Source of the DNA: Rhodopseudomonas pentothenatexigens
GTDB lineage: Bacteria; Pseudomonadota; Alphaproteobacteria; Rhizobiales; Xanthobacteraceae
NCBI RefSeq assembly: GCF_900218015.1
Contig: NZ_UFQQ01000036.1
Location: 1 to 40,767 of the forward strand
Length of the DNA stretch: 40,767 bases
Direction: 5' to 3'
In this document: positions 1 to 40,767 of the stretch, piece after piece
Layout of the letters: every line of letters starts with the position of its first letter
Numbering within the stretch: position 1 is the stretch's first letter
Position numbers and translations under genes: made by a program
Notes under the pieces: generated by a model
What the model was told of the DNA's origin: nothing
What the model saw: the letters and a program-made list of their open reading frames with translations, nothing else
The model's database searches: none

Positions 1-3000
1 CCCATCGCGACGCCGCCGACGATCTGACCGGTGGCGCTGTTGAACAGGCTGTCGGCATAGCTGCCGACCAGATTGATCGCCTCGTTGCCGCGCAGGTCGA
101 ACCGCGCCGCATCCTCGGGGGAGACCCCTTCCGGACCGTTGCCGTCGCCCTTGATCAGGCCGTGGTTGGTGATGGTCGTCACCCCCAGCGCGTTGGCGTT
201 GCTGGAGTTGTCGACCTGGATCGCACGGCCGTAGCCGTAGATCTCGCCGCCGGCATTGTTGACGATGCTGCCGCCGCCGATCGCGATCGCTTCGGAGACG
301 TTCGGCTCGCCGTCGTGATAGCCCTCGGCGCCGAGACCCGAGATCTTGCCGTAGTTCACGACCTGCACCAGACCGTCGACATCGATGGCGTCGCCGTCGC
401 TGTCGGTCAGTTCGGCCGAGCGGCCTTCCATCACGCCGTAGTTGGTGATGAACGCCTTCTGCGCTTCGGTTCCGTCGGTATCGAGGTTCACCGCCGAGCC
501 GTTGCGACCGATCATGGTGCCGCGGTTGACCACGGTGACCGCGTAGTCACCGGTCACCGCGTGGCGCGCACCCTCCAGCAGACCGCCGGCGTAGTTGTTG
601 ACGCTGCCGCCGGTGTCGCTCTGGAAGTCGATCAGGTCGCCGCCGCCGACGAAGGAGGCGTCGGTGGTGATCGTGCCCCAGTTGTTGACGACGCCGTCGA
701 CGCCCGGACGGATGACGTCGGTGTTGCTGCCGACCTGGCGGATGACACCGCCGGCCAGGTTGTTGATCACCGCCGAAGCGCCGTTTGCGTCGAAGCTGCG
801 GAAGTCGAGCACGCGGCCGTTGGCTTCGATCACGCCGGCATTGTTGACCACGATGCTGGCGTCGGCGTGGCCGGCCTGCTGCGGGGTCACCGCACCGCGA
901 ATGACGCCGCCCGCGAGGTTGTTGACGGCCAGCGAACCCGTCGCGCCGGCGGTGGTGGTCAGGGCACGGCTGGAACCTTCGATCTCGCCGGCGTTGTCGA
1001 CCACCGCGTCGCCGCCGCCCTGCCAGACGATGGCGTTACCGGTGACCGCAAGGGTACCGCCGGCTTCGATCGCCACCTGGTCGTCGTTGTCGACGATCAG
1101 GCTGGAGGTCAGGGTCGCGTCGGTCTCGATGGTGATGGCCGAATACGTGGCCGAACCGTCGACCGACCAGGTGCCTTCCGCCACCTGCAGGTTCTCGACG
1201 TTGATGGTCGAGGGCAGCTCGCTGCTGCCGCCGCCGATCAGCCGGACGGTATCGTTGCCGGCACCGCCGTCGATCAGCGCCGGGGCGCCGTCTTCGGTGG
1301 AGACGATGATCAGGTCGTCGCCGTCGCCGCCGTCCGCGGTGTCGCCCTCACCCACCGTGAGCTCGTCGTTGCCGTCGCCGGCTTCGAGCGTGTCGTAGCC
1401 GTCGCCGCCCACCAGGATGTCGTCGCCGGCGCCACCGCGCAGGGTGTCGTCGCCGTCGCCGCCGAGCAGGGTGTCGTCGCCGGCCTCGCCGTCGAGTTCG
1501 TCGTCGCCCTCGCCGCCGTCGAGCTGGTCGTCACCGGCGCCGCCGAGCAGCACGTCGTCGCCCTCGCCGCCGTCGAGCCGGTCGTCGCCGCCAAGGCCGA
1601 CGAGACGATCGTCGCCGCCGAGGCCGGTGAGCTCGTCGTCACCCAGCGCACCGGTGAGTTCGTTGTCGTCGTCGTCGCCGACCAGAACCACCGACTCGAC
1701 ATCGAGGACGGTGTCCTCGCGATAGTCGAGGTTCTGGATGCGCTCGTCATGCGCCCGATCGGTGTCCGCCACGTCGTAGGGCGTGTCGGAGTATTTCGCC
1801 GCGAGATATTCGGCGAAGGCGTCCTGTTCGGTGCCCTCGGCGGCGAAGTTGGCGACCTGGCCGGCGTCCGGAACCAGGTCCGGCGTCAGGTTGACGACGT
1901 TGGCGAAGGCCGGATCGGCAGCGATGAAGCTGGCGAACGGGTAGCCGTCGCCGCCGGTGAGCAGGAAGCTCAGCGTGACCACGCGGATCGCCATGTTCGG
2001 ATCGACCACCAGCTCGCCATTGGCGACCAGCGCCAACACCGGGTTGCCGTTCTCGTCGATCAGCGCCGCCGACTGGACGCGATTGCCGGCCGGATTGTCG
2101 ATGTCGAACGAGTAGGAGATGCCGCCGAGCTGAGCGAACTGGCCCGGGGTGGCGGTCGCGGTGGTGGCCTTCACCGCGTGCTCCAGCACTTCGAGGAGCT
2201 GCGACGCGGTGACCGTGACCAGGGACAGCGCGTTGTTGAAGCGCAGTGAGTTGGCGATGTCGAGCTGCGAGATGTCGCCTTCCTGCTTGCCGACGCCGGG
2301 GTTGGCCGCCGGCGGGTTCTCCACCGCGGTGTCACCGACCGCATAGACGTTGCCGATCGAGTCGCGGATGCCGCCGCCGTTCTTGATCGACACCAGCACG
2401 GTGCCGTCGACCTTCTGCGCGTACCAGAGGTTGGCGTCCGCCGTGAGGTTGCCGAGATTGGTTTCCTCGGTGCGCACCTCGCCGCGGCGGCCTTCCAGAT
2501 ACACGCTGGTGCTGCCGAACAGATTGCCGTCCTGGGCCTCGATCACGTCGCCCACCGCCTGCGCGATGTCGTCGACCAGATCGCCCCTGCCGCCTTCCGC
2601 GAACGGATTGGCGTCGTCGGCGTCGACGTCGCCGTCATTGTCGACGTCGACGGTGGTGTTGCCCTGATACAGCGAGTCGACCACCTCGTCGGTGCTCGCG
2701 TAGGCGCCGTTGACGGCCTTGTTCTCGGTGTAGATCACGTTGCCTTCAGCGTCGAAATCCACCACCAGCCGGCCGACATAGGAGTATTCGCCGGAGGTGT
2801 TGACGATCAGCGTGGTGTTGCCGTCGGCGTTGGCGGTGACGATCGGGTAGGTGCCGCCGGCGGTGTCGCCCGGCGCCAGCACGTCGGTGTCGTCGGCGAG
2901 CAGCGTGTGCGAGCCGCCGGCGATGATGACGTCGACGCCGTGCAGCAGCGGCGCCAGTTCCTGTTCGAACGAGAGCTGCTGCAGATGGCTGACCAGGATG

Positions 3001-6000
3001 ATCTTGTTGATGCCCTGGGCCAGCAGTTCGTCGATGGTCGGCTGCAGGATGGCCGCGAGCGCCGCCATGTCGTTGACGTCGTCACCGATCACGTCGATGC
3101 CGCCGGTCGAGGAGATGCTCTCGACGATCTGGGTGGTGGCGCCGACCACGCCGATCTTCTCGCCGCCTTCCTCGATGATGGTGGCGGGCGCGATCTTCTT
3201 GCCGATGCCGGCCGCCGGCGGGAAGCCGGTGTAGTTGGCCGCGTCCTGGATCGTGCCGGTGTAGAGCCCCGACAGGTTGGAGTCGCCCGAGAAGTTCAGG
3301 TTGGCCGAGAGGTAGGGGAACTGCGCGCCGGGGAAGCTCGCGGTCTGACGGATGATCGCCGCGAACGGATTGGTGCCGGCGTCGAACTCGTGGTTGCCGA
3401 TCGCCGACGCCTGAACGCCGATGATGTTCAGCATCGAGATGTCGGCGGTGCCGAAGCCCGGCGAGATGTTCAGCGAGCCCGGCGTGAGCCCGTAGTAGGT
3501 CTCCAGCGCGGTCTCGTAGACTTCCTTCAGCGACGCGTCGCTGCCGGCGTTGAAGAACGGGCTCGGGATGAAATTGTCGCCCGACGACAACGTGATCGAG
3601 TTCTCGTAGGTGTCCTCCAGATAGTCGACGATGGCGGCGAAATTGCCGGCGCGGTCGACGGCGTTGAGGCCGGCCTCGAAGTCCGAAGCGTGCAGGATCT
3701 GCAGCGTGTAGGCGGCCGCCGGCTCGTCTTCGCCGAGGTTGAGGCCGACGATCACCGGATCATGGTCGGACACCCGGACGGCCTCGTCGCCGTCGAAGAT
3801 CGAGGTGTCGCGGCCGTAGTCGGTGTTGTAGTCGAGCGCATCGGCCTCGTCGGCGTTGATGTGCCAGGTGGTGACGCCGGACACCTGAGAGCCGAGGCTG
3901 CCGTTGGCAAAGGCGTAGTCGAGCGTGCCGGTCTGACCGTCGAACACGTAGGAGTAGGCGCCCTCCTCGCGGTTCTGCAGGTTCTCGTAGCCGGCGCCCT
4001 CGATGATCGCCGTGGACTGCTCCTTGGCGTAGCCGTTGAAGTCGCCGAGCAGCATCACGTCCGGATCGCCGGAGCCGGTCGGATCGCTCGCCGCCCAGGC
4101 GGTCAGAGCGGTGGCGGCAAGCTCGCGCTGGTTCTGCCAGTTGCCCTGACCGTCGCCCTGGTCGGCGTCGGCGCCCGAGCCGGTGCCGCTCTTCGACTTG
4201 AGGTGGTTGGCGATCGCCGTGAAGGTCTCGCCGGTGGCGACTTCTTCGAACGTCACCGCCAGCGCGTTACGGCTGGTGTTCTCGCCGTCGAACACGGCGC
4301 CGACCGTGCTCTGGCTGAGCAGGCCCGAAAGGCCGAGGCCGGGAAGGTCGGCGTCGTTGAGGATCTCGACCGTGGTGCCGTCGGCGATCTTGACCGCCGT
4401 GGTGTTGTAGATGAAGCCCACCGCGATGGCGTCGCCGCCGACGAAACGTTGGCCGGGATCGACCCAGGCATAGGTGCCGGCACCGACCGCGGCGTTCAGT
4501 TGCGCCACCAGATGCTCGATCGCGTTGCCGGAAGACCCAGCCAGGAAATCGTTCTCCAGTTCGGTCAGGGCCAGCACGTCGACGTCCATGTCGAGGATGG
4601 TTTCGACCAGCTTGGCGGTCTGGCGCGCCAGTTCGGTCGCGTTATCGGCGCCGCGGGGGTCGGCACCGATCGCGGTGGTGGCGGAGCCGACATCCAGCGT
4701 CGTGAAGTAGTTCAGCACGTTGAAGCTCGCCACCTTGAGGCGACCGCCGACGTCCGCCGGCTCCTCGGTCCGCGCCGGCGCGGTGTCGTCGAAAGTGTTG
4801 GTGCCGTCCTCGACGGAGCGGATCCGCCAGGTCGCGCCCGAGGCGGAATTGCCGGCCCACTGATAGTCGAGCACGCCGGTCAGCCCGGTGATGGTGTCGC
4901 CCATCCGCGGCGCAGTCTCGGTGTTGTAGACCGGGCCGAAGCCGTCGAGATTGCTGATCGGCTCGTTCTGGGTGTTGAGACCGTCGTCATAGGTGATGGT
5001 GCGGGCGCCGAGTTCGGCCAGATAGGCCTGATACGCCGCGGCGTCCGGCGCGTTCTCCTGGGTGAACTGCGCCGGGCGGTCGCCGGCCACCAGCTTGATC
5101 TCGTTGAAGCGATCGAGATTGTACTGCTCGGTGATGGTCAGGGTCTGCGGAATGGTGACCAGCATGCCCTCATAAGCTTCCAGATCGGGCTGGTAGTCGC
5201 CGTCCTGGCTCAGCGTGGTTCCCGCCGACGGCAGATCGATCTGCACCGCCATGGTGTTGATGTCGGCCACCGCGCCGGCTTCGACGATCGAGATGCTGCT
5301 CGCGGTCAGCTCGGTCAGGCCGAAATATTCGCTGACGGAGCCGGTCACCCGCACCTTGTCGCCGATCTGGACGTCGGTCGAGCCGCCGTAGACGAAGATC
5401 GCTTCCGAGGTCAGGACGTTGCCGTCCGAATCGGTGATTTCTTCCTGCACGTAGAAGCCGTTCAGGTTTCGGCCGGTGTCGCTGTCGCCGTTCTGGAAGT
5501 CGCCGACCACGATCGCCTCCACCGTCACGGTCTGGCCGACCATCGTGCTGCTGGCGCCTTCGCCCTGGATGGTGCTGATCTTGGTGATGCCGACGTCGTC
5601 ATTGACGATCACGCCGGTGGCCTGGGAGGAACCGCCGATGGTGGTGGTCACCGCCGCGGAGTTCGACACGGTGTCGAGCGTCAGCGTGAAGCTCTCGTCC
5701 GGCTCGTTGCTGGTGTCGCCGGCCACCGTGATGGTGACGGTGGCAGTGGTCTGTCCTTCGGCGATCGTTCCGGAGAAGCCCGCCGGCGTCCCGCCGACAT
5801 AGTCCGACGCATTGGTCTGCGACGAGGCGAAGGTGCCCGAGAACGACACGTCGCCGACGGTGCCCCCGCTGCGCTCCACCGTGAAGGTATAGACGGTGGG
5901 GCCGGCGTCGCCTTCGTCCTGAGAGACCGAGGTCGAGCCCGGCACAAAGCCGACGGTCTGTCCCTCGACCGGCGTGTCCGGCTCGCTGGTCACCTTGATG

Positions 6001-6611
6001 TCGTCGATGCCGACCCACTCGTCGTTGCCGCCGGCGTTGGTGGTCATAATACGGACCTGCAGGTCACTGTGGCCGTTGACCTCGGCGGGAAGCAGCAGAT
6101 CGAACGGCGTCACCTGGGTCGCGCTGCCCTGGGTGGTCACGTCCGCAGCATAGCCGCCGGACACGTTGGTCCAGGTGCCGGAGGATCCGAAGCGATACTG
6201 CACGTTGATCTGCTGGGCGGCGTTGTCGGTGCTGGCGTCGAGGTCGCGGACATTGAACGAAACCCGGACGTCCTCCCGGCCGGAGGCGTCGAGATACAGC
6301 ACCAGGCTCGGCGCGTCGGCGGTGCCCGAGCCGTTCAGCGCGATGGTCGGGTTGGCGATGTCGAATTCGGCGACGCCGCCGTTGGTCAGGGTGTTCGGAG
6401 CAGTCGCGTTGGCGATCACGTCGACTGCGCCGAGGGCCGCGCCGGTCAGCGTCCGCGGGTCGACATTGGTCGGCGAGGCGCCGTTGATGTCGCCAAGATA
6501 GCCCATGATCGACGGCACATTGTTCCAATTGTCGTCGGCGGTGATCAGACCTTTGTTGGTCCAATCCTGCAGGAGGTCGCCGTTCGCCAGGACATGATAG
6601 GTCGTCGACAT
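1..6611 (-). CDS. Giant secreted nuclease / 5'-nucleotidase with RTX repeats (C-terminus outside window)
   Basis: The minus-strand frame stays open from an ATG at 6609-6611 to the window edge (about 2,203 codons). No N-terminal signal peptide is seen, as expected for type I secretion. Approximate order: residues 1-200 unassigned; 210-340 Calx-beta-like; 340-480 OB-like; 620-960 endonuclease/exonuclease/phosphatase of the ExeM/NucH type (FNVLNYF, TELEND, LGDFNG, SDHDPV); 965-1500 UshA-type 5'-nucleotidase (SGDNF, GNHEFDAG, GGSHTLL, GGGIRDS); 1640-1740 RTX nonapeptide-type repeats (GGxGDDxLxG); 1850 to the edge, about ten N-x-x-G repeats. Family knowledge says the two catalytic parts cut nucleic acid and dephosphorylate nucleotides outside the cell. 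The divergent exporter genes and candidate Pho boxes support phosphate scavenging from DNA (inference). The usual DxH metal motif of the nucleotidase reads SDFEAG here. Domain calls are from motifs only. Confidence 0.88.
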   Translation of the reverse strand, partial: MSTTYHVLANGDLLQDWTNKGLITADDNWNNVPSIMGYLGDINGASPTNVDPRTLTGAALGAVDVIANATAPNTLTNGGVAEFDIANPTIALNGSGTADAPSLVLYLDASGREDVRVSFNVRDLDASTDNAAQQINVQYRFGSSGTWTNVSGGYAADVTTQGSATQVTPFDLLLPAEVNGHSDLQVRIMTTNAGGNDEWVGIDDIKVTSEPDTPVEGQTVGFVPGSTSVSQDEGDAGPTVYTFTVERSGGTVGDVSFSGTFASSQTNASDYVGGTPAGFSGTIAEGQTTATVTITVAGDTSNEPDESFTLTLDTVSNSAAVTTTIGGSSQATGVIVNDDVGITKISTIQGEGASSTMVGQTVTVEAIVVGDFQNGDSDTGRNLNGFYVQEEITDSDGNVLTSEAIFVYGGSTDVQIGDKVRVTGSVSEYFGLTELTASSISIVEAGAVADINTMAVQIDLPSAGTTLSQDGDYQPDLEAYEGMLVTIPQTLTITEQYNLDRFNEIKLVAGDRPAQFTQENAPDAAAYQAYLAELGARTITYDDGLNTQNEPISNLDGFGPVYNTETAPRMGDTITGLTGVLDYQWAGNSASGATWRIRSVEDGTNTFDDTAPARTEEPADVGGRLKVASFNVLNYFTTLDVGSATTAIGADPRGADNATELARQTAKLVETILDMDVDVLALTELENDFLAGSSGNAIEHLVAQLNAAVGAGTYAWVDPGQRFVGGDAIAVGFIYNTTAVKIADGTTVEILNDADLPGLGLSGLLSQSTVGAVFDGENTSRNALAVTFEEVATGETFTAIANHLKSKSGTGSGADADQGDGQGNWQNQRELAATALTAWAASDPTGSGDPDVMLLGDFNGYAKEQSTAIIEGAGYENLQNREEGAYSYVFDGQTGTLDYAFANGSLGSQVSGVTTWHINADEADALDYNTDYGRDTSIFDGDEAVRVSDHDPVIVGLNLGEDEPAAAYTLQILHASDFEAGLNAVDRAGNFAAIVDYLEDTYENSITLSSGDNFIPSPFFNAGSDASLKEVYETALETYYGLTPGSLNISPGFGTADISMLNIIGVQASAIGNHEFDAGTNPFAAIIRQTASFPGAQFPYLSANLNFSGDSNLSGLYTGTIQDAANYTGFPPAAGIGKKIAPATIIEEGGEKIGVVGATTQIVESISSTGGIDVIGDDVNDMAALAAILQPTIDELLAQGINKIILVSHLQQLSFEQELAPLLHGVDVIIAGGSHTLLADDTDVLAPGDTAGGTYPIVTANADGNTTLIVNTSGEYSYVGRLVVDFDAEGNVIYTENKAVNGAYASTDEVVDSLYQGNTTVDVDNDGDVDADDANPFAEGGRGDLVDDIAQAVGDVIEAQDGNLFGSTSVYLEGRRGEVRTEETNLGNLTADANLWYAQKVDGTVLVSIKNGGGIRDSIGNVYAVGDTAVENPPAANPGVGKQEGDISQLDIANSLRFNNALSLVTVTASQLLEVLEHAVKATTATATPGQFAQLGGISYSFDIDNPAGNRVQSAALIDENGNPVLALVANGELVVDPNMAIRVVTLSFLLTGGDGYPFASFIAADPAFANVVNLTPDLVPDAGQVANFAAEGTEQDAFAEYLAAKYSDTPYDVADTDRAHDERIQNLDYREDTVLDVESVVLVGDDDDNELTGALGDDELTGLGGDDRLVGLGGDDRLDGGEGDDVLLGGAGDDQLDGGEGDDELDGEAGDDTLLGGDGDDTLRGGAGDDILVGGDGYDTLEAGDGNDELTVGEGDTADGGDGDDLIIVSTEDGAPALIDGGAGNDTVRLIGGGSSELPSTINVENLQVAEGTWSVDGSATYSAITIETDATLTSSLIVDNDDQVAIEAGGTLAVTGNAIVWQGGGDAVVDNAGEIEGSSRALTTTAGATGSLAVNNLAGGVIRGAVTPQQAGHADASIVVNNAGVIEANGRVLDFRSFDANGASAVINNLAGGVIRQVGSNTDVIRPGVDGVVNNWGTITTDASFVGGGDLIDFQSDTGGSVNNYAGGLLEGARHAVTGDYAVTVVNRGTMIGRNGSAVNLDTDGTEAQKAFITNYGVMEGRSAELTDSDGDAIDVDGLVQVVNYGKISGLGAEGYHDGEPNVSEAIAIGGGSIVNNAGGEIYGYGRAIQVDNSSNANALGVTTITNHGLIKGDGNGPEGVSPEDAARFDLRGNEAINLVGSYADSLFNSATGQIVGGVAM

Positions 6612-6853
6612 CGATTGCCACTCCAATGATCGGGGGATGGACGTCGAGCGCCGTCGACGCGCATGGCGCGACGGGCCCGAACGGCCGTGGTTAACGAGCT
6701 GTTAATGTCGGCATCTAGGACGTGAACGCTAACAATTGGGTGACTGGATCTTAACGTTGGAATGAAAGGTCGGGACCGACAGCCATATCCCCGGCCGCGC
6801 GGAACTGACGATGAAGCGCTGTTCCAGAACAGCGCCGTGCCCCGGCGTCGCGT

Positions 6854-6871
6854 ATGATATTCATATGATAT
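6854..6871 (-). promoter_or_regulatory. Candidate Pho box facing the nuclease/nucleotidase gene
   Basis: Read on the minus strand, the heptamer ATATCAT occurs twice with four bases between (11-base period). Each copy matches five of seven positions of the PhoB half-site CTGTCAT. The site lies about 240 bases upstream of the ATG at 6611. The spacing is exactly that of a Pho box; assignment to PhoB is inference. Confidence 0.4.
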
Positions 6872-7027
6872 AGGCGGTTGGCTACGTTAAGTCGCGAGCG
6901 GTTCTCACTCGCCCTGGTCACCCCGGGCGGCCTTCGCGGCCCCGGGGGCGGCCGGCAGCACGGCGGCGTTTGGTCGCAGGTTCGGGAAGGACAATCCGCT
7001 TGCACGGGCCCGGCGCGACGCCGGGCG

Positions 7028-7045
7028 CTGTCATGTGACTGACGC
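7028..7045 (+). promoter_or_regulatory. Candidate Pho box facing the type I secretion genes
   Basis: A perfect half-site CTGTCAT is followed at an 11-base period by CTGACGC (four of seven matches). The site ends 68 bases before the preferred ATG of the exporter gene. Together with the site at 6854-6871 it would put both divergent units under phosphate control (inference). Confidence 0.4.
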
Positions 7046-7113
7046 TTATCGTCGATAACAAACCCCGCACGGCTCTGATCATGGCGATCCGCCGCTCGTT
7101 TCGATTGGAAATC

Positions 7114-8895
7114 ATGACCGTCCCGACGCCGTCCCAACAGGCTGCGACAAAGCCGCGCGATCTAACGACCGTTGCAATCGCCTCCTGCCGCAACGCCTTT
7201 ATTGCGGTCGGGCTGTTCTCGGCCGTGATCAACCTGCTGATGCTGGCCGGCCCGATCTACATGTTACAGGTGTATGATCGCGTCATCCCGTCACGGAGCA
7301 TCCCTACGCTGATCGCGTTGTCGATCGCGGTCGCGGCTTGCTATGCGCTGCAGGGTTTGTTCGATTCCTTGAGGCAGCGCATCCTGACCCGGATCGGTGC
7401 GGCTCTGCATATCGCACTGTGGCAGCCGGTCGTCGCCACCATTCTGCGCGGGCCGCTGCGCGGCGGTGCGGGCAATCGCGGCTCGCAACTGTCGCACGAT
7501 CTCGACTCCGTCCGTTCGTTTCTGTCCGGGCTCGGTCCGACCACGCTGTTCGATCTGCCGTGGATGCCGCTGTATCTCGCCGGTTGCTTCCTGCTCCACC
7601 CGTATCTCGGCTGGACGCTGGTCGCCGGTGCAGTGCTGTTGTTCGGAATCGCGCTGGTCACCGAACTGCTCACCCGGGAGCCGACGCGCGAGGCGTCTCG
7701 CAGCGGCGCGGCGCGCGGCGTTCAGCTCGAAGCCGGGCGACGGAATGCGGAAATCGTCGCCGCGCTCGGGATGGAGCGACGTCTGATCGAGCGGATCGGC
7801 GCCGCCAACGACGAGCATATCGCCGCGCAACAGCGCAATGCCGATATCGCAGGATCGCTCGGCGCGCTGTCGAAGACGCTGCGCTTCATGCTGCAATCGG
7901 CGCTGCTCGGCCTCGGCGCATATCTGGTGATCGAAGGCGAGGCCAGCAGCGGCGTGATGATCGCGGCCTCGATCATGGGCAGCCGCGCGCTCGCCCCGGT
8001 CGAACTCGCGATCTCGATCTGGAGGCCGTTTCTCGGCGCACGGCAGGCATGGCAGCGGCTGCGGGCCGCGCTCGGCAGCGGCGATGCTCCCGCCTCGGCG
8101 GTGGCGCCGGAACCCGCGACACAGCGGCTGACGGTCGAGCAGGTCTTCGTCGCTGCACCCGGCAGCGGCACGCCGATCGTGCAGAACGCCACCTTCAAGC
8201 TGGAAGCCGGCCAAGCGCTCGGCGTGATCGGGCCGTCCGCCGCGGGCAAGTCGACCCTGGCGCGGGCGCTGGTCGGGATCTGGCCGGTCGGCCGCGGCGA
8301 GCTCCGGCTCGACGGCGCGACGCTCGATCAATGGCCGGCGGATATCCGTGGCGGCATGATCGGCTATCTGCCGCAGGACGTCGAGTTGTTCGACGGCACG
8401 GTGGCGGAGAACATCGCCAGGTTCGATCCGGAGATCGACGATCAGGCGGTGATCGCCGCCGCCAAGGCCGCCGGTGCCTACGACATGATCCTCAAATTGC
8501 CGAAGGGGTTCGAGATGCGGGTCGGCGAAGCCGGCGCGACGCTCTCCGGCGGACAGCGCCAGCGGATCGCGCTGGCACGCGCGCTGTACAAGGATCCGTT
8601 CATGGTGGTGCTCGACGAGCCGAATGCCAGCCTCGACGCCGAGGGCGACGCCGCGCTGACCGAAGCGATCCGGCGCGTGCGCGCCCGCGGCGGCATCGCG
8701 ATCATCGTCGCGCATCGGCCGGCGGCGCTGGCCGCCGTCGACCTCGTGCTCACCCTCGCCAATGGGCAGGTGCAGGCGTTCGGACCGAAGGACGAGGTGC
8801 TGCGCAAGACTTTGGCCGGCCATCCGGTGCCCGGCGCCGTTCCGCTGCAGGCCGTGCCCGACGCCCGCATGGCACCGGCGGCAGCCGTGAGCTGA
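7114..8895 (+). CDS. prtD: Type I secretion ABC transporter, permease/ATPase (PrtD family)
   Basis: Inner-membrane exporter of a type I secretion system, energising passage of an unfolded substrate through an HlyD adaptor and an outer-membrane TolC-type channel (family knowledge). Five to six hydrophobic segments occupy about residues 25-280. The ATPase domain shows Walker A GPSAAGKST (near 373), signature LSGGQRQRIAL (near 477), Walker B VVLDEP (near 500) and the switch histidine in VAHRP. Its 593 residues fit PrtD-type exporters without an N-terminal peptidase domain, matching a C-terminally recognised RTX substrate. An in-frame ATG at 7081 would add 11 residues; 7114 is preferred because GGAA precedes it and the conserved N-terminus starts soon after. 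It is ten bases from the adaptor gene and divergent from the giant RTX protein, its probable cargo. No TolC-like gene is present in the window. Confidence 0.92.
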   Translation: MTVPTPSQQAATKPRDLTTVAIASCRNAFIAVGLFSAVINLLMLAGPIYMLQVYDRVIPSRSIPTLIALSIAVAACYALQGLFDSLRQRILTRIGAALHIALWQPVVATILRGPLRGGAGNRGSQLSHDLDSVRSFLSGLGPTTLFDLPWMPLYLAGCFLLHPYLGWTLVAGAVLLFGIALVTELLTREPTREASRSGAARGVQLEAGRRNAEIVAALGMERRLIERIGAANDEHIAAQQRNADIAGSLGALSKTLRFMLQSALLGLGAYLVIEGEASSGVMIAASIMGSRALAPVELAISIWRPFLGARQAWQRLRAALGSGDAPASAVAPEPATQRLTVEQVFVAAPGSGTPIVQNATFKLEAGQALGVIGPSAAGKSTLARALVGIWPVGRGELRLDGATLDQWPADIRGGMIGYLPQDVELFDGTVAENIARFDPEIDDQAVIAAAKAAGAYDMILKLPKGFEMRVGEAGATLSGGQRQRIALARALYKDPFMVVLDEPNASLDAEGDAALTEAIRRVRARGGIAIIVAHRPAALAAVDLVLTLANGQVQAFGPKDEVLRKTLAGHPVPGAVPLQAVPDARMAPAAAVS

Positions 8896-8905
8896 GGACC
8901 TGCGC

Positions 8906-10228
8906 ATGTCTCGATCTCCCGACACCAAGCCGCCCCGCAGCAATCCAGCGCGCGATATCCGCCGCGCGGTGATTGCCGGCGTCGCGACACTGACGCTGGT
9001 GATTTCCACCGCCGGCGTGTGGGCGGTGACCGCGCCTCTCGCCAGCGCGGTGATCGCTCCGGCGCAGGTGGTGGTCGACAGCAACGTGCGGCGCATCCAG
9101 CATCCGACCGGCGGCGTGGTCGCCGAGATCTACGTCAATGACGGCGATCAGGTCCGCGCCGGCGACATTCTGGTGCGGCTCGACGAGACGCTGCCGCGCG
9201 CCAATCTGGCGCTGATCGAAAACCAGCTCAATCAGCTCACGGCGCGGCGCGCCCGGCTGCAGGCCGAACAGAGCGGACGAGACGCCCTGGTGCTGCCTCC
9301 GGAGATTCTCGCACGCCGCGACGTCGCGGTGATCGCCGAAATGATCGACGGTGAAACCACGCTGTTCGCCCGGCGCCGCGAGGCGATCAGCGGCCAGCAG
9401 TCGCAATTGCGCGAACGCAAAGCGCAGATCGCCGACGAAATCCGCGGCCTCGAAGCCCAGATCGCGTCGAAGCGCGAGCAGGTCCGCTGGATCCAGACCG
9501 AGCTCGACGGCGTCCGGCAGCTTTATGAGAAGAATCTCGTGCCCTATGCGCGCCTCACCGCGCTGGAACGTGAGGCCTCCCGGCTCACAGGCGAGGACGG
9601 GCAACTGATCGCCGAAATCGCGCGCGCGAAGGGCCGGATCACCGAGACCGAATTGCAGATCATCCAGCTGGTTCAGGATCAGCGCCGTGAGGTGGCGACC
9701 GAGCTGCGCGAGGTCGAAACCAAGCTCGCCGATCTCGGTGAGCGCCGCATCGCGGCGATGGATCAGCTCGAGCGCGTGGTGCTGCGCGCCCCGCAGGATG
9801 GTCTGGTCCACCAGAAATCAGTCCACACGGTCGGCGGAGTGATCACCGCCGGCGAGCAACTGATGCTGATTGTGCCCAAGGACGCGCTGGTGGTCGAGGC
9901 CCGGGTCGAACCGCAGATGATCGATCGACTGAGGGTCGGGCAATCCGCCAAGCTGCGTTTCAGCGCGTTCGACTCCGCGGTCACGCCCGAGCTCGACGGG
10001 ACATTGACGCGGATCGCCGCCGACCTGACCAAAGACCAGCAAACCGGTGCGGCGTACTACGTGGCCCGGATCAGCCTCGCCGCGACCGAACTGGCCAAGC
10101 TCGAAGGCAAGGCGCTGGTGCCGGGCATGCCGGTCGAAGCCTTCATCCAGAACGGCGTCAGGACAGCATTCGCCTATCTGCGCAAGCCGCTGGAAGACCA
10201 ACTCGCCCGCGCACTGCGTCAGAAATAG
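8906..10228 (+). CDS. prtE: Type I secretion membrane fusion protein (HlyD/PrtE family)
   Basis: Periplasmic adaptor joining the ABC exporter to the outer-membrane channel. It has a short cytoplasmic N-terminus, one membrane helix at about residues 26-46, a biotinyl-lipoyl-like half (GGVVAEIYVNDGDQV, near 65-80), a long charged coiled-coil hairpin (about 95-290) and a second lipoyl/beta-barrel part (VLRAPQDGLV, then VEARVEPQMIDRL). This order and the 440-residue length are standard for the HlyD/PrtE family. It is probably cotranscribed with the exporter (10 bases apart). A stem-forming sequence lies just after the stop codon. Confidence 0.92.
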   Translation: MSRSPDTKPPRSNPARDIRRAVIAGVATLTLVISTAGVWAVTAPLASAVIAPAQVVVDSNVRRIQHPTGGVVAEIYVNDGDQVRAGDILVRLDETLPRANLALIENQLNQLTARRARLQAEQSGRDALVLPPEILARRDVAVIAEMIDGETTLFARRREAISGQQSQLRERKAQIADEIRGLEAQIASKREQVRWIQTELDGVRQLYEKNLVPYARLTALEREASRLTGEDGQLIAEIARAKGRITETELQIIQLVQDQRREVATELREVETKLADLGERRIAAMDQLERVVLRAPQDGLVHQKSVHTVGGVITAGEQLMLIVPKDALVVEARVEPQMIDRLRVGQSAKLRFSAFDSAVTPELDGTLTRIAADLTKDQQTGAAYYVARISLAATELAKLEGKALVPGMPVEAFIQNGVRTAFAYLRKPLEDQLARALRQK

Positions 10229-10232
10229 TTCG

Positions 10233-10286
10233 TCCGAGGCGGCGACTTCGGCGTTCAGCGACGGCGTCGCAAGCTCCGGCCTCGGA
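10233..10286 (+). terminator. Possible stem-loop terminator after the secretion genes
   Basis: TCCGAGGC (10233-10240) and GCCTCGGA (10279-10286) are perfect complements, with a further GGCGAC/GTCGC pairing inside. The position right after the adaptor stop codon suits a terminator. There is only a short T-run (GGTTT) after it, so intrinsic termination is uncertain. Confidence 0.3.
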
Positions 10287-10463
10287 GGTTTCGACAGGCG
10301 TTGGCTGTGACAGCCGGTGCCGTCGAGCCCGATCGCTGCTTCCGCCGATGCGGCGCTCCCGCGAGCCGGCAGGCCTCGCACCCGGACTATCCGTGGCATC
10401 GGCCGCCGTTGCGCGATCGGCCGATTCTGCTAGAGTCGGTCGAATACTATCCTCGCACGCACC

Positions 10464-10859
10464 ATGTTGCAGATGTTCTCGCGGTCGAAGCCCGACAGAC
10501 AGTTCAAGGCACGCTCTGCCGGACGGGATTCTCAAACCGACGCCGGCCGCGTGAGTTCGATCGAACAGTCCATCGATGCCGCGCTTGCGGCAGCGCAGGC
10601 GGAGCACGCAGGTCTGAGTCAGCGGCTGACCGATGTGTTGGCGCGCGCCGCCTTGACGGTCGGCAACGACGCCGACGAATACATCGATCGCGAGCCGGAG
10701 AACAACGAGCTGCAGAGCGCACTCAGCGTCGAGATCGCGAACGCCGAGCGTCGGCTCCGGGAGCTGGAAGACAGCATCGGGCACTTCAAGTTTCTGCGGG
10801 CCGCACTCGCGACTCGCTTCCCGGATCTGATCGGTTCTCCGAACAAACCCGCCCGATAG
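10464..10859 (+). CDS. Small coiled-coil protein of unknown function
   Basis: A 131-residue protein with no recognised family. After a basic N-terminus (about residues 1-30) it is rich in A, E, L, R and Q in a heptad-like pattern (about 33-75 and 88-120), suggesting two alpha-helical coiled-coil segments. It has no signal peptide, membrane helix or catalytic motif. The start is uncertain: no good ribosome binding site precedes the ATG at 10464, and a second ATG lies three codons on. It stands alone between the secretion genes and a gene-free stretch. The amino-acid composition looks like a real protein, unlike the overlapping frames. Confidence 0.55.
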   Translation: MLQMFSRSKPDRQFKARSAGRDSQTDAGRVSSIEQSIDAALAAAQAEHAGLSQRLTDVLARAALTVGNDADEYIDREPENNELQSALSVEIANAERRLRELEDSIGHFKFLRAALATRFPDLIGSPNKPAR

Positions 10860-11216
10860 ACCATAGTCTGCATCGGGCCGGCGGGGTGCAAAATGATGGC
10901 CGCTACGTTGTGCATCCGCCGAAGCGCGACTCGATTGGATCGGCTTTCCCGGCACCTCAACGCGCGTTCCTTCGCTGCGATCGCGCAGCGTTGACTGCCG
11001 GGCCGGCCGCCGCAGCCGGGATCGACGCATCTCGCTGCTGGCAGCTCGATGGCGGCGCGCTGCACGATCGAGGGCGGGGACCAGCCAACGGGCCCGATCG
11101 CCGAGCAGCTGACTTTGGTCCCGAACGATGCCTGACTTTCACACTTGTCGACTTCTGACAGTTGCCGGCTTTCGGACGAACCGCGCTGCTACCTGACTAG
11201 CGATTACTTACATCGA
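10860..11216. other. Gene-free stretch, nothing recognised
   Basis: No convincing reading frame, RNA gene or repeat was seen. Open frames crossing it have arginine- and proline-rich compositions typical of shadows in GC-rich DNA. Confidence 0.4.
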
Positions 11217-11510
11217 TCAGGAAAACTCCATGATCACCGCGTCGACCGCGAGCGTGGCGCCGGCGGCGGCGTGGATCTTCTTGATCTGGCCGTCGCGCTC
11301 GGCGCGCAGCACGTTCTGCATCTTCATCGCCTCGACCACGGCGAGCGTCTCGCCGGCCTTGACCTCCTGGCCCTCGGCCACTGCGATCGACACGATCAGC
11401 CCCGGCATCGGGCACAGCACCTTCTTGCCGGTGTCGGCCTTGTCGACTTCCTTCATCCAGCGCGCCGCCGCCGCTTCGCGCTCGCTCGCGGCTTGCTCGC
11501 GCCTCGTCAT
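11217..11510 (-). pseudogene. Relic of a biotin carboxyl carrier domain (C-terminus of an acyl-CoA carboxylase alpha subunit)
   Basis: From about LCPMPGLIVSIAV to the stop, the reading matches the C-terminal biotinyl domain of propionyl-/acetyl-CoA carboxylase alpha subunits, including the biotin-lysine motif EAMKM and a terminal AVDAVIMEF. The biotin carboxylase and transfer domains, which should supply some 580 more residues upstream, are absent. The sequence before the domain (RREQAASEREAAAARW) looks unrelated, and no ribosome binding site precedes the ATG at 11510. The frame itself stays open back to 11753. It is most likely a decayed or recombined 3' fragment next to tRNA-Met; a free-standing small biotin carrier is a less likely alternative. 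Confidence 0.6.
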
Positions 11511-11770
11511 CCAGAGGTGGCCCTTTTGGACGCCGATACGGGGTCCCGATCCAATGCCGATTGACCGATATGCCCGATACAGGACATCGGACAGAGGTGG
11601 ATCTGTCTTCGAGATTGTTCTTCCCCGCGAGGGCGCTGCAACGGGAAGGCTGCGTCTCAGGCTCTGAAGACGTGACAAGTGCAGATCTCTGCGCCGTCTA
11701 TCAACGACACATCTCTTGGCGCAGCATGCGCCGGCCAAGTTCCACGGTTTCAAGAATTTGCAGAAGAATT

Positions 11771-11847
11771 TGGTAGCGGGAGAGGGACTTGAACCCCCGA
11801 CCCCAGGATTATGATTCCCGTGCTCTAACCAGCTGAGCTACCCCGCC
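11771..11847 (-). tRNA. tRNA-Met (anticodon CAT, elongator type)
   Basis: Read on the minus strand, a 77-base cloverleaf begins GGCGGGGTAGCTCAG, has anticodon loop AATCATAAT with CAT as anticodon, and T-arm GGGGGTTCAAGTCCC. The acceptor stem pairs over seven positions, and the terminal CCA is encoded (TGG at 11771-11773). The body resembles rhizobial elongator tRNA-Met; a lysidine-modified tRNA-Ile2 also has CAT and cannot be fully excluded by eye. Confidence 0.95.
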
Positions 11848-11974
11848 ACGGTGGTTCGTCGTCGGCCCTGCGAGCGAAAGCGACGCGAACGCGCGGCATA
11901 TAAGGAGGCGCGGGTTGCGCTGTCAAGCAGCCGGCCGGGCCAGCGACCGGCGCGCCCTTCGGTCGCCGCATCGG

Positions 11975-12316
11975 CTATTTCGGCCGCACCGCCGGGTCGC
12001 CGCCCGGAGTGCCCGGCGGCGGAATCACCCGCATGGTGCCGACATCCGGGGCCGGCGCGCGGATCTCCGGGTCGATGCCGGTCGGCGGGCAGAGCACGCC
12101 GTCGGTTTTAGCCAGCTTTTCGCCGAGCGGCTGCCCGGTCTGCCCGGTGGTGGCGCCAGGCGCGGTGGTGCCGGGCGGATTGGCGGTCCCCGGATGCGGC
12201 GCGCAGGCGGTCGCGGCCGGAGCGGCGGTTGTCGGCGGCTTCGGCGGCGCCTGGGCCAGCGCCGGCGCGGCGGCCAAGGCGAGACAACCGAATGCAAGGG
12301 TGAGCTTCGACATCAT
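11975..12316 (-). CDS. Exported proline/alanine-rich small protein
   Basis: A 113-residue protein with a clear signal peptide (MSKLTLAFGCLALAAAPALAQA, cleavage after about residue 22). The mature part is low-complexity, rich in P, A, T and G, with only two cysteines (CAPH and VLCPPTG), which could form a disulfide. No domain is recognised; function unknown. Two adjacent ATGs (12316 and 12313) are possible starts. It lies 45 bases downstream of pmtA on the same strand and could be cotranscribed with it. Confidence 0.7.
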   Translation of the reverse strand: MMSKLTLAFGCLALAAAPALAQAPPKPPTTAAPAATACAPHPGTANPPGTTAPGATTGQTGQPLGEKLAKTDGVLCPPTGIDPEIRAPAPDVGTMRVIPPPGTPGGDPAVRPK

Positions 12317-12361
12317 GCCCGGACAACGTGACGCGTGGCGCCGCGTTCCGGCGACGAGAGG

Positions 12362-13000
12362 TCACAGTTTGCGATAGCGGATCAGCGAGAAATGGCCCAT
12401 CGGCGGCATCGGCCGACGCTCGGCCAGTTCGACCCCGCCGTGACGCGCCGCCCAGTTCACCAGCCGCTGCCACGGGAACTCGGGCCGCCAGCCGAGGCGG
12501 CGCGCGATCGGCGAGAACGCCAGCTCGAACAGCTTGCGGGGACCGCTCTCGGCGCCGATGTGGTTGACCAGGATCAGCTCGCCGCCCGGCTTCAGCACGC
12601 GGACGAAATCGTCGAGCGTGGCTTCCGGGTCCGGCACCGCGGTGATGACGTATTGCGCCACGACCGCGTCGAAGTGGTTTTCCGGGAACGCCAGGTTCTT
12701 GGCGTCCATCACCGCCAGCACGTCGACATTGGTCAGGTTCAGCGCGCGAACACGCTCGTGCGCCTTGCGCAGCATCGGCTCGGAAATGTCGACGCCGCAC
12801 AGCCGCGTGGTCTTCGAATAATCCGACAGCGACAGTCCGGTGCCGACGCCGACGTCGAGCACCCGCCCGCCGATCGCATCGGCCACCGCGATGGTCGATT
12901 GCCGGCCGCTGTCGAAGACTTTGCCGAAAACCAGATCGTAAATCGGCGCCCAGCGCGCGTAGGCTTTCGCCACGCCCGCGCGATCGATGTCGTTCGCCAT
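12362..13000 (-). CDS. pmtA: Phosphatidylethanolamine N-methyltransferase-like SAM methyltransferase (PmtA type)
   Basis: A 212-residue class I SAM-dependent methyltransferase. It has SAM-binding motif I LDVGVGTGLSL (near residues 45-55), an acidic motif II (CGVDIS), the post-motif DAVVAQYVITAVPDP and motif LKPGGELILVNH. The N-terminal YARWAPIYDLVFGKVF and the short length match the Rhodobacter/Bradyrhizobium-type PmtA, which methylates phosphatidylethanolamine stepwise to phosphatidylcholine at the membrane. The ATG at 13000 is chosen because a GGGGCGGGG tract precedes it; the open frame continues upstream into mnmA without family resemblance. It follows mnmA by 19 bases, suggesting cotranscription. 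Ubiquinone-type methyltransferases share the fold, so substrate is inferred. Confidence 0.85.
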   Translation of the reverse strand: MANDIDRAGVAKAYARWAPIYDLVFGKVFDSGRQSTIAVADAIGGRVLDVGVGTGLSLSDYSKTTRLCGVDISEPMLRKAHERVRALNLTNVDVLAVMDAKNLAFPENHFDAVVAQYVITAVPDPEATLDDFVRVLKPGGELILVNHIGAESGPRKLFELAFSPIARRLGWRPEFPWQRLVNWAARHGGVELAERRPMPPMGHFSLIRYRKL

Positions 13001-13019
13001 ACCCCGCCCCGAAATGTCC

Positions 13020-14225
13020 TTAGCCGCGCGCGGCGGCCAGCGCCGGCGCCTCGATGTGCTCACGCCCGCCTTCGAACCGGCGCGGCGCCGCGCTCTTGAT
13101 GAAGCCGCCGCCGAGTACGCGGGCCTGGCCTTCGGCCGCGTCGTAGAACACGCAAGCCTGGCCCGGCGACACGCCCTCTTCGCCGACCACGAGTTCGACC
13201 TCGTAGCCGCCGTTCGCGGCGCGCAGCCAGGCCGGCTGCGGCGCCCGCGTCGAGCGCACCCGGACGAACAGCTCCAGGCCGTCACCGATCACATCGTCGA
13301 GCACCCCGTCGCCGATCCAGTTGACGTCGCGCAGCACGATCCGGTCCATCAGCAGCGCTTCGCGCGGGCCGACCACGACCTGCCGCCGCGCCGCATCGAG
13401 CCGCAGCACGTAAAGCGGCGCGCGCGACGCAATACCGAGACCGCGGCGCTGGCCGACGGTGAAGTGCACGATGCCGGGGTGCCGGCCGAGCACGCGGCCG
13501 TCGACATCGACGATGTCGCCCGGCTCCATCGCGTTCGGCTTCAGCCGCTCGACCACGTCGGTGTAGCGCCCGGTCGGCACGAAGCAGATGTCCTGGCTGT
13601 CGTGCTTGTCGGCGACCGACAGACCGAATTGCCGCGCCAGCTCGCGGGTCTGCGGCTTGGTCATGTCGCCGAGCGGGAAGCGCAGGAAGTCGAGCTGCTC
13701 GCGGGTGGTGGCGAACAGGAAATAGCTCTGGTCGCGGTCGGCATCGGCGGCGCAGACCAGCGCGCGCGAACCGTCCGGCAGCCGCCGCGACGACACGTAG
13801 TGACCGGTTGCCAGCGCCGAAGCACCGAGTTCGCGCGCTGTGGCGAGCAAATCCCGGAACTTGACCGAGCGATTGCACTCGATGCACGGCACCGGCGTCT
13901 CGCCGGACGCGTAGCTGTCGGCGAAGCTGTCGATCACCGACTCGCGAAACCGGCTTTCGTAGTCGAGCACGTAGTGCGGGATCCCGATCCGCTCCGCGAC
14001 CGCGCGGGCGTCGTGAATGTCCTGGCCGGCGCAGCAGGCCCCCTTGCGATGGGTGGCGGCGCCGTGATCGTAGAGCTGCAGCGTGATGCCGACGACGTCG
14101 TAACCCTGCGCCTTGAGCAGCGCGGCGGTCGTCGAGGAATCGACACCACCGGACATCGCGACCACGACGCGGGTGTCCTGCGGCCGGCCTTCGAGATCCA
14201 GACTGTTGAGCATTGGTTCAGTCAT
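13020..14225 (-). CDS. mnmA: tRNA-specific 2-thiouridylase MnmA
   Basis: Cytoplasmic enzyme that thiolates U34 in the anticodon of Lys, Glu and Gln tRNAs. The 401 residues show the ATP-pyrophosphatase P-loop SGGVDSS (near 25-31), the first catalytic cysteine in VPCIECN, the tRNA-contact region ATGHY, the second catalytic cysteine in SQDICFV and the C-terminal beta-barrel domain with [10 protein letters not shown]. The length is near normal, with a short C-terminal extension. The start ATG at 14225 precedes the conserved core by about 15 residues; a second in-frame ATG (MLNSLD) four codons on is an alternative. It leads a probable mnmA-pmtA unit. Confidence 0.96.
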
Positions 14226-14510
14226 GAGCTGCGACCGGCGTCTGCCGCGCGGTCATCCTTCCGCATTGTCCGGAAGCGGCCGTGCCAGTTCCGCGAACCT
14301 CGGTGAGGCCTGCTTTTAATATAGGCCGCGTTCCGGGGGCGCAATCGCAGCGGCCGGCTTTTGCCGAACCACGCGGCGGCAGATTCTGCCCGCCGCGGCA
14401 AGAATCGCGTGCCGGCGGCCGCTTCCCAACCCGCCGACACGCCATCATCCGTTTGTATTCGCTACTGTTTTTGTTTGGCCCGGTCCTTGCTGAAGGGATT
14501 CGACTGAAGC

Positions 14511-16115
14511 GTGAGAGAGATTGCCGTGGTCACCGTATCGCCCGATGTCGCAGCCAGCACCGCCTCCCTGTCGCCCCGCCCGTCGGCGCGGCAAGAGCGG
14601 TCGTCGCACACCGACGATTTCGCTGCGCTCGTCGACAGCAATACCGCCGCCTACGACAAAGCCACCGCGGCTCCGGCCAAATCGGACCCCCGTCCGTCGA
14701 GCAGTGCGGCGGACGAGCGCAGCGCCAGCCGCAGTTCCCGCGCCGAGCGAAGCGACGTACCGGACCGCAGCCGCGACGCCGACCAGGGCTCCCGGCGCGC
14801 CGACGACGCATCCTCGCCCCGTGAATCGACGGCCTCGGATGCGAAAGCGGACGATGCCGGCGGAGCCGACAAATCCAGCAAGACCAAGGGCGACAAGGCG
14901 GACGGTGGCAAGTCCTCCGACGAGGGCGCGTCGAGCGACGGCAAGGCCAGTGCGGACGCAACGGGCACCGACCAGACAAAGACCGACGATGCCACCGCGA
15001 CCGTCACCATCACCGCGGACGCCACCGCACTGATGGCGCCGAAGGTCGAAATCACGCCGGCGGCCGCCACCGCGACCGGCGATGCGACAGCGTCCGGCGC
15101 TACGCCGGCAGCAGTTGCGGCCGCTGCTGCGCTCAAGGCCAAGGCGGCGGCCGAGACCGGAACCGTGTCGACACAGGCCCAAAGCACTGCGCAGACCGCG
15201 ACCGCGGAGACGGCTTCGACCGGTGTCGCGACCGATCCGAAGCTCGCGGCGCTCGCCGCGCAGGCCAATGCGGCCAAGCCCGGCACCAAGACCGACGCCG
15301 CTGCCAAGCCGGACGGCAAGACCGAGACCAAGACGGTGGCGACGACCGCCGACGGTGCGACGATCCAGGCAGCGACGGCAAACGCCACGGCCGCGGCGAC
15401 GCAGCCGCAGGCCGCTGCGGCGACGACCGAGACCCAGCCGCATGCGGACTCCAAGGCCGCCCACGCGCTCGCCGGCGGCGGCGAGGGCAAGGACGGCGGC
15501 CAGAAGCCAGGCGCCTCGTCTCTCGGCACCGAGACGGCTCTGCCGCAGGCCCAGGCCAATGTCGGCAGCAATAACCTGCCGCAGACGCCGTTCACGGTGG
15601 TGCCGCATCTGCAACCGACCCTCACCGCTGCCGGCACGACGACCGCGGCCGCCGCGCTGCTCACCGCAAACGCCGCGAGCAATGCGCCGGTGCCGGTCGA
15701 AGGCCTCGCGGTCGAGATCGCCGCGCGCGCCCGCGGCGGCGCGACCCGCTTCGACATCCGGCTCGATCCCGCGGAGCTCGGCCGCATCGACGTGCGAATC
15801 GACGTCGACCGCCACGGCCAGGTGACGTCGCATCTCACCGTGGAAAAGCCCGAGACGCTGCAGATGCTGCGCCAGGACCAGACCCAGTTGCAGCGCGCGC
15901 TCGATGACGCCGGCCTGAAAACCGGTGACGGCGGCCTGCAATTCAGCCTGCGCGACCAGTCGTCGTCGGGGCAACAGCAAGGCCAGCAGCAGGACGGCGG
16001 CCGCCGTCCGCAGCAACTGGTGATCAGCCAGGACGAACTGCCGCCCACGGCGAACGCCGGCCGCGGTTACGGCCGCATGCTCGGTGCGAGCAGCGGCGTC
16101 GACATCCGGATTTGA
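14511..16115 (+). CDS. fliK: Flagellar hook-length control protein FliK
   Basis: FliK is the secreted ruler that sets hook length and switches the flagellar export apparatus to filament substrates. The first 400 or so residues are low-complexity (A, T, D, K, S), typical of the ruler part. The C-terminal domain (about 405-490) carries the conserved FDIRLDPAELGRIDVRIDV core followed by LQMLRQD and L..AL..AGL, the Flg_hook signature. A Q-rich linker follows. Start codon is GTG: 14511 is given; GTG at 14526 is an equally good candidate with GAGAGAG upstream. It is 12 bases from flgD, so the two form a unit. Confidence 0.9.
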   Translation: MREIAVVTVSPDVAASTASLSPRPSARQERSSHTDDFAALVDSNTAAYDKATAAPAKSDPRPSSSAADERSASRSSRAERSDVPDRSRDADQGSRRADDASSPRESTASDAKADDAGGADKSSKTKGDKADGGKSSDEGASSDGKASADATGTDQTKTDDATATVTITADATALMAPKVEITPAAATATGDATASGATPAAVAAAAALKAKAAAETGTVSTQAQSTAQTATAETASTGVATDPKLAALAAQANAAKPGTKTDAAAKPDGKTETKTVATTADGATIQAATANATAAATQPQAAAATTETQPHADSKAAHALAGGGEGKDGGQKPGASSLGTETALPQAQANVGSNNLPQTPFTVVPHLQPTLTAAGTTTAAAALLTANAASNAPVPVEGLAVEIAARARGGATRFDIRLDPAELGRIDVRIDVDRHGQVTSHLTVEKPETLQMLRQDQTQLQRALDDAGLKTGDGGLQFSLRDQSSSGQQQGQQQDGGRRPQQLVISQDELPPTANAGRGYGRMLGASSGVDIRI

Positions 16116-16127
16116 GGAGTAGCCAGC

Positions 16128-16841
16128 ATGTCCGTCGATGCAACCGCCGCGACCACGCCGTACTCGGCCCCCAACCCGAACTACTCGGCCGAAACCGCGA
16201 AGTCGAAGACCGGCTCAACGCCGGGGATCGCCGACAATTTCCAGACCTTCCTGACGCTGCTGACGACGCAGCTGAAGAACCAGAACCCGATGGACCCGCT
16301 GGACACCAACCAGTTCACCCAGCAACTGGTGCAGTTCGCCGGCATCGAACAGCAGCTCAAATCCAACGAGTCGCTGAGCTCGCTGGTGCAATTGCAGACC
16401 ACCGCGCAGGCGACGCAGGCCATGAGCCTCGTCGGCGCCAACGCCATCGTCGACGGCAGCAAGGTGCAGATGACCGACAGCAAGGCGGTATGGTCGCTGT
16501 CGACCGACAAGCCGGTCACCGCGCAGGTCTCGATCCAGAGCGACACCGGTCAGACGGTGTATTCCGGCAAATTCACCATCAACGCCGGCAAGGATCAGGC
16601 GTTCGCCTGGGACGGCCGCGGCAACGACGGCACCAAATGGCCGGACGGCAACTACACGCTGTCGATCGTCGCCACTGATGCGTCGGGCAAGACCGCCACC
16701 GTCTCCACCCAGATCCAGGGCACGATCGACTCCGTCGATCTCAGCCAGACCCCGCCGAAACTGTCGATCGGCGGCCAGACCTTCACGCTCGACCAGATCA
16801 ACAAGCTGGTGCGGTCGAGCAGCTCGGCGACCACGATGTGA
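16128..16841 (+). CDS. flgD: Flagellar hook assembly scaffold FlgD
   Basis: Scaffold that caps the growing hook and is needed for hook subunit polymerisation. The 237 residues have the FlgD N-terminal signature (FLTLLTTQLKNQNPMDPLDTN, split around residues 36-57, then QFTQQLVQFAGIEQQ) and the C-terminal FlgD Ig/tudor-like domain (VYSGKFTINAG, AWDGRGNDG, WPDGNYTLSI). A strong ribosome binding site (GAGGAG) precedes the ATG. It follows fliK closely; other flagellar genes are not in this window, so this is an isolated pair here. Confidence 0.96.
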   Translation: MSVDATAATTPYSAPNPNYSAETAKSKTGSTPGIADNFQTFLTLLTTQLKNQNPMDPLDTNQFTQQLVQFAGIEQQLKSNESLSSLVQLQTTAQATQAMSLVGANAIVDGSKVQMTDSKAVWSLSTDKPVTAQVSIQSDTGQTVYSGKFTINAGKDQAFAWDGRGNDGTKWPDGNYTLSIVATDASGKTATVSTQIQGTIDSVDLSQTPPKLSIGGQTFTLDQINKLVRSSSSATTM

Positions 16842-16877
16842 CGATCGCCGCGCCGGCGCGGCATAGGAAGAGAGCGC

Positions 16878-17696
16878 TCACGGTCCGACCAGCTTGTCGG
16901 CGAAGTAAGCGATCGTCTTGCGGTACACCAGCGCGCGATTCCATTCGCGCATCGCCTCGAAATTCGCCGTGCCTTCTTCGTAGGAGCCGCCGGCCTGCCA
17001 GCCCGCGGTCTTCAGCAGGTTGGCGGTCGAGGCCAGCACGTCCGGCACGCTGTGGCGCAGATCGACGTGGCCGTTGCCGTCGTAGTCGACGCCGTATTTG
17101 ATGTAGGACGACGGCAGGAACTGGGTCTGGCCGATCTCGCCCGCGTAAGCGCCGATCATGTCGCGCAGCGTCAGGTCGCCGCGCTGCACGATCTTCAGCG
17201 CCGCCATCAATTCGCCCTGGAACAGCTCGGTGCGGCGGCAGTCGTGCGCCAGCGTCGCCAGCACCCGGAACACCGGCAGCTTGCCGGTGTCGCCCTTGCC
17301 GTAGTCGGACTCCAGTCCCCAGATCGCCACCACGATCTGCGGCGGCACGCCGAACTGCCGCTCGATCCGCGACAGCAGCGAGGCGTGGCGCATCAGCATC
17401 GCCCGCCCGGCCTTGATCCGGCCGGCGCCGACCCGGGTCGAGACGTATTGCTCGAAGGTTTTGTTGAAGGTGCCGCGCTGGCGGCGGTCGAACGCCAGCA
17501 CCGCGGGGTCCTCGGTGACGCCGCCGAGCGCCTGCGAGATCACGCTCTGCGAAATCCCGGCCTGCGCGGCCTCCGCCGAAAAGCTGGCGATGAAGCTGTT
17601 GAAGTCGCCGCCGCAGCGGGCGGCCTCAGCCGGCGCGGTGGACAGCAGCGCGCCGCCGAGGGCGCAGGTGACGAGAGCGAGGCGCAGCTTCAACAT
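16878..17696 (-). CDS. Periplasmic lytic murein transglycosylase (MltB/SLT_2 type)
   Basis: Cleaves peptidoglycan glycan strands with 1,6-anhydro-muramic acid formation (family knowledge). A signal peptide covers about residues 1-24 (ending APAEA). The transglycosylase domain contains the catalytic glutamate in IWGLESDYGK, then RTELFQGELMAAL, the GEIGQTQFLPSSY motif and DYDGNGHVDL, all hallmarks of the MltB family. No C-terminal peptidoglycan-binding domain is present, so it is a short form of 272 residues. ATG at 17696 is preferred: GGAG lies just upstream, and the alternative at 17717 is TTG. No lipobox is evident, so it is likely soluble. Confidence 0.92.
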   Translation of the reverse strand: MLKLRLALVTCALGGALLSTAPAEAARCGGDFNSFIASFSAEAAQAGISQSVISQALGGVTEDPAVLAFDRRQRGTFNKTFEQYVSTRVGAGRIKAGRAMLMRHASLLSRIERQFGVPPQIVVAIWGLESDYGKGDTGKLPVFRVLATLAHDCRRTELFQGELMAALKIVQRGDLTLRDMIGAYAGEIGQTQFLPSSYIKYGVDYDGNGHVDLRHSVPDVLASTANLLKTAGWQAGGSYEEGTANFEAMREWNRALVYRKTIAYFADKLVGP

Positions 17697-17922
17697 CTGA
17701 ATCGTGTCTCCAGGCAACGGAAATGGCAGAGCGAAGGAACGGCGGACCAGAACCGAATGCGTATTGATGCGTATTGCTATGACAACCGCGCGAATCTACC
17801 ATTTCGCTGTTGCGGTTGCGAGGCGGCGCCAACAGCGCCATATCTGCTCCGTCTGATCGGCCCCGAATCCATGGACGCTGGCGACCAGCCGGCGGATCAT
17901 CGTCAGCGAAGGGAATCACCTC

Positions 17923-18294
17923 ATGCCGCGCCGGAGCACTCTGCTGGGCCAGCCGCTGTTTCGCCTGTTGGCGATCAATCTGGCGATCGGCGTGATGATC
18001 GCAGCGCTGCTGCTCGGCGGGCTGCTGTATCTCAATCCCGGCCATCTGCGCGACCTGATCTTCGCCGACGACTCGCCCGGCACCGCGCTCGGCCTGCTGC
18101 TGTTCGGCTTCGTCATCACCTTCGGCTCGGCCGCGATGGGCTCCGCCATCATGGCGATGGGCACCGATCTGCGCGGCGGCGGCAAGGGAGGCAGCAAACT
18201 GGCGCTGCCGATCGAGCTGCTCCCCGGCGCCGAGGCGATCCCGGTCCGCGCCGAACACGGCGTCCGCGTGGTGCGCCGGCACAGCAGCCTCTAA
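17923..18294 (+). CDS. Small two-helix inner-membrane protein, unknown function
   Basis: A 123-residue protein with two strong hydrophobic segments (about 17-38 and 52-80), a short loop containing DLIFADDSPG between them, then a glycine-rich turn (RGGGKGG) and a polar tail ending in RRHSSL. No catalytic motif is seen. The arrangement is compatible with a small inner-membrane protein with a cytoplasmic tail. It is divergent from the transglycosylase gene, with about 200 bases between. The start ATG fits the onset of the first helix; the start is otherwise unsupported by a strong ribosome binding site. Confidence 0.72.
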   Translation: MPRRSTLLGQPLFRLLAINLAIGVMIAALLLGGLLYLNPGHLRDLIFADDSPGTALGLLLFGFVITFGSAAMGSAIMAMGTDLRGGGKGGSKLALPIELLPGAEAIPVRAEHGVRVVRRHSSL

Positions 18295-18491
18295 GCCGGC
18301 AGCTTGCGGCGCCATCCGGCGCCGCAGCGCTCCACCTCTCGCGATCCGCACGGCCCGCGCCATCGCGGCTCCTCTGGCATCGAAACCGCGCCGATGAACC
18401 ACCGGCGCGGTCGTTGTTCGCATCCCGGAACTGTCGCGGATCACCATGGCGAAACGGCGGCCAGCGCCGCCGCATCACCACGTTCGCCGCG

Positions 18492-19055
18492 TCAGGCCGC
18501 GCGGCGCTGATGCTTGCCCTCGCGGATCTCCTCGATGATCTTGGCCGAGAACGCCTCGAGGTCGCCGGGGTTGCGCGACGTGATCAGGCCGTTGTCGGTG
18601 ACGACCTGGGAATCCTCCCACTTGGCGCCGGCGTTGATCACGTCCTGCTTGATCGAGTGGTACGACGTCATCCGCTTGCCCTTGGCGATGCCGGTCTCGA
18701 TCAGCAGCCACGGCGCGTGGCACACCGCCGCCACCGGCTTGCCGGCATCGTAGAACGCCTTGATCAGCTTCAGCGCGTTTTGATCGACACGCAGCAGGTC
18801 GGGATTGATCTGACCGCCGGGCAGCACGATCGCGTCGTAGTCGTCGGCCTTCACCGAGCCGAGCTGCTTGTCGACCTTCACCGGCCGGCCCCAATCCTTC
18901 TGGTCCCAGCCTTTGATCTCGCCCTGTTCCGGCGACACGATGTCGACCTGCGCGCCGGCCGCTTTCAGCTTGTCGCGCGGGGTTTCCAGTTCCGACTGTT
19001 CGAAACCGTTGGTGGCGAGAATGGCGACGCGCTTGCCATCGAGTTGGCCTGCCAT
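18492..19055 (-). CDS. DJ-1/PfpI family protein
   Basis: A 187-residue member of the DJ-1/PfpI superfamily (protease-, chaperone- or glyoxalase-like; the group includes YhbO and Hsp31-like proteins). The nucleophile elbow shows the reactive cysteine in AVCHAPW, preceded by the conserved LPGG turn and an N-terminal glutamate in GFEQSELE. This is the PfpI subgroup pattern, often tied to glycation or oxidative stress. The ATG at 19055 is chosen because GGAGAT precedes it; the upstream open frame is not family-like. It stands alone between oppositely oriented or unrelated genes. The exact activity cannot be told from sequence. Confidence 0.9.
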   Translation of the reverse strand: MAGQLDGKRVAILATNGFEQSELETPRDKLKAAGAQVDIVSPEQGEIKGWDQKDWGRPVKVDKQLGSVKADDYDAIVLPGGQINPDLLRVDQNALKLIKAFYDAGKPVAAVCHAPWLLIETGIAKGKRMTSYHSIKQDVINAGAKWEDSQVVTDNGLITSRNPGDLEAFSAKIIEEIREGKHQRRAA

Positions 19056-19132
19056 GTTGATCTCCATTGCTGTTCTGAACGCCCCGCTGAGTAATCGGGT
19101 GCGGGAGCGATCGTTCCGGGGAACCGCGCCGG

Positions 19133-20617
19133 TCAATTTCCGTCGGCCCAGAAGATGAAGCCGACGATCGCAGCGGGGCGTTCGCGCAGTCCGGCAGCGC
19201 GGGCGGGCGCCACCAGCAGCGACTGCGGATAGGCGGCGATCAGCGGAAAGTCCCCGGCTTCGATCCGGCGGGTCAGTTCGGCCTGCGACCTCGCGCCGGT
19301 GAGGAAGGCCTGACCGGCATTGAACTGATCATAGCTGGCGTCTGCAGCATGGCCGGACCAGTAACACAACGCCAATTCGTCGCACAGCGCCGGCCCCGGC
19401 AGTCGGGCCATCACTGCGACGTCGGCACGAAACGCGGCGTCACCGGCGCGTAGCGCCTCGTGCTGGCGCGGGTCGGTCAGATAGCGCATCAGGTCGCTCG
19501 ACGGCAGCAGCACCAGTCGCAGGCACAGCGCGCCGACGATCAGTGCCGCGGTGGTCGCGACGCCGAACCGCGCCGACAGGCGGGACTGGTCGAGCCGCGA
19601 CAATAGCACCCCGGCGGCGATGCAGACCGCGATGATCCAGTCGAACAGGCAGTTGATATTGACGCCCTCGCCGATCCGCGTCGCCACGAAGACGACGCCG
19701 CCGAACAGCACCAGCAGGCTGACCAGCCGGAACGCCGCGTCGGGCTTGGTGGTGACGACGAAGGCGATCCACAACGCAAGCGGGATGATGAAGCCCTGCA
19801 GCCAACCGAGCAGGCTGACCACGTTGTGCAGGCTGTAGGTGCGCGGCATCAGCAGCTGCTCGAAGAACGCGGCACCGTAGCTGAGCGCGCAGGCGGCAAA
19901 GCCGAGCGCCAGAAACAGCAGCGAAAATCCCAGCCAGCGCAGCAGCGCACGGCGATCCTGCCACGCCAGCCACACCGTGCACGCCAGCGGGATCGCCAGC
20001 GCGTTGTGCTTGATGAAACCGGACGCCACCATCACCAGCGACGCCAGCGCCAGGATTCCGGTGCGCGATGGCGCGACGGTGAAAATCGCGAGCCCGGCGG
20101 TCATCACCGCGAAGCCGAGCAGCTGCGGATCGTTGACGCCGACATAGAGCAGATAGCTCTTGCTGACGATGCCGAGCCACAGGCAGCCGGCCAGGATGCC
20201 ATACAGCCGGGTGCCGCCGAGGTGTCGGACCACGACCGCAATATTCAACCCGATGACGAACGTCGCTGCGAGCGACGCCATTCGGCCGGCGATGATGTTG
20301 TCACCGGTCAGCAGGCCGAGCGCGCCGACGATGTAGAACGACAGCGGCGGGTAGTTGTCGAACATGAAGGCGTCGGCCGGCGGATAAAGCTCCGCGCCGA
20401 GCATCGCGCGCGCGGCGTGGATCGCGTTCCAGCCCTCGTTGGCGCCGATCGGGACGTGATAGGGCAACCGCTCGAACGCCCACGCCAGTTGCAGCGCGGC
20501 GACCGCGAGGATGAACAGGACTCCAGTCCAGGCGACCACGGCCGTCGCCTGGACGCCATCCGTCGTCACCGCGCGCCGAAGCGAGAGCGGCGAAGCCATC
20601 CCCTTGTGCAAGATCAC
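19133..20617 (-). CDS. Multi-pass membrane protein, GT39/ArnT-like glycosyltransferase candidate
   Basis: A 494-residue protein with about ten to twelve hydrophobic helices. The first periplasmic loop holds acidic residues (GANEGWN) followed by a DNYPPLSFY segment, resembling the loop of GT-C/GT39 enzymes that move a sugar from a polyprenyl carrier. The central region continues as alternating helices and short loops, with FIKHNALAIPL near the middle. The C-terminal 100 residues are mostly soluble with a CDELALCYWSG segment. The best start is GTG at 20617 (GGGGGCG upstream) or ATG at 20599. No glycan-synthesis genes lie nearby, so substrate is unknown and the GT39 assignment is tentative. Confidence 0.8.
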   Translation of the reverse strand: MILHKGMASPLSLRRAVTTDGVQATAVVAWTGVLFILAVAALQLAWAFERLPYHVPIGANEGWNAIHAARAMLGAELYPPADAFMFDNYPPLSFYIVGALGLLTGDNIIAGRMASLAATFVIGLNIAVVVRHLGGTRLYGILAGCLWLGIVSKSYLLYVGVNDPQLLGFAVMTAGLAIFTVAPSRTGILALASLVMVASGFIKHNALAIPLACTVWLAWQDRRALLRWLGFSLLFLALGFAACALSYGAAFFEQLLMPRTYSLHNVVSLLGWLQGFIIPLALWIAFVVTTKPDAAFRLVSLLVLFGGVVFVATRIGEGVNINCLFDWIIAVCIAAGVLLSRLDQSRLSARFGVATTAALIVGALCLRLVLLPSSDLMRYLTDPRQHEALRAGDAAFRADVAVMARLPGPALCDELALCYWSGHAADASYDQFNAGQAFLTGARSQAELTRRIEAGDFPLIAAYPQSLLVAPARAAGLRERPAAIVGFIFWADGN

Positions 20618-20819
20618 CGCCCCCGCGGATTACGATCGCCCGAGCGACCGCTTATTCGAATGACCGAATGTTACGGCCGGCTGTCGCGACGGTCCATTCG
20701 ACGAGCGGAGGAGAGTGTTGTTAGCTCGGCCACCTTTCTGCGCACGACCGGATTGGTATCCTGCGGCAGAGAAGCTGTTTGCAGCCACGATGGGCAGTCT
20801 CAGGAAGAGCCGCCGTCCG

Positions 20820-21161
20820 TTACGCCGCCGGCCAGAACACCGTCAGCCACACCGTCGCCTCATCGGCGGCGGTGGCCTCGACCCGGTGGCGGCAGTGGGC
20901 GGGGATGTCGACCCAGCTGCCGGGGACGAGGTCGACGGTGCGGTCGCCGTCTTCGAACCGCAGCACGGCGGCGCCGGCCAGCAGCACCACGAACTCGTCC
21001 TCTGTCTGATCGTACCAGAACCCGTCCGGGCTCGACTGGCCGAACGAGACGATGCGCTCGACGCGGACGCCGCCGCGGGCCAGCAGGGTGTCCAGCACTT
21101 CGTCGGGGCCGGCAGGCGGCAGCGGGTGCAGCAGATGTCCGTGCGGTGCGTCCATGATCAT
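20820..21161 (-). CDS. Small single-domain cupin protein
   Basis: A 113-residue protein with one cupin fold: motif 1 around DGFWYDQTEDEFVVLLAGAAVL (in part) and motif 2 GSWVDIPAHCRHRVEAT. Motif 1 has E..E in place of the classical HxH; motif 2 keeps a histidine (AHCRHRV), so metal binding may be altered. The family often acts in phosphomannose isomerase-like or sensing roles; no specific function can be assigned. Two ATGs, at 21161 and 21155, are possible starts. It is divergent from the FabH-like gene, about 290 bases away. Confidence 0.85.
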   Translation of the reverse strand: MIMDAPHGHLLHPLPPAGPDEVLDTLLARGGVRVERIVSFGQSSPDGFWYDQTEDEFVVLLAGAAVLRFEDGDRTVDLVPGSWVDIPAHCRHRVEATAADEATVWLTVFWPAA

Positions 21162-21452
21162 GATCCTCGGCGCGGAATTTGGCCCCGATCGGCGCCGGCC
21201 GCTATCCGTCTTGCGATCGAGCTTGTGTTTCGCCGCGCGGCGTTTCATACCGCTTTTGCCCGCGCCGGCCGAGATGCCCGCGCGCCCCGCCCGCCGGCCT
21301 CCCCGCGCCCGACCAACGGACGATGCGGCCGCGTTCCGCCTTTTGTCCGGCGTCAAAGCCGACCCGGACGAAACGGCGTCGGATACCGGCAGGGCGCGGC
21401 GGATCGCTTGGCCGGCGGTCCTCTCACTCAGCCACTGAGCCTGGAGCTTTCC

Positions 21453-22568
21453 GTGCGCCCTGCCGTCATTGCCGCGACCGGCCTCTACACCCCGCCCGAC
21501 AGCGTTTCGAACGCGGAGCTGGTCGAGGCGTTCAACACCTATGTGGCGAACTTCAACGCGGCCAACACAGCGCGCATCGAAGCCGGCGAGATCGAGCCGC
21601 TGCAGCCGTCGTCGTCCGAATTCATCGAGAAGGCCTCGGGCATCAAGTCGCGCTACGTGGTGGCCAAGCCGGGGATCGTCGATCCGGAAGTGATGCGCCC
21701 GATCATTCCGGAGCGCTCCAACGACGAATTGTCGATCCTCGCCGAGATGGCGGTGACCGCGGCCGAGCAGGCGATCGAACGCTGGGGCAAGCCGCGCGAG
21801 CGGATCGGCGCGGTGCTGTGCGCCTGCTCCAACATGCAGCGCGCGTACCCTGCGATGGCGATCGAGGTGCAGAATGCGCTCGGCCTCGGCGGCTTCGCGT
21901 TCGACATGAACGTCGCCTGCTCGTCGGCGACCTTCGGGCTGAAGACCGCGGCGGATTTCGTCGGCGGCGGCTCGGTCGATGCGGTGCTGATGGTCAATCC
22001 GGAGATCTGCTCCGGCCATCTCAACTTCCGCGACCGCGACAGTCACTTCATCTTCGGCGACGTCGCCACCGCGGCGATCGTCGAGCGCGCCGACGATGCG
22101 CAAGGCGGCTGGTCGATCCTCGGCACCAGGCTGAAGACGCAGTTCTCCAACAACATCCGCAACAACGCCGGCTTCCTCAACCGCGCCTGGCCCGAGGGCC
22201 GCGACAACGTCGACAAGCTGTTCGTGCAGCAGGGCCGCAAGGTGTTCAAGGAAGTGGTGCCGCTGGTGTCGGAGATGATCATCGAGCACGCCCGCGAGAT
22301 CGGCATCGATCCGCACAGCCTGAAGCGGATGTGGCTGCACCAGGCCAACATCAACATGAACGAGATCATCGGCCGCAAAGTTTTGGGCCGCGATCCGACG
22401 CGGGACGAGAACGTCATCATCCTCGACGACTATGCCAACACCTCGTCGGCCGGCTCGATCATCGCCTTCCACAAGCACCAGGATGACATGGCGCCAGGCG
22501 ACCTCGGCCTGATCTGCTCGTTCGGCGCCGGCTACTCGGCCGGCACGGTGTTCGTGCAGAAGCGGTAA
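21453..22568 (+). CDS. Beta-ketoacyl-ACP synthase III-like (FabH family)
   Basis: A 371-residue thiolase-fold condensing enzyme. The catalytic triad is visible: cysteine in NVACSSATFG, histidine in MWLHQANINMN and asparagine in DDYANTSSAGS. The insert VAKPGIVDPEVMRP near the N-terminus and length somewhat above the ~320 of housekeeping FabH place it in a FabH-related subgroup that may use non-acetyl primers. Family role: condense an acyl-CoA with malonyl-ACP to start fatty-acid synthesis. The start is GTG at 21453 with GGAG eight bases upstream; the open frame extends far upstream but is not family-like there. The following SDR could belong to the same pathway, though a repeat separates them. 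Confidence 0.92.
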   Translation: MRPAVIAATGLYTPPDSVSNAELVEAFNTYVANFNAANTARIEAGEIEPLQPSSSEFIEKASGIKSRYVVAKPGIVDPEVMRPIIPERSNDELSILAEMAVTAAEQAIERWGKPRERIGAVLCACSNMQRAYPAMAIEVQNALGLGGFAFDMNVACSSATFGLKTAADFVGGGSVDAVLMVNPEICSGHLNFRDRDSHFIFGDVATAAIVERADDAQGGWSILGTRLKTQFSNNIRNNAGFLNRAWPEGRDNVDKLFVQQGRKVFKEVVPLVSEMIIEHAREIGIDPHSLKRMWLHQANINMNEIIGRKVLGRDPTRDENVIILDDYANTSSAGSIIAFHKHQDDMAPGDLGLICSFGAGYSAGTVFVQKR

Positions 22569-22590
22569 CGATCTCACCTCGCCATCTTCC

Positions 22591-22676
22591 CGTCCTTGCA
22601 AGGCGCGAAGCGACGAAGCAATCCAAAGCCAGGTGCAAGGCACCGCTGGATGGCTTGGCTTCGCTCGCAATGACGA
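22591..22676. repeat. Dispersed palindromic repeat
   Basis: The arms GCGAAGCGACGAAGCAATCCA (first part) and TGGATGGCTTGGCTTCGCTCGC are near inverted copies with CAAGGC elements between. I recognise this as a repeat type common between genes in Bradyrhizobium and Rhodopseudomonas (memory, not searched). Confidence 0.55.
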
Positions 22677-22761
22677 TGAAAGTCCGCCTGTCTCCTCGGC
22701 TTGCGTCCTCGGCGGCTGCGCCTATCTCCCGGGCATCGCCGCCCGCTTCGAGGAGACCACC

Positions 22762-23613
22762 ATGCCGCATCCCGCCATCGCCAAGGATCAGGTCGCCGTC
22801 ATCACCGGCGGCGCATCGGGGATCGGCTTTGCAGCCGCCAAGCGATTTCTACAGGCCGGCATGAAGGTGGCTATCGCGGATCTGAACGCCGATCATCTCG
22901 CCCGCGCCGCCGAACTGCTGGCGCATGTCGCAGGCGGCGGCGCCGACGACGTGCTGGCGAAGGAAACCGACGTGGCCAAGCCCGACCAGCTCGAGGCGCT
23001 GCGCGCCGCCGTCACCGCGCGGTTCGGCGGTGTCGACGTGGTGATGAACAATGCCGGCATCGAGCCACCGAGCACCGCGCTCGGCCCGCGCGAGGCCTAT
23101 GAGCGGATCCTGGCCGTCAATCTGTGGGGCGTGATCCACGGCTCGCAGATCTTCGCGCCGGACATGATCGCGCGCGGCCGGCCGGGAATGATCATCAACA
23201 CCGGCTCCAAGCAGGGCATCACCACGCCGCCGGGCAATCCGGCCTACAATGTCTCCAAGGCCGGCGTGAAAGCCTACACCGAAGCGCTGGCGCACGAGCT
23301 GCGCACCACCGAGGGCTGCGCGGTGACGGCGCATCTGCTCATCCCCGGCTTCGTGTTCACCGCGCTGACCGCGCGCGGCCGCAGCGAGAAGCCGGCCGGC
23401 GCATGGACCGCCGAGCAAACCGTCGATTTCATGCTGGCGCGGCTCGACGACGGTGACTTCTACATCCTGTGCCCGGACAACGACGTGCCCCGCAACCTCG
23501 ACGAACGCCGCATCGCCTGGGCGGCCGGCGACATCATCGACAACCGCCCCGCACTGTCGCGCTGGCACCCGGCCTGGGCCGACCGTTTCCGGGCGTTTGT
23601 CGAAGGCGAGTAA
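22762..23613 (+). CDS. Short-chain dehydrogenase/reductase
   Basis: A 283-residue classical SDR, NAD(P)-dependent oxidoreductase of unknown substrate. The cofactor motif TGGASGIG lies near residues 15-22, NNAG near 95-98, the catalytic serine in NTGSKQG, and YNVSK as the catalytic Tyr/Lys. An aspartate at the end of beta-strand 2 (AIADLN) suggests NAD rather than NADP. The C-terminal part (PGFVFTALT, then ILCPDNDVPRNLDERR) is longer than usual and points to a specific subfamily. The ATG at 22762 is supported by GAGGAGA upstream. Located 190 bases after the FabH-like gene, separated by a dispersed repeat. Confidence 0.92.
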   Translation: MPHPAIAKDQVAVITGGASGIGFAAAKRFLQAGMKVAIADLNADHLARAAELLAHVAGGGADDVLAKETDVAKPDQLEALRAAVTARFGGVDVVMNNAGIEPPSTALGPREAYERILAVNLWGVIHGSQIFAPDMIARGRPGMIINTGSKQGITTPPGNPAYNVSKAGVKAYTEALAHELRTTEGCAVTAHLLIPGFVFTALTARGRSEKPAGAWTAEQTVDFMLARLDDGDFYILCPDNDVPRNLDERRIAWAAGDIIDNRPALSRWHPAWADRFRAFVEGE

Positions 23614-23709
23614 CAAGCCAAGGCGACGAGCGTCTTCTCGAGAGCCTGACCGGAAATGCGGGCAGCTAATCGAAAGGCTTTGATAAGCCGTTCAATTGAC
23701 GATTAGTTT

Positions 23710-23798
23710 CGTCATGGCGGGCTTGTCCCGGCCATCCACGCCTTTCTTGCTGCGTTCGCTGCAAGGCGTGGATGCCCGGCACGAGGCCGGGCATGACG
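23710..23798. repeat. Dispersed hairpin repeat (CGTCATG...CATGACG family)
   Basis: A long imperfect palindrome: CGTCATGGCGGGCTTGTCCC and GGCCGGGCATGACG form the outer arms and GGCCATCCACGCC/GGCGTGGATGCC the inner arms. It shares CGTCATGCC..G.CTTG..CCGG.CATCCA with the repeat at 30469-30543. It sits between the convergent SDR and diguanylate cyclase genes and could also act as a bidirectional terminator. Confidence 0.65.
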
Positions 23799-23864
23799 GG
23801 TTGAAACGAAAGTGCCTGATTTCACTGCGCGCTTTTCCAGTCGGGCTCTGAGGCGCACGCCGGC

Positions 23865-25643
23865 TCAAGCCTGCGCCGTCGCAACGGCGCTGAGCGCCGA
23901 CCCGGCGCCGGAGTCGAACAGCACGAAGCGGTTGCGGCCGGCGCGCTTGGCGGCGTAGAGCGCCGCGTCGGCCTCCGCGAAGGCGGCGTCGACCGAACTG
24001 CCCGAGACCACCCGGCAGGCGCCGATACTGACCGTCAGCGCGATGTCCTGCCCATCGTCGGAGCGGATCGGCGCGGCGTTCATCGCCGCGACCATGCGGG
24101 CGCACAGCGCCTGCAGGCCGTCCTGGTCGCAATCCTCGACCAGCACGACGAACTCGTCGCCGCCCCAGCGGGCGCAGGTATCGCCCTCGGCCAGCAGCGG
24201 CGCCAGCCGCCGCGCGGTTTCGCACAGCAGCCGATCGCCGGCCAGATGGCCGAACAAATCGTTGACGTCCTTGAAGTCGTCGAGATCGATCAGCAGCAGC
24301 CCGCCCGATCGCGGCGCCAATGGCGACTGCGCCAGCCACTGCTCGAACACCTGGGTGAAGCCGCGGCGGTTGGGAATCTCGGTCAAGAGATCGATGTTGG
24401 CGAGACGCCGCAGCTTCTCGGTCCGCTCGTCGACCAGATCCTCGAGCACGCGGGTGTGGTCGCGCACGGCGAGCGCCATGCCCGACAAGGTGCGCGACAG
24501 CCGGCCGATCTCGTCGCTGCCCTGGTCGACGACGATAGCGTCGAAGTCGCCGTCTTCGACCCGCCGCGCGGCGGCCTCGACGGTGGCGAGCCGATCGAGC
24601 ACCACCCGGCGGAACAGGATGGTGACGAGCGCGACCGCCGCCGTCATCATCACGATCAGCAACAGCGCGATCGGGGTGAACAAGCGGCGATCGATGATGG
24701 CGTCGATGTCCATCAGCGTCACGTTGAACCAGCCGAGCTGGTCGAGATAGCCGACGCCGACCAGGACCTCGCGCCCCCCGATGTTCATGAAGCGCGATTC
24801 CACCGCCGCGGGACCGGCGGAGACGCGCTGCATCATCGCGGCGAGTTCGGCGACGTCCGCGGGACTGTCGACCTGCTGGAAGATCGTCTTCTTGGTCTTG
24901 GTGTCCTTGGTGAGGCTGTGGAAATCGACCATCGCCGGATCGCGATGCGCCTGGATGGCGCCGGCACGATCGACGAACATGCTGGTGACGCCGGTCTGCG
25001 GCAGCGCCACCACCTCGCGGATGAACTCGCTGAGGTCGACGCCGGTGCCGATCACGCCGAGAATCCGGCCCTGCTCGGCGATGACGCAGTTGATCCAGAC
25101 CTTGGTGACGGCGAGGTTGTCGTCGCGGTCGACATTGAGCTGGCAGCCCTGTCCGGCCGCGATCGTCTTGAAATACCAGCCGTCGCGCGGATTGTCGCGC
25201 CTCACCTGATAGCGCAGCTGGCTGCCGTCGTGGCTGTTCTGGGCATCGTTGAAGTAGTAGTTGCCGGACCGGTCGACGACGAAGAAATAGCTCTTGTCGT
25301 GAAACGACAGCCGGTAGTGCTCGAGTTCGGCCAGCCCGCGCTTGGCCTTGTCGGGGTCGGCCTCGTCGCGGGCCCAGTCGCGCACCGCCGGCGACCGGGC
25401 GACCGTCTCGGCCAGCGAGACCTCCCGGATCAGCGCCTCGAGGCCGCGGTAGCGGTCGAACAGCACCTGCTTCTCGGCGAACAACGTGCCGAGCGCCACC
25501 ACGGTCTTCCGGGTCAAGAATTCGAACGCCACATAGGCCGGCACGGCGACCAACCCGAACACGCAGACCGTGACGACCAGAAACCGCGTCTTGAGGCTGG
25601 TGGCAATCTGATTCCAGAGAAAGCGCATCGGGCTTGGTGTCAT
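23865..25643 (-). CDS. Cache-HAMP-GGDEF diguanylate cyclase
   Basis: A 592-residue membrane receptor that should make c-di-GMP from two GTP. Membrane helices lie at about 18-38 and 318-345, bracketing a periplasmic Cache-type sensor (DKSYFFVVDRSGNYYF, then GWYFKTI and GVIGTGVDLSEF). A HAMP linker (about 345-400, DEIGRLSRTL) and a coiled coil lead into the GGDEF domain (DLLTEIPNRRGF, LIDLDDFKDVNDLFGH, ARWGGDEFVVL, AEADAALYAAKRAGRN). The catalytic GGDEF motif is intact, but the inhibitory-site RxxD reads AEGD, so product feedback is probably lost. Start ATG at 25643; an ATG five codons on (MRFLWN) is an alternative. It is monocistronic. Confidence 0.93.
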   Translation of the reverse strand: MTPSPMRFLWNQIATSLKTRFLVVTVCVFGLVAVPAYVAFEFLTRKTVVALGTLFAEKQVLFDRYRGLEALIREVSLAETVARSPAVRDWARDEADPDKAKRGLAELEHYRLSFHDKSYFFVVDRSGNYYFNDAQNSHDGSQLRYQVRRDNPRDGWYFKTIAAGQGCQLNVDRDDNLAVTKVWINCVIAEQGRILGVIGTGVDLSEFIREVVALPQTGVTSMFVDRAGAIQAHRDPAMVDFHSLTKDTKTKKTIFQQVDSPADVAELAAMMQRVSAGPAAVESRFMNIGGREVLVGVGYLDQLGWFNVTLMDIDAIIDRRLFTPIALLLIVMMTAAVALVTILFRRVVLDRLATVEAAARRVEDGDFDAIVVDQGSDEIGRLSRTLSGMALAVRDHTRVLEDLVDERTEKLRRLANIDLLTEIPNRRGFTQVFEQWLAQSPLAPRSGGLLLIDLDDFKDVNDLFGHLAGDRLLCETARRLAPLLAEGDTCARWGGDEFVVLVEDCDQDGLQALCARMVAAMNAAPIRSDDGQDIALTVSIGACRVVSGSSVDAAFAEADAALYAAKRAGRNRFVLFDSGAGSALSAVATAQA

Positions 25644-26775
25644 CTCCGCCGAAACAAGCCGCCGTTCCGAGCGACCGCCGAATTCGGCTGCGCCTGATAA
25701 ACCACATACAAGTCAGATCTGAAGGCTTCACTAATGGTTCACCCTTCAGTGCCGATCGTCGCGATGATCGATCGCCGCCGGGGCCGCCGGACATCGCCAC
25801 CGGACATGCGTCGCCACCGAAAATGCGTCGCTGCCGGACATGCGTCATCGCCCCTGTTGTTTGACCGGCGCGGGGGCGCCGACGGCTATGAGGGGGCGGG
25901 GCACCGGCCCCGTCGCGCCGCGCCCGAAACGAGGGCGCGCGGAACGCCGGACGCGACGATGCGTCCGCAGCCTCATGCGCAAGACAAACAAGCGCACGAG
26001 TTAGTCACCACGGCGCACCGAAACGTCCGGCGTTCCGCACGCGGTGGGCTTCCGGCTTGCTTCGTGCTCTCCCCGGTGGCGTTGTTCGCTTGGGTTCGTC
26101 ACCGTCGGGACTGAGCTGTCCGGCAGACGCCGAGCTGTTCGCAGCCCGTGTCTGAACCGGTGGTTTCCTGCGGCCGGTCGGCCGGCAGGCGCTCCATCCC
26201 TTGACGCCAGCGACGGGCGTCGGGACCACACGGTTTGGGCCGGCGCGCAAAGGCGATGCAGATGGGGCGCATCTCCGCCCCGGCCCGCATTGCACAGCGT
26301 CGTCGTCTTGCGCGTTGGTTCAGCGGCGCCATAGACCCAGAGGCCAGGCCCTGCGGACTCCCTGCCTCGCGGCCCCCAACCGCCTCCCTCCGCGCCGACG
26401 CTGCCGCGTCCACCGCACCCCGCCGCGCGACTAGTGACGATCGCGAGCCGCCCCTCGGAGTGGAGCGGGATGGATAGGAATATAGATCAAATAGGAATAT
26501 TGTCAAGATTCACATGACGAGCATCGGAAAGTCAGGCTGAAGGCGAACGGCCTGCACGGCGACGGCGTCGCTAGATAGTGAGACTCTCCGTAAGGCGATC
26601 GAAGCAAATTGAAGACAGTGTGTGCTCTCCGAGGAAGAGTGGCGCGCTGAGGCGCGATTACCCAAAAAGCTTCGAATTCGATTTGACCATTTCGTTTAAG
26701 TTCTCTATTTGTTCCGTTAAACAAACCTATTGGTTGTGTAAAGCTTCGCCCGCAACACGCTACCGGGGGAGCAAA
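25644..26775. other. Gene-free accessory block
   Basis: No convincing protein-coding frame lies between the diguanylate cyclase and the AT-richer unit. Translations across 25.9-26.4 kb on the minus strand contain strings such as GTPDVSVRRGD that I remember from repeated intergenic sequence in Bradyrhizobium relatives, so I think part of it is a large dispersed repeat. From about 26470 the base composition turns AT-rich, marking the edge of the next unit. Confidence 0.4.
26474..26500. repeat. Pair of 10-base direct repeats at the AT-rich boundary
   Basis: ATAGGAATAT occurs at 26474-26483 and again at 26491-26500, a 17-base period with AGATCAA between. The pair is at the point where base composition changes. 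It could be an operator, or mark an old junction; nothing decides between these. Confidence 0.5.
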
Positions 26776-27624
26776 GTGGATAAGCGCATTACGTTCAGAT
26801 TTTACCGCGTGAGGCCTGCGAACCGTACGCGGCTAGATTTCGGAGAGGTGCTTACGCAAATAGGCAACATACCCCGACCTTGCGATCGCGAGCGGCAACT
26901 CGCAACGGACTATCATGTCCGCGCCGAGATTGTTGAGCGGGCTCAAGGCTCGATCCACGGCGAATTAACTCGAATTCAACGAACAAACTTTCCATCCGAA
27001 GTCCAAGATGATGGCCGCAGATCGCTTCGAGTCCGGAATCCCCTTGGTCACGGGGTGGTTTTTCGCTACCTGCCCGGCACAGAACAGATTGGCCTGCAAT
27101 ACGATCCACGCGTTCTGTCTCCAAGTAAATTCTCGTATTACGTAGGGCAAATTATCGATGGCGCTCATTTCGAATTTGAACCAATCGTGCGGGACGACAT
27201 GTGGGACCGCTTTAATCAGGGAACGGTCCGAAAGGTTTCGATTTCAATTAGTCGACCCGACAATCTCGGTGTTTTGGAACGAGGGGGAGCAGCATCGGTG
27301 ACGCGATCAATGCGAGATATGGCGGATGCTTACGCAGCACCGAGCATAACAATCGAACTTTCAATGGGACATCGTCGAGGAGGGTTAGCAAATGCGGTAC
27401 GATCAATGGTCAGACACTTCCGGACCCAAGCGGTACAGGACCAAATTGAGATCTCGTCTATGAAGGCAAAGGTTAAACCGGAAGGCGAAAAGACAGAGGA
27501 CTTGGACCTTCTCGAAGATTTCCTGTCAACCAAAGAGGTTCTACAACTTCAAGATAACAATCCCGAAGAAAATTACCGCATTAAGTTGGCGGCACTGCGC
27601 GAGAAAATGCGTGAGCGGCTCTGA
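26776..27624 (+). CDS. Soluble protein of unknown function, first gene of an AT-richer pair
   Basis: A 282-residue protein with no signal peptide or membrane helix. The N-terminus has beta-strand character (ITFRFYRV), the middle contains HGVVFRYLPGTEQIGLQYDP, and the region FEPIVRDDMWDRFNQGTVRKVSISISRPDN follows in two segments. The pattern reminds me of DUF6731 (memory, untested). The C-terminal third is charged and helical (KVKPEGEKTEDLDLLEDF, KLAALREKMRERL). GTG at 26776 is chosen because GGGGGAG precedes it; a GTG at 26578 in frame would add a non-protein-like leader. It overlaps the next gene by 14 bases, so the two are translationally linked. Codon use and base composition are clearly more AT-rich than flanking genes, suggesting horizontal acquisition. 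Confidence 0.8.
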   Translation: MDKRITFRFYRVRPANRTRLDFGEVLTQIGNIPRPCDRERQLATDYHVRAEIVERAQGSIHGELTRIQRTNFPSEVQDDGRRSLRVRNPLGHGVVFRYLPGTEQIGLQYDPRVLSPSKFSYYVGQIIDGAHFEFEPIVRDDMWDRFNQGTVRKVSISISRPDNLGVLERGGAASVTRSMRDMADAYAAPSITIELSMGHRRGGLANAVRSMVRHFRTQAVQDQIEISSMKAKVKPEGEKTEDLDLLEDFLSTKEVLQLQDNNPEENYRIKLAALREKMRERL

Positions 27625-28102
27625 ACGCTACGCCTCCTATTACTTAGAGGCCTATGGACCAGCGCTTTCCGGAATAGCTGCTTTCGTAGTGCTACTGACT
27701 GCACAACCGTATCTTCTACCCTTGATGGCTGCAGATAAATTGTCGATCAGCAATGTATTTTCAGCAGTGTTTGGTTGGGCGTCGATACAGACCGGATGCG
27801 TATTTGCAATCTACGGTTTCGTAGCAGGAAAGACAGACGGCTTCATCGTCGAGATTCGAAAAACCAGATCTATGGCTCGATATAACACTTTCATCAGGCG
27901 AGCGATTTGGAGTGGCTTTATTTTGACCTTCACATCGATGCCTCTGATCTCTTGGAAATTTTCTCTATCGGCCGACGACAACTTGACTTACGCTATTCTA
28001 TCCGCCTGGTTTTCTATTTTTATATGGGCGTTCTTTGCGTTTGCTCGTGTGGCTTATATATTTGGCCTATTAGTTCGAGCCGATGAGAAGGTAGGCAACT
28101 AG
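27611..28102 (+). CDS. Four-helix membrane protein, second gene of the AT-richer pair
   Basis: A 163-residue protein with four predicted membrane helices at about 13-35, 46-70, 94-116 and 125-152. The two helix pairs are joined by a basic cytoplasmic loop (KTDGFIVEIRKTRSMARYN). No enzyme motif is seen. The GTG start lies inside the end of the upstream gene (14-base overlap). A soluble gene coupled to a small membrane gene, AT-rich and in an accessory region, is a layout seen in several abortive-infection systems, in which the membrane protein is the effector; that role is inference only. Confidence 0.78.
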   Translation: MSGSERYASYYLEAYGPALSGIAAFVVLLTAQPYLLPLMAADKLSISNVFSAVFGWASIQTGCVFAIYGFVAGKTDGFIVEIRKTRSMARYNTFIRRAIWSGFILTFTSMPLISWKFSLSADDNLTYAILSAWFSIFIWAFFAFARVAYIFGLLVRADEKVGN

Positions 28103-28110
28103 CCTCATAG

Positions 28111-28196
28111 CCCGTAGGGCGGATTAGCCGAAGGCGTAATCCGCCGCGATCGGAGCGGTGGGTTACGGCTTCGCCTAACCCAACCGACGGCGCTTA
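28111..28196. repeat. Dispersed repeat, CCGTAGG family, copy 1
   Basis: Begins CCCGTAGGGCGGATTAGCCG, continues AAGGCGTAATCCGCC, then GTGGGTTACGGCTTCGCCTAA and ends CGACGGCGCTTA (approximate complement of the start). The GGCGGATTA/TAATCCGCC arms form a hairpin. Two further copies are at 29154-29232 and 29911-29996. Confidence 0.8.
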
Positions 28197-28481
28197 TTCC
28201 GCAGCTACGCGGGACAATTCGCCCGCGTCTCGGAGTTCGACATAGAGCTGGATCGGGTCGAGGTCGAAACCGTTGGGCCAGGTCGGTGCGCCCATCTCGA
28301 CGAAGGCACGGGCGAAGTAAGCGGGATCGCGGAGCGGCGCCAGCATCGGCCCATCGGCGCTCAGGACATCCGACAGATCGCGCACGCCTTCGCTGCCGTC
28401 GGTGAAGCGCAGCCACAGACGGCGGTCATCCAGCGCCTTGAGGCGCAACACCTCGACCATCGGCCAATCATTCGTCATCAT
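28194..28481 (-). CDS. DUF2442 protein, partner of the DUF4160 gene
   Basis: A 95-residue protein matching DUF2442: ALDDRRLWLRFTDGSEGVRDL near the N-terminus and PTWPNGFDLDPIQLYVELR near the C-terminus are its typical features. DUF2442 and DUF4160 genes are very often adjacent and are suspected of forming toxin-antitoxin-like pairs; the biochemical role is not known. Start ATG at 28481 or 28478; a GTG at 28523 in frame would add 14 residues not typical of the family and would sit four bases from the upstream stop codon. It lies 46 bases downstream of its partner (from 28481). The last bases of the gene run into repeat copy 1. Confidence 0.85.
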   Translation of the reverse strand: MMTNDWPMVEVLRLKALDDRRLWLRFTDGSEGVRDLSDVLSADGPMLAPLRDPAYFARAFVEMGAPTWPNGFDLDPIQLYVELRDAGELSRVAAE

Positions 28482-28527
28482 CGGGACCCGGCACCTTTTC
28501 CAGCGGGCGATAAGCTCGGGCACGTCG

Positions 28528-28737
28528 TCAATTATCCTGCAATTCGGATCGGCGCGCCAGCGCCCAATCGCGAACCAGCCGGCTTGCGACCGGAGGCAAT
28601 TCGCCTGTCATGATCATCCCATCCGACAATCGGACCAAGGCCTTGGCCCGGCCATACCGCGCATGGAAATGCGGTGGCTCGTGGTCGTTGTCGTACATCT
28701 GGATATTAATACCGTAGAACCAGGCAATTGTCGGCAT
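28528..28737 (-). CDS. DUF4160 protein, partner of the DUF2442 gene
   Basis: A 69-residue protein matching DUF4160: MPTI..FYGI.I.MY.NDH.PPHFHARYG is the family's N-terminal signature, complete here, followed by IMTGELPPVASRLVRDWALAR. The cluster of histidines in EPPHFHA could bind metal or act in catalysis, which is untested. The gene is upstream of and apparently cotranscribed with the DUF2442 gene. Family knowledge: the pair is widespread and mobile, proposed as a toxin-antitoxin module without firm proof. Confidence 0.88.
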   Translation of the reverse strand: MPTIAWFYGINIQMYDNDHEPPHFHARYGRAKALVRLSDGMIMTGELPPVASRLVRDWALARRSELQDN

Positions 28738-29231
28738 AGCGGAAGACCTTCGCTACAAACTTGACAATAGCCTGAAGACTAACAGCATGAGAGCCTGCCG
28801 CTACATGCAAAAAGGTCTGGATTACGCCGCCTTTGCAATCGTTTCGTCGTTCGCTGGCCAGACCCTCAGTTTTACAAGTAGCTCCGCAGTTGCCTCCTTC
28901 TTCCCTCCCCGTTGCAGGGCGGGGCGGGGGTTGGGGACCCGCGGGCACTGCGACGCGTGGCCCCCAACCGGGTATCCGTGGAGCCTGTGCTCGGACGGCG
29001 CGGAGTGCCGCTCCGGGCGAGGGGTCTCCGTTCCAGATTTACCGAATCAATACGCGCGTCGCCCTCACCCCAGCCCTCTCCCGCAAGCGAGCGAGGGAGC
29101 GCGCTGCGGCGGGAGGCGGGCGTGGTGCAAGAGTTGCGTATCCGCACCGGCGGCCCGTAGGGCGCATGAGCCGACGGCGTCATGCGCCACCCGTGCAGAT
29201 GGTGGGGTACGGTTTCGCCTAACCACGCGTC
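28738..29231. other. Intergenic block with dispersed repeats
   Basis: No convincing gene. It contains a GC-rich segment around 28890-28970 (CCCTCCCCGTTGCAGGGCGGGG hairpin-like, split) and around 29060-29120 (CCCTCACCCCAGCCCTCTCC followed by GCAAGCGAGCGAGGGAG), both of kinds repeated between genes in related genomes (memory), then repeat copy 2. Confidence 0.5.
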
Positions 29232-29232
29232 C
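29154..29232. repeat. Dispersed repeat, CCGTAGG family, copy 2
   Basis: Shares CCCGTAGGGCG.AT.AGCCGA.GGCGT with copy 1 and GTGCAGATGGTGGG.TACGG with copy 3, then TTCGCCTAACC. It ends directly at the higBA operator. Confidence 0.78.
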
Positions 29233-29252
29233 TGTAAAGCGTTACTTTACAG
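29232..29252. promoter_or_regulatory. Palindromic operator of the higBA module
   Basis: CTGTAAAG (29232-29239) and CTTTACAG (29245-29252) are perfect complements around a 5-base centre CGTTA. The right arm contains TTTACA, a good -35 element (29246-29251), so binding here would block transcription. Autoregulation by the HigA-type protein downstream is the expected role (inference). Confidence 0.75.
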
Positions 29253-29273
29253 AAGACATACATATCCTATATC
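29246..29273 (+). promoter_or_regulatory. Promoter of the higBA module
   Basis: -35 TTTACA (29246-29251), 16-base spacer, -10 TATATC (29268-29273), ending nine bases before the higB ATG, which implies a nearly leaderless or very short 5' leader. The -35 lies within the operator palindrome. Confidence 0.55.
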
Positions 29274-29282
29274 GTGCTTTCC

Positions 29283-29572
29283 ATGAGAATTCGGAACGTC
29301 CTGCACAAGGAGCTCCGACGGCTCATCGAGGATGATGACGCCGGCGGGATTCAAGCGGCTATCGCGGACAAGCTGCGCCGCATGATTTCGTTTCTGCAGG
29401 ACATGGAGCGGGAGGACGAACTCCGAACAGTCCCGAGCTGGAAGGCGCACAGGCTGACCGGAGATCGCAGGGGACATGGAGTCTGTTCGTCACCAAGAAC
29501 TGGCGGCTGACATTCCAGATCGACAAGGACGGGATCGAAATCATCGACCTCGACTACGAAGACTACCACTAG
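29283..29572 (+). pseudogene. higB: HigB/RelE-type toxin gene with a one-base frameshift
   Basis: The first frame from ATG 29283 reads MRIRNVLHKELRRLIEDDDA, then KLRRMISFL and SWKAHRLTGDRRG, the HigB-like RelE toxin pattern (mRNA interferase acting at the ribosome). After 29473 the family sequence continues only in another frame (TWSLFVTKNWRLTFQI, split, to DYEDYH and the stop TAG at 29570-29572). One more G in the four-G run 29470-29473 would restore a normal toxin of about 96 residues. As it stands the frame ends at 29510 without the C-terminal catalytic part. It may be an inactivating mutation, a sequencing error or, less likely, slippage. The antitoxin gene follows and is intact. Confidence 0.85.
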
Positions 29573-29581
29573 GACGCTTTG

Positions 29582-29905
29582 ATGAGACCGACGATGCGGA
29601 CAAAGACCGACCTGCGCATGAAAAGCCCGGTACACCCCGGCAGCTTCGTGAAGCACGAGATCATCGAACCGCTCCGGCTCACCGTCACCGAAACCGCGAA
29701 GGTCTTGGGCGTCACCCGGCCGGCGCTGTCCGCGGTTCTGAACGAGCGCGCCTCGCTGTCGTCCGAGATGGCGCTCCGCATCGAAAAGGCGTTCGGCGTG
29801 TCGATGGACACCTTGATGCGCATGCAGAACAGCTTCGATATCGCCGAGGCGCGCAAGCGCGCCGGCGAGATCAAGATCGCGCGCTACGCGGGCGCGGCGG
29901 AATAG
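29582..29905 (+). CDS. higA: HigA/VapI-type antitoxin, XRE family
   Basis: A 107-residue DNA-binding antitoxin. Family hallmark SPVHPGSFVKHEII opens the core, followed by an XRE helix-turn-helix (LTVTETAKVLGVTRPALSAVL) and NERASLSSEMALRIEKAFG. It should neutralise HigB and repress the promoter through the palindrome at 29232-29252. The ATG at 29582 has AGGACG upstream and lies nine bases after the higB stop; in-frame ATGs at 29594 and 29618 are alternatives, the last being closest to the family start. The gene is intact although its toxin partner is frameshifted. Confidence 0.92.
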   Translation: MRPTMRTKTDLRMKSPVHPGSFVKHEIIEPLRLTVTETAKVLGVTRPALSAVLNERASLSSEMALRIEKAFGVSMDTLMRMQNSFDIAEARKRAGEIKIARYAGAAE

Positions 29906-29910
29906 CAGCT

Positions 29911-29996
29911 CCGTAGGACACATACGCCGAAGGCGTCCTAAGCTGCTTGTGCAGATGGTGGGTTACGGCTGCGCCTACCCCAACCTACGGCGCTTA
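29911..29996. repeat. Dispersed repeat, CCGTAGG family, copy 3
   Basis: Starts CCGTAGGACACATACGCCGA with AGGCGT following, contains GTGCAGATGGTGGGTTACGG and ends CAACCTACGGCGCTTA. The two ends are near complements (CCGTAGG/CCTACGG). It lies between higA and hicA. Confidence 0.8.
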
Positions 29997-30014
29997 CGGA
30001 TCTGCTCTCGCCGT

Positions 30015-30212
30015 TCAAAAGGCTTTCGGCAACCCGGCCTGACGCAGGATGGCGTTCGCGGTGTGACGGCTCGGAATGCCGACCGGAACGGCGAAGTTTC
30101 GATTCGTGAGCGGGCTGTGCCAGATCTCGTGGCTTCCCTTGCCCTGGCGAACCAGCGTGCAGCCGGCCACCCGCAGCAGGTCTCTCAATTCGCGGTCAAA
30201 CTGCGGCGCCAT
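30015..30212 (-). CDS. hicA: HicA-type toxin
   Basis: A 65-residue protein of the HicA (YcfA) family, a small dsRBD-like mRNA interferase. The core shows the catalytic histidine context GKGSHEIWHSP, preceded by RELRDLLRVAGCTLVRQ and followed by FAVPVGIPSRHTANAILRQAGL. The family's usual GSH motif is intact. Its ATG (30210-30212) overlaps the stop codon of the upstream gene by one base (TGATG), so it is translationally coupled. Order is antitoxin first. Confidence 0.92.
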   Translation of the reverse strand: MAPQFDRELRDLLRVAGCTLVRQGKGSHEIWHSPLTNRNFAVPVGIPSRHTANAILRQAGLPKAF

Positions 30213-30445
30213 CAGGCCGCCGGGAGCGCTTCACGCAAGGCGGTGATCTGCAAAAACACCGACGCCGGATCGACGCCGGGATGATTGTCCGGCAACAGGT
30301 CCAGCGTCATGGCTTCGATCTTGGCCAGCAACGCGTCGAGCGTCGGCGCATCGGCCGCTGCCGGGATCTCGTCGCAATGTCCGCTCCAGACGCCTGCGTC
30401 GGCGTCCCAAACGGCGGACACGGTGAAGATGACCGGTTTCGACAT
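30212..30445 (-). CDS. hicB: HicB-like antitoxin (DUF1902 type)
   Basis: A 77-residue protein with VSAVWDADAGVWSGHCDEIPAAADAP (in two parts), the DUF1902/HicB-like pattern, and a C-terminal region LLPDNHPG. It lacks an obvious DNA-binding domain (no helix-turn-helix or ribbon-helix-helix extension), so promoter repression may depend on another protein. The ATG at 30445 is chosen because the family core starts at once; the open frame upstream enters the dispersed repeat. It is cotranscribed with hicA through a TGATG junction. Confidence 0.88.
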   Translation of the reverse strand: MSKPVIFTVSAVWDADAGVWSGHCDEIPAAADAPTLDALLAKIEAMTLDLLPDNHPGVDPASVFLQITALREALPAA

Positions 30446-30468
30446 CGTCGCCTCGTCTCGCTTGCCGG

Positions 30469-30543
30469 CGTCATGCCCAGACTTGATCCGGGCATCCATC
30501 CGGTCGAAGACCGATGGATTGCCGGGTCGAGCCCGGCAATGAC
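30469..30543. repeat. Dispersed hairpin repeat (CGTCATG...CATGACG family)
   Basis: CGTCATGCCCAGACTTGATCC pattern (first 20 bases) with GGGCATCCATCCGGTC and GACCGATGGAT as inner arms, and GCCCGGCAATGAC at the end. It is the same family as 23710-23798. It lies in the gap between rpoD and hicB and may act as a transcription barrier. Confidence 0.65.
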
Positions 30544-30558
30544 ATCGGTTGATCGTCG

Positions 30559-32661
<2,103 letters not shown>

Positions 32662-32921
32662 CCACTGCTCCTGAACGCGCTCACGGACGAGGCGTCACCG
32701 CACCGCCATGAAAACTTGCCTGATCGGGAGAGACGCACAAAGGGCGGCGCCTGCCTGCGCCACCCCCACACGATCCCGCTCGCTGGTCACCCAATTGGTC
32801 GCCCGAAGGCCTTTTAGCCGGAATGCCGTTAAGCCCTTACTAACCCTGTTTTTTGCAGCCAATTCCGGGGATTTGCGAGTCTTTTCGACTCGTTCCATCG
32901 TCCGGGTCTCGCTGGACCGCC

Positions 32922-34928
32922 TCACACGCTGCGCTGGAACCGGCCGGAGGATTCGCCGAATCCCTCGATCAGCGCCTCGGTGCCCTCGACCTGCGCCAGG
33001 CGCGCCTTGACGTCGTTCAGCCACTGCATGTTCGCCTCGCTGCCGTCATCACCCAGGGCCAGCTCGGCATCCTTCAATTCCCTAAGTAAGGAGTGGGATT
33101 GTCGATGCAAGGCAACGAGTTGCTGCCACGTCGAAAGCACGTCCTCGCGCGCCGCCTTGGGGCCGGTCCCCCATACCGCGGAGGTCGTGATCGCCCGCTC
33201 AACCCGCTGCAATTGCTCGGATAATCCTGCCTTAACCAAATCTGCGCGGAGCTTCTCGGCCTGCTCGGCCGGATCGTCGCCGCGGTGGTGGTGCTGGGCG
33301 AAGGCGGCGATGATCGCCGCCCGCAGCCGGTGCGCCTCCGGATGGGCGAATTCCAGCGCGGCGATTTCCTCGAGATGGTCATCGAGCAGCCAGGGGTGGT
33401 TGAGCAGCGAGATCAGGATCAAGGCCTCGCGGCGCGACATCGCCGAGCGCTGGCCGCGCATGATCGGGCTGCCGATCAGGTCCGGGCTGGCAATCTGGTA
33501 GGGCCCGCGGCCGAGCCCCGGCGCCGGTTGTCCAGGACGCCCGCGCGGGGCAAATCGGCCGCCGCCCTGTGGAAAACCGCCGGGGTGGGCGAATCGCCGG
33601 CCCGAATCGCCGCCCCCGCCGCCGCGGAAGCCGCCGCCGAATCCGCCATAGCCGCCGGCCGGGGCGAAGGCGGCGCGCAGCCGGTCGGTGAGATCCTGGC
33701 GATAATGCCGGCGCACGATCTCGTCGCGGATGCCGTTCGACAGCTCGTTGATCCGCGCCTCCAGCGCGGCGCGCCGCTCCGGGGTGGCGAACATCCCGCC
33801 TTCGGCCTCGCGCGCCCACAGCATGTCGGCGAGCGGCCGCGCCGCGCTGATCACTTCGTCGACCGCGAGCCGGCCGCCGGCGCGGGCGAGATCGTCGGGG
33901 TCCTGGCCTTCGGGCAGCAGCGCGAAGCGCAGGCTCTTCCCCGGCTTGAGATGCGGCAACGCCAGGTCGGCGGCGCGATACGCCGCCTTCTGGCCGGCGC
34001 GGTCGCCGTCGAAGCACAGGATCGGCTCGTCGGCCATCTTCCAGAGGTGCTGCAGCTGCGCCTCGGTCAGCGCGGTGCCGAGCGGCGCAACGGTCGCAGG
34101 AAAGCCGGCGGTGACCAGCGCGATGACGTCGACATAACCTTCGACCACGATCACCGAACCGCCGTCATGCGCGGCTTTGCGTGCGGGCGCGTGGTTGTAG
34201 AGGTTGTCGCCCTTGTGAAACAGCGGCGTCTCGGGCGAGTTCAGATACTTCGCCGCGACATCCTTCTCCAGCGCGCGGCCGCCGAACGCGATCACCCGGC
34301 CGCGCAGATCGGTGATCGGAAACATCACCCGGTCGCGGAACTTGTCGAACGGCACCGGGATGTCGGGGCCCGCCGACAACAGTCCCGCTTCGATCATGTC
34401 GGCCACCGGCACGCCGTGCTTGCCGAGATGTTCTTTCAGCGCGAAGCGCTCGTTCGACGCGTAGCCGAGCCGGAACTTGACCTGGGTGCCCGGCAGAATC
34501 GCGCGGTCGGCCAGGTAGCCGCGGGCGCGGGCGCCGCCGCGCGAGGCGAGATTGTCGGCGAAGTAAGCCGCCGCCAGCTCCATCACATCGTACAGCGATT
34601 TGCGGCGCTGCTCCTGGCGCGCCGAATCCGCCGACTGCACCGGCAGCGCGACGCCGGCCATCGCCGCCAGCCGCTCGACCGCCTCGGGGAAGTCGACGCC
34701 CTCGGTCAGCATCACGAAGTCGAAGATCGAGCCGTTCTTGCCGGAGGAGAAGTCGAACCACGCCTGTTTCTCGTCATTGACGAAGAACGACGGCGTCTTC
34801 TCCTGCTGGAACGGCGACAGCCCCTTCCACTCCCGCCCGGCCTTCTTCAGCTTGACGCGACGGCCGACCACCTCCGACACCGACAGCCGGGCTTTCAGAT
34901 CGTCGAGGAACTGCGGCGAGAAGCGCAT
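32922..34928 (-). CDS. dnaG: DNA primase DnaG
   Basis: Makes RNA primers for replication at the fork. The 668 residues start MRFSPQFLDDLK. The N-terminal zinc-binding region is recognisable (GRRVKLKKAGREWKGLSPFQQEKTPSFF in parts), but the cysteines are replaced: SPFQ where CPFH is usual and FDFSSG where HCFGCG is usual. The catalytic core with RFRDRVMFPI, the Toprim motifs VVEGYVDV and DGDRAG, and a glycine-rich linker (about 440-500) follow, then a helicase-binding C-terminal part. The ATG at 34928 is preferred to an in-frame TTG at 34937. The missing zinc ligands appear, from memory, in related Bradyrhizobium primases too. Confidence 0.97.
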   Translation of the reverse strand: MRFSPQFLDDLKARLSVSEVVGRRVKLKKAGREWKGLSPFQQEKTPSFFVNDEKQAWFDFSSGKNGSIFDFVMLTEGVDFPEAVERLAAMAGVALPVQSADSARQEQRRKSLYDVMELAAAYFADNLASRGGARARGYLADRAILPGTQVKFRLGYASNERFALKEHLGKHGVPVADMIEAGLLSAGPDIPVPFDKFRDRVMFPITDLRGRVIAFGGRALEKDVAAKYLNSPETPLFHKGDNLYNHAPARKAAHDGGSVIVVEGYVDVIALVTAGFPATVAPLGTALTEAQLQHLWKMADEPILCFDGDRAGQKAAYRAADLALPHLKPGKSLRFALLPEGQDPDDLARAGGRLAVDEVISAARPLADMLWAREAEGGMFATPERRAALEARINELSNGIRDEIVRRHYRQDLTDRLRAAFAPAGGYGGFGGGFRGGGGGDSGRRFAHPGGFPQGGGRFAPRGRPGQPAPGLGRGPYQIASPDLIGSPIMRGQRSAMSRREALILISLLNHPWLLDDHLEEIAALEFAHPEAHRLRAAIIAAFAQHHHRGDDPAEQAEKLRADLVKAGLSEQLQRVERAITTSAVWGTGPKAAREDVLSTWQQLVALHRQSHSLLRELKDAELALGDDGSEANMQWLNDVKARLAQVEGTEALIEGFGESSGRFQRSV

Positions 34929-35345
34929 GGGGCTCAAGGGCTAAGCGGCGCAACGACAGCGCCGACCGACCATGGATATAGGGTGTGGGCCGGCGTGGGT
35001 GAACCGGGGTGAAAGTTGTCCCGGTGATTCACAGACAACTTCGATCGACCCGGCCGCAGCCCCCAAAACCACCGATACGCGAAACGGACTCGTGATACAC
35101 GCATGTCATCACCTCGCAATATTTCGCATTGCGGCATAGGCGATACCCTTGTAAACCCGCGACAATTCGCAAGCGGAGCGGGTTTGATCCAGCTCATTGC
35201 TGCACCGCGCAAGCGGGATTGAACTGCCGCACCCTGCAATACGCAGGGGAGTCGGGGGAGAACGATCAGCCAAGGCTTAGAGGGCTCACCCGCGACGTTC
35301 CCGACCGTTCAGGAATGCCGCGTTCGAACGATAAGGAGCCAGACC
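34929..35345. other. Intergenic region between divergent dnaG and the zinc-ribbon gene
   Basis: No gene was seen. It holds the presumed divergent promoters and an FNR/FixK-like site at 35184-35197. Confidence 0.5.
35184..35197 (+). promoter_or_regulatory. FNR/FixK-like site
   Basis: TTGATCCAGCTCAT has seven of eight bases of the TTGA-N6-TCAA core. It lies 148 bases before the zinc-ribbon gene. Single sites of this quality arise by chance, so oxygen-linked control is only suggested. Confidence 0.3.
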
Positions 35346-35588
35346 ATGGCTAATTGTGCCCATTGCAATGCGCAGATGACGTCGCTCGGCGTGGAAGCCG
35401 TCGACGGTGTGTACGAGATCCATTCCTGGAAATGCGACGACTGCGGCCATGTCCTCGACATCGCCACCGCGTCCGTTGAAGCCTACGACTTCCCCAGCTT
35501 CTGCCTCACCGAGCCGGGCGATCCGGATTGGCTGACGCTGCTGCCGCTCGCCGCCAATGCGCGGATCGAACTGCATCTGACCGGCTAG
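35346..35588 (+). CDS. Small zinc-ribbon protein, unknown function
   Basis: An 80-residue protein with two CxxC pairs, CAHC at residues 4-7 and CDDC near 30-33, which should hold one zinc ion. The rest is acidic and without catalytic motif (ASVEAYDFPSFCLTEPG, PDWLTLLPLA). A strong ribosome binding site (AAGGAG) precedes the ATG. It is alone in its orientation, divergent from dnaG. Neither a nucleic-acid nor a protein partner is suggested by context. Confidence 0.82.
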   Translation: MANCAHCNAQMTSLGVEAVDGVYEIHSWKCDDCGHVLDIATASVEAYDFPSFCLTEPGDPDWLTLLPLAANARIELHLTG

Positions 35589-35609
35589 GGCCAAGGCCGC
35601 GCTACGCGA

Positions 35610-36014
35610 TCAGCCGGAAAACGCCTCCGGCTGGTAGCGCCCCGTCTCGATGCGCGGCAGCCGCGCCACGTCCCAATTGAAATAGTACACGAACGCGTCG
35701 AGCTCGGTGCCGCCCTCCAGCGTCACCCGGGCGATCTCGCGCCGGTATTCGGCGCGCTGATCCGACGGGCCACAACCTTCGTAATCGTCGAGCTGCGCCA
35801 ATATCTCGTCCGGCCGATGCAGCCGGAACACCTCTCCGTACACGCGATCGGCGGCATCGTCGGACGGCACCAGGCCGGGATAGTGCCGCACCAGATACAG
35901 CCGGCCCGGGATCGAGGCCGGGCCGAGAAATTCGGCATTCGACGATAGCAGCCGGGCCATCGGATGATCGTAGCCACGCATCAGCGTGCCATAAACGAAC
36001 AGACGGTCGAACAT
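35610..36014 (-). CDS. Gamma-glutamylcyclotransferase-like protein (AIG2/GGCT fold)
   Basis: A 134-residue protein of the GGCT-like fold. The signature YGTLMRG binds substrate near the N-terminus, and the acid/base glutamate is in LDDYEG. YYFNWDVARLP near the C-terminus is also typical. Related enzymes release 5-oxoproline from gamma-glutamyl amines or peptides; which substrate is used cannot be read. The ATG at 36014 has GAGG about ten bases upstream. Gene is divergent from the radical SAM gene and does not seem part of its pathway. Confidence 0.9.
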   Translation of the reverse strand: MFDRLFVYGTLMRGYDHPMARLLSSNAEFLGPASIPGRLYLVRHYPGLVPSDDAADRVYGEVFRLHRPDEILAQLDDYEGCGPSDQRAEYRREIARVTLEGGTELDAFVYYFNWDVARLPRIETGRYQPEAFSG

Positions 36015-36253
36015 TTCAATTTACCTCAGCAAACCAGCCGCCTCCGCGACCTCCCCTCGATTACCACAACCGCGGCAAAACTAGACCATCGATCTAGGCA
36101 GGACACCAAGCGCGTGATTGAGGGTGCGCAGCGCTCGTGTTAGCGTCCGCATCGGTTGAATTAGTTTATACTTGTTACGTGTTCGAGATTGGGCAGGACA
36201 CGTTTCAAACACACACCGGCCGCGACCAGTCCTTTGCTGCACTGGAGACCGCG

Positions 36254-37567
36254 ATGAAGCCGTCTCAATTCAACGTCTGGACGCAACTCGGCGATGGCGT
36301 TCATCTGCTCTACAACACCCGGAGCAACGCGCTTCTGCGGCTATCGGCCGAGCTGAAGCGTAAGGCCGAAAGCCATCTTGCGCGCCCGGACGCGACCGGC
36401 AGTGACGACCTGGCGCGTCAGCTCGTCACGCTCGGCTTCATGATCGACGACGCTGCCGACGAACTGGCGCTGCTGAAGACCGCGGAGCGCACTCAACGGT
36501 TCGACGGCCGCCGGCTCGGCCTGACGATCTGCACCACGCTCGCTTGCAATCTGCGTTGCATCTATTGCTATCAGAAAAAAGACAGCGCGCTGATGAGCCA
36601 GGACGTTCAGTCCAAGATCGTCGACTATGTCGACTCACGGACCCCCGGCCTCGCAGCACTGTCCGTAGTGTATTTCGGTGGCGAACCTCTGGTCGGGCTG
36701 TCGGTGATCGAATCGCTGGCGCAGAAATTTCAAGGCCTGGCCGCCGCCAGGGGCTTCAACTACTCCGCGGCGGCCATCACCAACGGATACCTTTTAACCG
36801 AAGACACCGCGAAACAGTTGAGCGCCTGTGGCGTCCGTTCGGTGCAAGTCACGCTCGACGGCCCGCAACGCATTCACGATCAGCGCCGCCCGCAGCGCAA
36901 CGGGAAGGGTAGCTACGATCGCATTCTCGAAAATCTGCAACGAGTCGTGGGCCGGATGGAAGCGGTCTCGCTGCGCGTCAACATCGACAAGGGCAACGCG
37001 GATGCGGTGCCCGAGCTCCTGACCGATCTCGACGCAGCCGGGCTGCGCGGCAAGGTCAACGTGTATTTCGGACTGGTCGACAACGCCACCGAATCGTGCC
37101 GCGACTACGGCTGCAATTGCTTCAGCAAGGAGCAATTCGCAAGCGAATCGCTAAAGCTACAATTGACGGCACTCCGCCACGGCTTCGTCGTCGACAACTA
37201 TCCCGGCGGCGGAATGGGCTGCGGCGCGACCTCGGCAAGCGCTTATGTCGTTGCGCCCGACGGGCGGCTGTTCAAATGTTATAACCATACGGGTGTCGAT
37301 GGTAGCGAAGTCGGGCACATCTCCGGCGAACTCGACCAGATCCGGCTGAGCCGATGGCTCGCCTACGACCCGTTCGACTATCCGAAATGCAAAGCCTGCG
37401 ACAAGCTTCCGTTGTGCCTCGGCTCGTGCCCTGCGAGCGCGGTCGAGACCGGCGAACCGGAATGTCCCTCCATCGCCTTCGGTTTGCACGACACCTTGAA
37501 GATGGAGCTCCTGAATCGCCGATTCAGAGAGATGCAACGTCTGTCCAACGAAGCGAGGACGACATGA
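36254..37567 (+). CDS. Radical SAM/SPASM peptide maturase
   Basis: A 437-residue radical SAM enzyme. The [4Fe-4S] SAM cluster ligands are in CNLRCIYC (near residues 98-105), with YFGGEP and a TNGYLL strand typical of the SPASM class. The C-terminal SPASM region has cysteines at GMGCG, LFKCYN and in KCKACDKLPLCLGSC, then PECPS, for auxiliary clusters. The N-terminal 90 residues resemble the substrate-recognition part of sulfatase- and peptide-maturing relatives. ATG at 36254 is preferred: GGAG precedes it; the open frame from 36137 adds unrelated sequence. It overlaps the Cys-rich peptide gene by four bases (ATGA), so the pair is translationally coupled and the peptide is the likely substrate (inference). 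Thioether formation is a possible reaction. Confidence 0.93.
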   Translation: MKPSQFNVWTQLGDGVHLLYNTRSNALLRLSAELKRKAESHLARPDATGSDDLARQLVTLGFMIDDAADELALLKTAERTQRFDGRRLGLTICTTLACNLRCIYCYQKKDSALMSQDVQSKIVDYVDSRTPGLAALSVVYFGGEPLVGLSVIESLAQKFQGLAAARGFNYSAAAITNGYLLTEDTAKQLSACGVRSVQVTLDGPQRIHDQRRPQRNGKGSYDRILENLQRVVGRMEAVSLRVNIDKGNADAVPELLTDLDAAGLRGKVNVYFGLVDNATESCRDYGCNCFSKEQFASESLKLQLTALRHGFVVDNYPGGGMGCGATSASAYVVAPDGRLFKCYNHTGVDGSEVGHISGELDQIRLSRWLAYDPFDYPKCKACDKLPLCLGSCPASAVETGEPECPSIAFGLHDTLKMELLNRRFREMQRLSNEARTT

Positions 37568-37896
37568 GCGCCGACCAGGACAAGAAGATGATCGAAATGC
37601 TGCAGCAAATGCAGATCGACATCGAGAAGAGCACCCGAGGATCGCTCGAAAGCAAGGGCATCCAGCTCGATCCGGATATGGAAATCCTGCACTGGGAGGA
37701 AGGTAAGCGCAACCTGATCGAAGCAGGTCCATGCGCGAGCCAGGAGAACTGCGACGATCGCTGTAAGCCAAACGTCGTGATCTGCGCGACCCGGCTCGCG
37801 TGCGAGGCGTTGCACGTCTGCGGCTATCGATGTCGTAACGTGGCCGACCCTTGCGCCAATCGAATCTGCCACAGCCAGCCGGTCGATCCGCGCTGA
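37564..37896 (+). CDS. Cysteine-rich precursor peptide of the radical SAM maturase
   Basis: A 110-residue protein. Residues 1-52 are a charged, cysteine-free leader-like part with amphipathic helix character (KKMIEMLQQMQIDIEKS). Residues 57-102 hold nine cysteines (57, 63, 67, 74, 80, 86, 90, 97, 102) in two 23-residue repeats that share C-x5-C-x2-R-C-x6-C-A-x-R. No known family is recognised; there is no signal peptide. Its ATG overlaps the maturase stop codon (ATGA). This fits a RiPP precursor modified on cysteine, but a metal-binding or disulfide-rich protein cannot be excluded. It was easily missed because a longer frame starts at 37354 inside the maturase. Confidence 0.82.
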   Translation: MSADQDKKMIEMLQQMQIDIEKSTRGSLESKGIQLDPDMEILHWEEGKRNLIEAGPCASQENCDDRCKPNVVICATRLACEALHVCGYRCRNVADPCANRICHSQPVDPR

Positions 37897-37971
37897 GCCG
37901 GAGCGCGGCCTCCCGCACGATAAGCGCAATCCGACGAGGGGTGGACGAGCGGCAAAGCCGCCGGTGACGGC

Positions 37972-39498
37972 ATGGGTGATTTGAGCACGACAAACGACCA
38001 CCCGCTGATCACCGCGGCGCCGTTTTTTGCGTTCAGCGTCACGCACGAATTCTCCGCCCCCGTCGATCTCCGGCACGACGACGACACCAAGCAAGATCCC
38101 GATCTTCGCCGGATGGAGACGGCGCCGACGGCGGACTTGCACGACGTGATTGGAGGGTTCGTCGACCGCACCACGACCGCGAGGTCCGGCGAGATGCTGT
38201 TGCGGTCGATTCGCACTGCGATTCCCGACAAGTGCCTGCGCGATCGTTTCGATCGGCTGTTCCGTCATCAGGACGCCTGGCTGCACGATAGCATCGCCTG
38301 GGCGCTCAGCCGCGATCGCACACTGCGAAAGGCGATCGCGCAGGAAGCGCTGATCCCGCTGCGGCCCCCGAACCACGCCGCCTTTGCCGGCGCCTCCCAC
38401 CCGGCTGGATTGTCGGCACCGCTCAAGCTCGGCTATCTGCTCTATCAGGAGCGCAAATGCGGCGGCGCCCCGGAGCGCTATGCCGCACAGGCCGAGGCCA
38501 TCAGCCCGGCCTGCAGCCGCAGCGCCGAGCGGCTGAGCCGCCTCCTGGAGGAAGCCGAACGATGGTACGCCGAGGTGCTCGCCTTCGTCGTATACGAACC
38601 GTGGATCGCAGGCGATCACGGCCGCGGCGCGACCCTGGCCGAGGCGCTTTCCGAGGTATTTCCGGCCGCGGCGGAGATGCCCCCGTTTCAATTGGTGGTC
38701 GACGCGTGCGGCGCGCCGGATGCTTATGTCGCCGAGGGCTATGCAGCGGTGCTCGTCGATGCCGCTGTGCGGGGCGACAATGACGCCGGCCGCGCTTGGC
38801 TCGGCGCCGCTTCGGCCGTGCAGAAGCAGCAGATCCTCACCGGGCTCGACCTGCGGCTGCGCGGCTTGACCGACAGGATCGAGCCAGGGCTGAGACTCCA
38901 GGATTGGCGCGAAATGTTCCGGTCAGGCGTGATTCACGCCAGCAATTCGATCCGCTTCGACATCGGCAATTCCATCGCCAGCCTGCCGGAAATCGCCCTG
39001 CACGAGATGTCGCATCTCGCTTACGCCCAGATGCGACCGCCGGTTCGAACAATGGTCGACGACCGCGGCACGCCGTTGCTGACACGGCGGATCGACCGCA
39101 GTCTCGACGAAGGCCTCGCCGAATTGTTTTCCGGCGCGGCACTGCGTCGCCTCGCGGGACACTATCCGCTGGTCACGGCCTATCGACGGCTCCGTTTCGC
39201 GCTGCTGCGGGGCCGTCGCAATGACCCCCATATTGGCGGGTTTGCGGTGTTGAAGCGCTACTGCGCTGACCGGCCGATCCCCGATGCGGCTGAATTGCTG
39301 AGACGCGTCAACGCCGCGGATCACGACCTGATCCGGTTGCTCGATACCCCGGGCGAACACCCTTCGCCGGCAAGCACCATCGAGGGCCCGATCGCGGCGG
39401 TTCCGGAAGTGCAAATCGCGATCGGCGCCGCGCCAGAGCTGACCTCGCTCGGTTTTCGGCGGCATTGGTGCACGCTGGCGATCCGCGGAAACCACTGA
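37972..39498 (+). CDS. HExxH-motif zinc-metalloprotease-like protein of the radical SAM locus
   Basis: A 508-residue protein without signal peptide or membrane helix. The motif HEMSH (344-348) in IALHEMSHLAYAQM, plus a downstream glutamate (about 380) in SLDEGLAELFSG, matches the gluzincin zinc-site arrangement. The first 300 residues are helical and unassigned. It lies 75 bases after the Cys-rich peptide gene and same strand; a plausible task is leader removal from the modified peptide (inference). The N-terminus has a putative propeptide-like region (FAFSVTHEF). The ATG at 37972 has GGTGACGGC upstream, which is weak, so the start is uncertain. No known protease family is recognised. Confidence 0.8.
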   Translation: MGDLSTTNDHPLITAAPFFAFSVTHEFSAPVDLRHDDDTKQDPDLRRMETAPTADLHDVIGGFVDRTTTARSGEMLLRSIRTAIPDKCLRDRFDRLFRHQDAWLHDSIAWALSRDRTLRKAIAQEALIPLRPPNHAAFAGASHPAGLSAPLKLGYLLYQERKCGGAPERYAAQAEAISPACSRSAERLSRLLEEAERWYAEVLAFVVYEPWIAGDHGRGATLAEALSEVFPAAAEMPPFQLVVDACGAPDAYVAEGYAAVLVDAAVRGDNDAGRAWLGAASAVQKQQILTGLDLRLRGLTDRIEPGLRLQDWREMFRSGVIHASNSIRFDIGNSIASLPEIALHEMSHLAYAQMRPPVRTMVDDRGTPLLTRRIDRSLDEGLAELFSGAALRRLAGHYPLVTAYRRLRFALLRGRRNDPHIGGFAVLKRYCADRPIPDAAELLRRVNAADHDLIRLLDTPGEHPSPASTIEGPIAAVPEVQIAIGAAPELTSLGFRRHWCTLAIRGNH

Positions 39499-39653
39499 GC
39501 ATCTCCCGACAGCACGACCGGTCGGCCGTTGGAATGGCCGCCGGCGACTGCAATTTTGTACAGTGTCCGACCATTCGTCTCGACGGCGCGCGGGCGAATC
39601 CGCTACCGATTTGGCGGGGCTCGGACGACGGCGGTCGATAGGCAGGTCTGGTG

Positions 39654-40451
39654 ATGGACGGCGTGCGCGACGATTTCCTCAGCCTCGATGCCGGACAGCC
39701 TCCGGTGATCGAGCGCAATCCAAACGGACGGTCGCCGTTCCTGCTGGTGTGCGACCACTACGGCCGGCGGATCCCGGCGCAGCTCGGCGACCTCGGCCTG
39801 CCCGAGTCCGAGCTGACGCGGCACATCGCCTGGGATGTCGGCATCGCCGGCGTGGTCGAGCGGCTGTCGGACGCGCTTCAGGCCCATCTGATCGCCCAGC
39901 GCTATTCGCGCCTTGTGATCGACTGCAACCGGCCGCCGAGCGCCGAAAGTTCGATTCCGCTGGTCAGCGAGGCGACCACGATTCCCGGCAATGACGGGCT
40001 CACCCGGGAGCAGGCGACGGAGCGGCGCCGGCTGATCTTCGATCCGTACCACCAGCGGATCGAGGCCGCGATCGAGGACCGGCAATTGTCCGGCCAGCCC
40101 ACCGTGCTGCTGGCGCTCCATTCGTTCACGCCGGTGTATCACGGCATGGCGCGGCCCTGGCACATCGGCACGCTGTATCAGGACTGCACCGTGCTGCCGC
40201 CGCTGCTGCTCGGCGAGCTGCGACGCGAGCCCGAACTGGTGGTCGGCGACAACCAGCCCTACGCAGTCGCCGACGGCACCGACTACACCATCCCGGTGCA
40301 CGGCACCGCGCGCGGCCTGATCACCTCCGGCATCGAAATCCGCCAGGACCAGATCACCGACGAAGCCGGCCAGATCGAATGGGCCGCGCGCCTGGAGCGG
40401 GTGCTGGCCGCGATCGCAGACAAGCTGCAGCAGCAGCAGGTGCTATCCTAG
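39654..40451 (+). CDS. N-formylglutamate amidohydrolase-like protein
   Basis: A 265-residue protein matching the N-formylglutamate amidohydrolase (HutG-type) family: LLVCDHYGRRIP near the start, HIAWDVG, VIDCNRPPS, LLALHSFTPVYHG and the C-terminal region with RGLITSGIEIRQD. In the best-studied family members the reaction releases formate from N-formyl-L-glutamate in histidine degradation; other members act on other N-acyl amino acids. Start is ATG at 39654 (GTG at 39651 adjacent). No histidine-utilisation genes are nearby, so the substrate is uncertain. It appears monocistronic, before a dispersed repeat. Confidence 0.9.
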   Translation: MDGVRDDFLSLDAGQPPVIERNPNGRSPFLLVCDHYGRRIPAQLGDLGLPESELTRHIAWDVGIAGVVERLSDALQAHLIAQRYSRLVIDCNRPPSAESSIPLVSEATTIPGNDGLTREQATERRRLIFDPYHQRIEAAIEDRQLSGQPTVLLALHSFTPVYHGMARPWHIGTLYQDCTVLPPLLLGELRREPELVVGDNQPYAVADGTDYTIPVHGTARGLITSGIEIRQDQITDEAGQIEWAARLERVLAAIADKLQQQQVLS

Positions 40452-40507
40452 AGCAGTTCTGTTTTTCATCGAATCAGAGCTGATCCGCACCTCCTGCCAC
40501 GCGCGCA

Positions 40508-40615
40508 ACCTCATGGTGAGGAGGCGCGTAGCGCCGTCTCGAACCATGTGACGCAGGCAATGCGTTGTTCCATCCTTCGAGACGCCCGGCTTCGCCGGGC
40601 TCCTCAGGATGAGGA
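40508..40615. repeat. Dispersed palindromic repeat
   Basis: The left part (CCTCATGGTGAGGAG, then CGTCTCGAACCATG) and the right part (CATCCTTCGAGACG, then GGGCTCCTCAGGATGAGG) are inverted copies of one another around a small spacer. The right arm contains a perfect CCCGGC/GCCGGG hairpin. A type common between genes in this family (memory). Confidence 0.65.
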
Positions 40616-40672
40616 CTCAGTGCCTTCGGAAAGGTCGGATCATTTCAATCAAACGATGAACCGCTCTCTAGC

Positions 40673-40767
40673 TGTGAGCTTTCATTAGGTTGTCCATCCG
40701 GTCCGGACCGGGGATGCTGAGGTTGCGATGCTTCAGTATCCAGGGAGGGACCGGATGAACATTCACA
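40673..40767 (+). mobile_element. Left end of an IS481-like insertion element
   Basis: The sequence from TGTGAGCTTTCATTAGG to the window edge carries a leader and the start of a reading frame MNIH, which I remember as the N-terminus of IS481-family transposases (MNIHKNAR...). The element continues outside the window. The outer boundary at 40673 is my estimate. Confidence 0.6.
40755..40767 (+). CDS. Start of a probable IS481-family transposase (cut by window edge)
   Basis: ATG at 40755 with GGGAGGG 6-8 bases upstream, followed by the codons for N, I and H only. The assignment rests on the leader and these four residues and is therefore weak. Confidence 0.5.

Follow-up and report, generated by a model that had tools for sequence, protein, structure and literature searches.

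A strain-specific three-gene cassette in Rhodopseudomonas pentothenatexigens with a radical SAM/SPASM maturase, a nine-cysteine precursor candidate and an HExxH protein

A cassette of three genes, located in the 40,767-nucleotide stretch of DNA analysed here (the window), probably makes a chemically cross-linked Cys-rich peptide, as judged from its sequence. A SPASM-type radical-SAM gene is followed by an ORF of 110 residues, which it overlaps by the four bases ATGA, and by a gene encoding an HExxH protein (Table 1). The first two genes are likely a RiPP maturase and its precursor. The order, the overlap, the cysteine count and the motifs agree exactly with the first-pass annotation of this DNA, which had read the locus as a probable undescribed RiPP locus with a protease and a new peptide class. 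Of that reading, a SPASM maturase beside a precursor-like Cys-rich ORF is supported; the new class is conjectural, and the protease a candidate from its motifs.

Table 1. Features of the cassette, with positions in the window
Feature	Position	Strand	Basis
Strain-specific cassette with all three genes	36036..39571	.	homology breaks against relatives
Radical SAM/SPASM-type peptide maturase, 437 aa	36254..37567	+	NCBIfam models, PF04055, Cys motifs
N-terminal stretch of maturase, possible leader-binding (RRE-like) domain	36254..36508	+	alignment of eight relatives
Cys-rich precursor candidate, 110 aa	37564..37896	+	ATGA overlap with maturase gene
Acidic, leader-like half without Cys (residues 1-56, with 12 D/E and 7 K/R)	37564..37731	+	
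Putative core, 54 residues, nine Cys	37732..37893	+	
HExxH protein, 508 aa, candidate zinc peptidase, no known family	37972..39498	+	motifs
HEMSH metal-binding motif, residues 344-348	39001..39015	+	sequence
DEGLAE, residues 379-384	39106..39123	+	sequence

In the five closest of seven fetched same-genus genomes, homology ends at 36014 or 36035 and restarts at 39572 or 39579, and the homologous flanks lie only 59-90 bp apart. Thus, a 3.5-kb cassette contains these three genes, and their treatment as one strain-specific unit is supported. No direct repeat pairing both cassette ends occurs in the repeat lists, and a search of plasmids with the cassette DNA gave no match. Between 35900 and 39800, promoter-like sites (1, against a mean of 0.7) and terminator-like sites (4, against 2.9) stay within shuffle expectation. 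Rfam gives a single match in the whole window, a tRNA at 11774. Two antisense ORFs lie inside the cassette, at 37157-37993 and 37378-38691. The lack of a nearby transporter, noted earlier, holds for the cassette and the flanking genes (the latter named by eye, except for the FGase gene) but not for the whole window, where an ABC/HlyD pair is located approximately 26 kb away. No paper on the locus was found, including by queries with Bradyrhizobium or Rhodopseudomonas, in a literature that covers few subscription journals.

A GTG at 36137 is an alternative start of the maturase ORF; the alignment with relatives, however, begins at the MKxS encoded from the ATG at 36254. The protein exceeds the cut-off of PF04055, carries the radical-SAM motif CX3CX2C (C98/C102/C105, at 36545-36568) and has seven more cysteines (323, 342, 379, 382, 388, 392, and 404; 37220 to 37465) in what we take to be SPASM-type order; it thereby shows the domain and the Cys patterns of a radical SAM/SPASM RiPP maturase. 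The first nine of these ten cysteines are identical in all eight aligned proteins, and C404 in seven. The SPASM model TIGR04085 is not among the 25 of 75 NCBIfam matches listed, so the SPASM assignment is based on the order of the cysteines and on homology.

The maturase scores under the curated cut-off of all 25 models listed. Closest among them is TIGR04463 (rSAM_vs_C_rich; E 4e-85, 286 bits against a cut-off of 525, residues 6-401); further matches are the models of Clo7bot (TIGR04334; E 2e-76, 257/600 bits, residues 2-420), CefB (NF038107; E 2e-71, 241/600), geopeptide (TIGR04280; E 5e-57, 194/400), PapB (NF047865; E 5e-41, 141/340), QhpD (TIGR03906; E 3.5e-30, 105/453) and the SCIFF maturase (TIGR03974; 96/425). 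By these similarities, the protein belongs to the TIGR04463/Clo7bot/CefB/geopeptide/PapB clade, a known kind of enzyme, and the proposed new peptide class is conjectural. The top match in a PDB sequence search is 5wgg, the thioether maturase CteB (E 6e-18). CteB (5wgg/5why) is also the best structural match of a low-confidence model (pLDDT 47.6), which further matches ChlB and SkfB; with rmsd values of 13.8-19.3 Å and TM below 0.45, these matches are taken as support only. The N-terminal stretch follows a beta-beta-alpha-alpha-alpha order in the model, at a pLDDT below 50, and is a possible RRE-like leader-binding domain. In PADLOC, only viperin models matched (E 1e-10 and 5e-8), over the part with the radical-SAM core, and this was read as similarity at the superfamily level.

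The mechanical ORF of the precursor opens at 37354, and a start at the ATG at 37564, which forms the overlap with the TGA at 37565, is a choice. Its nine cysteines (57, 63, 67, 74, 80, 86, 90, 97, and 102; spacing 5,3,6,5,5,3,6,4) are all confined to the last 54 residues. The position-specific GC content of 0.595/0.414/0.766 is of the coding type and resembles that of the neighbours. Nine Cys per 46 residues are reached by 3 of the 257 mechanical ORFs in the window, the precursor frame counted, and are not rare by themselves; the precursor is argued from its coding bias, from the overlapping maturase gene and from the common cassette. A repeat of the 5,3,6 spacing (four Cys, offset by 23 residues) is weak, with P of about 0.04 for random placement and 0.12 for shuffled gaps. 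Asp or Glu follows six of the nine Cys at a distance of 0-6 residues and is lacking for the other three. PapB accepts Cys-Xn-Asp with n of 0-6 (PMC9413430).

No family in Pfam, NCBIfam, PHROGs or PADLOC matches the precursor, and no homologue was found in plasmids. A scan of genome contigs, which requires exact eight-residue matches, gave 22 pattern matches, none confirmed, and no credible homologue. The sole match beyond the own genome (in locus L010; E 4.6e-5, two internal stops) is antisense to a 702-residue ORF, which resembles an elongation factor, and was dismissed as chance. Residues 8-27 contain stretches weakly similar to the leaders in loci L012 and L014; in 1000 shuffles, the fractions as good were 0.021 and 0.008 for the leaders and 0.094 and 0.348 for the full proteins, in a comparison selected post hoc.

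The HExxH protein was matched to no family in Pfam, NCBIfam, PHROGs or PADLOC, and Pfam at E 10, including a retry in pieces, gave no match either. Only the protein itself was recovered from genomes of the family, phylum and genus, in overlapping samples with at most 3-5 candidates per genome scored in several searches, some of those with this protein included. Plasmids and phages hold no homologue, the PDB returned chance rows only (E 0.2 and 1.7), and a single-sequence structure model (pLDDT 36) is unusable. The HEMSH motif is followed by DEGLAE, whose last Glu (+40 from the first His) is a candidate third metal ligand, and this HExxH...DEGxAE arrangement resembles the gluzincin peptidase pattern. 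On these motifs the protein is a candidate protease, which is less than had been claimed for it at first.

Several known systems share single traits with the cassette. A maturase relative with 33.9% identity, encoded on a Methylomagnum plasmid, adjoins an annotated CefA; in CefB/CefA systems, however, Cys recurs at every fifth position, unlike in our precursor, and the 11-kb Methylomagnum stretch contains no HExxH ORF of at least 120 codons. The likeness to Clo7bot is the maturase model match over residues 2-420, but the nine-Cys precursor matches no NCBIfam model. PapB/PapA ranthipeptides, a class defined by thioethers from Cys to a non-alpha carbon, likewise combine a related maturase with a Cys-rich substrate, and acidic acceptors are available here, but the core has a single CX3E (C57-E61) and no CX3D array of the PapA type. 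From SCIFF (CteB/CteA), which provides the best PDB match, the locus differs by the low model score and by nine Cys in 46 residues instead of six in 45.

Inspection by eye of 19 loci with a maturase relative showed a small Cys-rich ORF or an annotated Cys-rich precursor nearby in 11 and no such partner in eight. A co-directional HExxH ORF within 2 kb was found in none of the 19, five of which have fewer than 500 bases on one side. Genomes, plasmids and relatives' loci revealed no orthologous precursor or HExxH gene, and hence no conserved neighbourhood of the kind that had been suggested as a check. A precursor without homologues beside SPASM genes had been named as grounds for giving up the RiPP reading. 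This is what was found; therefore, the locus is an orphan, which does not disprove it.

We consider a self-contained RiPP pathway, in which the maturase cross-links the nine-Cys peptide and the HExxH protein trims the leader or product, the best explanation, with a probability of roughly 60%. In this pathway, the SPASM enzyme would use its N-terminal domain to bind the first, Cys-free half of the peptide, and its radical-SAM centre, aided by the SPASM iron-sulphur clusters, would link some of the nine Cys in the other half to nearby residues. Thioether formation of the CteB/PapB (non-alpha carbon) kind is plausible and the most likely chemistry. Acting as a zinc peptidase, the HExxH protein would most likely then remove the leader or trim the product. 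This reading is favoured by the position of the maturase in a Cys-rich-peptide clade with CteB as best PDB and structural match, by the 11 loci with a Cys-rich neighbour, by the overlap, coding-type GC3 and cassette limits enclosing the three genes, by the six Cys with an acidic residue in the PapB-accepted range, and by the resemblance to the gluzincin pattern. It is weakened by the lack of orthologues of the precursor and the HExxH gene, the eight loci without a Cys-rich partner, the single CX3E without a CX3D array, the 25 missed cut-offs, the weak post hoc leader similarity, the failed HExxH model and the missing adjacent exporter.

Other explanations concern the peptide and its chemistry. 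The Cys-rich polypeptide could act inside the cell as a protein subunit or a metal-binding polypeptide, instead of being small and secreted, and could be stapled in the manner of QhpD. The target of QhpD is a subunit of quinohemoprotein amine dehydrogenase, whose precursor is of similar size; the size near 110 aa and the absence of an exporter fit, as does the match of the maturase to the QhpD model. QhpD forms Cys-Asp and Cys-Glu thioethers (PMC8326336). However, the model score is far under its cut-off, the peptide has no Pfam match, and the QHNDH domain PF09098 is absent from the own genome (0 of 1; the control matched in 1 of 14), so that we regard a subunit as rather doubtful. Sactipeptide-type (alpha-carbon) or non-thioether chemistry is unlikely: the acceptor atom does not follow from the clade, and three Cys have no acidic residue 0-6 positions downstream, but PapB and CteB, the characterised relatives by model and PDB match, make non-alpha thioethers. 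For several models scoring above PapB and CteB, the literature search found no published chemistry. Still less probable is an ORF that is no substrate at all but a chance or unrelated Cys-rich protein; the want of a credible homologue and the frequency of such Cys density in the window would suit it, whereas coding GC3, the ATGA overlap, the restriction of Cys to the C-terminal half and the cassette shared with the maturase argue against it.

The HExxH protein, in turn, might be no peptidase but a further tailoring enzyme, namely an HExxH-type oxygenase that uses iron and alpha-ketoglutarate for hydroxylation or oxidative cleavage. Such enzymes act in RiPP loci, the first one having earlier been annotated as a metallopeptidase, and PflC/PosC both hydroxylate and cleave (PMC12636437). 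As in the TIGR04267 oxygenases, HExxH lies in the last half of the protein, and a profile alignment of 88 columns brings both HExxH motifs near register and RID...EG together with RIDPRPMEG of the family member L069. On the other side, TIGR04267 finds no match in the own genome even at E 10, and hhalign gives P 0.12, with scores at least as high in 16 of 150 shuffles that kept HExxH in place and in 1 of 10 ORFs with an unrelated HExxH protein, whereas TIGR04267 members left out in turn reach 95.9-99.8% probability (5 of 5). Furthermore, a His invariant in all five aligned members (+41 in L069) corresponds to the Glu at +40 here, judged by eye just past the aligned columns. A TIGR04267 identity was thus rejected on the profile comparison, and an oxygenase appears improbable.

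The cassette is one orphan locus whose maturase falls in a known clade, and this makes it a good lead rather than a surprise. Tentatively, it may represent a horizontally gained three-gene pathway for a densely stapled nine-Cys polypeptide, with a new precursor family and a dedicated zincin of a new family, either a leader peptidase or an oxidative tailoring enzyme descended from a peptidase fold. If so, radical-SAM peptide chemistry would gain one precursor family and one zincin family, in a minimal three-gene form transferable to E. coli, and the comparison of HExxH...Glu with HExxH...His in peptide pathways would be a test of what determines peptidase versus oxygenase.

The first-pass annotation proposed a RiPP locus at 36254-39498; the three genes and their coordinates are confirmed. 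Across the genus, the FGase-family gene at 39651-40451 (PF05013) was found in 16 of the 16 genomes searched, the own genome included, and flanks were compared with DNA taken from seven of these 15 other genomes. In the five closest of these seven, homology to the window breaks off at 36014 or 36035 and restarts at 39572 or 39579, with just 59-90 bases of intervening DNA in the relatives. The two more diverged relatives (72-86% identity in segments near the site) reveal a gap of 1.0-1.3 kb filled by a different ORF, which we take to resemble a transglutaminase-type protein. The break in flank homology and the short gaps thus delimit an insert of approximately 3.5 kb carrying the maturase, peptide and HExxH genes. 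No further gene was recognised among its sense-strand ORFs, and no end repeat was seen. Gain of this cassette in the present strain is a simpler reading than loss elsewhere. The cassette, absent from the first-pass case, is the strongest evidence that the third gene belongs to the locus. In one relative (stretch L034 of genome G156), the FGase-family match was reported with one internal TAG.

Genes of the locus and Cys-rich partners near related maturases (L handles denote DNA stretches from other genomes or plasmids)
Feature	Position	Remark
Radical SAM/SPASM-type gene	36254-37567	First of three genes
Peptide gene, 110 codons	37564-37896	ATGA overlap with the maturase gene
HExxH protein gene, 508 codons	37972-39498	Begins 75 bases after the peptide gene
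Cys-rich small ORF, L056 and L057		Seen under handles L012 and L013; removed by coding filter
Cys-rich small ORF, L058		Near maturase, by eye
Cys-rich ORF, L059-L061		Near maturase; judged from repeats in L015, L017, L018
Annotated CefA, L027		Near maturase
Cys-rich small ORF or annotated precursor, L026		Near maturase, by eye
Cys-rich small ORFs, L029, L030, L063		Common end CDSCTVCPCMICW

Elsewhere in the window, about 26 kb from the cassette, an ABC transporter gene with PF00664 and PF00005 and, after it, a gene of the HlyD family (7081-10228, +) possibly form a type I export pair; the long ORFs preceding it (162-2249, 2907-6629) gave no Pfam match at E 0.001. On the minus strand, residues 506-613 of the ORF at 20820-22670 score 88 bits against TIGR03890 (Nif11/cupin), missing the cut-off of 159, and also match Cupin_2 slightly below cut-off.

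The maturase reached the curated cut-off in none of the best 25 of 75 matched NCBIfam models. It scored highest with TIGR04463 (286 bits), Clo7bot (257), CefB (241), geopeptide (194) and FlmE/OhkG (188), followed by PapB (141), QhpD (105), CcpM (99.6), nif11 maturases (99.4) and SCIFF (96). At E 1e-40, 13 of 296 family genomes matched, 12 of them, apart from the own genome, at 29-38% identity; E 1e-50 was passed in the own genome only (327 class genomes). One relative was found among genome contigs (a WOR-3 MAG, 36%) and 34 plasmid records contain others, every one below 60%. All eight aligned proteins share the three Cys of CX3CX2C and six of the seven SPASM-type Cys; the last one, the seventh, is found in seven of the eight.

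We inspected 19 loci of maturase relatives, one from a related-locus search, six plasmids (of the 34 records) and 12 family genomes; five have less than 500 bases flanking the maturase on one side. Judged by eye, 11 have a Cys-rich partner nearby, either a small ORF or an annotated precursor, and eight lack an accepted partner, some mechanically listed rows being discarded (e.g., L065 and the second rows of L029, L058 and L063). A conserved three-gene neighbourhood, the suggested check, was not found: with the coding filter off, a co-directional HExxH ORF of at least 120 codons lies within 2 kb of the maturase in none of the 19 loci. Such ORFs occur farther off in L028 (2.1 kb, overlying annotated cbpB), L032 (3.4 kb) and L059 (4.8 kb), and none of the relatives' HExxH ORFs listed has [DE]EGxA[DE] within 90 residues.

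The small ORFs with C-terminal CDSCTVCPCMICW (L029 3119-3367, L030 3109-3345, L063 9474-9704) look like a separate conserved RiPP precursor family; those of L029 (Rhizobium) and L030 (Aminobacter) directly precede two successive radical SAM genes, while L063 belongs to a family genome. In L012 (1032-1475; 147 residues, 11 Cys) and L014 (1798-2229; 143 residues, 10 Cys), ORFs with several CX4C are directly followed by a maturase and have no NCBIfam match at E 0.1. Near TIGR04463-like maturases, the ORFs of L015 (L059), L017 (L060) and L018 (L061) contain 31, 27 and 18 Cys, respectively, in units such as CGTDGNV; the two scanned, L015 and L018, have no NCBIfam match at E 0.1.

The peptide itself lacks Cys in residues 1-56 and carries nine in 57-102, whose positions bear out the claimed spacing of 5,3,6,5,5,3,6,4. 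Its gene shows position-specific GC of 0.595, 0.414 and 0.766, the same type as the adjacent genes. As judged from sequence searches it is an orphan: two of 296 family genomes match, the own genome and one antisense match dismissed as chance, and no homologues were found in genome contigs or plasmids. Parts of residues 8-27 weakly resemble the leaders in L012 and L014; of 1000 leader-only shuffles, fractions of 0.021 and 0.008 were as good, and of 1000 full-protein shuffles 0.094 and 0.348, respectively.

The third gene product has no family match in Pfam, NCBIfam, PHROG or PADLOC and no meaningful non-self match in the genomes, plasmids, phages and PDB chains searched. Its motifs HEMSH (344-348) and DEGLAE (379-384) resemble those of gluzincin peptidases. 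Since HExxH peptide oxygenases are now known in RiPP loci, as described in PMC12636437 and PMC13060819, this reading was put to the test. TIGR04267 has no match in the own genome even at E 10, and five members in four of 200 phylum genomes; all five share one invariant His, which in L069 lies at +41 relative to the first His, whereas our protein has Glu at +40. The profile comparison gave P 0.12, with equal or higher scores in 16 of 150 motif-fixed shuffles and one of ten unrelated HExxH ORFs, while all five members were recovered (95.9-99.8%). Membership of TIGR04267 is thus rejected by this test, a distant kinship being possible; a near-register alignment through residue 382, ending just before the Glu, is a lead only. 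By motif only, the protein is a putative protease.

As the best reading, we propose that an N-terminal domain of the maturase would bind the peptide leader, that the enzyme would cross-link some of the Cys by radical chemistry and that the HExxH protein would trim the product. Such a leader-binding domain may be present, based on N-terminal homology and secondary structure modelled at pLDDT <50; an RRE in this maturase class is known from CteB and SkfB, according to PMC8326336. A stapled polypeptide retained in the cell, by analogy with QhpD, is an alternative worth care, although PF09098 is missing from the genome. For the proposed cross-linking, thioethers are possible by analogy: PapB accepts Cys-Xn-Asp with n 0 to 6 (PMC9413430), and an acidic residue lies 0-6 residues downstream of six of the nine Cys (C57, C63, C74, C80, C90, C102), with one CX3E and no CX3D array. 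E81 is common to C74 and C80, so that the PapB rule would allow at most five downstream links, and the remaining Cys would then be free, joined elsewhere, disulphide-paired or metal-bound.

No peptide homologue was found beside SPASM genes, the outcome named beforehand as refuting the proposed RiPP locus. The RiPP reading still leads, since the three genes share one cassette and Cys-rich partners are frequent in the maturase clade. The first-pass interpretation is supported in part: the locus is likely a RiPP locus, and its peptide likely represents a new precursor family.
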